From the NCBI GenBank assembly GCA_033439295.1, contig JAVTLE010000001.1, positions 558,001-622,000 of the forward strand: a stretch of 64,000 nucleotides of DNA. The letters run 5' to 3'. Under the pieces are notes generated by a model. That model did not search any database, was not told where the DNA came from, and saw nothing but the letters and a program-made list of their open reading frames with translations. Below, in pieces: positions 1-64,000 of this stretch (positions are counted from its first letter, which is position 1; each line of letters starts with the position of its first letter). The position numbers were made by a program, and so were the translations under genes. The stretch is from Deuterostichococcus epilithicus. Its lineage: Eukaryota; Chlorophyta; Trebouxiophyceae; Prasiolales; Stichococcaceae.

Positions 1-65
1 AGCCGCACATGCCCAGCCCAGCCTGATTTGCATGGTTGCCCAGTCGCGCCTTCTGATCCACGCAG

Positions 66-501
66 GTGCGGGCCATTCAACTGGCTGAGCGGCGCGCAGC
101 CGCACCCCTGGCGACTGACACGGTGCAAGGTGCGCCACGGGCCCGAGTCCTACGGCTGCTGCGTGCGCTTTGACGATGGCGACAGCGGCCGCGGCGGCGG
201 CCACTGCGCTAGGAGCGGCAGCGTTGAGAGCAGTGGTGGCGATGGCGGCAGCGCGGCCTCCAGCAGCACCAGCGGTTCGCCGGCGGCCAGCAGCCCCCAG
301 GCTGCCATTCGTCTTGGCGGCCGGGCCTGTGCCAAAGCGGGTTCCACACCTGCTGATGCCGTCAGCGCGGTGGTGACGCTGGACGGCCAGGATCAGGGTT
401 TGGCGCCCGGCCAGTATGCGGTGTTCTATGACGGCGACGTGTGCCTTGGGTCGGCCGTCATCCAGGAGGCGCTCACGCTGCTGCATGGCCTCCCGCCATG
501 A
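66..501 (+). CDS. MnmA: tRNA 2-thiouridylase (MnmA/TRMU), 3'-terminal exon, partial
   Basis: This is the last exon of a gene that begins before the window. MnmA/TRMU thiolates U34 of Lys, Glu and Gln tRNAs, in algae usually in organelles. The exon follows a cag acceptor at 63-65 and ends at TGA 499-501. It opens with GPFNWLSG, then CKVRHGPESYGCCVRF, and closes with LAPGQYAVFYDGDVCLGSAVI-like sequence read in two pieces (LAPGQYAVFYDGD, VCLGSAVI). These are the C-terminal beta-barrel motifs of MnmA. Between CCVRF and the final motif lies a Gly/Ser/Ala-rich insert of about 75 residues that bacterial enzymes lack. The catalytic cysteines and PP-loop lie upstream and are not visible. The next gene, thiM, converges on it. 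Family recognition is from memory of the motifs, not a search. Confidence 0.8.
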
Positions 502-1089
502 TTCGCCAAGTCGTGCTGTTGCTGCAGATGGTTTCGGCAGCCTCATGAACGTCAGATGATCGCTGCATTGTCTGATGGCCAAGGACCGAAGGATGCTGCA
601 GCAATGACACGACTGCAAGCGTTGAATGTCAGGTCAAAGGCCAAGGTCGCCACTGCAAGTCTCTCATGTCCCTACATCTGAACGTCGTACACAATGATTC
701 ACTGGACATCAAGCATAGGTGTCATCAAATCTCGCAACTCTCAAACGCTCATTCAATAATCAAGCTGAGTGACCTGCACCTGCCCGAAGCTAATGAGCAT
801 CCAGGCACGAGCTGTTTCACGCCTAGTCAGCTGTCCTCTGCCACCTTGAAATTGGCAAGCCTAGTGGCGCCCTGCTTTCGGATCCCTGCTGCCAGCCAGT
901 CGATCATGCCGGACCTGCAGTATTGCCACCCACATGACCATGATGTCGAACCCACAAACCTCGAACATCACCACATCACAAGGGGGCCCTATTCATGCGT
1001 TTTGACAAAAAAAAGCCCTGCCATGCAATGCTGTCTGAAAGGCAACTCTTGCCAGCTGCTGGCAAGCAGAAGATCGAGCAACGCCTTAC
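502..1089. other. convergent 3' intergenic region (mnmA / thiM)
   Basis: About 590 bases between the mnmA stop and the last exon of thiM that I can place. They should hold both 3' UTRs. No tRNA or repeat was seen. The part near 960-1090 may contain the real end of thiM: the minus strand there reads ALLDLLLA, as expected for the thiM C-terminus, but in a shifted frame. Confidence 0.5.
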
Positions 1090-2815
1090 CTCATGGTGGC
1101 AGGCCCGGCATCGCCGCCGCAGCTCTCTGCAGAGGCCCTGCAGCAAGAGTCATTGCCAATCTTTCATGCAAAGACCATGACTCACCCGGACGCTCAAGGG
1201 GCGGGAGGCAAGCGAGGCTAGCAGGCGCCCGTATTTCAGTCGCTCTGGCAGGGTTTTGCTGGATGCGCACCCGTATATCGCCATGGCGTGCGCGACCGCC
1301 AGCAGAGGGTCCGGCGCTTCCGCTGCCAGGAATGCCGCCATGATGGCCGTCAGTGTGCAGCCGGTCGCGGTGATCAGCTGCATCGTGGGGTGGCCATTGG
1401 CCACCCTACAGACGCGGTGCCCGTCAGTGACCTGCAGCACAGATGCGGCAGGCATGTGTTCTGACAGGAACGGTGCACACGACTCACATGGTGCTGCTGC
1501 CGGGGACATGCGTGTGCACACTATCTTGAGCCGGCCTGACGGAACATGGTGGAAGGCTGTCAAAGCGCCACAGCCTTCCTCCTGGTACCTCTGCCCTCCC
1601 CGCGCCCTCCGTGGCAGGTCGCGAGAGTGCCCAGTGCACGACCTCGTCGTGGCTCTGCCTCTGCGTCCGGATGCAAGGCATGCTCCTGAACCGGCTGCTG
1701 AGACAGCCATGGCAAGTGGGCCCCGTACCAGGTCTGTTGCGCCTGAGATGGCCACGATGCAGCCCTGCTGCCGCGCCAGCTGCTTGCTGGCCTCCAGCGC
1801 CGCCTCCGGGCTCACCGTGCTGTCCGTACCGCGGCCGCCGGCGCCAGCGGAGCCGGCCACCGTGAGCACCTCCGACGCGTTGCCGCGTATGAGCGCCGGC
1901 TTGAGGGCCAGCAGCTCCAAGACTGCCTACATCATCGAGGTCTTCGGAACTGTGAAGGTTTCGGGCGGCTACAGGCTTGGATACGGCCATCCATTGCATG
2001 TCCAAGGCTGCATGTCAGGAAATGGGCATCATGTCGCAGACTGTGCGTCAATGCACGCTTCAGCCCAACGTCAGCACCCACTAAGCCGACCATGCGCATG
2101 GTTGGCGACAGCACTCAGCGCCCAGATGTCAAGACTTCCCTCGAATGTCAGTCCCAGCTCAGTGTCTTCCTGTCGAAAACTTGCCCAATGCTAAAACATC
2201 AAGCTTTGCGTCCGAGCATCTACCTGAAGCCGGTATTTCGTGGCGCCGGCAGCCACAGGGTCCAACACCCACGGCTTGCCCAGCTTGCTGTACGTCGCAG
2301 CAGCCGCTTTCATCGCCTCGAAGCTCGGCGGAGTCAGCGTGCCAACATTGATCAGCAGCACCGAAGCATGATTTGCGAATTCCTCCACCTCCTCCGCCGC
2401 AAGCACCTGCCGCGAACATGCATCCGTGATATCGTTTCAATTGAACTTTGCGTCCTTTGAAGGGCATGACATCTATGCGCTGGTGCAATGCTCGGAGCGG
2501 TTACAGCAGTTCTCTGGTGTATACCAATTCCAGGACAGCACACTAGCGCTCACCATGGCGGGGGACGCGCCGACAGCAAGCAGCGTGTTGGCCATGATCT
2601 GCAGACCGAGACACGCTTCAGTCCGAGATTCAAACGTGGGGTGCAGTAGAAATGATGGCTGTATGTTGACCGCAGCGGCAACTGAGAGCACAAACTTCCC
2701 GGCGCGCAGTGTATGGCCAACTCACATCCATGGAGACGTAATTGGTGATGCAGTGTACGAGGGGTTTTAAATCTCGCACACGATTCCATGTCTCGTAGAT
2801 CTGCTCTACGGACAT
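1090..2815 (-). CDS. THIM: hydroxyethylthiazole kinase (ThiM)
   Basis: ThiM phosphorylates 4-methyl-5-hydroxyethylthiazole, the thiazole salvage step of thiamine synthesis. Exons on the minus strand: 2815-2726, 2598-2554, 2406-2224, 1926-1729, 1431-1271 and 1137-1090. All junctions agree in phase. Motifs in order: [27 protein letters not shown], a block reading [45 protein letters not shown], and [13 protein letters not shown] with the active-site Cys. The start ATG at 2815 gives [15 protein letters not shown] with no obvious transit peptide. The C-terminus is unresolved: after AGPATMR the expected ALLD motif is present but out of frame, so a last exon, an assembly slip or a real frame break remains open. 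The gene is head-to-head with the TenA-HAD-ThiD-ThiE gene, which supports a shared thiamine role. Confidence 0.88.
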
Positions 2816-3309
2816 GGCCCTGCAGAAGGAAAGCCATTCGGCACTTCACGTGCCTGCCCGGACCCACCGTTCCGTCGGTGCAAGGCCGGACATGCAGCAG
2901 AAACAGGATCGAATATATGCCAGCAATCAGACTGGTATCACAGGAGCGTGCGATCGTGTGCGCGCCATGCATGCATGCATGCGTCTTGCATATGTACCTG
3001 TTTGGTGGTGCGTTCGAGTAGCGCCGTGCAGAAGCTTGCAGCTGATCGAAGCAATAACGACAGAATTTCCGATGAACGCAACTGCAAATGCTGCGATGTA
3101 TGATCGCTTTGCATTGTGACAAAACACCAATGAGGCACGTGCGTTCTCCGAAACCACAGTCTTCGTGTTCAGGAAGTGTGCAAACGCATTCATAACCCAT
3201 AGTAGACCAGTGGACGACGATCTTTTGGGCCTTGTAATTGCTGCAACGACATATAGATAGCGCCTTCTGTGATGTTCACGCAGCAACACCCGCATCCCTC
3301 GTGCCGACG
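2816..3309. promoter_or_regulatory. bidirectional promoter region between the two thiamine genes
   Basis: These 494 bases separate the thiM start ATG (minus) from the best start ATG of the fused thiamine gene (plus), so they must hold both 5' ends. A CATG tandem (2966-2983) lies near the middle. I looked by eye for the conserved TPP-riboswitch core (CUGAGA with its partner helix) and found no convincing copy. An in-frame ATG at 3238 could extend the plus-strand protein by 24 residues. Confidence 0.5.
2966..2983. repeat. CATG tetranucleotide tandem
   Basis: Four-plus tandem CATG units inside the divergent thiM/TH promoter region. The tract is self-complementary. Confidence 0.7.
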
Positions 3310-5160
3310 ATGACGGAAGCGGGCACGCCGACTGGGACTGGAGTGTCCCGAAGGCTCTGGGAGGACGCAGCAGACGAAGTTCAAGCGTCACTGCATCACC
3401 CGTTTGTGCGTGCGCTTGGAGCGGGGACCCTGCCAAAGTAAGCCACCCTCACGGTTTGGTAATTGCCTCGTTTTCCAGCCCGATCGGTGGCCTTAATTGG
3501 TGCTGGCCATTTTCATCGAGGCTGCATTCCCTGGACCCGGATGCCCGCCACTCGCCAGAACTGCCCTTGCTGAGTGCGCACCGCTCGCATGCAATCACGG
3601 CTACATGCTACATGCTGCATGCTATATCCGACATCCTGCATGCGTGCAGGGCGGCCTTTCAGGCGTACATCGCGCAGGATAGCCACTTCCTGACCGCCTT
3701 TGCCCAGGCGTACACAGCCGTGCTGCCGAAGGCCGCCTCCGCATCGCCGGTGCGTGTCGCGTGGTGGCAGCCGGGCAATGCAGCAGCGGCGCGGCTCACA
3801 GAGCAGCGTGCTTCGTGAACCCTGCTTGCGTGGCACGGGACCTCCTGCGACCTTTGCATGGTATTGCATGTGCTCAACCTGCACCGCAGACAAGGGACTT
3901 GTGCGAAGCCATGTTTCATACTCACCCTCTGACTGCTGGTTGCTGCCGTGCAGGCCGTGTTTGCGACGATCCGGGAGCTGCTGGACGGCGTGCACGAGGA
4001 GCTAAGCCTGCACGTCTTCTACGCCCAGGTACGCCTCCTTCCGGAGACCCCCTTCCGGAGACCCTCTTCCGAACACCCCTTCACAAAGCCGCTGGCTGAG
4101 GAGGCCGGGTGCCTCCCTGCCAGAAGGGACCGGTCGTGCGAGTCGAGCCCGCTGCCTGCTTCTGCTTTGCAGCCGCATCGAAGCAAGCGCTCCTATGAGG
4201 ATGCTGCTCCAGCTCACCCCTGGCCGTCGCAGGCGTGGGGAGTCGTGTACCAGAGCCCGTTTCCCATTGATGCGATGTGCAATCCGTACAGGAGTGGGGC
4301 GTGGAACTGGACCAGCTGAACTCGCGGCCCAACGCGACGACCGCCGCCTACACCAAATTCCTGCTGCGCCTTGCGGAGGGGCCCCAGGCATGTTTTCTCT
4401 CCCCTATTCGTTTCCTCACGAACTGAACCCGCCATCGACTTGGCGTCTGCGATCCTGTTGGTTGTCAAATACGTTCTAAATTCGCATTCAAGGCTTGGCG
4501 TGCACACCCACAGCTGCTGCGCGGCATGCCGCACTTGCTCGAGTATGTGCCTGACCTGCCGGCTGGTCGGTGCCCCCCATGCTGCTGCCATGTCCTCCTC
4601 TCGCCCGCGGGGCAGCGCTCAGGCAGGAGCTCGTTTGTGACGAATGCAGAGCCTGGTCCACGTGCTGGCGGCCATGGCGCCGTGCACGCGCCTGTACGGC
4701 TACATCGGTTGCCAGCTGGCGCGCTCGGGACGCGGCGGCGGGTCCGGCGGCGGCGGCCGCCGCCGCGGCGCGCACCCCTACTCCCACTGGATCCGCACCT
4801 ACAGCGCGCCCGCGTACCTGCGGCTGCCCGCCGCGAAGGAACGCATCATCGACCAGCTGGGCGCTGACGTGCCGTACGGTGAGTGGTCGAACCGCCGACT
4901 CACCCTGGCGTTAGCAGAGGATTGACACGAATGGGTTCGCCTTGCCCTGAAACGCTTGTCGGCATTTGAATGCTGCGAAATCTGGCCGTCTTAGCGGCTT
5001 GCATATTGCGCAGTAAACATCTCCAGCTTCTCGATCGTGTGCGGCCGCCTCTCAGACCCGCCCTTGCTGCCGCACGATGCCACAGGCTCGCTGCGCAGTC
5101 TGTATTGCACCGCGATGCGCTTTGAGGCGGCCTTCTTCGGGGAGCAGCCGCAGACGCCGC
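3310..5160 (+). other. TenA domain of the fused thiamine gene
   Basis: Exons 1-6. Motifs: [100 protein letters not shown], and the closing [19 protein letters not shown]. In this family TenA releases the pyrimidine alcohol from degraded thiamine. The glycine-rich stretch [14 protein letters not shown] before HPYSHW is an unusual loop insert. Confidence 0.88.
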
Positions 5161-8100
5161 CGCTGCCACGCGTTGCGCTGCTGGCGGTGGACTTCGACGA
5201 GACGTGCACCACGGGCGACACCACCGGCGCCATCATCGGCGCGGCAATCGATGCCGCCGTGCGACGCAGTGGAGGTGAATGTCACATTACTAGCGAGGGA
5301 TGCATGGCAGTGCGGGAGTCTGGGTCGCTGCCAGATGCACAGGCTCTGAAACTGCCAGTGGCGTTGGGCGCACAGCAGCTGGTGGATGCGTGCAATTGAC
5401 TGGTCGAAGGCCAGACAGTCGCACCACTGTTCTGTTCTCGCATGGCCTCAAAACTTCTGAGTCCATCTGGATTTGCCAAGCTGAGTGTCATGCCACGATG
5501 CAATCTTTGTCCTCAGCTGGCGGGAGGCGCAGTCCAGGTTGCAAAGTCCTTGGCCCCAATGGCCGCAGGCAATGAGGGCGTGCGGCAGCAGCTGGAGGCC
5601 AAGCGGGACTCTCTGGTCGCCAACTACGGGCAGCAGCGGGATGTGCTGCTGGCGGACCTGCTGCCAGAGGTGCGGCTTTCCAAAGAGATATCTCCGCAGG
5701 TGTATGGGCATGTGGGTACAGAGGCGGCATTGGGCAGTTCTGATGCTATCCAGCATGCAGGGAGCAGCGGGGCCGCTGCTGGCGGGACTGCTGCCAGAGG
5801 TTCGGTGTCAACAATCATTTACAGTTTGAAAGCAGCCTCAGGCTGGCTTGGTGCCATCCAGCATCCGCTGCCGTCGGATCTTTGCTCGAGATGTTCTTTT
5901 CATGCTCCGCTCGGGTACAGCAACCTCTGGATGTGCTCACCCCCAGCGAGTGGCTTGTGAGCGGGTGGCTTTGGGCGTTGATCATGAAGATACCTCTGCA
6001 TCTTGCATGAACTCTGGCATTGGCGTATTGCGGATCCTGGCTGCAAGTCAGACTGCCTTTGTTTGCATGATACATGTCGGCACCCTGCAGGGGCCTGTGT
6101 TGCTCGCCGCACCAGCACCATGTTCTGACCAGGTTTTCATACGAAAACCCTACAGCTTTCAAGGGCTGCCAAACCCGGAGGCCCACTGCGACAAGAGGCT
6201 GGGGGGCTTTATGGAGACACCTCGTCACACCAGATTAGGGGGTCGCCTACTGCTACCAGTTGCAGGCGCTACCGGGTCCGAAGGGTTTCAAGGGCGAGTG
6301 GCCGGCAACTCTTTTCATACTGAGGGCTTCTGTTCACAGTAAAAGCCCACAGACTGTCATTTGCTTGTAGGGGCTGCCGGCCCCTGAAGACTACAACGAC
6401 GAATGGCTGGCTGGCTTCGTGGAGCGGCTGTCGGCCTTCGACCGCGACATGAATGCGGTGGTGCAGGACAGCCGCATCCTGGCGGGCGTCTCGCCGGCGG
6501 ACCTGGTCGCTGCCGGTGAGTGGTGCTCTATCTTCAGATGCTCAATCCTCGGGTGTAACGCAAGACAGCCGCGGTGCAAGACAGCCACATCTACGCGGCG
6601 TCGTGCCGGCGAATTGCCTGCCTGCCAGTGGGTGGTCTTGACAATCGCTTTATCAGCTGGGGTACGGGCAGCCAGCCCAGCAGGCAGGAGGCAGGGAAAT
6701 CAGAGCAGCGATCGTGCTGCGGTGAGAACCAGCTGCAGATGCCAGGAGGGCGCCTCGTGGCTTCCTCGGGAGGTCGTCCAGCATCGTTGCAGGAGGCAGA
6801 AGCAGGTAAATGAGCGGCAAAACTGGACTCATATCATCCTCGTCTGTCAGCATCCACATCCCGCGCTACCTGCAGGCGTAGCTGTGGAGTTGCGGCGAGG
6901 GTGCCGGGAGGTGTTGCAGCGTGCGGCGCAGGAGCGCGTGCCGACGCATGTGGTGTCTGTCAACTGGTCGTCGGCGCTGGTTCGAGCAGCGCTGCTGCCA
7001 CCCTCCGAGGCCGCAGCGGCAGCGCAGCCCTCTGACACAGCCCAGCAGCAGCAGCAGCAGCAGCAGGCGACAGGGGCGGCGGCGGGAGCCGACGGCGGAG
7101 CCTGCGGTCAGGGCGGCGGCGCGGCACAATGCGCCCACGGCGCAGCAAGCGGGGTCTCTGCGGCGGCAGCCCAGCAGTCGTTCGACAGCGACGATGAGGC
7201 CTCGTCCGTAGCCGCCGCGGCAGCGGCCTCCGTGGCGGCCGCCAGGGTGCAGGCGCCGGGCGGCGGGGGCGGCGCCAGAATCGCGCCGGTCGACGACGAA
7301 GCTGTCGCCCTGGAGTCGGCCGCCGCCTTCCAGGCGAAGCAGCTGGCCTCGGGCGGCAGCGCGGGTGGCGCAGAGGCGCTGGAGGGTGCGACAGCCAGCA
7401 TCGGCAGCGGCCTGCAGGTGCTTTGCTGGCTCGATCTCTAAGTCACCTGAGCAGCGATATTCGTACACAATGACAGACCCTGGAACGCTGGCATTGCTGC
7501 GAACCTGCCAGCTCAACACGTACAAGTGCCGAAAGACAGTCCATGTCTCCCGCTCTAACAGACGGCATGTCGCTTTGCAAACGTTTTAGGTATCGCAGTG
7601 CATTGTCGTGTGGTTTCGGGAAGGACACCCGGACACCATCCACGTCGGTTGCTTGCGCAGATCACAATACACGCCAACGACCTGGAGATCGGCCCTGGTG
7701 GCCATGCCACTGGCGACATTGTGCGGTACGGCATTGAGCCCTACCTTATTAAATCCTGTTGGAAGACCTCAACTTCCTCAAACAAGCATGGCAAGGCTGC
7801 CCTGCCGCGGGGCCTTTGCCTCGACTTGCGTGGTGCGTTCTTCGATTCGGGGTCGCCACATGGCGAAGAGAGGCACCAATTAGAGCTCCACGCTGTCCCA
7901 TGGCTGTCCTGTGTGAAAAACTCTTCAAGCAAATCGTCCCTCATGATGCTTCACTGGCAGCGCAGGCGCGTGGAGTGCGGCACGGACAAGCACGCCATTT
8001 TTGAGACAGTGCTGCTGGACCTCGCCTCCGAGGTGTGAACATGCTTCATCACGGCAAAGCCTGACAACCAGCAACGAACAGCTGCCGGCACTGCTGAATG

Positions 8101-11100
8101 AGCATTTGGTTCATGCACCTCATCTACTCTGCCCGCCGTGCGACCTGGCGCTGCTGCGCATCCAGCATCTGACATCAGATGCTCACCAAAGCAAAGGGAA
8201 CCTGCTGCCTTCCTCCTGCTGCCCCGTTTGCGGCGGCACACGGACTGATGGAGGGCCTCTCGGTGTGAGTTGGCGACATGCCGTTGGGAGGACACCACAA
8301 GACGTCGCTACGACCAACAGGCATGCACTTGCTGCCGCAGACGGGGTCGATGGAGGGCTTGTCGGTGTACATCGGCGACTCTCCCTCAGACCTGGCGCCG
8401 CTGGTCGCTGCTGATCTTGGCATCGTGGTGGGGTCCAATGGCCTGCTGCGGCGGGTGGCCGCTGCCGCCGGGCTTCAGATTCAGCCCCTCGTGTCAGGTG
8501 GGTGTTCACTGGGTCGGAGCTCGGCGCTTCTGCCTCCCCCAAGGGCACTGACCGCGTCGCTGCTGCCGGCCGGTGATCAACGGACTGCAACCAGCAGACG
8601 AAAGCGGTCCACAGTCCAGCCAAGTTATTCTCATATACTTGTGGAATTCTCGCTGCGGGATCTGTGATGGCGTCTGCACCACCACGCAGTCAAGCTCATG
8701 AGCAATTGGCCGCACCGCACGGCACGCATCACAGTGTCTCTGCCGCAATGGCCGCAATGACCGCACTTCACTGGTCCGCAGCCGGACAGTGAGATGGCGA
8801 CAAGCCACCACTGCCGCATTCGAATGACATCAGCCAATCAACTTTACCGGCAAACTGCAAGGGAAAAGCTTCCGACTGCATCCTCGCCACACCGCTGGCA
8901 CCAGGCTGCTGGATGTCACCCGTGCTGAATGTCGCTGGCTGTGCATGCCTGCAGCGCCCTTTGGCACCGAGCGCGTTGATGGTGTGCTGTACGAAGCGGC
9001 CAGCTGGCCGGAGATTGGGGCCTTCCTGTTTGGCGCCCCTCCCAGCAGCAGCACCCTGGCGCCGCCCGCAAATGTCATCAAGGTGAGGTCACCGCGGTGC
9101 ACTTAGCCCTGTGGCACCTCGACAGCACTGCAGCCGGACAGGGGCACATTGTGGCAAAGACCACATTTGCAGCATGCCTGGTCTTTCCAGCAGGCAGGAG
9201 CTCCAGCGCCGATTGCTACGATAGGGTGGAGCTTCAACGTTGCTCCTGCACCATGCAGACCAACCAAGGCAGACGTAATAGATCCAGACCAACCAAGGCA
9301 GACGTAGTAGATCCATATGAAACGTATCATGCTCCTTTGGTGCAAGGTGCCGCTTGTGCTGTCGGTGTCGGGACCCAGATTATGCAGCCGCGCCGGCATC
9401 CAGGCGGACATCATGCCACAGTCTGTGGCCCCCTGACGATTCCATGCCCTCCGCACCAGGTACCGCGGGTGCTGAGCGTTGCGGGGTCAGACTCTGGCGG
9501 CGGCGCCGGCATCCAGGCGGACATCAAGGCCTGCGCCGCGCTGGGCGTCTTCGCCGCCACCGCCGTCACGGCGCTCACGGCACAGAACACGCATGGAGTG
9601 GCCGGCGTGCACACAGTGCCGGTGGCGAGCGTGCGGGCGCAGCTGGACGCAGTGCTGAACGACATCGGCGCGGACGTGGTCAAGACCGGCATGCTGCCCA
9701 GCGCTGAGGTGCGGCACCCACCCTGCAGCAGGGATCCTGCAGGGTGCAGGGTGCAGGGTTCTGCGGCATGGGGGAGCGCACCCACCGGCAATGTACGACA
9801 TTGGAAACGCTTCAGGCAGCTGAGGACGCAGACTTGTGAGCCGGTTGCACAGCTGCCTCAGGCAGGGCTGCTGCGGATGCCGGCGACCACATCTGGCCGG
9901 GCGCCTGCCAGTGGACTCGGCCATGATATTGCCACAGCTTGCGCTCCAGCCCATGCACAAATGGGTCCTGCAGACACCGGAGGCGACATCGAACGTCTCC
10001 CTTGGCCGGCTGCTGAGACGCAGATGGCCAAACCAAGCTCGGTCAGCAAATTTTCGTGTCACCACGCATCTGTAGCATAGTGCAGGCGATGGAATGCGGC
10101 TGGAGGCAGTGGCAGATGCGCCATCCGGGCGGCCGCTGCTGGTGCTGCGGAAGCTGTGTCATTTGATCCAAATGGGCCTCACCTTCATGCCGTCAGAGTG
10201 CTTGCCAGGGTCATGAAGGGAGGCATGGCGGAAGCCGCCTACGGCTGAGCGCTGCAGAGCTGGAGCCACTCATGACCCGCAGATTCTAGAGGCGGTGGCA
10301 AAGCGCTTCGAGGCAATGGCGGATGCGGCGTCCAAGCGGCAGCTGCTGTCGCTCTGCTCTCTGTGCAGCTCGACAGCGATCTGCGACCGCCCTCGTGCCG
10401 CCACGCTCCTGCAGATAGTGGAGGCGGTGGCGGAGCGGCTGGAAGCAACCGCGGCCACCTCCGGCCGCCCGCTGCTGGTGGTGGACCCGGTGCTGGTCGC
10501 CACCAGTGGAGACGCGCTGGCGGCTGGCGGCGTCATGGAGGCCATGCGAGCGCGGCTGCTACCGGGCGCCACCATCGTGACGCCCAACATCCCAGAGGCC
10601 TCCGCGCTGCTCGGTGCGGCAGCCTCCGGTAGAGACGTTCTGTTGATGGTTCGTGGCACGCTTGCAAGGGACGTCTGCGGTGCATGCTTGCTGCGGGAGC
10701 TGGCTGGTGGAGGCTCCCCCTCCAGCAGCCGGGGCATTTGCGGCAACCTCAGAAGGAGATGAGTAGGCGGCTGCTGCTGCGTGCGCGCCTGCATGTGTTG
10801 TTCTATGGAACTCTCTTGGAAGTGGGAGGCTTTGAAGTGGGACCGACAGTGACAATGCAGCAGCGGCTGCGGGAGCTCATGCTGGCAGTACGCGTTTGCG
10901 CCAGTTTGTATGCCTCGATCTTCGCTGCTGCATTGGAGGACCCCCGGCAACTGCCGAGTCGTGCAGCTGGGCAGAGGGCATACTGGGCGACAGTCTGCAC
11001 CAGCGCATGACGATGTGTTCAGTTGTTGCCTCCTCCCAACTACTTTGTAGAAGCCCTCATACCTAAAACCTGCGCAGATGGCAAGGCGATCGGCAACCTG

Positions 11101-14100
11101 GAGGACATGAAGAAGGCGGCTGTCGCGCTGCATGCTTTTGGCCCCCAGTTCGTACTGATCAAGGTGCGGCAGCTGTGGCTCAATCCTGGACTTCAGGCGG
11201 GTGACATCCACACGCAGCCACTGGCTTGGCGTGACCGCCAGCTTGCAAGCGCCCCGCAAGCCTCGCAGGATGTGGTCGGCATCAGTCACGAACCCTGGCA
11301 CCCACACGCCTTATGGGTTCCGTCTGCAGCCACTAGCGGCAGCAGGATCGACACATTAAATCATACACGTATATCATACACGTTTGGCAAGGCCGCTGAC
11401 TGATGCGCTGGCGGTGGCTCCCGCTGCAGGGTGGACACCTGGTGTCGGCGGACAGCGGCCGCGACGGCGGCTGTGCCACCGCCGCCGACGTGCTTTACGA
11501 CGGCACCACCATGACGGTCCTGGAGGAGGATGCCATCATGTGAGCATGCCTGCGACGTGCTGAGCTGATGTTCAGCTGAAGTCGTTAAGCGGTATCCATG
11601 TGAAGGCGCAATGTTGTGATCAAATTGACGTGCTTCAACAATGTTGCTGAGTTCCTGTCGAAACCTCTCTTCGCCACAGTCATTGCAAGGAAATCTTTCC
11701 GGAAGGTTTTGGCGCCTCAACAAGGTCAGTCAAACAACCTTCCCTTTGGTGTGCTCAGGACGGGCAACAGCCACGGCACAGGGTGCACCCTGGCCAGCGC
11801 CATCGCCGCGGGGCTGGCCAAGGGCCTGTCGACGCCCGACGCCGTGCGGCAGGTGCCTGTCACCGGCAGCCTGCAGTCTGTGTGCTCGCGTGCTGCGCCT
11901 GGCAGTCCCGTCTAACCGCCCTCCGTCATGGCCGAGCGTCCAGAGGCTGGACGGCTGGCAGGCCAGTGTTCATGATTCTGCCAACACACTCAGGGCGCAC
12001 AATTGGAGCACCGAAGGTTGGGCAGGAGGGAAAGAACTTCGGATACGAATCCAGACCAAGCGACTGCTTCATGCGCGCAGGCCAAGACGTACCTGACGGG
12101 AGCGCTGCGGGCGTCGGCGCCGCTGCGCATCGGCGGCGGNGNNNNNNNGCCCCTCAACCACGGGTGCGCCCGCCACCCAACCCCCCGCCCTGCCACCCGC
12201 CCGCCGGCGCGCCCTGCTGGCGACGCAGCGACACGCAGCCGGCAGAGGTGCAGAATCTGGCCCGGGCGTCTCGCGCGCCCTCCGGTGGCGGGAGGGCAGC
12301 CGACCGGCAGCCGGTTCCGGTCGGCAGGCAGCCGGTCTTGGTCGGAGGGCAGCCGCCGCGCTTTGGCGGGTCCCACGGCGCCCTCACGCGCTCCAGAGTG
12401 CTCCCCAAGCATTTTTGGTGCATCCCCCAACTCAGGTACCAGACCGCGGACTGGGCGGCGCAGGGCAGCCGGCCCACCCCGGAGCGCCGCCGCGACGCCG
12501 ACTACCTGCGCCTCTACGCTGTCACCGACGCTGCCTGCGACGCCCGCCAGGCGCGCGGATACCTGTGACGATACGGCCACGATTGCGTGCCGCCTGTCAG
12601 CCCCTGTTATGGTCACGGTGTTGCAGTCGCAACTTGCGATGCGGTGGCATGGTCGCCGCCTGCGACGCGGCAAATGGTCGCCGCCTGCGGTGCCCGCCAG
12701 GCACACTCGAAGTGTTGTGCAGTGCTTTTGCGGGCAGGCTGAGCGCCGCTGCAGGTGGGAGTCGGCGCTGGCTGGCGGTCACCAGCAGGCGACCATCATG
12801 GTCGTTCATGGTCTAGACTCCCCGTCCTCGAGTCCGACAGGAGCAGGCAGCTGCACGCCCCAGCAGCAGCGACAGCTGAGCACCAAACCACCGAATCACC
12901 CGAATGGCCAGCATCACCAGCGGGCATGTTGCTGTGTGCAGGGACGCAGCACGCCGGAGTCTGTGCGGGATGCGCTCGCGGGTGGCGCCGGCTGCGTGCA
13001 GCTGCGGCTCAAGGGCGCTGACGGCGGCGCCTTCCTGCGCCAGGTGGGAGTTTTAGCGTCCCGTAGCTGCAGTGCCGCATCAAGTGCAGACGCAGGCAGC
13101 TGCGGCTCAAGGGCGCCGTGCGGCAACCTTCCTTTCTGTTTGAAAACAATGTGTACATACATATATCATAATACAGGCGCCCAGTGCGCCTAGCCTGATG
13201 CTTTTGCTGCTATCCAGCACTTGCCCAGGTGTGATGAGGGCTGTCAGCAATGGCGCCCCACCTTGTTGCCACGGACACAGAGCGCGTGCTGCACAACCAG
13301 CAGGGCGCAGCAGCCGGCGCTACCTCCGCTGCCGAACATCGTGACGAGTTCGAGTTCTCATACTCGTCACGATGCACGTTGGCGCAGGTGGCGCCGACAC
13401 TACCAGCAACGTGTGCTGGATTGCGAAATCACATGCTGGCGCCACCACTTACTAGCAATCGCCGTGGCTGACCTTGGCGAGTCTCCTGCGCCAAGTTTGC
13501 TGACGCTGTGTCTTGAAAACGCGAAATCGCAGGCGCGCCAGCTGGTGGAGGCATGCCGGGCGGCGGGCGCGGTGTCGATCGTCAACGACCGCGTGGACGT
13601 CGCCCTCGCTGCAGACGCAGACGGCGTGCATGTGGGGCAGGTGAGCAGCTCAAGATCAGAATTGTATATGCACCCTTGTTTATTCTGTGTGTGTCCATTA
13701 GCATGTCATACAGCAAGGTCTGGTTGCTGTGCGATTGCGCGCATTGGCCAGGCGGGTGTAGGGCTTGGGTAGTTGCGCGGGCGTTGGTGGACACCGAACA
13801 CCGCGCGTGCATGAGCAGCCAGGACGCCCCCCTTCGGGCCGCCCTTGTGCCTGCATGCCATGCTGGGTGCTGATGAACGGCAGGTTGCACTTGCGGCATT
13901 CAGACTGCGCCACCGGCGCCGCCCATGCTTGGCCATTCAGTCGCGTCGAGCGGCCGCAGGTTCCAGTGGTAAGGCTGTAGTCATGGAGGCGCCCGCAACA
14001 GTCATCAATCACGCGTGTGGGAACGTGCGGACAGCATCCCGCCTATCCTGCTTGCACACAGAACGACCAAGCCAAGCGCAGGCTCTGATCGCACTGATAT

Positions 14101-15459
14101 GTGCCCTGGGTGGTACAGACAGTCCCGAAAAACAGTGGTCACATGCGGCGATGTCTCCACAGGATGACCTGCCGGCGGCGGAGGCACGGGCGCTGATCGG
14201 GCCGCACCGCATCCTGGGCGTCTCCGTCAAGACGCCCGAGCAGGCGGTCGCCGCCGCAGCCGCGGGAGCCGACTACCTGGGCGCCGGCGCGGGTGCGGAA
14301 TTGAAATAGAACAGATTCCAAATTCCCCGCCGCCCCAAATCCAGCCGCTGCTTGCATCCGTCCCCACTTAAAAGACCTCTTGAGGTAAGACCTCTTGAGA
14401 TCGCCGCACGACGCGGCGGCCGGTTCTGGGCCCTGCCCTGCTGGGTACAGGCCCGAGGTGGTCATACCATCACGCTGATAAGGGCAGGATGCTCGATTTT
14501 CCTGCTGACATCGGGGTGCGAGTGAGCCAGGGGGGCCGCCAGCGCCCATTCCATCCTCTGTATCTGCACCTGACACCCCGAGCGTGCACGGGTGCGCCAC
14601 CTGAAGTGCACCAGGCGAGCATTAAGCAGACAGACGCAATCACCATGAACACGACACTGTCAATGTCAATGTCACTGCCAGAACCTGAAAGAGCAGACTG
14701 GGCCGCAGGGCCGCAGGCGCTGACATGCAGCCACTGAAACTGTCATCAAAATGCAATGCAAAGATCGCCTCATAGTCTCGGGCATTCAACACCCGCAGTG
14801 TACCCCACCAGCACCAAGCAGACGGACGCAATTAGCCTAGACACGCTCGCCGCCATCTGCGCCGCGGTGGCGATCCCCGTCGTCGCCATCGGCGGCGTGG
14901 GCGCTGGCAACGCTGGGCCGGCGATCGACGCGGGCTGCGCGGGCGTGGCGGTGGTGTCCGCGCTGTTCGACCAAGCCGACATCAAGGCGGCGGCCGCCGA
15001 CATCCTGTTGGTGCGCACTTGTAAAGCTGTACTGCTCCCCTGAGGGAGGGTCAGCCTCCTGAGAGGCAGCTCGGCGCCTGGACCAGCAGGGCACCATCGC
15101 ATCGTCGTTCAGGGGGTGCAGGTGCAGCCCGGGTGCTTGGCAAGCGCACACTGAAGGTGGTGCGCTGAAATGGTGCCGTCTCCTCTGCATGACGTGTTCA
15201 GACCCCCTGCTTGATCAGTGGGTGTGGCGTCAGGGTTCATGGCTGCCCGTCCTGGCTGCTGCAGGCCGTGGCGGACGGTCTGGAGCGGCGACGCGCGGAG
15301 AACGAGGCAACGCTGCTGCGCAGCTGCGGCAGCGGCGAGCCGCGCTCGCCGCTGTCGCAGTCGTTTGCCGCCTTTGCGATGCCGGAGCATGGCGGCAGCG
15401 GCGGCGCCGGCGCCGCCGATTGGCAGGAGCAGGACGAAGAGCTGCAGGCGACAGGATAG
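3310..15459 (+). CDS. TH2-TH1: four-domain thiamine protein: TenA - HAD phosphatase - ThiD - ThiE
   Basis: Twenty-five exons: 3310-3437, 3650-3749, 3954-4028, 4292-4387, 4650-4878, 5014-5274, 5533-5669, 6371-6515, 6876-7417, 7661-7725, 7966-8032, 8341-8497, 8955-9082, 9460-9708, 10415-10613, 11078-11163, 11430-11539, 11759-11852, 12081-12163, 12436-12550, 12942-13043, 13533-13640, 14163-14292, 14799-15010, 15265-15459. Lengths sum to 3,813 nt, open, about 1,270 residues (N gap taken at face value). The first part matches plant TH2 (TenA plus HAD thiamine-phosphate phosphatase), the second plant TH1 (ThiD HMP-P kinase plus ThiE TMP synthase). Two introns use GC donors (4388, 12551). After the HAD part the splice to ThiD keeps frame; if the intron were retained, a stop would follow at about 9102, so two separate genes are the alternative. 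Start ATG 3310 is the first inside the conserved region; 3238 is possible. An acidic 65-residue tail follows ThiE. Confidence 0.85.
4038..4080 (+). repeat. short tandem repeat in intron
   Basis: About three imperfect copies of a 14-base unit related to cttccggagacccc, in the intron after exon 3 of the fused thiamine gene. Confidence 0.6.
5764..5805 (+). repeat. decayed copy of the end of exon 7 (thiamine gene)
   Basis: The sequence reads LLAGLLPEV and closely matches the true exon end at 5633-5675 (LLADLLPE plus donor). It lies about 130 bases downstream, inside the following intron, same orientation, donor region included (gttcgg for gtgcgg). Confidence 0.75.
6160..6310 (+). repeat. two decayed copies of the start of exon 8 (thiamine gene)
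   Basis: True exon 8 starts at 6371 with [19 protein letters not shown]. Copy one (6160-6221) reads [19 protein letters not shown]. Copy two (6261-6310) reads [14 protein letters not shown]. Both are upstream in the intron, same orientation; copy two keeps a cag-like acceptor. Confidence 0.72.
7043..7066 (+). repeat. CAG run coding for Gln inside the HAD insert
   Basis: Eight CAG codons in exon 9 of the fused thiamine gene, at the start of the low-complexity insert between the [11 protein letters not shown] and ITIHANDLE motifs. Confidence 0.9.
8226..8285 (+). repeat. decayed copy of the start of exon 12 (thiamine gene)
   Basis: The stretch matches the exon-12 start at 8335-8390 ([13 protein letters not shown]) at most positions: tgatggagggcctctcggtg here against cgatggagggcttgtcggtg in the exon. 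It lies in the intron just upstream and contains an in-frame stop where YIGD is encoded. Confidence 0.7.
9257..9314 (+). repeat. 29-base perfect-phase direct repeat, two copies
   Basis: Two adjacent 29-base units starting agaccaaccaaggcagacgt differ at one visible base (taatag versus tagtag). They lie in the intron between the HAD and ThiD parts. Confidence 0.85.
9341..9414 (+). repeat. decayed copy of the first ThiD exon
   Basis: The intron stretch reads VLSVSGP...AGIQADI and ends in gccggcatccaggcggacat, identical to the true exon at 9509-9528. The middle has diverged. It lies about 115 bases upstream of the real acceptor, same orientation. Confidence 0.8.
10082..10362 (+). repeat. two decayed copies of the ThiD VVDPVLV exon start
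   Basis: The real exon starts at 10415 ([20 protein letters not shown]). Copy one (10082-10150) keeps tggaggcagtggcagatgcg and ggccgctgctggtgctg. Copy two (10278-10362) keeps a gcag acceptor and reads [20 protein letters not shown]. Neither keeps the ATP/substrate motif VVDPV. Confidence 0.78.
12140..12148. other. assembly gap (Ns)
   Basis: One n, a g, then seven n in the ThiD-ThiE linker after [11 protein letters not shown]. The frame of the total model still closes if the gap length is right. Confidence 0.95.
13092..13140 (+). repeat. decayed copy of ThiE exon 21
   Basis: The block gcagctgcggctcaagggcg is shared exactly with the exon at 12997-13016, followed by a degraded cct-tcct-g tail. 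It lies downstream of the exon, so echoes occur on either side. Confidence 0.72.
14602..14665 (+). repeat. decayed copy of ThiE exon 24 start
   Basis: The copy reads [10 protein letters not shown] where the real exon at 14799 reads [10 protein letters not shown]. The upstream caccagcgagcattaag-type sequence also aligns with caccagcaccaag. It lies about 200 bases upstream in the intron. Confidence 0.75.
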
Positions 15460-16135
15460 CTGGCTATGGAGGTTCCTTCAAGCTGGGGTGATGTCCTCAA
15501 TACTGGGGGCGCTGCCAGCCAGAGGGTGCTGCTGAGCAGATTGGGCAGAGACTTGAGCTGTTGGACGCCCAAACACAGAGCGCCAGGGCAGGAAGCCATG
15601 CCAGCCACCCCTGGGATGGTGCATGCCGTGCAGCATCCAGGTGAGCCGGCCTGGTGCATGGAGGATGCGACTTCATTCTGGGAAGGAAAGGACGTGGGTG
15701 CCACTCTTATCCTGTGTCTGCTACATGCTGCCGCTTGCCCGACACTGATGTATTGCATGAAGGTGAGAGGCGAACCTGTGCGTGTGCACTTGTTGCATCG
15801 TTCTGCCAGTTGACTGCCTTCTATCGATTCCAAACGGGCGAGGCACTCAACATCGAGTGGTTGTTGTGAATTTCAGTGCCTTTCCATTTTCTGGCGTTGA
15901 AGATGGCTGCCACATGAAGCGCATCGCACCTGGTTGGTCTTGCAGACGAGCACATGACCTGTCCACGACAGAGTGTCGCGATGAACGACTGCACTGCGAC
16001 TCCGATGAGTCAGCTAAAGAATTTGCCGAAAGCCTTAGGCAGCAGAGGTTTGCCTTCCAGCCATCCCTGAGGCCAGGGTCATGCAGAGCATGAGAATTCT
16101 CGAGCATCGACCTCCACCAGCTGCGGGCGGTGCGG
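15460..16135. other. 3' region after the fused thiamine gene
   Basis: About 680 bases with no exon I can support on either strand and no repeat seen. Confidence 0.4.
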
Positions 16136-17644
16136 TCAAATGCTGACTAGGAAGTCAGGTAGGGGCCGCCACAGCCACCACGCCACTGCGCACATAAGTT
16201 TCGCAGCGGCTGAGACGCTCAACCCACGGCATAGGGACAGTTGAGCGGCTGGGGCCATGCAGAACGCCAGCGATCGTTTGTAGTGCACGCTTGCTGCAGC
16301 TTCCAGCCAGCGGCTCAACGGTGCGATACAGGATGTCAGGCTGCACTCAACAAGCGCCCTCACAGTCTCTCCATTTGCGCCTGGCCCGACAAGTGTGACA
16401 GGGCGCATGGTCAGCTCTATGCCGTAGTCAGCCGACGCCTGCTCGACGGGCTTGATGTGACTGATGATGCCTGCTGCATTTGCAGTGTGCCCGACGAATT
16501 CGGCCTTGGCCAGGACCAGCCGCGTCGCCATCAAAGCCCAGCTCTGTCGCCGCTGCCCGCATGCCAGCCATGTAGTCTCCCAGAAAGCCACGCTGCGGTG
16601 CAGCGTGTGCTTGCTGGCCCAGGCTCGGGATCTTCTGCCGCGTGCTGGACTATCCGCTGCGGCTGCACGTCCGTCTCCACGCCGCTTGCCGTCCAGAGGA
16701 TCAGCATAGCCGTCTGGGTGTCTGCATCCCCGGACACGTCCTCGACTGACGGCCGCAGGTGCGGCAAGGCCGGGGCACACTCGCGGTCACGACTCTGCTG
16801 CCACCGGTCGCTAAGCCTGCGTCGTCCCGCAGGCGTTTCCGAAATGGGGAGAAGTGAGCAGCAGCAGCTCGAGAATTCAGAGTGCTGTGTAGCTTGTCAC
16901 AATATAAGTCTGGGTCGAGTGTTCGGCTTTCGCGGCTATGATGCTCAAAGGGTTCACCCGGAGTGCTCAGCCTGGATCGAGCTAGCCCAGGCTGCACAGG
17001 CTGCGTGATCCGTCCCTGAGGCGAGCCGGCAGCTGGCCGTGGATGCTGTACCGTCTGCCCGTGTAATTGAGCAGATTGCGAGCACTGCCTGAAATTGCAA
17101 GAGGATTTGGCGAATTGCAGACAGCGTCGGCCACCTGGCAGCAAAGTCACGTGTGAGAGATTGAGAGATGCCTTCGTCTCGGCAGATGCACACATTGCCG
17201 CTCGAACTGTGCACGCCGCCCACAAATCAGCATTGAACCGCCGGCCAATTCGCCGTACACGCCGTCGAGATTGGAGACGAGGCTAAGTCGAGGGGCACTG
17301 GTCCTCTGGCCTTGGTGCGTTTCATAGCCTGTCCGTGCCAGTCTGCGTAGCGTGCTTGAGGCTCTGATTGCTGCGAAACAATTGTCTGGCATGTCTGATG
17401 ACCATCATGCTGGTCTAGCGCCAATACTGTGCCAATAGTCCCACGAACATCTGTCCCTGCATAGCATATACAAGCATCTGAATCTATCCTGACATAAGCA
17501 ATTTTCGCGTAGGACATCCCTTCCATAGGTCCGTGCTGCAGCCATCACGCGAGCGCCAGCACGCCTGAGACTGAGGCTCTTGTTGCGGTGCCGCTGCCGC
17601 CGCAGGCAGCTTAGTTGCAATTGAAGGTTGGCGTGCCCTGCCAT
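16136..17644 (-). CDS. unrecognised minus-strand gene candidate
   Basis: I do not recognise this gene and its exons are not resolved. An ATG at 17644 opens MAGHANLQLQLSCLRRQRHR then NKSLSLRRAGARVMAAA, a basic, Ser/Arg-rich start like a chloroplast transit peptide. Further down, minus-strand frames with protein-like composition include LSLVSNLDGVYGELAGGSM (about 17.28 kb), VEDVSGDADTQTAMLILWTA (about 16.73 kb) and FVGHTANAAGIISHIKPVEQ (about 16.45 kb). No family motif is evident. It would be divergent from the carrier gene and convergent with the fused thiamine gene. These could also be chance open frames in GC-rich DNA. Confidence 0.3.
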
Positions 17645-17749
17645 GACAGCAATGTCGCCTTAAGCTGCTCAGCGCGCTGCTGTAGTGGTACCCAAATCAG
17701 CAAAGTTTCCGATAACCCGCCGCCGAAACACCTGCAGCATCACACAGCG

Positions 17750-18398
17750 TGCTTCCTCCACTGCCAGCCCACCAACCAGCCAGGCACAGCAGCGGCCGCC
17801 GCCGTGGGGCGACGGCAGGGGCGGCCACGGCGGGCGCTGCGCCGGACGTTCGGCGCAGCGGCACTACAGCNTGGGGTGCGGCGNCAGCCGGCGGCAACTA
17901 CGCCGGCACCCCTGCCGCCGCGCAGGCTGTGCTGGCGCAAGGCAACGACCAGTCGCTGCCCCTGTGGCTGGGCCCGCGGCTGCCGCGGCGCGACTGGCGG
18001 CAGCTGCTCGCGGAGCCAGCGCTGGTGCCGCAGCATGACACGCACAGCCTCACGGGCGACCGCCTCCGGCCCGGCGGCGGCGCCGACGGCGGCCACTTGG
18101 CGCCCGGTTCCAGCACGGCAGCGCCTGCAGACGGCGGTTCTTCGACCGCCGCGCAGCCACAGCATATTGCACCAGCTCTGCAGCAGTCCGCAGCTACGAT
18201 GCAGCCGAGACCGCCACCCTCGGGGTCCACAGCTGTGGGCGATCCCAATCTTGGCCTGACCCCCAGCCCGGCCGTGGATGCCACGGCGGTACCGGCCGCG
18301 CTGGACACCGCGACCGCCGCCGCTGGTGCAGCTGGCTCCGGTCTGGCGCCGCCGCTGGCGCAGCAGCAGCGGCATCAGCAGCATCAGCTTCAGCAGCN

Positions 18399-18444
<46 letters not shown>

Positions 18445-21400
18445 CATCAGCGGGCGGCGGCGGGCCCCTTTGGCTATGTCTCGCCGCCGCTGAGGGGGTT
18501 GCTGCCGGGCAGCGGCGGCGGTGCCGGGTGCACAGCCGGCGGTGCTGGAGGTGCGGCGGCCGCGCCGCCGTTGAGCCTGACCGGCGGCGGTGCCGTCCAG
18601 AAGCACCATGTGCCGCCGCAGGCGGCGCCGCCGGGGGCCTGGGCCACCCGCAGCAGCCGCCGCCGCTGCAATCGGATGCGGCGGCCGGCCTCACAGGGCC
18701 GGACGGTTGGAGCGCAGCTGCAAAGGTGAGCGGACCTGGTGGCCTGCTGTGAGCGCCTGTGTTGGGCATAGGCCTCGGGGGACACGTAATGCATCAGCGG
18801 GCCATAGGTCAGGTACAGCTGCCGAAGGATGTGGTTCCGTGCGCTGGTGCTGTCAGCACCTGCCACAAGCGACACGCTATGCAGCTGTGCGCACTTTCGC
18901 TGGATGCAGGAAGAGACACCTTGTGCAGTGTGGCGGGCGGTCATCTGCACTGGGAGGATCATCCAATTATTATGGGACACTAAAGCCACATCATGTTGAT
19001 ATCAGTACCTACACGCTCCTACTACTTGGGTTTAGGCTGCATCACCGTGTCTATACCCAGCGCGGCGGTCGGCACATCATCCACTCAGTAATCGCTGATC
19101 AGAAGCAAGTTCAATTCCATTAAAAGCCAGAAGGCAGGAGCAGCCACTCACAGCCCAACATGCATGTACCCGACATCTGCTTGTGTGACTCAAACTATGT
19201 TCTGTATCTCTGATTTTGTCATCACAAACACAGGAGCCAGAGGCTGAGGAGGAGGAGGGGCAGCTGCAGGCGGAGGAGCTGGCGCATGTGCGGCAGTCCC
19301 TGCGCAGCCGCACGCTCAGCATCCTAACAGCAGGAGGTGCGCTCTGGGCTCCCGCTTTGACACCGCTGGCGCTGTCTCACATGTCCTGGACGATGTTGGA
19401 AGGTTCATGTCAGTTGCAGGGGCCTTTGCCATGGTCGCCGTGGGTGCTGCATCGGTGGCAAGGCCGTGTTTCGAGTCAGCGGCTGCTGCCCGTGGACAGT
19501 GTGCCTGCGTGGCTGCATGAGCGAACACCGTGACGCATCCATGCTGAGGGGCGTGATTGCAGGGCCGGCGGCTCTGCCGAGCGGCGCATGGCGGGCACTG
19601 CAGCTCATGGATGCCCTGGCGCCGCGGCGGCGCGCACAGTACTGGCACAGGCATCGCGTGAGTGCAGCAGTTGTCTGGAATGAAGCTGGTTCATGTTATG
19701 TGGTGCAGGAATTGCGGGAGCAGTCAGCAGGACGGCCACCGCGCCTGTCGACCGGCTGAAGATGATCATGCAGGTGCACGAATACCAAAAATGTGAAAAC
19801 TTATGACTCACCGGGCGCCTGCTGCCATGCGCAGTCTGCCGTCCTCACTGCCGCATGCAAGGGCATGCTTTCCTGGATCGACGTTGCCTCGATCTGCCGG
19901 CTGCGTGCGCGCTGCTTGCTGTGCTGCCTTGCAGCTGCCACCATGTGTGTCTGGCATCGGGCAGATGCAGACGTCCTGCACCTCGGCCATGGCCGTGCAC
20001 ACCTTCCTCAGTTTCGTCGTCAAGACTTACATGCACAATGGAATGGATGCAGATCAACGACGGCGGCACGCGGCTCACGCTGCGGAGCGCCTTCCGGCAG
20101 ATGGCCGCCGAAGGTACGCCATTTGCGATGTTAAGTTTTTGTGTGGAACCATGGGGCCACGGGTGCAGCCGGCCGCTGCCGCTGCTACGATGTGCAGCTG
20201 CAACTGCCTCTGCCCAAACTCAGCCACGCAATTGCCTGGCGACAGGAAGCCGCGAGCGGCTCCATGCCCACAATCCTGTGCCCAATTTGCGTGGCGCTCT
20301 GTCTTCAAGGCAGCAGCGCCGATGCCGTCACCTGTCGGCCACTTCTGAACCCTGGAATCCCGCTTGGCCCCTGAACCCTGGCGCAGGCACGCTGCGCGCC
20401 TTCTTCAAGGGCAACGGCGCCAATGTGGTCAAGATTGCTCCGGAGATGGTGCTCAAACCCTAAACTCTAAACCCAAAACCGCAGGCACGCTGCGCGCCTT
20501 CTTCAAGGGTAACGGCGCCAACGTGGTCAAGATCGCGCCAGAGACGGCGCTCAAGCTGACGTTCAACGACAAGTTCAAGGCGCTGCTGGTGACAGACCCG
20601 CACGACATCACGCCCGCCGAGCGCATGGCCGCCGGCGCGCTCGCCGGCGCCTCCGCTCAGGTGACCACGCTGGGTTTGATACCTCGAGACAGATGCTGGT
20701 GCTTGGTGTGCGAGGGCCTGCTGAGGAGCGACCGCCGGCTGGAAGCCGGCGCGCTCGCCGGCGCCTCGGCCCAGGTGCGGCGCGCCTCGAGTGGCGATGA
20801 TGCCCCGGTGTGCGAGGTGTCAGCAAGGCCTCTCGCACGAATTCAGACCCACCTGGGCGCATGGCTTGCCGGCGTCTGTGCTCAGGTGCGGCGTTTCCGC
20901 TGTATATATTTGGGCCCCGCGCGCAGGGGGGTAGGAGGGCCTTGTCGGATGCAGCTTAGCAGGATGCAGATTACTCAGGCATACAGTCCTCAGTTTGGTT
21001 GACACAGATGCACGCTGATGCCAGCTCACATATGCTGGCGGCAGGCGTATCCACTGTCGCAAGTGCATTGCCTACCGTGGAGTACACGAGTTGCACACTG
21101 CTCCTCGTTGCGCAGGCATCCACCCACCCGCTTCGGCTGATTTGTACGGCTGGTGGCATGCGGTCGCAGTTGTCGCTTCTTTTGGGCATTCACAGGGTCT
21201 GCAATGTGCTATATGCCATGTGCATCAGCTGTGCCTGCTCGCCAGGCGATCATCTACCCACTGGAGCTGATCCGCACACGGCTGGCGGTGTCCCCGACCG
21301 GCACCTACCGCGGCATCTCACATTGCGTGGAGGAGGTGCTGTCGCACGAGGGCTGGCGCGCCTTCTACCGCGGCATGGTTCCCAGCATGGTGCGCGCATT

Positions 21401-23196
21401 GAGACCCTAAGCTGGGACCCTGACTTGCCGCTCCCCTCACGATTCCTGACATACGAAAACGGATGTCGCGCCTTCCACCGCAGCATGGTTCCCAGCATGG
21501 TGTGCGACCCTGGATTGAGTGACGACCCTGAATGGACTGACGGCCCTGAATCGCCCAATGGGCCTGGAGTGTCGCAACCCTCACGAGTCTTGACATCCAA
21601 TGCCGGACGTCGCCGCCATCAGCCTTCTACAGTGGCTTGGTGCTCAGGCATGGAGAACCAGGCCCCCAAGTTTTAGTTTCCCCAGTCTCGTGCAAACCTG
21701 CGTTCCCTCGAGTCTGACGATGCAGATTTCTGTCCGCCCTCGCGCCGCATGTTCGGCGCTCGCCGCGGGAGCAATTTCGTGGACACTCAAATTACTGCGT
21801 CGTTAGTGCATTACTGCCGCCTTTGAGCTGCCATGCAGTCATCCTGCCAGTCTCATCAGATGAAGCAGATGAGTTTGACGCAGACCCAACTTTTTTTGGG
21901 ATTGTATCAATTAATTGATTGATCTCATATGAAATTCAACAACCTGCAGATGGGCATCCTGCCGTATGCGGGCGTAGACATCGCAACGTTCGAGCTGCTG
22001 AAGCAGCGGCTGCTGGAGGAGTACGAGGGCCGGCCGCCGCCGCCCGCCGTGTTTGCCGCCGGCATGCTGTCTTCCTGCGTCGCGCAGTTCGTGTCCTACC
22101 CGCTCGCCCTCGTCCGCACCCGCATGCAGGTAAGAGAGGGAAAACATACGGGAAAGAAATAGAAATATATGAAAGGAAATAGGGGTGCTTCCCTGCCCTT
22201 TCCATTGGCGGCCGCGAGTTGCAGGTGTGGATGACCATGGGCTCACTGTGACCGCTGTGGTGCTCGCTGGGATCGGCTGCATCAACACTGGGTGGGGTGT
22301 GCCCACAGCAGCCGTCCAATCGGAGCCCAGGCGGCAGGACTCACCGCGGAAGAACGCGGCACACCCGGCAGGCCCTGCCGCGCGGTCTTGGGCGCCAGCC
22401 ATTCCCAAATGGCTTCGCCCGCCCCGCAGCATGCCATGTTGTGCGAGCTTTGTGACCCGACGGTGCCGGTGCCCCCTGCTTCGCCAGGCGCAAGGCGTTG
22501 GCGGCGCCGTGCTGAAGTATAACGGCATGTTGGACGTGGTCACCAAGACAGTGCGTCACGAGGGCTTCTTCGGCCTGTACAAGGTGCAGCTGCTGTCGCT
22601 TGACGAGCTTTCAAGCTACCTTTCGTAACTGGCGCCGCCCTCGGTTCGTGCGGCCGCCATTGCAGCACCGTGGCTATTCTGGTGCTGTTCTCCGTGACTA
22701 TATGGGCGTGGAGCACACCGCTGCCTGAGTGTGTCTTGCAGTACCTTCTCTCTTTGGGTGGGCATGACCTGCGTGCTGTAGCGCATGGCTTCAGTTTCGA
22801 TGCCATGCTGCCGCAGCAATGATGTCAGCTGCGATCCTAAAGTTTCCGTTGGCTGTGCGTGCAGGGGGTGCTGCCGAACCTATTCAAGCTGGCGCCGGCC
22901 GCCGGCATCAGCTGGTTCACCTTCGAGGTGCGGCCGAGGCCTGCGCTCACACGCAGACTGACTCATGGCCCAGAGCCCATACTTTCTGCAGTGCCTATGG
23001 ATCACCGCGGCCGTGCCTGATGCCTCTGCTTTCTGCAGCGTGCATCTACAAAAGTCAGGCCTCGTTCTGACATGAGTCCCCACAGTAGTCGTGCCCTGCA
23101 TGACGACACTTTTTCTATAGAAAGAGCTGACATCGGCCGCTGCTGGGTGTCACACAGGAGGTCAAGCGGCAACTCGGTGTCGACGTCAACTCCTGA
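17750..23196 (+). CDS. SCaMC-type mitochondrial carrier (ATP-Mg/Pi carrier family, SLC25)
   Basis: Core exons: 19234-19336, 19709-19773, 20053-20113, 20485-20660, 21246-21389, 21950-22129, 22488-22583, 22865-22927, 23158-23196 (927 nt, all phases agree, stop TGA). The three carrier signatures are [32 protein letters not shown] and [11 protein letters not shown]; other landmarks are [20 protein letters not shown] and [20 protein letters not shown]. This order and wording fit SCaMC/APC carriers, which exchange ATP-Mg for phosphate across the inner mitochondrial membrane. Upstream, an exon to 18725 joins in phase 0 and encodes a Pro/Ala/Gln-rich region with a long Gln run. No EF-hand was seen, unlike animal SCaMCs. 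The Gln-run frame and the frame that reaches the donor differ by one base, probably at the ggggg near 18630, so a slip or a small intron is likely. No start ATG was found; 17750 is a guess. Single Ns lie at about 17871, 17884 and 18398. Confidence 0.85.
18397..18443 (+). repeat. CAG run (polyglutamine) in the carrier's N-terminal exon
   Basis: About fifteen CAG codons, one containing an N, in the N-terminal low-complexity exon of the carrier gene. Confidence 0.9.
20387..20460 (+). repeat. decayed copy of carrier exon 4 start
   Basis: The copy starts after its own gcgcag acceptor and reads [20 protein letters not shown] like the real exon at 20485, then MVLKP and a stop. Identity over about 65 bases is very high, so this is one of the youngest echoes. 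It abuts the telomere-like stretch that follows. Confidence 0.9.
20452..20480 (+). repeat. telomere-like CCCTAAA stretch
   Basis: Sequence aaaccctaaactctaaaccc, two-plus units of the plant/algal-type CCCTAAA telomere repeat, sits exactly between the decayed and the real copy of the carrier exon. It directly precedes the real acceptor (aaaaccgcag). Confidence 0.8.
20731..20890 (+). repeat. two decayed copies of carrier exon 4 end
   Basis: The real exon ends [11 protein letters not shown] at 20660. Copy one (20731-20780) reads [12 protein letters not shown] plus a gtgcgg donor. Copy two (20848-20890) reads [10 protein letters not shown] plus gtgcgg. All are in tandem and same orientation. Confidence 0.85.
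21437..21730 (+). repeat. tandem units carrying decayed copies of carrier exon 5 end
   Basis: The real exon ends [12 protein letters not shown] at 21389. Copies lie at 21455-21507 ([12 protein letters not shown]) and 21590-21652 (AFYSGLV-like). The spacer also repeats: ccctcacgattcctgacat and ccctcacgagtcttgacat start 141 bases apart, with a weaker third start near 21708. So the whole unit of about 130-140 bases was copied in tandem. Confidence 0.75.
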
Positions 23197-24641
23197 TTGG
23201 GGTCTGTCTGGGGTGATCCCCTGCCAGAGGCGAGGACGGCAAGCCGTGGCGAGCGCGCCGTCGTGGCGGTGTCGCACCACTGCTATGCTGCTGGGCGACA
23301 GGTGCTCAGTCGCGCAAATCTTGCCGTGACGTGTGTCTTAGCGCTGACTTCAGACATACAGCACATGGCGGAAGGTAGCGTGTGACGATATTGAGGTAGT
23401 GGCACCCTCAGGAGTTGCTGCACATGTTGTTTACCAAATAGTGCAGGGGTACCCCCTTCGGGCGTCGCCGCAGGGGGGAAGGGGGAGCTTAGATAGGAGT
23501 TTCGTGCGGAGCTGCTGCAAGCAACAGCAATTCGAGATTGCAAAGCGGCTTGAGATTGAGCATGCACATTGCCGAGTGTTCGAGCTCATATCTTCATTCG
23601 TCCGGTCAGCGGGTACCTACATTTCGCAGGCATGCAACGTCCATGAGCTCAAACTGCAGGGAGGCCCAGCTGCACATTGCTGCATATAAAAATCGTTGCC
23701 AGTCGAACATCAAAATTTGATAATCACTTGCTAAGGGTTCCATACAGCAACTTGCCTACTGTGCAGAACTCCTGTAATTCTCCCTGAAGCAAGTGGCTGT
23801 CGCCTCACAGGCCACACATTTTCAGTCTGCGGCACGCCCATATTTCAGGGCGGCCGCAGCACCAGCTGTTGGCGCATGGTCACAAGTGCCAAGCAAGTGG
23901 CCTAGTGTGTCGAAATGTCTTCGAGCTGCAGCGCCGTGGTGGTCAAGCAGAATCAATGCTCTTCGCCGTCAGTGTACTGCGCTGCCCGCACATGTGCACG
24001 AAGTGCAGCATCGTTGGTGGACTGGGTGCAGCCAGGGCGCTGCTGGTGGGACCCGCTGCCGAGCTCGGCCCCGACTCGACTTCCAGCACCCAGGCACCGC
24101 CGCGGCGGAGGCCCAGCGCCGGCGGGTCACCAAGCAACTACGAGTTCCGCTTCTCGAGGGCTTCCAAGGGCGGTGTCGCGCTGAGCCGCCGCGGCCTGTG
24201 CGGCGGCGGCAGCTGCCTGTGCTGCGACGACTGCCTGCTGCCTGCCCCCGACGCCACCGGGGAATCTGGCTCTGTCTCGGGGCTGGCGCTGCGGCTGCTT
24301 GAGCGCTGCCGGCAGGTCGGCTCCGCAGTGCTGAGCACCTGCGGATCGGAAGCGATGAGGTCTTTAGAGCGCTGCGGAGCAAGGGGGGCAGGCCTGCACC
24401 TCAGAGCGACTGCTGCTGCCGCTGCACCATCACCAGCTGCACCACAACAGGCCACGCAGTTTAATGCATGGCGCTGTGCAGTGACTGCCGAGATTTTCAG
24501 GCTTCGCAACCTCCTGCCGTGATGTGAAGCCACTGCTCGCATGTTGCGCATCAACAGTCCATCCACTGGATGCATGTCACGAATTGCATGTCACGGGATA
24601 GTCAGCCCCCACTGAAGCCACGCCGCCGGTTTTGCAGGGCG
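23197..24641. other. convergent intergenic region (carrier / SYLF)
   Basis: About 1.4 kb between the carrier stop and the SYLF stop. Both strands are open across about 24.1-24.5 kb: plus 23869-24522 and minus 24575-24138, the latter ending in a Ser/Pro-rich stretch after a cag acceptor. Neither shows a family motif; the minus one could be an alternative last exon of the SYLF gene. Confidence 0.35.
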
Positions 24642-26661
24642 TCAGTCTCGCAGACTCGCCTTGGGCTCTGGCGACGGGACCGGAGGGCTGTCTGGCCCTT
24701 CGCTGCCGCTGCCGCTGTCGCCGCCGGCGGTCGGGGAGGTGAACTCCGGGAAGGAGGCCAGCGGCGAGGTAGGGCTGCCGGACTGCCGCCGCCGCCGCCG
24801 CTGCGCCTTCCTGCTGCCTCCGCTGACCGCCGCCCGGTGCTGCGCAGCCAGCGCAGTCAACACGGCGTACAGCGGGCCGAATTCGAAGGGCGGCGAATGC
24901 TGTCCCTCCAGGATACCTGCACGAGTTTCATGTGACAGCCTGTCAGGATGATTGCTGGTGGGCCAATGGCCCTTTGCGAGAACCTGTGCAATGCTCACAG
25001 AAACGACTGGCAAAGCATCGGCCATGGGATCAAGCGTTGTTTTCGAGCAGCACAATCCCCATCAGCAGCAGCCGTACCTGAGGCTGTGGCCCCATGGCCG
25101 TAGACTGCCTCATTCATCCGCTGATCCGCTGACATGATGCTGCCTGCGGCATGTAGAAGCACAGGCTCGGCAGCCAGTTGAGTGTCAGGACGATCCGGAC
25201 AGTGAACACCTGCAAGATCTCGTCTGCTGCAGAACCTAGCCGAACTGCAACGTGCGAGCGCCCGTCCAGGGTAGGGTGTCTGAGGATGCTGGGTTTTTGC
25301 TCACAAGATATGAAATCTGCACACCTTTCAGCGACAGGTCGAAGAGTGCTCCGTCACCGATGGAGAAGGCGACAGGCGCCGACGCACGCTGCAGCGCGCC
25401 GCTCGCTAACCGCGGCGTGTCCACTGTGTCCTCATCCACGACCTGCAGTTTTGGATCGGATTGCAGGTCACATCGTTTCCGCGATTCCACAGCTCGCTCC
25501 AGTTGGTTCTCACACCGGTGGATTGAACTGCTACCTCACCTGGAGTCCTCCCCCCTGGGGCCTGCGGCGCGCCGCGGCGGCAATTGCAGCTGCACTCAGG
25601 GTGGTCCGCGAGCATCTATCGAGTAGGGGGCCCTGCCCAACCCCTCCCACCCAACATTGATAGCAGCCATTTACGCACCTCGCAATCGCGCCCAATGATG
25701 AGGCTGCCGTCGATGCTGAGGTCCAGTTCGGTGCGCTTGAAGGGCTCCACTTGGCCCTGGTTGCCCAGCACCAGCACCGTCTCCAGGCTGTCGTAGCCTG
25801 CAGCAGAGCAATGTCAGCATTGATATGACAGTGTTGTGAAAGATTGACTGAAGCAGCATTGGTGCATGCGCTTTATCCAATAGCGACAGGGCCATCAGCC
25901 TTAAGTAGCGGGCAAGCTTTGGCCGGCACATTTCTGGCAGAAGTCTCTCCGGCATCAGAGGCTGTGCGTGGCACGACTTCCAATGAGGAGACCTTCTAAG
26001 GCACACGGCTGGCCGACACCGCACCGACTGTGAGGCCCAGCCCGAAGTTGTTTATCCGTACGAATGTGGGCCCTGACCACTGGCAGTCGGCGCCGAGGCC
26101 GGGCCCATCCACGTCCGCTGCACGCTTGCCCAGCCGCTGGATGACGCAGCCCCAGCCATGCTCGAAGGAGATGCCCAGGCCGCCCTTTGTTGTGAACAAG
26201 AACGCCAGGCCCTGCAGCATTGAGTGCTCGTCATCCTGTGCGACTTGTTTGCACGCCAGTATCCGAGTGTCATACGGTTACATTGCAGATGCTGAAGCAG
26301 GGCCTACCCTACCCAGGCTCACGAAGCAATGGTAACACCGGCAGATTGCACCCAGCATGCGGTATTTCGTTCATCCACGAGCTTGCTCGCGATTTCCTCT
26401 TGTCTCCGCATATGGACTCCATGTGAGTCATGCGCCGACAGGGTTGAATCCGTCTGTGCTGCCTCTTGCCTGCGCATGGGCGATGTAACTGGTAGGCAGC
26501 GGATGCTCCTGCTGCGGCGGGCTGCCAGCGCCGCCGCGTGCCGCCAGGCGCTGCACCAGCGTCGCCGCCGCGTGCGCACACTCCCGCAGCTCCGTCTTGC
26601 TGCGGCTGTCTGTGTGCAGTGGCAGACCGTCTTTTGTGCTGCCGCCACCCGCCTGGAACGC
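24642..26661 (-). CDS. SYLF (Ysc84-type) domain protein, 5' end unresolved
   Basis: Exons on the minus strand: 26661-26470, 26211-26025, 25797-25679, 25442-25325, 24916-24642. Phases agree throughout. The domain runs LRECAHAAATLVQRLAARGG, LPTSYIAHAQGLAFLFTTKG, ISFEHGWGCVIQRLGKR, QWSGPTFVRINNFGLGLTVG, LETVLVLGNQGQVEPF, VDTPRLASGALQRASAPVAF and FSIGDGALFDLSLKG. That is the SYLF order; in yeast and animals this lipid-binding domain binds phosphoinositides and actin. The C-terminus is Ser/Pro/Gly-rich, ending EPKASLRD at TGA. The first intron has a classical GC donor (cag|gcaaga). A start codon lies further up, perhaps in the frame around 26.7-26.85 kb, but I could not fix it. Function in algae is not known to me. 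Confidence 0.78.
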
Positions 26662-27671
26662 CTGCAGATCACAATCGATCGAATTTATGTATCCACGCCC
26701 TTGTTAAGCATCTGCCAGACATGACTGCCCCCCTGTCCTGCTCCTTCAACTACATCCGCAAAATGATCGCGCGTGTACGCTTGCCATAGAACACGTTGCA
26801 ATGGCATGCGCTCCTCCGCTGGAAGGTACACCCTCAAGCTTGGGCCGGTCCGCTGCGGCGCATGTTTTGCAGCTGTCGACCAGCAGCCCGCAGATTTGCG
26901 GTGGCTTGATGCCGTCAGTCTTGCAGTACATGCCCAAGCCCAGCGAAAGATTGTTTTGGAATCAAAGACTCCGCCGACCGCAAAATCATGCATGCGGGGG
27001 TCCCTCTGCGGTTCCGCAAGCACGCTGACTGGACACGCCTGATGAAGCTGATTCCTTTGCCCGAGCGTCACAGGACGGCCGCCGAGTGCTTTGACATGAG
27101 GCTCGCGCCGAGATGCGAGATCAACAATTGTTGCTTACCTTTAGCGCGCTCCACATGACGACGTGACAGTGAACTCGCGTCTGAAGGCGCGTTGCTTGAT
27201 TCTACACCAGGCCGCATGCGCCGGCGCGTGGCTGGGTGTGTAGTGTAGAGTCCAATCAAGGAGCCAGTATGCTCGGGCTGTGCAACCTGGCGCCGTTGTG
27301 GCTGCGCAACCGCCGGCTGAACACTGTTTGCGCAACAGCTGGAGCCACTGTACATTCGAATATTGCAATGCACGTGCGGAGGGTTTTGTGGCCACCTGCA
27401 TCTCCAGATCGTCCCGATGCAATGGAGGGCAGCTGCGTGTTTTTGAGCAGATCGTAGAGCAATCATACTATAGCTTTAGGCTGCTGACGTGGTCTGCACA
27501 TTTTACGCGCAATACGATCAAGTCCGAAACTGGATGCAGGTTGGGCAAGAAGACTTCCGAGACCCAGCCCTGGTGCTTTATGAACGATCTCAATTGAATC
27601 AAAGGCTGACGGAATGACTGAACAACTGTGCTGCTGAGCTGCACGCTGTGCAAATCGGATCATGCAGCTCG
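26662..27671. other. divergent region upstream of SYLF and topoisomerase genes
   Basis: About 1 kb that should hold the missing 5' exon of the SYLF gene (minus) and the promoter of the topoisomerase gene (plus). Minus-strand frames at 26.69-27.07 kb are open but not recognisable. No repeat was seen. Confidence 0.4.
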
Positions 27672-30600
27672 ATGCAACGAGTGTGCCGCCGTTCGACGCG
27701 ACTTGTCAGCGCCGGCAGTGGCACAGCTGCCCGCCTCAAGTACTGTATTGGTGGTCCTGCAACCGCTGCTGACTCGCCACATCATCTCACCCGCACCTAC
27801 GGCATGGCGCAGCTCCTGACGAGCATGTCGGTGCCGGCTGCGACGGTGCGTCCTGCCAGTTGCCGGCCAGCAACCGGCAAAGGGAGTGGCACTCAGGGTG
27901 CAGCACCGTGGCTGTCGCTTCTGCGGACCACAGGTCACCTGCAGCCTGCAGCCAGCCTGTGGCGACCAGGCAGCGGAGCCACCCGGATGCCATTTGCCAC
28001 GGCAGCTACAGCGGCAGCCAAAACCACCGGAGACAGGTCGCTGGCAGCGCCGCCAGACGCAGCGACGATGCTGCAGGGCGGCTTGGTCGTCGTGGAGTCG
28101 CCGGCAAAGGCGCGTAAGATCCAGCAGTACCTCGGCGACAAATTTACGGTGAGCGCCTTGCTATTCATGAAGCCGCTGTGGAAGCGCACCCTGGTGCAAG
28201 CACTGTGCTCATAGCTGTGAGTCGGGGAAATAATCGTAGCGCTAGGTCGCTGACGGGTTGCAGCTGTGCCATCCTAATCCCATCTGCTGCTGCATTCCGA
28301 ATGCTTGTGATCCTCTGCACGTGGCGTGAAGTGACATTGGCGTACTCTGCTGCCATGGTTGTCAAGTCACTCCTGCACCAGCAGCGGGTCGTCGGTGCAT
28401 CAGGTGGCCTAGCGGCCGTGCAGAGCATGCCCCCCCCACTTCGGTGCAACCCTGTGCACAGGGTCACGCCGCCGGATGCAAAGAGCATTTGAATACGACA
28501 CCCTTCAATTCCCTACAGGTGCTGGCGTCGTACGGCCATGTGCGCGACCTGCTCAACAAGGCTGGCTCCGTCAAGCCGGAGGCGGGCTTCGAGCTGGTGT
28601 GGAGCACCGACGCTTTTGCCTCCAAGCGCGGCCTGGCGGAAATCACGGCGGCGGCGGCGGCGGGGCGGCCGAAACGCCTGGTGCTTGCGACGGACCCCGA
28701 CCGCGAGGGCGAGGCTATCTCCTGGCACGTACTGCAGGAGCTGGAGGTGAACTCCCCTGCACACTGCAACGGCACGAATACTACAAAGGGAAAGTCCTTG
28801 GACATGCAGCTGCATGCTGGGGTGCTGGACCGTGAAGGCGGTTCCGTCACCTGGCAATGCTGCAGGGCATCCCCTGGGCTGTCCACCTTCACTATCTCAG
28901 ATTGGATACTGTATCGGGCTTGCAGCCGCATCCTACCACTTGCATCGCTCTCGCAGGCTTGCTGCACCTCTTTCCCCTTGTCGTACTGCTGCCGAGGGCC
29001 TCGCAGGACCTCGCATGCTTTGGCAGAGAGCGGATAACCCAGTGTCAGCCCTCAGGCTGAGGAGCGGCCGGCATAGCTGACAAACGGTACCTGCACCAAT
29101 GTTTTTCCCGTACGGCTACCCTCACACCGAGTTCCAGGCTTCCGGCTTAGCGCTTCGGGCATTGAGCAGCCTCCGCACTGACCCTCGTCCGCCCTGGCGC
29201 TTCCGCCGGCGTACAGCCTCCGCACTGACCATACTGCTGAGGCTGCCCCGCAGGCGGCGGGGCTGCTCCGGGGTGTGGACGTTCAGCGCATCACCTTCGT
29301 GGAGGTCACGAAAGCCGCTGTCCTGGCGGCGCTGGCAGCGCCGCGGCCGCTGGCGGCGCCGCTGATAGACGCCTACCTCGCGCGCCGCGCCCTGGACTAC
29401 CTGTTGGGGTTCAACCTCACGCCCGTGCTGTGGCGCAAGCTGCCCGCCGCAAAGTCTGCCGGTGCGTCGCTATGCGTAAGCTCGTCTCTGCCTGTCTGCT
29501 GAGAGACCCACCTCACACCCGTGCTGTGGCAGGCACACAGGTGCATCTTGTTTGCCTGCAATTGATGTGAACGACCTGACTGCATGTCTAGGGGTCCACC
29601 TTGCGCCTGTGCTGCGGCGCAAGCAGCCGATTCTGCATGCGTCTTCAGACATGCATTCCACATTTGATGGTGGTGCTCCAACCTCGTCGCATGCCGTGGT
29701 TCGTGTCCATCGTGTCGGGCGCTTGGCAGATTTTCGAGCGCGCTGGCCTGCACTGGTGTCACTGAAGCATTGAAGCACTGAAGCACTGGTGTCACTGAAG
29801 CATTGAAGCACTGAAGCACTGGAGCACTGAAGCACTGAAGCACTGGTGTCACTGAAGCATTGAAGCACTGAAGCACTGGTGTCACTGAAGCAACAGGGTG
29901 CTGTTTCCAAGGGACTGCCGAAGGAATGACCCTTCCGACTTACCTGCGGTGCCAGGGCGGGTGCAGTCGGTGGCGCTGCGGCTGGTGGCGGAGCGGGAGA
30001 GCGAGATCCAGGTGTTCACGCCGCAGCACTACTGGACCGTGGGGGTTGCGCTGCAGACGGCCTCTGGCGCAACTCTGCAGGTGGGGCTGCCGCTGCAGCC
30101 AGCGCAATTCCACAAGCAAATTCCCTGCATTCTGGTCTGTAACGCACATCCAGCCACGGCAGGCGTGAAGCCCCCTGATCCAAGGCACTGACCTGCAGGC
30201 CGCTGGAGGAACAGCGACATAATGTCCGTTGCATCTGATGGACCATTGCATTGCACTTCTGCAGGCGGCGCTGACGCGGCTGGACGACCAGAAGGTCACC
30301 CGGCAGGGCTTTCCCACGGAGGCGGCGGCGACTGCTGCAGCCGAGCGCATCGCCGCCGCACAGCTGCGCGTCGCCTCCCTGTCGGCCAAGGTCCGGTGAC
30401 GCCCATGGCCTGCGCAGTTTGCACCGGTCGCATTGCAAGTCATGTCAACGCCTCGACTGGCAGGCGGGAGGTACACCAGCATGGCGCAGGGACGAGTGCG
30501 GACTCCTTCATGCCCGGCATTGCTGGCTGCAGCTCACCTCACAGTGGGAAGGGGTTCGGCTGCAGCATTGTGAAACGAGGTGCAAATGCGCTCATGTACG

Positions 30601-33600
30601 TCGCAGAAGATGTTCCGCCGCTGCTCACCCTGGGGGCCTTGTTCGTTGCTGCAAACATCGGGACGGTGGCGCTGCGCAGGAGACGCAGCGCAACCCGTCG
30701 CCGCCGTTCACGACGTCCACCCTGCAGCAGGCCGCCAACCAGCGGCTGGGCATGGGCGCCGCGGCCACCATGTCGGCGGCGCAGACGCTGTATGAGGGCG
30801 GCGGCGGCCTAGGTGACTAATCTCGAAGCTACAGATAATCAAGGACTGTTTTCCCATGCAGAGAACATAGAGCACGTGGTGCAGCTTCGAAGACGCCTCC
30901 CGCCACACTTTTATGTCGCCCATTATTGGCTGGGATACAAGCGAGGCTTTACGTTCGCCGAAATCGGGGGCCCTTGCCTGGAGCCTTGACCACGGCTGGT
31001 TTAAACCGTGGCTAGAGGTCGGGGTTGTAATGGCGAACGCATTGTGCAACTGCGGCTGCAGGCGAGGGCGTCATCACCTACATGCGCACCGACGGCGTGC
31101 AGCTGTCGACGGAAATCATCCAAGCGGCCCGCGCCTACGTGACCAACACCCACGGGCAGGATTACCTGCCTGCAGAGCCGCGCGTCTACAAGTGCGCTCT
31201 TCTGCCTGACCTGCTTTGCAGGAGGCCTTGGGGCACATGGACCTGGCTTGCCCGCATGGTGCACAACCATGTGGCGATTTGGCATGGAGGGAGCGTCTGT
31301 GTGCTGCTATCGTGTGACATGCTAGTCGCACAGCGGTGGGCTTGGAAGCTGCAGGCATCAGGGTTTCCTAAGAGAACTTGACACTGATAGAGCCTGAGCA
31401 TTGCAATTGGCGGCCGCTGTGTGGTTCCCGCAGCAGCGAGTGTGCTGCGCCTGCCTCAGCGATGTCAATTCATCACCTTCCCGTGTTGCCCACCTCTCAC
31501 ATGCTTCCGCATCCCTGATGATGTCGATGTCGTCTTGGGACGCAGGACCAAAGCAAAGAATGCACAGGAGGCACACGAGGCAGTGCGGCCGACTGATGCG
31601 GCGCGGGTGCCGGATGCGCTGCCGGTGACTGAGTCACGGCTGCGGCGGCTGTACGACCTGATCTGGCGCCGCACGCTCGCCAGCCAGATGGCCGCCGCCC
31701 GCATCCGGCAGGTGAGGCGAGGTGCTCTGTTGTCGTCTGCGATGCGGCCGCTGCAGGCGGCGCGCAGCGAAGGCCCAGCAGCGAATGCCTCCTCTCCGCT
31801 GCTGTTTTCATGTTGACGAATTTGCCTGCTGCTGGCACCTGGCACGCTGTAGCATCGAGAAGGTCACAAGAAAGGGTGACAAGGCACTGTAGCAAGTCAG
31901 GCAGGCGCTGTCCTGAACCCTGCAATCGAGCTGCCAGGTGGGTGTGGATGTCGAGAGCGAGGCGGGGGACATCGCTCTGCGTGCAACTGGTAGCCAGGTT
32001 GCCTTTCCGGGCTTCCTGGCCGTGTGGGGCGGCAGCGGCGGCGAGGCGGAGGTGGCCGCAACAAATGGAGCCGAGGACGAGCCAAGCCCCGGCGACAGCG
32101 ACGGCAGCGCCGGCGAGGGCAACCTCAGGGGCAGCACGGCCGCGGCGGCGGCCGTCATCGCTGGCCTGCAGGCACTGTAGTGTGTGGACTGCGTCGCTGA
32201 TGTGAAGGCGCTCGTGCCGAGCAATTGCGCTCGTGTCAAGCACTGGGGTCTGCTTGAGCTCCAACCTCGCCCGACCATGCCGCGGCCACCCCCGCTCCAC
32301 AGATGGCAATGTCCTCAGCAACAAGGAGGGAGGAAACAACCCAACGTCTTTGAGCTTTTGGAGTGCAGGAGGGCGAGGCGCTGACGGCAGTGGATGTTGC
32401 GGCCCAGCCACATGCGACGGCGCCGCCGCCGCGCTTCACGGAAGGCAGCCTGGTGAAGGCGCTGGAGGAGCGGGGCATCGGTCGGCCCTCCACCTACGCG
32501 CCCACCCTGCAGCTGCTGCAGGTGGGAGGAGCCACCTCGGGGACCATTGACATGCCGGCGTCGAGCATGGTACAGCCACCGTGGAGTCGGTGGAGGCATG
32601 GGGGGAAGTGACTGGCGGCTATGCTCCTGCAGACTCATCGCTGCAGCCGGCGCCTGACGGCTCAAGGGACGAGATTCGCCAACCGTCGAGTGTCGCTTTG
32701 CTGCAACTTCCAGCATCACCCGTCGCCAGACCCTTGAGCCAGACGCGCAGACGTCATGACGAGCTGCTCTGCGCCGCTTGTAACCCCTTCTGCACGTATG
32801 GTGCGCAGACGCGTGGCTATGTGAGCCGGCAGGGGCGGGCGCTGCGCGCGGAGCCGCTGGGCCGTGTGCTGACCGCCTTCCTGACTTCCTACTTTCCCCG
32901 CTACCTGGACTACGCCTTCACTGCGGACATGGAAGCGCTTCTTGATGCAGTCTCAGGTGCGGTGATGTCGATCCTTTCAAACTGGTTTGACGTGGTCCTT
33001 TCTGATGTTCTGCTTCATGGGCTGCCTGGATTACGGGTCACGGCAGACGGGAGGCGCTCGTTGATGCTGCTTTGGGCGCGGCTGCTTCGGGTTTGCTCGT
33101 CCATCCCAGCCCTGCTTTTTGGACGGGCTCTGTCGCAGGACCCTCGGGATTCCCTGAAGCGTCCTGCCCGCCGCCCGCTTTGGCACCACCGCGCGCCACT
33201 TGCAGAGATGTGTGGGCCCCTGCACGCGCTTCGTCCGCCTGGGGCTTGTGCTCCTTGGCAATGCCATACTCCATCTGCAGTTGCGATCCGGGTGCGTGCG
33301 CTTCAGCGTGCTGCAAGCCCTGCCCGTGCTGACGCGGTGTGTTCCCGTCACTGTGCAAAGACGGGCGAACCGAGTGGCGCGGCGTGCTGGCCGACTTCTG
33401 GGGCCCGTTTGAGGAGACGGTGGCGGGCGCGCTCGAGGTGCCGGTGACAGAAGTGATCGACCATCTTGACGTGCTGCTGGAGCCGATGCTGTTCCCGGCG
33501 CCTCGGGTGAGCAAGTGACTGCGGCGACGGTCCAACACAGGGAAGTCACAGAGCAATGGCTTCTGCAAGGCGCCGCGAGGGCTGCAGACGGCATGTGTTG

Positions 33601-36600
33601 GAAGAAGATCCTCCGGCTGTGTAATGCGCAGCACCCCACAACGGAAAGCCTGCATCCGATGCAAAAGCTGAAGCCGCCAAGCTGTCGGTGTGAAGATGAG
33701 TTGCCCGCACCCCAAGGCGGGGTCCAGGTGCGGTTGCATGCTGTCGCAGGACGCAGCAAGAGGTGCAGCAGATGGCAGCAGCCGCGGCGCGGACGGCGGC
33801 TCTGCCGGCGGCGCCCCGGCAGAGGCTGACGCCGCTGAGCGGCGCAAGTGCCCGGCATGCGGCAAGCGCCTGGGCCTAAAACTCAGGTGACACGCACTGC
33901 CAGTACAGGGAGGGGAAACTGGTCGAATGCGTCGTCACCATAGCTGGTGCAGGTGCGCATCTCTCGCGGCGTGAACGCGCTGGAAGGAGGAGGATTTTTC
34001 TAGCCCTGTGCAGTTGCGACTCCAGCCATGGCCTCGGCGGCACGTCTGTCTGATGGCTCCGGCCGCTGTATCTCACACACACACAACGCTGCGTTCAGTC
34101 GCATGACGTCTCAAGCTGTGCTTGCTGCCGCAGCCGGCGCGGCGCCTTCATCGGCTGCGCCGGCTACCCGGACTGCGGCTACTCGCGGCCGCTGGACGCG
34201 CAGCTTGGCGACGACGGCGCCGGCGCCGCTTCGGAGCTCTTTGCGGCAGGCGCGAAACTGTCCTGACATTGTGACCTGCTGTGCTGACCCCGCCATAGGT
34301 GCATCAGCACCCAAGGCACACCGAAACGACACGGCTCCAGGTTGGCCACAGCAGGGCAGTCTTCAAAATGGTCGTGTCGCCGGTTTTCACGCATTTCAGC
34401 ATATGACTCTTGGCATTCTCCTCTATCTCCCACTGCTGCAGACAGTGGCGTTCGCCCTGGCAGTCGCCCTGAGGGCTGCAAGACCATGAGCTATTTGTCG
34501 CGCCCTATCGCAAAATTGTTCCGCTAATCCAGGCGGCAACTTGCTGCTGGGGACGGACCCGGAGACGAGCCGGGAGGTGCGCCTGCGCATGGGCGCCTAC
34601 GGCCCCTACCTGCAGCTGGCGGGCAGCAGCGGAGGTGACGGCAGCGGCGGAGATGACGGCAGCAGCGGCAGGAACAGCGGCGGCGGCGGCGGCGCGGAGC
34701 AGAAGCCGCGGAATGTGGCGCTGCCGGCTTCCGCTGCCGCCGCCGAGATGTCTCTGGAGGTCCATGGGGGTTTGGGTGCAGCGGCGAGCCTGCCGGCGGG
34801 GATCTGCTGGGGAGGGCTTCTGGTGCAATGGCAATAACTCTGCGGTTGCACACACAGCCGCTGCCTGCTGACGGCGAGCGAGCTCTCCCCAGGCGGGCCC
34901 TGCGGCGCCTGGGTCACGGTCCGAACTCGTGAGCAGCCAGCTGGCGGAATTTGCATGACGAGCCAGGCCAGGTTGCAAAAATGTTGGATGCACCATCTGC
35001 CACAACGATGCACAAATCGAAACCCCGAAGATCGTTCGGAAAGACGCTGTGCTTCAGGCAGCACTGACTATCCTGCGCTGCCAGCAGGTTGGCGCACACT
35101 CCCAGGACTGGCAGCCACTTTTGCTGGAGCGTTCTTGAAGCCGTCGTCAGTCGTGGGCGCACTCAACTGAGATAAGGAGCTATGCATGTGCCGCAGGAGG
35201 CGAAGGCCATCCTGCAAAGCCAGCAGACTGGCGCGCTCCGTGTCCATCGATGGCAACCCCAGCCGTGGGCCCCTGAATTCACAGGTGTCCGTGACTGAGG
35301 CAATGTCCGATTCGTGTTCTGCAGGAGGCGCTAGCCATCCTGCGCGGCCAACAGATCGGCGCGCATCCAGACGACGGGCAGCCCATCACGCTGGAGACGG
35401 GCAAGTACGGCCCCTACATCAAGCATGGCACCACCTTTGCTTCGCTGCCAAAGGTGCGATTACTGTTACCTGTGGGATTGGTGGGAAGTGCTGCAGTCGG
35501 ACGCAGCGCGCAGTGCGTGTCCCTTTCTCCAAACCAGCCGGCCTGCTGAAAGTGGTTTCTTTGCTGACTCAATTGCCAGTTCCCGCAAGTGCAGCTATGA
35601 ATGCAGCAAAACGTGTCGTTGCCTGTCGGCAGGCTGCCGCGCCAGAGGAGATCACTCTGGAGTCGGCAGTGGAGCTGCTGGCTAAGAAGGCGGCCATGAA
35701 TGCCGCCAAGGCAGCCAAGGCAGCGCAGAGCGGCGGGAACGTCGGCGGGGCCGATGCGGCTCCTGCTTCCAGCACGGCAGCGACGACAAAGAAGCCCAGG
35801 AAGGCATCCGTCAAAGCCGCAAAGGCCGCGGGCAAGGCGACCGGCGGCAAGGCGGGGGCTAAAGCGGGCGGCGGCGCGGCGGCGGCGGCCGACGCGGCGC
35901 AGGGCAGCGCCGGCGGCAAGCCGGGCAGACGGCGAGCCGCGTCTGCAGGCAGCGATGACAAGGGCAGCAGTGCTGGCGGCAGCGACAGCAGCGGCAGGGG
36001 TAAGAGCAGAGGCGGCAGCTCCACTTCAGCAGCGAAAACCGGCAGCAGCAACCGGGGCAAGAAAGTATCCGGCACGTCAGCCACATCTGCCGCCGCTGCC
36101 CCCGAGGCCGTCAAGAAGCCGCCGTCAGCATACCAGGCGTTCCGCAAAGCGCGCTGGGACGACGTCAAGGCGCAGCATGCGGACGTCACCAACAAAGAGG
36201 CGAGCTTGTTCTCGCGCGTCGAGTCGAAGCATTGATACCGAGGTCCAGTCAAGGTGCAGCCGGTCGTAGACCCTGGCTCATCAGTCGGCAGCTGTCTCAG
36301 CGCCCTCAGCGGCAAGTGTTGGGCTGCACACACCACACGGGGCACGTGATGGCGCATCTACCAATGTCAGCTACAGCAAAATCATGCCCAACCCTGCAAT
36401 GCATGGCGAACGTTGGTGTTCCGCTGCAGCTGCTCGCCTGCTTTCTTGCTTCCAGGAACTAAATCCTGTCCTCATGTCCTGCGGTGCAGCGATTCGCCGC
36501 AGTCACCAAGCAGCTCGCCGCAGAGTGGAAGGCGCTGACCCCCGAACAGAAGGCGGCAAATGGCCGCGGCATTTCGGAGGGCGCTAAGGCCGTGCAGCGG

Positions 36601-36603
36601 TGA
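27672..36603 (+). CDS. TOPA: bacterial-type DNA topoisomerase I (type IA), probably organellar, with C-terminal HMG-like segment
   Basis: Exons: 27672-28148, 28519-28746, 29254-29461, 29956-30080, 30265-30390, 30680-30812, 31062-31191, 31546-31711, 31938-32171, 32369-32521, 32809-32956, 33361-33506, 33750-33886, 34134-34249, 34533-34759, 35325-35453, 35633-36199, 36490-36603. The frame closes at about 1,187 residues (27804 is an alternative ATG). It relaxes negative supercoils. TOPRIM motifs: [20 protein letters not shown] and [20 protein letters not shown]. Then [40 protein letters not shown], the active-site Tyr in [42 protein letters not shown], a zinc-finger pair KCPACGK...[11 protein letters not shown], and two terminal repeats ([20 protein letters not shown]). 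The N-terminus is basic and Ser/Ala-rich, like a transit peptide. The tail is Lys/Ala/Gly-rich, then [20 protein letters not shown], an HMG/YABBY-like helix start. Three introns use GC donors (32172, 34250, 36200). Confidence 0.9.
29509..29632 (+). repeat. two decayed copies of topoisomerase exon 3 end
   Basis: The real exon has [18 protein letters not shown] ending at 29461. Copy one (29509-29540) reads LTPVLWQAH. Copy two (29594-29632) reads [11 protein letters not shown]. Both are in the intron just downstream, same orientation. Confidence 0.72.
29755..29892 (+). repeat. minisatellite of cactgaag-type octamers
   Basis: About 138 bases built from cactgaag / cattgaag / cactggtgt units in a higher-order pattern, inside the intron between topoisomerase exons 3 and 4. 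Confidence 0.9.
35055..35265 (+). repeat. two decayed copies of topoisomerase exon 16 start
   Basis: The real exon at 35325 reads [20 protein letters not shown]. Copy one (35055-35137) reads [20 protein letters not shown]. Copy two (35193-35265) reads [13 protein letters not shown] and keeps a ccgcag acceptor. They sit in tandem upstream of the real exon. Confidence 0.85.
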
Positions 36604-37074
36604 CGCCTGAAGCTCAGGGCCTTATGACCTGGAGCCTGCTGTTGCCTGGTCAGAACATGCGTCTGCCCAGCAGCGTTTAGGTCTGCAGCGCATGCTCTTG
36701 CCTAAGTTGTGCTCATCGATCAGGAGCTGTGGCGCGACGGCCGTTTGATTGGGAGGGCCCATGACAGATAGTGTAGATAGGGGTAGAGACTTCGCATAAG
36801 GCATGCACTTCTGGTGATTTGGTTTCAAGTACATCAGATCCAGTCCTGCTTCTGCAGCCGCCAAGCTTGACGTGGCATCTCAATTGTGAACCAGCTGGTA
36901 TTGGGCTCGTTAATCGAAACCCTCGAAACGATACATTCAAAGAGACTTTCAAACACTGCTGCAGTTTAAAATACCACTCAGACGCGGGTGGCATTGTGGC
37001 ACAAGAAAATTGGGCACAATCCTCTCTCACTGACCGAACCACCACTGCGCATACAAAACCGGCCGTGGAGCCCC
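36604..37074. other. convergent 3' intergenic region (topoisomerase / FAD oxidoreductase)
   Basis: 471 bases between two stop codons. No gene or repeat seen. Confidence 0.6.
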
Positions 37075-40000
37075 TCAGAAAAGGAATGGCGACTTGAGGC
37101 CCAGGATCTGCGCCGCTGACTTGAGCGTGCGGTTGATCTGCCGCCCCGCCACGATGTGGGGCTCGTCTGCCTCGACGTCCAGAACCTCCGCAAGCTGCCC
37201 GACGCCCGTTTGAGCCACCACCAGGTTGGCCGCCACAAGGCCCGTCACGTACGCCCGCTCCTGCAATCATGGAGAAGTTACGGCCCTCACGGCTTGTACC
37301 ACCATGCCAGGCCGGGCAAGAAGACTCCCAGCCCACCGGCCACTCTGACACAGTCATCCTGAAACCAGGAAGCGAGGCAGTGCAGCGGCCTCCGCGGAAC
37401 TACACTCGCAGGCAGGTGTCTGCCGCCGGCGGCTCCGGCTGCCGCACCTGCGACAGGCCGTTGGCGCCGTGGTCGAGGCCCTTGACCCAGTCGCCTGCCA
37501 CGAAGAGGTTCGGAAAGCTGGTGCGCTGCAAGGGGCGCGAGGCATAGCTGCCGGGGCTGAAATGGGTGACGGCGCCCCTGAACCTGAGCACTTTGGCGTC
37601 AACCACCTGCAGAACAGGGACCGGTCGTTGGAGTTCGATGGAGCGACTGCATCGACCAGACTGCGTAAAGCTGGCATGATCAGAAAGCAAAAGCGGAAGC
37701 AAAGCAGACGAGCACCCCGCGCGTACATGTTGCAGCGGGTTCCTGCCACACAAGCAGAGGGTTTGGCCACGCCACCTCGACATGTCAGCTGCCCCAGGAG
37801 CAGCCCCGCAGCGTTCATGTGCACCTGGTTAGGGCTGGCGCTGTCAGTATGGTGTCAAAAGGCACACCTTTGCCGCGGCAAAGCCCGGCTCGCAGGCGAT
37901 CATGTTGCGGTGCACGCGCTGCACGATGTCCTCGTCCGACAGTGGCAGCAGCGTGTTTGCATGGTAGAAGTCCGAGGCCACAACCGAGCCGGGCGCATCC
38001 CGGTACTCGTCCTGCAGGGGTTCGCGAAGAAACGTCCACGACAGGAACTTGCAGGCGTCGCGCGGCTCAACCTCATTGTCAGAAGCCGCCGGCCTCGCTG
38101 GTGTCCTTCGTCGCGGCGGCTTCACCGGGCACGGCGGCAGCAGGGCGAAGCATGTCACATGGTGCCCAGCGAGTCTTGGCCACCCGAGGATGAGGACGAG
38201 GCTCGCTGGGGCCACAGACCGCCGAGTGTTCCGATGCCAGCTAGCCGACCGTGTGCTCTGGGAAGGCTTGGGAGGTTCACCAAGCACCAACATGGTGCCA
38301 CGAGGAATGGACAGCACACCTGCAGGTCGTTGAGGTCGAAGTAGGTCTGCCCCATGGTGTCGTCAAAGCCGCTGAGCACGTTTGCAGGAAACCGCATCGG
38401 CACCCGCCGGTCGAACCACAGCCTGCGCCATGCGGCCATGAACGCGGCTGAGCTACCGAATCGCGGACGGGTGCATCCGTCCAGATATCGCCGGTCGGAG
38501 ACGGACCAAACGCCTTGAGCCCACCCGTGCATGCAGGACATGACTGACGACGCAGCCGGGACGGCCCTGCAACAGCGGCAGGTTCAACGGCACTCCTATT
38601 TTACTGGACCAACTTGGGCAGAACACACCTGGTGGCAATAACGTCTAGGCCCTTAAGGTTCATGATGGCCTGGAACTCTGGCCGTGCCGCCAGCGCAGGC
38701 GTCGCCGTCACCAGCTTCTGCATCCCTGCACGACATTAATCACCTTGTTGGTGTTTCAATTCCAGAGGTTTCGCACGTTATGATGTTCCATCCCCGAGAA
38801 CTAGGAACATTGCCGGCACCAGCTTCTGCATGCCTGCACATCAGCATGACCGGGTGCTGAGCAGAATTTAAATACCTTCATGTGCCGAGTGTGCAGAAAT
38901 GCTACTGCAACTCATTCCTACAACCTCATTCCTGAAGTCCCACACCTTACATCCGGACACCAGCACCGAAGCACAGCGGCACAGCCATAGTCTTTGTGCG
39001 TTTGACATATGCCCAAGCAAGCCCGTGCTGACTGGCGGATTTGATGCTGGGGGTTTGCACTGTGCAGCTTCCCTCCCTGCGTCGTCTGCCGTGCATACTT
39101 GGGTTTCTCCACTTGCGCACCTGTGATGCCGATGGCGAAGACCACAGCATCTGCCTCATGCCGCGTTTCGTCGCCGTCCCGGTTCCGCGTTGTGACGCCG
39201 GTCACGCGGCCGCTGGGGCTGTCAACATGCACATCGCTGACCAGGCTGCTGCCTGCGGGGCCCTCATCAGCCCATCAGCCCGTGCAGGTGGATCCACCAG
39301 AGATTTCGCGGCCTGGCTCTTACCACGCACGCACGAGCACATCACAAGTCGGAAGGCTGCCTGTTGTAGGTGCAGCACGCATTCAAGGAGCAGCTGTCTT
39401 GTCTGGAGAATTCAGCAACAGCGCACCCTGGATGCGGCCGCCTGAGCGCTCAATGCTGGCGATGAGCGGCTCAAAGATACGCTCTGCGACGCTGCCCTTG
39501 CACCAGCACACGTCGAAGTCCGATTGGTGCGCCAGCGCTGCGCGGGAGGCGGGCTGGAAAGTTTGTTGCGAGCTGGGCCACTGCGAGCTCAACGGCAAGT
39601 GACCAAGCCTTGCACTGCGGAGGCAGCACCCCAAATCACACCAGATGCGTGGCTGTCACTGCTGCGAGACATCCTGACATGGAGGTCCGCATTACGAGCA
39701 GCTTCGGTGAGAAGCCTGATTGCATCGCGCCTGCGCCATTGGCACTTCTGAGCACTCTAGCGTTGTCCAAGGCCTGGCAAAACAAGCACAACCGCCGTTC
39801 TTCTCTTCTCTTCTCTTCTCACTTCTCACAACTTCTCACCGTGCCGCGCTCACACCTACCCTACTGCTGCAGCGCCAGCGCAAGCAATGTGCTGAGCAGG
39901 TGCACGACGCAGTCATGCACGGCTGCCATGCATGGCGCGAACGGGTGCAGATGGACACCAGGCACGGCTGCAACTCTTTGCCACTAGGAACGTGAAAGGC

Positions 40001-42315
40001 GCGCACTGTAAAAGTAAAAGGCGCCCAGCACGGCGCCAGCCGACAGCTCCTCCGGCGGCGCGAACAGCGCCACCAGCAGCAGCGGCTTCAGGAACTCCTC
40101 GTACAGCCGCGTGGACACGCCTGCGGCAGTCACGGGTGCTTTGTCCGGAGTTTGATTAGAATGTTGCCTTTGTTGGCACGAAGTGCCAATTGATTTTTTT
40201 TTGTGGGCTGCCCGATGCCGCAAGGGCGTTGAGCCACACTGCCTTGGCGTGGGTGGATGATGGCACGGAACTTGTGGCAGAACGACGCGCCGGCCTCGTT
40301 CGAAAATCTCCACGCATGACCGTGGGCAGAGGCCGCCGCCCAGGTCATGCAGGGTTGGCGCATGACGGTCGCGGGGCGCAGCAGGCGCTGCACTGGCGAG
40401 ACAGCTTGCGCGACGCCATCCCCGCACGGAGACAAGGCTCACGCGTCTGATGCGCTGAGCACTTTATGCAAGGAAGTAGTTGCCCGCACGGCGCGTGTGA
40501 GCACCTCGCCTGCATGGAAAGTTGCTGCGCAGCACGTGTTTGAACAGCACGGAGGCGCCCACCATACTGGCGAAAAAGCTCCCGCGACGTCATGGCGTCG
40601 TAGCGTGCATACGTCCCGGGGTCGGAGTCGTAGTCCAGCAGCGCCCCCAGCAGCGGCACCATCGTCAGGCGGTCCGCAACCGGCAGCCGCCTGCAGGCAG
40701 GGAAAAGAGGCGAGGCTCAGAAAGGATGCACCTCACACCTGCTCAGGTGGCGGCAGCAGCACCATCCTCAGCCGGTCCGCTAGCGGCAGCCAACTGCGAG
40801 CACACGACACTCAAGGACAGATATCAAAGCTGCTCAGACCGCAGCAGCAACGGCACCATCGTCAGCTGGTCCGCATCTGGCAGCCGCCTACGCGCATGGG
40901 TCGCATAGGGGCGAAATAAATATCTGTGCCATTGAGAATGCGCTGGCTCTTGGACGCACAGTGCCAAGCCAGGAGGCTGGTCACAGCACTGCACGCATTG
41001 GCTCAAGTGATTCGGGAAGCGTAGGGAGTGCTCACTCGAAGAGTTGCGCCGTGTGCACGAACTGGCCTAGGAGAGTTGGGAGTCTTGGCTGCTCCGAAAA
41101 CACGGGCGCCTGCACATCGACCGACGAACACCACGCCACTGACTCAACGCCAGACCGACGCCATGGCTTGCAAACAAATGTGCGAACATGACAAGCCAAC
41201 GCGCTGGACACCAGTGCACGCACCTGGGTTGTCAGACCTGTCGGGCTCCAGAAGCCGGACGGCGTCCATCGCGTGAAGGGGTTGGGAATGCCCAGCTCCT
41301 TTACCAGCGCAAAGATGTTGTGGTACTGCAGGGATGTCAGACCAGGGGTTGAGGAACAGCAAAAGGGGGCTTTGCGAAGGTAGGCCGCCTCGGCGCCATG
41401 CAGCCTTGCAAACCAAAGCCGCTGATCTGAGCACTGAGCCCCGGCGACAGACAGTGTGCGTGCTGTCGTGTTCAGTGTGAGCATTGCGGACGNCATGAGG
41501 AAGGGGGGGGGTATATCCACCTGGTACCAGAAGCCCTTCACGCCTGCGAAGATGATGTGGGAGATTTGGGGCCTGAAACCTCTACTGAGCAACAGGCAGT
41601 CGCCAACACGCGTTGCACAGCATGGCAAATGGCGGATCACGGCACAGGCGTTCAGCCCACAATGGGTCCAGACCAATGTTTCTTGCCCCTCCACGGGTCC
41701 AGATGCACACACACCTGCCTCCACGCTGCGCCCCTGCGGCGTGCGCCAGCCCGAGGACAGGCCGCCGGGGTTTGGCGAGGCGTCCAGCAGCGTCACCGCA
41801 AAACCCTGCTGCGACAGGTGCTTAGCGGCGCCGAAGCCTGCGCTAGACAGCCCGCCGGAGGCTTACCCAGTGACCGACGGACATCAGCTCGGGACAGTGC
41901 CTCTTCAATCTGATTAGTCTGTGTTGATCACGCCTGATCGGATGCGTGATGCTGGCAAGGCAACGTACGCAGCGATGCTTGAGCATGGACCCTGACGCAA
42001 TGCCGTGTTTGTGCGGCATGATGAAGACCAATCATCTCTTGAGGGTTTTGGGGCGCTGGCAGCTTGCGTACCTGCCCAGCCGGCGCCGACGATAACAACC
42101 TTCTTTCTGGTGTCGCCCGAACCGGCTGGCGATCGGTCATCGGCCAAAATCGCAGGGTGCCGCTTGGCCGAAGGCTCCTTCACTGCCACGGCCACCACCT
42201 GCAGCTGTCTGCAACGGCGAGAAAAAGGTCTGGAATTGACAGATGGTCGGCCATCCTGCAGGTGCCAGGAGCTGCTCGTGCGTTCATGGCCGTGTAGTAT
42301 TGAACGAGCGAGCAT
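37075..42315 (-). CDS. chloroplast FAD-dependent amine-oxidase / phytoene-desaturase-like oxidoreductase
   Basis: Fourteen exons on the minus strand: 42315-42072, 41837-41715, 41543-41521, 41325-41224, 41109-41036, 40690-40563, 40120-40007, 39537-39427, 39252-39121, 38725-38629, 38452-38320, 38071-37868, 37606-37448, 37260-37075, all phases consistent. The first exon has a Ser/Arg-rich transit-like start and then KKVVIVGAGWAG. Across the splice the FAD-binding GxGxxG continues with GFGAAKHL, then VTLLDASPNPGGLSSGW. Further on: GVKGFWYQYHNIFALVKELG, DRLTMVPLLGALLDYD, HQSDFDVCWCKGSVAERIFE, and the FAD-closing motif NLFVAGDWVKGLDHGANGLS. The overall wording matches a plant and algal chloroplast family related to carotenoid desaturases. 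Its substrate is not known to me. It is not phytoene desaturase or ZDS itself. Confidence 0.82.
38809..38843 (-). repeat. decayed copy of FAD oxidoreductase exon 10 start
   Basis: The plus strand reads accagcttctgcatgcctgc against accagcttctgcatccctgc at the real exon start (38711-38730). The copy therefore carries the acceptor and first codons (MQKLV), about 100 bases upstream on the coding strand. Confidence 0.72.
39798..39840 (+). repeat. TTCTC pyrimidine-rich microsatellite
   Basis: Imperfect ttctc units in the intron between exons 7 and 8 of the FAD oxidoreductase gene. Confidence 0.8.
40750..40893 (-). repeat. two decayed copies of FAD oxidoreductase exon 6 start
   Basis: The real exon starts at 40690 (RLPVADRLTMVPLLGALL). 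Copies at 40800-40750 (ADRLRMVLLPP-like) and 40893-40838 (RLPDADQLTMVPLLL) lie in tandem upstream on the coding strand. Shared blocks such as ctgacgatggtgccg are plain in both. Confidence 0.85.
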
Positions 42316-42782
42316 CACGTCGTCCGCTCAGACCCTGTTGCGATGACCCTATAACGAGCCTTCAGGTCACGCAGAATTACGGATGATACAAACGATACAA
42401 CCAGTCGCGAATCCTTTCTGTGCGGATGCATTGGGTGCACCTCTGTTTTCTATGTGCTGACGTGGAGCGATGTAAAGGCTGGCACTCGCAAACACACGCC
42501 TTTCGCTTTGAATGGCACTGTGACCGGCAGAGTATTGTTTCTTCCAACAGAATCAATCACATATTCCACTCTATAACGCAGCCAAGACAATGCAGTGTAT
42601 GAACAGCAGTGCAGCGCACGGAATTTTATTCCATTGCAAGCTAGAAGCCGCCAGGACGATCGATCAGGTCGTCCGCCATCTTCCCTTCTGCCGCCGCCAC
42701 GAGTCCCGGCATATCCTCAAGCAGGCCGGCAGCATCGCCTGGGAAGCGGCGGCGGCAGCAGACTCACAGCAAGGCTGACGCG
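42316..42782. promoter_or_regulatory. intergenic region between two tandem minus-strand genes
   Basis: 467 bases between the stop of the O-methyltransferase gene and the start ATG of the FAD oxidoreductase gene, so it holds the promoter of the latter. AT-richer than its surroundings. No specific site recognised. Confidence 0.5.
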
Positions 42783-45700
42783 TCAGATGGGCGCCGCTTC
42801 CACGACCTTGAGCGTGCCGCGAGTGGGATGGACAGCCGCCAACCGGAAGCCGGACGCGCCAAAGAGCGCCTGCCACTGTGCCTGTTTTGTGCGAATGAAA
42901 AGATCCTCAAACCCAAGGCTCTCGAAAGCTCCGGCTAGCAGTTGTCAAGTAGACGTGGTGCAGCAACATCTAGAGCCTCAACCCCGGCGAGCCAGAGCAC
43001 TTGATGATGCTTGGCGTCGAAGAAGTCATCGAGCGGGCGTCATTTGCATCTGACCGCATTCGATGCCTGGGAAGTCGAAAGGTGTGCACTGGAATACCTT
43101 GCTGCGCTCTTTGCCGTCGCACACGACCATCATCTGAACGTCCATGTACACTATTCCCTCGTACTTCTCCTTGAGTCCGTCCTCTGGCGCGACCTCTAGC
43201 AGTGCGAGTGTCGCCTTGCTCTGGCCTGCAGGCGGCACAAGTGCGAGCACTTGATTGGAGGCTCAGCGCAAGAGACTGCGGCAGCAGTTGAGAGTTGTAT
43301 ACAGGTGCGGGCAGCCATGGGCCATTGACGAGTGACTGTGCATGACGCAGTTGTATGAGTCAGTGGCGTCAGATGCATACCTTTTTGCTCGCAAAGCAGA
43401 GCGAAATCAGAGCAAAGCCTGGCACACCTATGGCAGTGCGGACGTTCTTCAGGATCCGGAGTGCTTGGGTGTCTGACCAGTCGTGCAGGATGACGCGCAT
43501 CACGAATACGTCTCCTGTGCCCTGTGCTATCGGCAGCGTCCCTGCAGGCGCAACAGGCGTTCAGACTGCAGGATGCAACAGCCAGCCGGCATGTGCCGCA
43601 TCACCCCTCAGCAAGTGACCAGCACACATCGAAACACTTTACAGAGAAACCAGCGGTCATTTGCACCTGCATCTAGGAAGCTGCCTGCAGTAAAATTTGT
43701 CCGTGGCAGCAGATCCGCACGCTGAGATCGCCAGATACCACTTGCCCGCTCCACAATCTGCAACATGCATCCATTGAGTAAATTATCTACACTTGTACAC
43801 CAGTCTGGTGTACTGATGATATCTTGGCAGGGAGTTTGTGCACCGCAACAATAACCAGCTTTGAGATCATGTTGAATTCTCTGGATCGCATTGACATCAC
43901 AGTTGGAAGGGGGGAACAGCATTGACCAGCTGTAGCAGCCTGCGCTGAACTTGAGACTGTAAGCTGGACCAGGACCTGTGGCAGGTCGAACAGCACGCCA
44001 GAGGCTGACGGGTGCCGCCGCAGCAGGGCCGCCAGGAAGGAGCCGTGCGCGCCGCCCACGTCGATGAACCTGTTGAAATCTCGCCACCGGTAGTCTGCAA
44101 GCATGGCTGTGACGCCTGCGATGATGGCGCAGGGACTGTATCGGACACGCGGACTCATCTTGTTGATTAAACAGCAGGGCAGAAGCATGGGGTCGCTGCA
44201 GGAACATGCGCGCCCACATTTCGGCGGTAGGTGCAGTTCTGGGGATTCTTCATCCGATATCCGATATGGGCAGCAAGCTGCTCACCGATGGCATCTGCAT
44301 TCGCCATGGACCTAGAGAACAGCTCCTCCGTAGGCGGGTCGGCCTGCGTCACGGTGCAGCGAGATACCTGTGACATCTTTTGTACATTCCTCACAGCATG
44401 CACTGCAGTGACAAGTTTCACAGCACATGGAGCAGGGCTGCCGAAAGCCTGACCACACTGCTGCGAGGACACACCCTGCACTGCTGAGACGCGGCATGAA
44501 CGCCGGGCTGCCTCGCAAAACCCTGTATGTATCGTGGATACAAAAACTTTTTATTCCTGTTTTCCATGGCGCGCACCTGGAGGTGGCCCCAGAAGTCGCG
44601 GCCGGCGGCCGCGTCTGCCGGGTGCGCAACTCCCCACGGCACCCTGCCAGAGCGCAGCGCTGGCAGCAGACCGCTCCAGGCCGGCAGCATCTCCTGGCCC
44701 TGCATGACGACGAACTCCCTGCGAGGGTGTGATGCAAGGACTCCAGGACAGAGGGTTTGAAATCTTGTCCTGCCGGCGCTCTGCGAGAGACCGCCCCAGG
44801 CCTCGAGTTCACAGCTCACCTGCCAGGAGCAAAACATGAATAAGCTCGTCCTGGATCGGACAATGCATCAGTCGATTATGTACACAGCACTTGTGGAGCC
44901 CACTGGAGCTTCGCGCCATGTGTGCCAGCAAGCAGCAGCTCGGCGCCACGGGCTGCAAGCGTTGGAACCTCAACCCATCCCGCATGGTTGGGCAGGGGGA
45001 CAGCATTACCCTCCGCAGGCGACAGTGGGAACGTGGTCTGCTCTAGCCTTGGGCGTGTTCACCGCACGGAGGCCGGGTGCGAAGACCGGAGCGTGGCCGA
45101 AAGCGCATTGTTGCGGAACCGCGTGACGCCCGCCCTGTCGGTTGCAGCGGCCAGCACGCCCTGCGATTTCGCCAGGCGCAGCACCCGCCACAGCGCATCA
45201 CCAGATGCCACGCCTGCAGGGTTGTGCAGTCCATTACACCCAGGCTGGCGCCTGCCACGTGAGCCCTTTGGTCCCGCTGCTGGCTGGCGACATCTGAAGT
45301 CAGCAGGCAGCCGTGGCACTTGGCCTGTGTCGAATGTTTGTGGGCGCAGGGCGGTGCCTGCCGGGGACCATTCACTGCTCGGCATTTCTCTCATCTCAAG
45401 CCTGCCCTTCTCGCATTGGACGGGGCCACCACGATCTCAGCTGGGGCGGCCGTGTTGATAAGGACAGCGATGCCTTGTCGTGCTCCGGTGATATTTGTGG
45501 GTGACAAGTCTCCCCAGATGCCCATACAGGTGCTGCCGAAGATGACAGCACGCACCGGCAAGCGCCGCAAGCTCGTCGGCAGTCTTGGGTCCATCAGCCA
45601 GCAGGTCTGGAATTCGCAGAGCCGCCAACACGTGGACCACCTGCAACCATCGCACAATCAAACTTTCGAGGGTGTGTCCATGAGTCCGCAAGCGTCGCTC

Positions 45701-46266
45701 GCGGTCATCATCATCTGTGAGACAGTTGTGGGCAGGGTTTGGATTGGCCAGCAGATCAGCAGCCATCTGCTGCGCATGTGATGGTCCTGCTGCCAAGCTG
45801 GGCACACGCTCAGCCTGGCGGTGGCCAGCCATTGCACGGAGTGCCATCCGCATCCACCCCAAGCGTCCGGAGTCTGCCAGCTGTTGGACTGCTTTCAGTC
45901 CTTCTCTCAAGTATTCTCAAGTAACTCATCAACAGTGGCCCTTACATGTGCACCGGCCGGTGGTCAAAATTGGCGGCCATGTGACCGCTAACTGCGGCAG
46001 CTGCATCACATTAGCAAGTCGATGCCTCGCAGACTCCAAGTTCGATCGCGTTGCTGACTGCTCACCTGGGTCCGTGCAAAGGCCATTGAATGCTCCACCA
46101 TGCGCAGCTGCGGTGGCACGATGGCGTCCCGGAGTCGGTCCAGACCAGTGGCGAGCGCCATGACGGCACGGTACGCAGCCCATGGCGGCAGGAAGCTGCC
46201 CCAGTCCCGCAGCAGCGCCACCTCCGACGGCGGCACTGCATAGGGCAGGTTTGCTGGCTCGCTCTG
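42783..46266 (-). CDS. SAM-dependent O-methyltransferase, COMT/ASMT type, 5' end unresolved
   Basis: Exons on the minus strand: about 46263-46066, 45640-45556, 45213-45063, 44718-44577, 44343-44286, 44115-43976, 43757-43667, 43541-43428, 43225-43098, 42881-42783; phases agree. The N-terminal dimerisation winged helix reads VVHVLAALRIPDLLADGPKT then ADELAALAG, ALWRVLRLAKSQGVL and RFRNNALSATLRSSHPASVR. The SAM-binding loop is FIDVGGAHGSFLAALLRRHP, followed by GVLFDLPQ. The catalytic-His strand is VMRVILHDWSDTQALRIL. The end is FRLAAVHPTRGTLKVVEAAP. Family members methylate small phenolic or indole hydroxyls; the substrate here cannot be told. A minus-strand ATG at 46512-46507 opens TLRRLLVTSIVAAVAVAWLL, a possible membrane-anchor first exon, but the phase does not fit simply. 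Confidence 0.85.
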
Positions 46267-46512
46267 CTGTGCATGCGTTGGGCGGGTGGTTCATGCGTCC
46301 TGAAGAGATTGATGCAGGGAAGGCGAGCTGCCACGGATCGCCGTCGGCGTTTGCAGAGCAGTCGAACAGCACCACGCTTCTGGCAAAGAGCAGCCTATTG
46401 CTCGAGCACGTCTCAGCAACAGGAATGCATGCAAACCTGCAGCAGCGAGGAGCCACGCCACTGCGACCGCAGCCACAATGGACGTGACCAAAAGACGTCT
46501 CAGAGTCATCAT

Positions 46513-47557
46513 GATTGTGTCTCAGTTGACTCTGCTGCCGCAGAATGGGCTGCACCTGCAATGCGCCACGCGGGGCGCAGGCTCTATCCGTGTTGCGTCC
46601 TGCTGTCGGAGGATGAGCGCGCCCCAACTCTTCGTCAACAGGATTGCCGCGTGTAAACGTTCATCGGGAGGTCGTGTAGCTTATCCCGCATGCTTCATTC
46701 TAATGCAAAGCTTCGTATGGAGTGACTGAACCTTGTTGATATAGTTTGGCCCTCGGCTGGCCGACACGAGTTCGAGTGTCACCATAGGCAGTGTGTGACG
46801 CCTGTGACTGATCCCGGCACACACCCAGCCTCACCTGACTTTCAGGAGTTCCGAAAGAGTTTAACCCGCCACGAGCGGCAAGGCAGGTGTATACAATCCA
46901 TGAACGTACGCAGCACTTGACGTTGGCACGACAACCATCGATGGCTGGGCGAGGCGGCAGAAGAATGCTCTGCGAGCATTCCCACTTTGTTCTTCACTGC
47001 ATCACATCCCAGGCTCAGCGAAGCATTGCAAGCAAACCATTGCGAGGTGATGCGGTAAAGCTGAAATAGAAGGTTGCGGCGGCAAACGGCGGAAACGCTG
47101 TGGTAGATTCAAACCGCTAATGAGCCGGGTGCGCGGGTTTGACGGCATCAAACAAATGACAAGTAAAGTCTCTATGCCGAGTGTCCAAGCTGGGTGGCTT
47201 TGTGCGCAAGGGCTGGTATGCGGACCACTGACCATGAGCAGTTCCTAGCAGCCATCTTTGGCGTCAAGGGCAGTGGTGCTCGGCGGAGCGGCGGCGGGAC
47301 ATCGTCCATGACAGTGAGCGCCGCCGCTGCCGCGAGGCGAGCGGCGGGTCGTGCCAGCGCTTGGTAGAGCCCGCCTGCGCGGTGAGAGCGGTGTGTGGGC
47401 CCTTGAATTTGAGAGGAGGGGTGGCACAAGTGGCTCCGCTGACTATATTGCTGACGGGATTTTGAACTATATATCTGCTAATTCAAACCCATTTTGCACC
47501 TGGGTCGCGCGTGGGACCCGCCAGCAGACGATGTGGCTGGAATACTTCTGAAAGTCC
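46513..47557. other. intergenic region upstream of the methyltransferase gene
   Basis: About 1 kb with no supportable exon on either strand. It ends at the tRNA gene. Confidence 0.5.
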
Positions 47558-47630
47558 GTTCGGATGGTCTAGTTGGTTATGACGTCAGTCTAACACACTG
47601 AAGGTCCGGGGATCGAAACCCTGTCCGAAT
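47558..47630 (+). tRNA. trnV-AAC: tRNA-Val (AAC)
   Basis: A 73-base cloverleaf. The acceptor GTTCGGA pairs with TCCGAAT (one G-T at the end). The D arm is GTC..GAC around TAGTTGGTTAT; the anticodon stem TCAGT/ACTGA encloses loop CTAACAC, so the anticodon is AAC. The T stem is CGGGG/CCCTG with one G-T pair. Box A (TGGTCTAGTTGG) is standard. Box B reads GGATCGAAACC, with A instead of T at the first loop base (position 54). No intron; no CCA encoded. The only tRNA seen in the window. Confidence 0.93.
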
Positions 47631-48234
47631 ACGCATGTGCGTGGCATTGCCCCACATTTTGGCGTGCATGTTGCCGGCAGGTTCAGAAACTGCAACCACC
47701 CCACCCTGCCATGCACGCTCACCTGTAAGCTCATAGCATTGCAGTTGTGTGATTGGCCACGCGCAGCCGCGTACTCACAGCACAAAAGCCAGAGGACGCT
47801 GGAGCACAGCAGAATGCAGCAGACAGGGCTTGGAAGCGCTGCATGAGGTGCTGACCTCAGTGCTGCAACCTCACATGTGGCGGGGCTGCCGCCATGTAGT
47901 AAGGAGTCTCTGAGTGCGCCCTCCAATTCTTTCGCTTGTGAACAGTAATGTTGCGCGTCCATGCCCGAAGAGAGAGAGAGCCGAGTCCTTGCTGGCGCTC
48001 GCTTGACGGTGCCTTTGATGCGCCTGGAGGCGCCACTGGGGTCAGCAGATATCCCAGATGCCAGGGTTTAGCGGGCACTGGCACGTGCCGAGAACGATTT
48101 GCATCACGATGTGCAGCCACAGCAGCAGTCACGGCCGCACCCAATTCGACCATTCGACAGGCGCTGGCTCACTTTGCGCCAAGGCAGCGGCGAAGTGGGC
48201 TTTGAAGCGCTGAGGGGAGGAGGACGAGGCCATC
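47631..48234. other. intergenic region, tRNA to copper chaperone
   Basis: About 600 bases with no clear gene, presumably the promoter of the copper chaperone. A short GAGA run lies at about 47969-47979. Confidence 0.5.
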
Positions 48235-48555
48235 ATGCCCGAGGTAGACTCCCGACTGCCCTCATGTCCAAAGTGCTTGCTCCCTGTGGGATAACTCTCG
48301 GTATGTGTGCGGTGCGGTATGTACAGCCTCTGTGTTGCGCTGCACTGCATGTGCCATGACCCAATGTGTCACTTTGCAGGTGGCGCTAAAGGTCGGCATG
48401 ACCTGCCAAGGCTGCGTGGGCGCTGTGAACCGGGTGCTGAACAAGCTTGAAGGTGATTATCTTGCTCTCAGCTGTTTACCGCGCCGCGCGCCGAGTAGAA
48501 CCCACTGACAGCATCATCAGCAAACTGGGGTGGCATCGCTGTCGGTGCGGCCAGC

Positions 48556-48591
<36 letters not shown>

Positions 48592-49387
48592 GAGCCTTGT
48601 TGCCGTGATGGAGCCGTGATGGAGCCATGGACGGGACCTCGTGCTCACTGCCGGCGCATTAGCAGGCCCACATGGTCAGCACCGTCAGCAGAGGGCACAT
48701 TTGCGCCCGTGCCACCAATCATTCTGGGTGACATGCACAAAGCGGGTCACGCCTCATGCGCGGGGCCGTGCAGCAGGCAGCAGGGTCCGGGAAGATGGAT
48801 TGTGGCTGCTCCGTTGGCTGGACACTCGCAGCTGTGCGACCGTTTCCAACACTCGAGCCGCCGGGCTCCTACAGTGGGGCGGCGCGCAGCCATGCTCTGC
48901 TTCTATCCAAACCCCTGTGGAGACGATGATCTTACAAATTGTTCACGCGCTATCGCGGATGGGCGCAGGCGTGGAGAAGGTGGACATCGACCTGGCGTCG
49001 AAGAAAGTGACGGTGCGGGGAGATGTGACGCCCGAGGCCGTCAAGGACAAGGTGCAGACAGTTAGCGCGCATGTGGCACTTTATGCACTCTGCAGCCAAG
49101 AGTATGAACGGTCCGCGAGTAGGGCCTGCCGGCTGACGACTTGTGCCTCCGGCGTGACCGTGTCGCGCCGGTTCAGGCTCCGGCACATCCGCGTTGTTTT
49201 ACAGATGGCAGCACCTGCCTGCTGTCTGCAACGCTCAGGAGGAGGCCCTTGGGCGCATGTGATTGGGCACATGGAGGCATGTGCTCTGCGTGCCATACTG
49301 GTGCTGGGGCATCAGCCATGTGACGCAAAATGTGATCGCCATGTTCAGGTCGCCAAGACTGGCCTCCCCACAGAATACTGGGCATAG
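48235..49387 (+). CDS. ATX1: ATX1-like copper chaperone (HMA domain)
   Basis: Four exons: 48235-48243 (ATG CCC GAG), 48380-48452, 48969-49051, 49349-49387; frame closes at 67 residues. The protein starts MPEVALKVGMTCQGCVGAVN, carrying the metal-binding MTCxxC motif, then RVLNKLEG, VEKVDIDLASKKVTVRGDVT, PEAVKDK and the typical end AKTGLPTEYWA. This is the single ferredoxin-like HMA domain of cytosolic ATX1/CCH, which hands Cu(I) to P-type copper ATPases in the secretory pathway. The three-codon first exon is inferred from splice phase; an alternative ATG at 48264 (MSK) is possible. A long intron with a CAG run separates exons 2 and 3. Confidence 0.88.
48558..48590 (+). repeat. CAG run in intron
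   Basis: About ten CAG units in intron 2 of the copper chaperone gene; one of four CAG runs in the window and the only clearly intronic one. Confidence 0.9.
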
Positions 49388-50046
49388 CAGCCAGCACAAC
49401 CGCAGGCCTCTGAGGCGCCAGCAGTTCGCAGTGGAGACGGCGAGAGGATGCAGTTGTGTGCGTTCGTCTACTTTGACTGTGAGGGCGCAGCCAATGCGCA
49501 TGATGCAGCGGCTATACGGCGAGACGCGCCATGCGCTGCAGAGGCATAGTGCTCGGTGGTTGAATAGATTTGTTGCGCTGCTTAGACCTTTGCCAGGACT
49601 TATACAGAGCACCTTTTGCATCATGAATGCACGTGAGACATCTAACACTTGTTGGTCGTTCTTGCACTCATGGAGTTATTGGCGCCTAGGGGCGATTGAC
49701 TCCTAGTCCCACATTCGTTGGTCTGGAGCTGACCTCGTCATTCATTTGCGTGTCGATGGCAAAACCTTTTGGCATCACGATGTCGGACATGATGCCGCCC
49801 GCAAGAAGGACCAAGAAGGACCAGTCGTCACGACAAACAGCGTTCAGGTCAGAGGTGTGTGCTCAGCGGGTTGAGCGGGTGCGTGAGCAGACTGCCAAAC
49901 TGCGGGTCGTCTGTGTAGCTGAGGCGGAGTTACACGTAACTTCTGTATCTCTGTTCAAGTCGGTACACACAGGTGGGGCGTGTTGCCACATGCGAGCATG
50001 AAGGCACACATAGGAAATTGAAGCCCCTCAAGGCTGCACGGCGTTG
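49388..50046. other. convergent 3' intergenic region (ATX1 / BTB)
   Basis: About 660 bases between two stop codons; no gene or repeat seen. Confidence 0.55.
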
Positions 50047-52204
50047 TCAAACCAGCTGCACCTCGAACCTCAGGGTCGTGTCATACACCGGTCGCCACTC
50101 CTGTTTCTCGGCCGCCGCGGCTGTGGCCGCTGAGGGCACGGGCGCCGGCACTTCTGGCCCGATCAGCCGCAGCCCCACCCTGAAGCAGGAGCCATGCCGC
50201 ACCAGGTATGCGACGGCGTCTGCGTTCTTCCGCAGGAAGCAGACCTCGTCCCACACCGCCTGCTGCTCGGGGCTCAGGCCGGCATAGAAAGGTGACCTGC
50301 ATTGGGCAGGACCATTGGGGATTGGCAAGCTTGCCGAGGACAGGACAGCGCCAGCCTCTGATGCCGCTGCAGGCTGCTGCCAAGACGCCGCGTCTCAACA
50401 TTTCGAGACAGCTTCGCAAGCGGATGCGTGCGTCGCGCCGGCCCCACAGGTCCCCCGCTCTTACTCCCTCTTGGGAGCGTGGCCGCCAGGGTGCAGTCTG
50501 CCGTCTCGTGTGCAGGTAGGCTCACTGCAGGTCGCCGGTGGCCAGTGGAGACATCATCGCATCGCCCCCTTTCAAAACGATGACCTTGCACGGTGATAAC
50601 ATTTACTCACCGCAGGTTGCTAGTAGCCAGTGGGGACTCCACCGCATCTCCTGCTGCCTCGTACTCGTGCCGCAGGTCCTTCACCGCCGCAGGCCCAGCG
50701 ATGCTGCACGCCAGCCGGCAGCGGTAGCGCCCCTGAACAGGCTTGGTTGCTGCCAGCGCCACTTGTACGTCCACCTGCATGCCAATCGCTTGTGGCATTG
50801 TCTTGTCTGGAGACGCCTCTGCCTTCTACACTTTCTGGCTCAAGAAAGTGTTGAGACCGAGGCCGCCAACAGCCGTGCTGCGGGGCACTGGTGACGAAAC
50901 CTCTGCATGGCAATCGTGCAGCCAGCGCTGCCACCATAGCGGTGCCTTCCAACCCCTTCCGCTCCACCCGGCCCCGGAGCTGCACCACACCGAGTTTGAG
51001 TTGCTAGCCTTCTGCAGATCAGATCCAGCTTTGACGTTTTGCTTGTTGGTTTGCCAACTTCGTCACTGCAGGCAGCGGCTGGCCTCAATGCTGGGGTGGC
51101 GGAAACCATCGCACAACACCAGCATGGTGCGGCGCAGCCTTCCTGAAGTCCATCAGGCACTGGACCAAACCGCTGTAGCGTGAGCATAAGTTCCCACCGA
51201 TAGCTCGATTAGAAATCTCCAAAACGCATGAATATGCAGCAAGTTCTTGAAGGTACTTGGCAGGTTCATGATGCACGGCTCACCGACACGGCGTCTGCCA
51301 TCATGCCGGGCCAGGCGTCGACGGCGTCGTCTCGCCCGAAAGCATATGCCAGCAGCGCGTCCGCGGCCACCTGCAGCGGCGGCGGTGGCGGAGCATCGTT
51401 TCAGTGCAGCAAAGCGGCAGGGAAGGTGTGTGAGGGTTTGAGCCGCAGGCGCGAGGGCAGACGTGAACAGGGCTGCGAAGTGTTGGTTCATCACGCAAGA
51501 CTGGTGTGGCGCACAGCATCTAAGCCTGCGACACCCCTCCAATTTCCTTTCGAGTCCGGCAAGCATCGTTCACTGCAGGCAAGCACCACCTGCAGCAGCT
51601 CCCTCGACTGCGCGGCGTCCGCGAGTCGCCTGTGAACCCGCATCGATGGCGATGCATCGATGGCATCCAGCAGCGCCTGAACCTGGTTGTCAGACGCCAC
51701 AAGTGAGAGTCATCGCGCCTGGGAACACCTGCACAGGCTCTGAATGCGTGGGCGCGAGACTGGCGACGGCCAGGACTTCAAGCATGCCTGTGCCTTCCAG
51801 GCTTGAACGGCCCCTTCATGGGCAAGGCCCCACGCTTGGTCACACAGTGCGGTCGGCCGACCGGCATGCCTCTGCTGTACTGGCAATCCTGCTGGCGTCA
51901 CCTGGTAGGCTTCAGCTTCCGATCGCAGCTCCAGCAGCGCCTTTATTGTGTCAGGCAGCGTGCAGCGGCCGCTGCGCAAGAAGTTCAGCACCGCCGGAAA
52001 GTGCCGTGGGTCGCGGTCGATGAGATACTCGCCGCCACCGCCGGTTTTGCCAGCTGCCGGCTGCGGCGCCTCCTGCAGCAGGTCGAAGAATGCGGGCGCG
52101 CCACGGCGCAGCGTCGCACGGCTGGTGCTTAAGCGCTGACCGCCCACGTTGAGAACAATTGCGTCTTCCGGATCCACGACCATCCAGTCGAAATCCTTTT
52201 GCAA
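50047..52204 (-). CDS. BTB/POZ (T1, KCTD-type) domain protein
   Basis: Secure exons on the minus strand: 52204-51902, 51682-51590, 51370-51290, 50774-50611, 50296-50047. Exon 1 opens MQKDFDWMVVDPEDAIVLNV and contains the T1/BTB core VLNVGGQRLSTSRATL, GEYLIDRDPRHFPAVLNFLR and GRCTLPDTIKALLELRSEAE. Such domains tetramerise potassium channels or bring substrates to cullin-3 ubiquitin ligases; the latter is more likely for a protein without membrane segments. Later parts read ALLDAIDASPSMRVHRRLAD and ALLAYAFGRDDAVDAWPGMM, then a C-terminal domain LSPEQQAVWDEVCFLRKNAD and YDTTLRFEVQL that I do not recognise. One or two exons between 51.29 and 50.78 kb are unresolved (candidates TMLVLCDGFRHPSIEASRCL near 51.08 kb and LRGRVERKGLEGTAMVAALA near 50.95 kb). 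Confidence 0.78.
50520..50568 (-). repeat. decayed copy of BTB gene penultimate-exon end
   Basis: On the coding strand the real exon ends GDAVESPLATSNL plus donor (about 50650-50605). The copy reads GDAMMSPLATGDL plus a gtgag donor, about 85 bases downstream in the intron. Confidence 0.8.
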
Positions 52205-52606
52205 GGTGGGGCAGCTGCCGGAAGCCGGGTGGATCGAATGCTGCTAGCAGCCAGCCAGAGATGCCTGGTGCGTTGCGGCGACGGGACTCGCAAGACCTGA
52301 GCAGCTGGCTAATGGTGAAAGCTCGTGTATAGCGTCTTCAAGACACTTGAGTTCCTGGGCTTCTGTTTCAGATGAAGACGTACACTCACAGAGGGCGGGG
52401 AAAAGGATTGTGAAGCATGCACGCATGCCATGTCTGGGTCCCCATGTTGGGTCTGAAACTTGTGCGGCAGACCATCATTTGCACTCTTTTGAAAAGCCTG
52501 GAACTGCTTGTTTGTGGTCATACACTACACTGCGACCGTTGACGACATCACAGCGACTGGGCTTCTCCGGTAGACCAGGTCAATCTTTGTGTTTTTGGAC
52601 CAGTGA
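52205..52606. promoter_or_regulatory. bidirectional promoter region (BTB / SDF2)
   Basis: 402 bases between two divergent start codons. No motif recognised. Confidence 0.5.
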
Positions 52607-54654
52607 ATGGCCGGAATGCAGCTGCGAACGAGCAGATACGCGCTTTGCGTGGTTGCTGTCAGCCTGGTTACGCTGCTGGCTGCGGCCGCTGAGACGGTGC
52701 AGGTGCGTTCATCGAGTGATCATGATCGATCCCCCACGCACATTTGGGCAGAGGCTTTGCAACGCTGTCGGTCTGCCGCTGCTTGAAAGCTGCGCGCAAC
52801 ACCACAAAAAAATCTGCGGAGTGAATTTTTCCCAACAAGGAAACCAGCCGGCGTCTGCACCAACTCCACGGTGCGCTGAACGCAGGTGACATGCGGCAGC
52901 GCCGTCAAGGTGCAGCACAGCGGCACCGGGCACCTGCTGCACTCGCACGACATCACTTATGGCTCCGGCAGCGGGCAGCAGAGTGTGACGGGCTTCCAAG
53001 GTGGCGACGATGCTGGCAGCTACTGGATTGTGCGCGGCACTGAGGTGAGGCGGTGCACCGAGCAGAGCTGGCTATCAGCCGCGATGCACGCACAAGGGGA
53101 GACTGGGAGCCGCAGGAGGCAGAGGAACTTATTGCGGCAGCAGTCAGGTCGTGAGGAGCGTGCCTGCCTCCCAGCCAGCAGACTTCCTGCTCTGCACCCG
53201 TGTGCCGCTTACAAGTGCGAGATGTAATAAGAACGAATCCTGCAGTACACGATGCAATCCGGCGAGCTTTCGTTGCGTGGTGCACGCAGCACGAGCGGTG
53301 CGCACAGGGGACACCGGTGAAGCTGGGGCAGCAGCTTCGGCTGCAGCATCTGGTCACGCGGCGCTGGCTGCACAGCCACCACTTTGCGTCGCCACTAACC
53401 AACAACCAAGAGGTGGGTTGCTGCGGCCTAGAGTCGTGGAATGCAAGTCAGAGCACACTGTGGATAGGAGACAAGTCTCAGGTCGGCAAGCGGGTTCTGG
53501 ACCACACTCCAGCTTGACGGCTGACAATCAGGCGACGCGGTTACAGTCTCAGCGTGTGTCACTGGCTATGGCGGCTCTTGGATGACCCGAGTGCGCAACA
53601 TGTCCTGCACCAAAGCCTGTCGGTGTCATGAACACACTGCTGCCGACTCACAGCTGGACCCACCAACATGTAACCCAGCTATTCACTTTTCTGCACCCTC
53701 CACTGACGAATCTCCCGCCGCAACACGCGCAGGTCAGCGCATTTGGTGATGACAAGGCGACTGACACTGGTGACGTGTGGACGATTCACGGCTACAACAG
53801 CCGGAGCCGCTTTTGGGACCGCGATGCCGACGTCGAGTTCAGGCGTGTACCTTGTCACCCTCCCGAAGACGAAGTAATTTGGCGCTACACTTTTCGAAGC
53901 TGCGCTGGCCGCCGCCACCAGCTCGGCCGGCGTCCCTCTCTGCCCTGAGGCTGCTACAACCGGATGTCGGCCGCAAAGTCGAGCACTGCATGGCACAGCC
54001 ACGGAGCCGCATCTGGGATCATCCCGGCGCCCCAGCGCTTTTCTTCATTGCATGTCCGATTTGGTACAACAGCGGGTGGCGGGGCGGGTGGTCATGTGGC
54101 CATGTTTCTCCAGTAGTCAAGCATGTAGTGCCTCAAACAAACCCAGTTACTGTACATATATCCCCATGCTGCAGGCACGAGGACACACAGGCGCTGCTGG
54201 CGTCGGGCAAGCAGAAGTACGGGCGCCCCATCTCAGGGCAGCAGGAGGTGTGCGCCAAGCGGAAGCAGGTGCGGTCTAGGGTGTTCCGCTTTCTTTCACA
54301 TGAATCATCGTCTTCACCGGGCCTTTCACAAAAGTGGGTCAGAAGGTTCGAGCACATGGTGCGGTGGGCGTGCGCGAGTCGCAATCTGCGCGACGGCGGT
54401 GCGGCGAGAGGGCGCCCTCCTGCGCTGCCGGCTGTGTGCGCGGCAGCCGCGCACTGAGCGGGCACACCATCCTTGGCGTCAGGTTGTGGCGGCTGCAGGG
54501 CTTCTTGCAGCCTGCACCAGCAGGTCGGACGCCTGCGCGCATAGAACCTGTGCTGCTGTTCCTGGTGCGGCGAAATGCTAATGCTTGGTTGCAGGGGTCG
54601 GACACTTGGTGGCGCGCAACTGAAGGCGTGTACTTCCCGCAGCGTGAGGCGTGA
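52607..54654 (+). CDS. SDF2: SDF2-like ER protein (three MIR motifs)
   Basis: Six exons: 52607-52702, 52886-53044, 53308-53412, 53733-53842, 54175-54268, 54595-54654; 624 nt, 207 residues, the normal SDF2 length. Exon 1 encodes a signal peptide (YALCVVAVSLVTLLAAAAET). The MIR repeats follow: VTCGSAVKVQHSGTGHLLHS, HDITYGSGSGQQSVTGFQGG, GQQLRLQHLVTRRWLHSHHF, ASPLTNNQEVSAFGDD, DADVEFRHEDTQALLASGKQ and KYGRPISGQQEV, ending TWWRATEGVYFPQREA. SDF2 works with ERdj3 in ER protein folding and quality control; in plants it is needed for immune-receptor maturation. The Q-R-E-A end is not a clear HDEL-type retention signal. The fourth intron must use a GC donor (ag|gcgtgt at 53843) to keep VEFRHEDT in frame. 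Confidence 0.92.
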
Positions 54655-55050
54655 TGTCTACTCAGGCAGATCGAAGGATAAGACATGTTGAACCATGCTG
54701 CAGCCACCCCGACCACCGTCAACTGGCAGGTGGTCTGGGCCATGCAGTGTTGCAGCACGTGTTTAAATTCGATCTCGTTTCGCAAGGCAGTTTGAAACAG
54801 AAAAAACAAGTGTTGTGTGAGTGCAAGCAAGCCGAATCGTCCAGCACGAGCACATAGCATGTGCAGGTACCGTAGACCTCTGACACGAGATCAAATCACC
54901 AAATCAAATTGACACGAGGATTGTGCCGCAACTCCAGATATTCGCTGAAAATTCTTAGCTGATGCCAGTTACAAGACAGCGCACAGCCAGGCGTGCGGCA
55001 GCTGGAAGCACTGCATGCCAACTCCAGCGCGCATCGCCCATCGCCGGGTG
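54655..55050. other. convergent 3' intergenic region (SDF2 / membrane protein)
   Basis: 396 bases between two stop codons, AT-richer than the exons; no gene seen. Confidence 0.55.
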
Positions 55051-56668
55051 CTACCGCTGTCTTGGCCGCGGCGTCTTGTCTCGATTCTCAAACCACACAT
55101 CTGCCAGGTCGTCGTTCACACTGCTGCCCGGCAGCTGCATCGGCGGCCTCCGCTGCTGCCGCGGCGGTTGCCGCCCGCCGCTCGAAGGCTGTGACGGGCT
55201 GCGGAAGTTACCACCTGCCGCAGGAAGTGAAGCCGCAAGAGATTCAGGTGCTTGGCCCTTGCACCCAGATGACCAGCGTGCTCTTTTTGTGGTAAGCGCT
55301 TGAGGAGTGCGGTAAGACCACTCTTCGCTCAGTTCCCATTGCTGCACGCTACCAGGCCTGAAGATGCCGCTAGTCAGTCCGCTCAGGTCAGCACAGCAGA
55401 AGTGTGTGCACCGCAAACGTGCTTCGGAATGCATTTTTCACACAAACCTTTCGCACAACCGTTTTGCAAACATGTCAAGAGATGTGGACAGGAAAGACTG
55501 TCTGCAAATGTTGCAAGTCGAACATCTCACCTACCGCTCTTGGCGTCGTCGTTGCCGCCGCCCAGGACTTTCGAAGCTATCCACAGCCCCAGCACGATGG
55601 TGCCGATTGTCAGGGCGAACTGCAGGATGCATAAGTGACTGTTGGCTTGCAACATTTCTGCTCTTGCAGTCATAATTCGCATATTTGGAAAGCCAGAGCC
55701 GATTTGCGAGAATAAAGCTTGGGACGAGTCGAGATGATTGAGCGCTGGCTGCCAGTGCGCAAAGGCATCTGCGCACTAACAGTGCACAACAGCGCAGCCA
55801 AAAGCCAGCCACACATCATGTTTGCGAGCAGAGACGAATAGAAAAAGAGCACAGACGACTCACCGACAGGACGCTGCGTGCAAAGCCGATGACGATCAGG
55901 GCAAGGCCCGCCTTCACTCCCAGGTCCACCTGCGGCAGCACCCCGGCAAGCGTCAGCCGACAATTCACATTCAGCGTCACTGCAGGCACTTTATGCAGAG
56001 GAGTAGGCTGCGGTTGTGGGCTGAGAGGTTTCGACATGTTGCTGCGCAGCCTCTAAGGCTGAAGTTTGCCACCATACAGCATGTGGTTGGAAACTCACCA
56101 CGCCGCGGGAGACACTGGCGGGCAGGTTGCTCGCAACGACATTGGTGATGGCGCCGACGGCGCCGAGAACGCCGCCCAACAGCCCGGGCACCAGGCCCTG
56201 ACCCTGTTCAGCGGCAGGAAATTGCATTGGAAGTGTTGAGAAGTGTTGAGGGTGTGATGCTTTGGAAGCCACCTCGTGAAAGTTAGTGAGGGTGGCACAG
56301 GCATGGGCGGTGTGGCGGGTGCTGTCCCTGCTTCAGGGAAGACGCCTCGGGTTGACAGCGCGCGCATGGCTGTGTTAAATTTGCCAGGCACACACGACGA
56401 AGCACTGGCGCTGCGTGCTCAGCGTCTTGCATGTGTGGGCAGCTGCAGTGTCGGCCGCGGCGCTGACGGCACCCCTCGTGCAACCAGACCCACGGTGGCA
56501 CAGGCCACCACGCACCGGCTCGTCCCAGTCGCCGTCGTCATCGTACTGCGCGTCGCGGCGGGCTGCGACGATGCAGTGCCTCCTCTGAGCTGCCGGGCCG
56601 CGGCGCCAAGCAGAGGTGACTGCAAGCACACATGCACCCGATAATAACGCGTTCCCGGAAAGGCCCAT
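55051..56668 (-). CDS. small three-helix membrane protein, probably plastid; family not recognised
   Basis: Five exons on the minus strand: 56668-56516, 56203-56099, 55929-55864, 55619-55531, 55123-55051; phases agree; 161 residues. The start MGLSGNALLSGACVLAVTSA then WRRGPAAQRRHCIVAARRD looks like a transit peptide, followed by an acidic stretch YDDDGDWDEP. Three hydrophobic segments follow: LVPGLLGGVLGAVGAITNVV, AGLALIVIGFARSVLS and FALTIGTIVLGLWIASKVLG. The tail GGGNDDAKSGS then NDDLADVWFENRDKTPRPRQ is hydrophilic. I do not recognise the family. The layout suggests a green-lineage envelope or thylakoid protein, by inference only. It is divergent from the cysteine synthase gene. Confidence 0.7.
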
Positions 56669-57232
56669 AGTTTCTGGCCAAAGGCTACAGTCAGTACTGG
56701 ATACATGCAAGGTGGTGTTTCAACCTGGCTGTGCGGAGGCTAGGGCGCTGTGCCGTGTCCTCCGAGACAGCACCCAGTCTGCCTTCGAAAACCTGACGGT
56801 GCAGGCGCACGCCGGCCTGCGCGTGATCGTGGGTTTGCAAGCATGGGTTACGAACGCGCCGCTAGGCCGGCAGTGCAGAGCCGACGCCATCGTTGCTGTC
56901 CGAGGTCGGATGACTAAGTTCGAAATATGATACACTTTCGCCTTTCGCCCAACTGCAAGGCACGGACGTGCAAGGAGTAGCTGCGTGGTCCGTCTAGGGA
57001 ATGTGATCCAAGGCTCAATCAAAGCTGCAGAACAGCAGGTGGAGGAAGATCCTTGTGCATATTTCCAACCCTTGGGAATCCACGTGCAGTACCCTAGGAA
57101 TCCATACGCATCGTCATCACGTGCCGTTGCTGGCCCTGTCCTCCAGTGCTGTGCGCCTCAGTCCCTACTTGTGCAGACCTCGTCAAGAGCGTCGGGGAAG
57201 TATTGTACAAGCCGTCACATAGCGTCGCCACC
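56669..57232. promoter_or_regulatory. bidirectional promoter region (membrane protein / cysteine synthase)
   Basis: 564 bases between two divergent start codons. No site recognised. Confidence 0.5.
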
Positions 57233-60200
57233 ATGAAGATCGCCGACGCGCGGCGCGCAGCCCTCGCACCTCAGGTTTTGCCTGCCTCACTGCACGGGTC
57301 CAAGGTCCTGGCGCCGCTGAGGTGCCCCCAGGTGTGGTGCTAGCATTGTCTCACTGCTTGCAACGATGTACCCTGTCCAGGAACTCTCGCATCCGCCTGT
57401 CTTGCACGCCACCATCTTAAAAGCTTTCTGCAAGCGTCAGACCACGACTGCTGGCTTCGAGAACGCTTGCAAGCCTCCAAAGTATCGTGCTGTGCTGTCC
57501 GATGCGACAGATGATGCTGTGTTGCATCTTGTGATGTAGATTGACACAATGCATGAAGAATGCATAATCTGCTGCCCTGCAGGCTCGTAGTGTGCGTCGA
57601 TGCCGGCCACAGAGGTGCACAGCCGTGCTGGAGAAGGCGGCGGAGGGCATCAAGGAGGCAGTCGGTGGTCCCAAGCTGAACATCGCAGAGGATGTCACCG
57701 CGCTGATTGGTGCGCGGCAGCTGGCGCCATGCAGTGTCAAAGATGCTGTCATTGCGACCGCCTGCCTGATGGCGCTCAGCAACCAGACAGCGTAAGGCCG
57801 GGTCCTCCTGCAAGATCGCACCCGGGGAATCCATTGGTTTGGATGCTGTCCTCATAGCGCGGTGATTGACCGTTTTGCAGGCAACACGCCTCTCGTGTAC
57901 CTGAACAAGCTGGGCAGAGACGTCAAGGGCCGCGTCGCCGCCAAGCTGGAGAGCATGGAGCCCTGCTCCAGCGTCAAGGACCGGTGAGTGGCGGCCACAA
58001 GTCGGCCGACTCCACCGCCACAGACTGTGATGGCCATACTGATGCGACTGGGTTCCAGGGCTGTAGAAAGCAAGGCATCAGCACTTGTTGACCCTGCCTT
58101 CAAGGCGGGCAACCAGGTTGCCAGTCGACCCGCGCTGTCAGCCTGGCAACCGTGTTGAACGCTGCACGTGGCGGCGGGGCCCATCCCCCGATGAGGCCTG
58201 CTACCGCATGCTGAAGTGCACGCCTTGCCCCTGCGCAGGATCGGCAAGAGCATGATCGAGTGCGCTGAGAAGGCGGGGCAGATCGTCCCTGGCAAGGTCT
58301 TGACACTGCACCTCTTCTTCCTGCACTGCGCACCCAGCAGCTGTGCAGCGGCTGGCGACTCGCAGCTATGATGCATTCGTTGCTTTGCCCGCCAAACCTC
58401 ATCGGCCGCCGGCCACCTGAAGCCCTTGCAGCCGGCTGTCAGCTGCACTCAGCGCAACGTCTCGGTGTCCCGGCAACACATGGCGATGCTATCGATATTT
58501 GTGGCATGTGCGCAGACGACGCTGGTGGAGCCGACCTCAGGCAACACGGGCATCGGGCTGGCGTTCATCGCCGCCGCAAAGGGCTACAAGCTGGTGCTCA
58601 CCATGCCGGCGTCGATGTCGCTGGAACGCCGCATCCTGCTGCGTGCCTTTGGCGCCGAGCTGGTGCTCACGGACCCCGCCAAGGGTGAGTCGTTCGCAAT
58701 CAGGGCAGCTGCAGCCGCGGAGCCTGCTTGCATGCATCTGCCTGAGGAGCGCTTGTCGCCGCTGTGTCTGTGGTGCTGGAGGGCCTCAGTCTGCTGCAGG
58801 CACCTGGCGTCGATTGAGCAAATGCTCTGGCAGCACGACACAGCACCAGCCATCCTACGCATCCTGTGGCAGCTGTATTGTGCCGCATGCCTTGGTGCCG
58901 AGAAGGAGTGGTGGCAAAGCAGTGCAGGTTGCCAGGATGGCAGAGCGGGAGAGCGTTCATCACAGATGCCTTGGGATGCAGGCATGAAGGGTGCTGTCGC
59001 AAAGGCGGAGGAGATTGCCGCCGCCACCCCAGAGTCTTTTGTGCTGCAGCAGTTTGAAAACCCCAACAACCCGAAGGTGGGCGCTGCGGGCAGGTTGGAC
59101 ACGCGGCCAGCGTGGCGTAGGACTGCGGCTGCGCTGCCATGCGCTGCTGCTGTGATGCACTACTGTGCATGCTAAGTGCATTTCATGCGGCGCATGCTGG
59201 CGGCGGACGGGGTGCGACCCATTTCGGTTTGGTAACCCTGTCTGCAGGTGCACTACGAGACCACGGGGCCAGAAATATGGGAGGGCACCGACGGCAAGAT
59301 CGACATCTTCGTTGCGGGCGTCGGCACTGGCGGTACCATCACCGGCGTTGCGCGCCACCTGCGGGAGAAGAACCCCGACATCCAGGTGTGCCCTGCTGCA
59401 GTGCAGGCTTTGCAACGTTTGCCAGCAGGAGCGCACCAGCTGCAGGCCTGCCGCCTCAGCCTGGACTGCTGCCACAGCCTTTGTGCAGCTGGCCGTTCTG
59501 CGGGGACTGAAGGCCTAGGAGGGCGGTGCTATTTTGCAGATCGTCCCACCAGCCTTTGACTGAGGCAGCCGGGCGACTTGACCAACTGACAGGCTGTACG
59601 CGCTGTCAGTCTTCAGTGCCTGCAACGCCATTGCATTTAACCTGCTCCCCTGCGGACCGCTGCAGATTATTGCCGTGGAGCCGACGGAGTCGCCGGTCAT
59701 TTCGGGCGGCGCCCCCGGCCCCCACAAGATCCAGGGCATTGGCGCCGGCTTCATCCCCGGCAACCTGGACACCAGCCTGCTCGACGAGACCATCCAGGTG
59801 CTGCAACGCAAGTGTCTGGCTGCTCCTGCCAAAGCAGGTAGATTGTGTCTGGAAAGGGCTTGGCATGCCATGTCATGTTTGAAAACGGGCAGTCATGCAG
59901 TAGACCTGCGCGAGGCACAACTGAATGGCGTTTTCTGCGAAGACGTGCGCTGTTGTCGAATGGCGGGCTAGCGGTCCTGCGCTGCCACCCTGCGCAGGCT
60001 GCATAGCTTTCTTATCAGTGACAGCCGACCTCATCGATCGATACTCACATGCTTTTGCAGCTTATGCACCGACGCTACATTTTTGTCCATTCAGCTCCCT
60101 GAGCCATCTTGCATGTACAATGAAGACCCGCTGCTGCTACGTGCAGATCTCGAGCGACGACAGCGTGGAGATGGCCAGGCGGCTTGCCCTGGAGGAGGGC

Positions 60201-60766
60201 CTGCTCGTGGGCATCTCTTCTGGCGCGGCTGTGACGGCATCGCTGCAGGTGCAGTGCCTGCCGGCCAGGCCAGAGTTCTGTCGCCGCTCATGGCTCTTAA
60301 AGACAGTTCAGCAAACAGCTCCTGTGTTGGCCTGTGTGCTAGGCTGAACAGCCCATCGGTGCCTTGAAGATACTCCTGGTGCGATAGTGTCTCCAGTGCT
60401 GGCTGCGCTTGCATCCCTGCAGGTGGCGGCGCGACCAGAGAACGAAGGCAAGCTCGTCGTCACCGTGCTGCCCAGCTTCGGCGAGCGGTACCTGTCCTCG
60501 GCGCTGTTCCAGGTGCGACACACCCTGCACCTGGCTTTGGCACATGCTAAGTTCGTTTGCTTGCGAGACGCGGGGACGTTGCAGCCCCATTTGTCGGAAC
60601 ACGGGGAAAATTTGCTTCTGCCCTTGTATGCGGCAAGTGGTTTGACATTTGAGCTCATGTCGATTTTTCTTCGCAGTCAATCCGGGAGGAGGCAGAGAAG
60701 ATGACTTTCGAGAAGGCCGCGCCCGCAGATGACGGCAAGAAGGGCAACCCGACCCCCACTCTCTGA
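57233..60766 (+). CDS. OASTL: O-acetylserine (thiol) lyase / cysteine synthase, plastid-type
   Basis: Eleven exons: 57233-57331, 57583-57709, 57881-57983, 58239-58296, 58516-58684, 58982-59076, 59248-59385, 59666-59797, 60147-60248, 60423-60512, 60677-60766; 400 residues plus stop. It makes cysteine from O-acetylserine and sulfide with PLP. The PLP lysine is in [13 protein letters not shown]; the substrate loop is [11 protein letters not shown]; the phosphate cup is [11 protein letters not shown]; and GISSGAAV holds the PLP-ring Ser. The first 60 or so residues ([14 protein letters not shown]..., [11 protein letters not shown]) are basic and poor in acidic residues, fitting a transit peptide, then [20 protein letters not shown] starts the enzyme. 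The C-terminus ([19 protein letters not shown]) is longer than in plant enzymes. Confidence 0.95.
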
Positions 60767-61624
60767 GTTGCTGAGAACCGTGCTGCTGAAACACCATTCA
60801 TCATCGTAGCTCTGTTGAAACTTGCCCTCGCCGGGTGTGTACGATGATTGAAGCATGTACTTGCGCATCCATATTTCCGCCCTGAGACCGCGTCGTGCAT
60901 ACATGGTCCGTGGACTAAGACTAGAACTGTGTTCGTGCCCATCCGTGAGACACTGGAGGCTGCTCTAGAGAAGGAGTTGGTGGTGACGTACCGTAGGTCA
61001 CGGGCACCAGTTGCGGATACCTAGGTGTAGGTCACTTGGAATTCGCACCCTTCTGAATCCAATTTGAACATTTAGCATTTCCTTTGTCTCAATTCTGTTG
61101 TCGTGCACACAATCCTGTGCGCCACGAGCTGCGCAACGTCTGGGACACAATCAGGAAACATGGACAATGCGAATCACGCACGTGATCATGTGAATGTCGT
61201 GCAATAACGAGATGTTCAGCTATCGACATGGTAACAAGTGGCGGATTATGCGGCGGTTGAGGATAGGACTCTCATAAAGTTCCCCCATGTCGGAGCTGCA
61301 ACACGAAGCCACATGGCCGCTTGAGAAGGCCTTCAATACTGCCTCGGGTGCCGGCTTGTAGCGGCAGGCTGCTTGGGTCTGAGCCTCGCTGCCTGACTGG
61401 AGGACGGCCCCGCCACGCGCGTTGTTCAATTGGGTCAGTGTGACAGCAGATTGGCAGGGCACTGGTACAGGTCTGGTGGCGTTTTGAGCCGATCCGCTCG
61501 GAAAGAAACGTTAGCTTGCTTAAGGGGGCACTGTACTTCGGCAAAGCTCGAAGATATCGCGTGCGTAGAGCGTGCAGACTGACTTGGGAAGAAGCTGTGG
61601 TACAAAGCAGAAATCTGAGCAGAC
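60767..61624. other. intergenic region, cysteine synthase to bZIP-like gene
   Basis: 858 bases in a tandem (+/+) gap; it should hold the OASTL 3' UTR and the promoter of the next gene. AT-richer than average; no gene or repeat seen. Confidence 0.55.
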
Positions 61625-64000
61625 ATGGCGCAGCCTCGCCGCCTGGACACCGTTGGCCTGGCGTTAGACGCCCTAGCAAGCAGCACGCCGTCCGGAGGCA
61701 AGGCGCTGTTCGGCAGTATGAACATGGTGCGTGACGCTTGGTCAGAGGGCTCCCTCGCATGCTCGGCTCCCACGTCCTTTGCTGTGGTCGCATCGGCAGC
61801 ATCGAGTCCAGCCCAAAAACCTGCACCCCGTGTCGCCGCACGAATCTGCAGCCGACCAGCACGCCGCGCATTGTAATAGGCGGAAGCCGGGCCAGTTTGT
61901 CTGCAGCAGTTCTATCTGTGGTGGGGGCAAACTCTCTAAATAATCAAGTGGGGCAGCCTGAACCCCGCGGAGTCGTATCGTGTGTTGTGCAACGTGATTG
62001 CGCTGCACCTGCCGCTGACACTTGTACGTGAGCAGCACCTCTGGAAACACCACGTGTCGGGCTGCTCTCCAAGCTTCTGCCGCGGATCCCGCCACGCCCG
62101 CGACGCAGACGCATACCACGGATGTATTATTTGACAGTCGCGCACCTGATCGCGCGTGGCAGGCCCTTCATCAGTCTCGATCCGCGCCAGATTGCTTGGC
62201 GCCTGACGCGTTCATGTCTTTGAACTCGCAGGAAGCATTTCTCCAGGACGTGGTGAGTCCGCCGATCGGCCCCGACCGAAGTGATGCACGCATTTGCATG
62301 CTTTCATTCCCCGCTACGCACTGTTTGATTCGGGGCATGTGCATGACCTGACACCGCATGCCCGCCAGTCCACGCATGCGTCCGCACCGAGCTCCACCCG
62401 CTCACCTGCAGTGGGACAAGGACCCCTCGCTGCTGGAGACCATCGGATCATTAACGAACAGCTTCGCGCTCCAGGACACGGGTGCAGCGCCTGTCGTCAC
62501 CACTCATGCTTGTGCGGCAACTTCTGTGCTGTGGCTGCAGCAAGGCGCATCAGCGGCAATGCCAGATCCACAGTAAGCCTGCAAGGTGCACTACGTCTTC
62601 AGCGTGCAATCATACCATTGTCATATCTTCTATTTCCGATTCGTGCAGGCAACCAGGCGCACGGCGGGGAATCGACCACCCGGCGCGTGAGCAATGGTGG
62701 CCTCGCGGAGCTGCAGCACCTGGCGCGCAACCACATGCAGCAGCAGCAAAGACAGCAGCAACAGCAGCAGCAACAGCAACAGCAGCAGCAGGCACGCATG
62801 AGTACACGTGTCGTTCAGCCAGCCTTGGGCATGGCCTGCTCGTCAGCATGGCAGCCTCCTCTGTGATGGCCTACAGGGCAAGCAGCAGTGCCGTTGGAAG
62901 CACACGCAAGACCTTCGCGTTCATGTACGTTGACAAACAGCTCCTGTGAGTACCACAACGCGCCTTCCCTTCGCAGGCGGACCAGCAGCGGCAGCAGCAG
63001 GCCAGCGCGGCGCCATCTTCAGCCCTGCCGACGTCGCTGGAGGGTCACCGCGTGATCGCCAGCACCGGGTTTGCCATCCCTGCGGACTTCAGGTGCCGTC
63101 GCATGCTCATGGCACGGTTTGTTGGTCGGCCAATGATTTGGGGCCGCTGCATGCGCTCTTTTGCTTGAGAAAAACCTGTCCAATCGACCCCTAACTTGAT
63201 TTGTAAAGGTCATTTTACGTGCAGCGGCCGAACAGTGGACGATGTGTGGGCCCAGATCCACAGTGCCGATGCACCCTATGAGCCGCCGCCGCCCATCGAG
63301 TTGATGCCGCTCGGCAGCTTCCTGACCACAATCGGCGTGCGCTCCATCGAGGAGCCAGGCGGGCAGCCGTTTCCGCCTTCCAGCTACTCGGCTTCCGCTG
63401 CTGCGGGCGCCGGACACCCGCAGCAGCAGCTGCAGCCTCGCGGCCAGGACCTGCCGCCGCTTGCGCTGCCGATGCATCGGCAAGACCAGGTGACTTGTCA
63501 GCAGCCGCTTGCTGCGGGAATGCCGCCTTGTACTCCTCGATGTCATCTTCAAGGCAGGCAACATGAGCATATGCAGGCAGCCTGCCTTTCAAGTACCTGC
63601 AACAGAAGCACGTGCAGGCTGATTGATGAGTGGTACCTGAGCATGCTGTGTGCCAGAGGCGGGTGACAAGATTACGATGTTCCCTCTCGTGGCGCAGCGG
63701 GTCCGAGCGGCGAAACTCTTGCCTGTCTGTGTCTCTTGAACCGCATCCCTGCTGCATTGTTGCAAGCGCCTTCTGTCGCGGCGACGGGCGAACTCCTTCG
63801 CAGGCTGCCCGCCTTACTGGCTGCACCCCAGGGCTGGCGGGCGCTAGCGCCTGCCGCCGGCCAGGAACAGCATGTCGCGTCGCTGCGCCTGCGTCCGGAC
63901 GCCCCACTTTGCACAGCTCCTCTCGAGCCACCCATGGTATCCCACTGCAGGGCCCGCAGTCGCCGTACGGAGACGCGTCGCCCGAGAGCGGCAGCGGGCA
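61625..64000 (+). CDS. group-A-like bZIP transcription factor (ABF/ABI5 type), 5' part only
   Basis: Exons: 61625-61726, 62232-62252 (21-base microexon), 62412-62481, 62649 to about 62791, 62977-63092, 63225-63489, 63951 onward to the window edge. Joined, the first three give GKALFGSMNMEAFLQDVWDK, very close to the conserved FGSMNMDEFLxxxW box of plant ABF/ABI5 (group A) bZIPs. Exon 6 gives SGRTVDDVWAQIHSAD and ELMPLGSFLTTIGVR, matching the TVDEVW and LEDFLxxAGVV boxes. In plants these are kinase-regulated activation regions upstream of the bZIP. The basic region and zipper are not in the window, so DNA binding is inferred. A Gln run is coded at 62736-62791. The end of exon 4 is uncertain (cag|gcacgc would be a GC donor). 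Confidence 0.72.
62736..62791 (+). repeat. CAG/CAA run (polyglutamine) in the bZIP-like gene
   Basis: About eighteen Gln codons, mixed CAG and CAA, in exon 4. Confidence 0.9.

What the first reader, a model, noticed from the sequence alone, without database searches (positions are those of the whole stretch)
1090..15459. Head-to-head thiamine cluster with a single TenA-HAD-ThiD-ThiE protein next to ThiM
The sequence shows a minus-strand ThiM and, 494 bases away, a plus-strand 25-exon frame whose exon phases close over 1,270 codons. The frame carries the domains of plant TH2 (TenA + HAD phosphatase) and plant TH1 (ThiD + ThiE) in one polypeptide. By family knowledge these five activities cover salvage of both thiamine halves, coupling to TMP and dephosphorylation to thiamine; only pyrophosphorylation is missing. 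I do not know of a described four-domain TH2-TH1 fusion. Substrate channelling and shared expression with thiM are inferences.
Basis: partly seen in the sequence, partly recalled or inferred. Interest (0 to 1): 0.88.

Follow-up and report, generated by a model that had tools for sequence, protein, structure and literature searches.

The report
Four-in-one vitamin B1 enzyme gene
A green alga carries one gene for a single protein that appears to join four vitamin B1 enzymes which land plants split over two separate proteins, and database relatives show the same arrangement in many green algae although the papers I could search do not describe it.

Summary
On the plus strand, 25 exons (3310-15459) join into one open frame of 1275 codons in the order TenA, HAD phosphatase, ThiD, ThiE. 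A minus-strand ThiM starts 494 bases away; I extend it by one exon, to 827. The HAD|ThiD joint is the weak point: intron 13 has a good donor but the poorest acceptor of 24. Two better-scoring acceptors upstream are also in frame, so the fusion does not depend on it, and the stretch needed for a separate TH1 start scores like intron. The main support is comparative: 27 of 97 database proteins retrieved have the same four domains in the same order, 16 labelled as green algae, and a transcript-derived protein crosses the joint. The fused protein matches nowhere else in the 46.8-Mb genome. Plant-type TH2 and TH1 are thus one polypeptide here, widespread in green algae, named 'hypothetical protein' or 'thiamine phosphate synthase' in databases, and not described in the papers I could search. 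The consequence worth testing is compartmentation: plants make TMP in plastids and dephosphorylate it elsewhere, while a fusion must do both in one place. Channelling and co-expression with ThiM are untested.

The parts
3310..15459 (+). TH2-TH1 fusion gene, 25 exons: 3310-3437, 3650-3749, 3954-4028, 4292-4387, 4650-4878, 5014-5274, 5533-5669, 6371-6515, 6876-7417, 7661-7725, 7966-8032, 8341-8497, 8955-9082, 9460-9708, 10415-10628, 11078-11163, 11430-11539, 11759-11852, 12081-12163, 12436-12550, 12942-13043, 13533-13640, 14163-14292, 14799-15010, 15265-15459; 1275 aa
   Evidence: spliced translation without internal stop; homologs over the length
3310..5171 (+). TenA domain, aa 1-262; active-site-type Asp53, Cys145, Glu247 (equivalence to B. 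subtilis D44, C135, E205 is recalled)
   Evidence: Pfam PF03070; aligned to TenA structures; residue positions
5172..9076 (+). HAD phosphatase domain, aa 263-708; DFDET (Asp269, Asp271), Lys601, GDSPSD from 627; low-complexity insert of about 135 aa in exon 9
   Evidence: own profile, motifs, HAD-IB matches below cut-off
9083..9459 (+). intron 13, the HAD|ThiD joint; better-scoring in-frame acceptors end at 9258 and 9387
   Evidence: splice-site scores
9384..9413 (+).
9460..12152 (+). ThiD domain (HMP/HMP-P kinase), aa 711-985; [14 protein letters not shown] with Cys939
   Evidence: Pfam PF08543; TIGR00097 above cut-off; motifs
12476..15267 (+). ThiE domain (TMP synthase), aa 1003-1212; QLRLK, NDR, PTSTK with Lys1147
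   Evidence: Pfam PF02581; TIGR00693 above cut-off; motifs
827..2815 (-). ThiM (hydroxyethylthiazole kinase), 7 exons: 2815-2726, 2598-2554, 2406-2224, 1926-1729, 1431-1271, 1137-1090, 914-827; 270 aa
   Evidence: spliced translation, Pfam PF02110 252 bits
2816..3309 (.). 494-base gap between the two start codons; no TPP riboswitch found
   Evidence: Rfam scans

Best explanation
The gene encodes one four-domain enzyme, plant-type TH2 (TenA + HAD) joined to plant-type TH1 (ThiD + ThiE). Shown from sequence: one open spliced frame, the domain order, and retained catalytic motifs. Inferred: TenA hydrolyses pyrimidine breakdown products to HMP, ThiD phosphorylates HMP and HMP-P to HMP-PP, ThiE couples HMP-PP to the thiazole phosphate to give TMP, and the HAD domain dephosphorylates TMP to thiamine, which a separate TPK activates. 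ThiM next door phosphorylates salvaged thiazole. The fusion fixes TMP synthase and TMP phosphatase in one compartment, most likely the cytosol, because most four-domain models leave no room for a transit peptide.
Against: The acceptor at 9459 is the worst of 24, and 57% of other AGs in these introns score as well; the two better ones are not remarkable either (12% of AGs reach 5 or more) and lie directly after the in-frame ATGs 9253 and 9382. So a separate TH1 start is possible on paper. No RNA data for this species. My exons were chosen partly by homology, the splice and codon scores were trained on this same model, and my domain profiles were built from the same protein set. Family profiles, unlike the fused protein, do match elsewhere in the genome: PF08543 on C10 (48 bits; a pyridoxal-kinase-like frame), PF02581 on C10 (37 bits, over cut-off; TenI/ThiE-like, far under NCBIfam cut-offs) and weakly on C3, so a divergent ThiE/TenI-like gene is not excluded. 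The TH2-half protein search returned only 4 hits. ThiE's TxTK is seen in 22 of 28; the 6 misses have only partial ThiE matches. P0012 and P0044 have long N-terminal extensions, against a purely cytosolic reading. The model's pTM is 0.61 and the HAD|ThiD linker (526-530) is below pLDDT 50, so nothing supports a fixed channel. No activity is known to me for any of these fusions.
Confidence: 0.88

Rival explanations
1. Two tandem genes: a TH2 gene ending by read-through of exon 13 (TAG at 9104-9106, read; the reader said near 9102), and a TH1 gene starting at the in-frame ATG 9382 or 9253.
For: ThiD frame open upstream with ATGs at 9253 and 9382; weakest acceptor of 24 at 9459; land-plant TH2 relatives retrieved here are separate proteins (P0094, P0095).
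Against: Donor of intron 13 ranks fifth of 24, and the would-be TH1 start at 9382-9459 codes like an intron. Relatives continue from HAD through a linker of variable length into ThiD in one chain. The room between stop and start would be 275 bases (9382) or 146 (9253).
Confidence: 0.07
2. One transcript, but alternative splicing or start sites yield both the fusion and a separate TH1 or TH2 product.
For: Several in-frame acceptors and in-frame ATGs inside intron 13. A second Tetraselmis-labelled model (P0092) carries TenA-HAD plus only the first part of ThiD.
Against: Nothing in the window requires it, and P0092 may be an incomplete or duplicate gene model.
Confidence: 0.15
3. The fusion is an assembly or annotation artefact.
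For: Eight undetermined bases at 12140-12148; many relatives are themselves gene predictions.
Against: Same order in proteins from many independently named records and sources and in one transcript-derived protein.
Confidence: 0.02

Closest known systems
Plant TH2/PALE1 (TenA-HAD, TMP phosphatase)
   Same: Same two domains in the same order; 31-32% identity of the TH2 half to Amborella and Adiantum proteins; TenA Cys and Glu kept in both
   Different: In plants a separate protein, reported cytosolic by one group and mitochondrial by another (PMC7868968 main text; PMC8331165 passages)
Plant TH1 (ThiD-ThiE)
   Same: Same two activities in one protein
   Different: In plants a separate, plastid protein (PMC8331165 passages); here joined behind TenA-HAD. 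No plant TH1 sequence was retrieved here for comparison
Bacterial ThiE-ThiD-TenA proteins (NCBIfam NF007070/PRK09517; 7 proteins, P0081 and P0083-P0088)
   Same: Three of the four domains in one polypeptide
   Different: Other order, no HAD phosphatase; the window's TH1 half scores 306 against a cut-off of 761
Cafeteria roenbergensis protein FNF29_01032 (P0069) and the environmental relative P0068
   Same: The same four domains in one protein
   Different: TenA at the C-terminal end (HAD-ThiD-ThiE-TenA), in a bicosoecid stramenopile
Yeast THI20 (ThiD-TenA) and THI6 (ThiE-ThiM)
   Same: Fused thiamine enzymes in a eukaryote; THI20 (3rm5) and a 'thiamine biosynthetic bifunctional enzyme' (3nl2, 3nm1) matched
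   Different: Two-domain proteins, no HAD (architectures recalled)

Membership tests
TH2 (TenA-HAD TMP phosphatase) | TenA followed by HAD in one chain | tested here: met
TH2 (TenA-HAD TMP phosphatase) | HAD catalytic motifs (DxDxT, Lys, GDSxxD) | tested here: met
   window's protein; DFDxT in 28 of 28 and GDSxxD in 26 of 28 four-domain proteins
TH2 (TenA-HAD TMP phosphatase) | TMP phosphatase activity | not testable with these tools
   needs an assay or complementation of a th2/pale1 mutant
TH2 (TenA-HAD TMP phosphatase) | a protein of its own, without ThiD-ThiE | tested here: not met
   fused to ThiD-ThiE
TH1 (ThiD-ThiE) | HMP-P kinase and TMP synthase domains above curated cut-offs | tested here: met
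   TIGR00097 284 bits (cut-off 205), TIGR00693 195 bits (cut-off 145)
TH1 (ThiD-ThiE) | plastid targeting, as in plants | tested here: inconclusive
   TenA starts at aa 16, so no room for a transit peptide in this model; an in-frame stop at 3235 leaves only an unseen upstream exon
TenA_C subfamily | active-site cysteine | tested here: met
   Cys145 aligns with the PC of solved TenA chains 1tyh, 1to9, 1yaf; 28 of 28 four-domain proteins; that this Cys is the catalytic one is recalled
NF007070 ThiE-ThiD-TenA | domain order and curated cut-off | tested here: not met
   TH1 half and relatives P0012 and P0004 all under cut-off; order differs
ThiM | Pfam HK match above cut-off | tested here: met
   252 bits (cut-off 27)

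The most novel reading that the evidence does not exclude
The four-domain enzyme is ancestral, and land plants split it: separate plant TH1 and TH2 would descend from a single TH2-TH1 gene by fission, after which TMP synthesis moved to the plastid while TMP dephosphorylation stayed outside. That would explain why plants now have to move TMP between compartments, and would make algae with the fusion the original, one-compartment state.
Probability: 0.25. Interest if true: 0.72.

Novelty: new variant of a known kind. Interest (0 to 1): 0.52.

Why it matters
In plants TMP is made in the plastid by TH1, while TMP phosphatase TH2 has been placed in the cytosol by one group and in mitochondria by another (PMC7868968 main text, PMC8331165 passages). 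A conserved algal protein carrying both activities cannot be in two places for the two steps, so localising it, for example in Chlamydomonas or Coccomyxa, directly tests where a green cell makes and dephosphorylates TMP. It also ties the HAD domain to the thiamine pathway by physical fusion to ThiD-ThiE. And it offers a four-step enzyme chain as a ready-made part for vitamin B1 work, if channelling or mere matched expression can be shown.

Tried and rejected
Rejected: that Chlorella-type algae lost TenA. Their TenA-less models mostly begin inside TenA's last helix and look truncated; that helix lies inside the TenA-matching range of the predicted model. P0040, P0042, P0043, P0052 and P0066 lack the motif; P0042 (a pedinophyte, whose chain runs on well before HAD) may be a true TenA-less form. 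Rejected: the TenA_E label, since the cysteine is present. Rejected: TGTAA poly(A) signals as evidence; on the plus strand of 1-17000 they occur only at 3233, 6554 and 15020 and mark neither gene's 3' end. Not informative: PF03070 against the own genome found nothing, not even this locus, because exons split the domain; the fused protein replaced it. The viral-contig scan gave two loci: the one I looked at, L014, carries a bacterial-looking ThiD alone; L015 was not examined. The TH2-half search returned 4 proteins, all already known. The AU test does not reject all fused rows forming one clade apart from plants (p 0.072), so fission is not shown. In the structure comparison no HAD structure is among the 50 rows, which ThiD, ThiE and TenA fill; the HAD part was not folded alone, and a sequence search of it against solved structures found nothing at E 0.001. 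A Foldseek search proper did not run. Conserved adjacency with ThiM in other algae could not be tested: metagenome scans were capped at 0 and the genome collection is prokaryotic.
Full report
WHAT IS THERE. I rebuilt both genes from the raw sequence. On the plus strand 25 exons from 3310 to 15459 join into one open frame of 1275 codons. The two start codons are 494 bases apart. Pfam gives TenA, ThiD and ThiE far above cut-off. The HAD part has no Pfam match of its own in this protein; it is recognised by homology over aa 268-708, by DFDET, Lys601 and GDSPSD and by HAD-IB matches below cut-off (21.6 bits here, 37.6 bits in the Coccomyxa relative). The HAD part of plant TH2 (P0094, P0095) scores 98-120 bits per piece against a profile built here.

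IS IT ONE PROTEIN. The critical point is intron 13 (9083-9459). For the fusion: its donor ranks fifth of 24, and the 78 nt before exon 14 (9382-9459) have a codon score of -0.50, the median of 3825 open intron pieces and lower than all CDS pieces. Against: its acceptor at 9459 is the worst of 24, and the ThiD frame is open upstream with ATGs at 9253 and 9382. But of the seven in-frame AGs listed up to 9459, those at 9258 (6.3 bits) and 9387 (4.8 bits) score better and are open, so the fusion does not hang on the weak site; only the linker length does (0, 24 or 67 aa). Their scores are not strong evidence by themselves: 12% of AGs inside these introns reach 5 or more. The alternative start at 9382 lies at a 30-nt near-copy of ThiD's own GAGIQADI coding stretch. 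The scores were trained on this same gene model.

COMPARISON. Three protein searches, each scoring only the roughly 8000 candidates sharing most words, gave 97 proteins. With the window's they make 98, sorted by best domain match: TenA-HAD-ThiD-ThiE 28, HAD-ThiD-ThiE 39, TenA-HAD-ThiD 4, HAD-ThiD 2, HAD-ThiD-ThiE-TenA 2, TenA-HAD 3, ThiE-ThiD 9, ThiE-ThiD-TenA 7, ThiD-ThiE 3, ThiD 1. The profiles came from the window's domains iterated on this set; precomputed Pfam labels and fresh scans of P0012 and P0069 agree for TenA, ThiD and ThiE. Of the 27 other four-domain proteins, 15 carry species names: Myrmecia, Coccomyxa, Apatococcus, Elliptochloris, Raphidocelis, Gonium, Bryopsis, Volvox carteri, Volvox reticuliferus, Pleodorina, two Chlamydomonas, Edaphochlamys, Sanguina and Haematococcus, all green algae to my knowledge; one (P0012) has the label Tetstr1, which I read as Tetraselmis; 11 are unnamed environmental. 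P0044, from the MMETSP transcript set, carries TenA, HAD and ThiD in one chain.

TENA-LESS MODELS. 41 proteins have HAD-ThiD (with or without ThiE) and no TenA match. In 36 of them the last TenA helix, with its conserved Glu, still precedes the HAD domain, and 20 models begin at or within 3 aa of the start of that motif. Four-domain P0010 is 86% and 85% identical to P0029 and P0030 from its residue 219 on. The simplest reading is that most are 5'-truncated predictions; this is inference, because I could not see their DNA.

GENOME. All 25 matches of the fused protein (queried without the exon-9 insert) in the 46.8-Mb, 21-contig assembly fall on C1:561310-573456, the window's locus. Family profiles see a little more: PF08543 hits one frame on C10 that is best explained as pyridoxal kinase, and PF02581 hits a frame on C10 (over cut-off) and one on C3 (under) that look like distant TenI/ThiE-type pieces, far under NCBIfam cut-offs. 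So this is the only clear TH1 and TH2, with a divergent ThiE/TenI-like gene not excluded. THIC (C12), THI4 (C6) and TPK (C3) have matches, so the pathway looks complete.

EVOLUTION. In a tree of ThiD+ThiE (79 of the 98 proteins, those with strong matches to both) the window's protein sits with P0001 and P0002 (100/99). Several subclades match familiar green-algal groups, but the deep green branches are open and long branches abound. In a TenA+HAD tree (33 rows; P0070, P0072, P0092, P0093 and P0096 left out), drawn with a midpoint root on the Cafeteria branch, unfused plant TH2 groups with the green algae (81/84), inside a larger set of fused environmental proteins. That would fit fission in plants, but holding all 29 fused rows apart from plants is not rejected (AU p 0.072), the root is not inferred, and the environmental hosts are unknown. 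Cafeteria and P0068 have TenA at the other end.

MECHANISM. Inferred from family knowledge: TenA (with the cysteine, so TenA_C type) to HMP; ThiD to HMP-PP; ThiE to TMP; HAD to thiamine. ThiM supplies the salvaged thiazole phosphate, THIC and THI4 the de novo halves. In 23 of 28 four-domain models TenA begins within 22 aa of the start, leaving no room for a transit peptide; in the window's gene an in-frame stop at 3235 closes the frame upstream. I therefore expect a cytosolic enzyme, unlike plastid TH1 of plants. P0012 and P0044 have long N-terminal extensions, which speaks against a universal rule.

LITERATURE. Ten full-text searches of the held open-licence library did not list a paper that I could see describing this four-domain fusion. 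I saw the main text of PMC7868968, passages of PMC4260697, PMC5635689, PMC8331165 and PMC10470507, and section 6 plus passages of PMC4921024; the rest only as listings. PMC4921024 lists 'TenA-HAD' as an unpublished thiamine hydrolase fusion in prokaryote-focused work; its supplementary fusion tables were not open to me. Three ids tried, meant as the HAD phosphatase, TH2 and TenA_E papers, were not held. So 'undescribed' means only: not found in these searches. PMC4260697 notes that the SSSF transporter gene is collocated with TH1 and THIM in Ostreococcus and Micromonas CCMP1545, so the ThiM neighbourhood has a precedent.

VERDICT. A real, conserved enzyme fusion whose biochemical steps are all known. 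The surprise lies in the architecture, its spread, and what it implies for where TMP is made.

Noticed in passing
G000:C4:1586015-1586124 (minus); L032:5016-5125: The only TPP riboswitch detected in this genome (62.5 bits; 49 of 1500 first-look candidates were scored) lies 5' of a minus-strand gene with an AT-hook-like KRGRPR stretch and a bZIP region (bZIP_1 24.6-25.4 bits, just under the 27.6 cut-off). The 9.9-kb stretches around THIC (L037) and THI4 (L038) show none at E up to 1. PMC4260697 (passages) reports no riboswitch found in trebouxiophytes. A vitamin-sensing RNA on a transcription-factor gene would be unusual; that the two belong to one transcript is inference.
   Followed up: partly
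window 9384-9413 and 9497-9526: A 30-nt stretch of the ThiD coding sequence is nearly copied inside the intron just before it (93%).
   Followed up: partly
window 9253-9310: Two head-to-tail 29-nt copies (93%) in intron 13.
   Followed up: no
window 7005-7417 (exon 9): Poly-Gln/Ala/Gly insert of about 135 aa inside the HAD domain, which splits the HAD match of most relatives; may contain an unrecognised intron.
   Followed up: no
P0069 (Cafeteria roenbergensis) and P0068: Same four domains but with TenA at the C-terminal end, in a bicosoecid stramenopile.
   Followed up: partly
G000:C10:1664544-1664810 and G000:C3:463899-464111: Distant TenI/ThiE-like frames outside this locus; could be a diverged tautomerase-like gene.
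   Followed up: partly
window 47558-47632: tRNA-Val (AAC) gene.
   Followed up: no
window 28330-29034, 41035-41862, 58372-59172: Exon-like frames with Toprim, amine-oxidase/NAD-binding and PLP-dependent enzyme (PALP) matches; no thiamine family among the 20 of 34 long frames scanned beyond the cluster.
   Followed up: no
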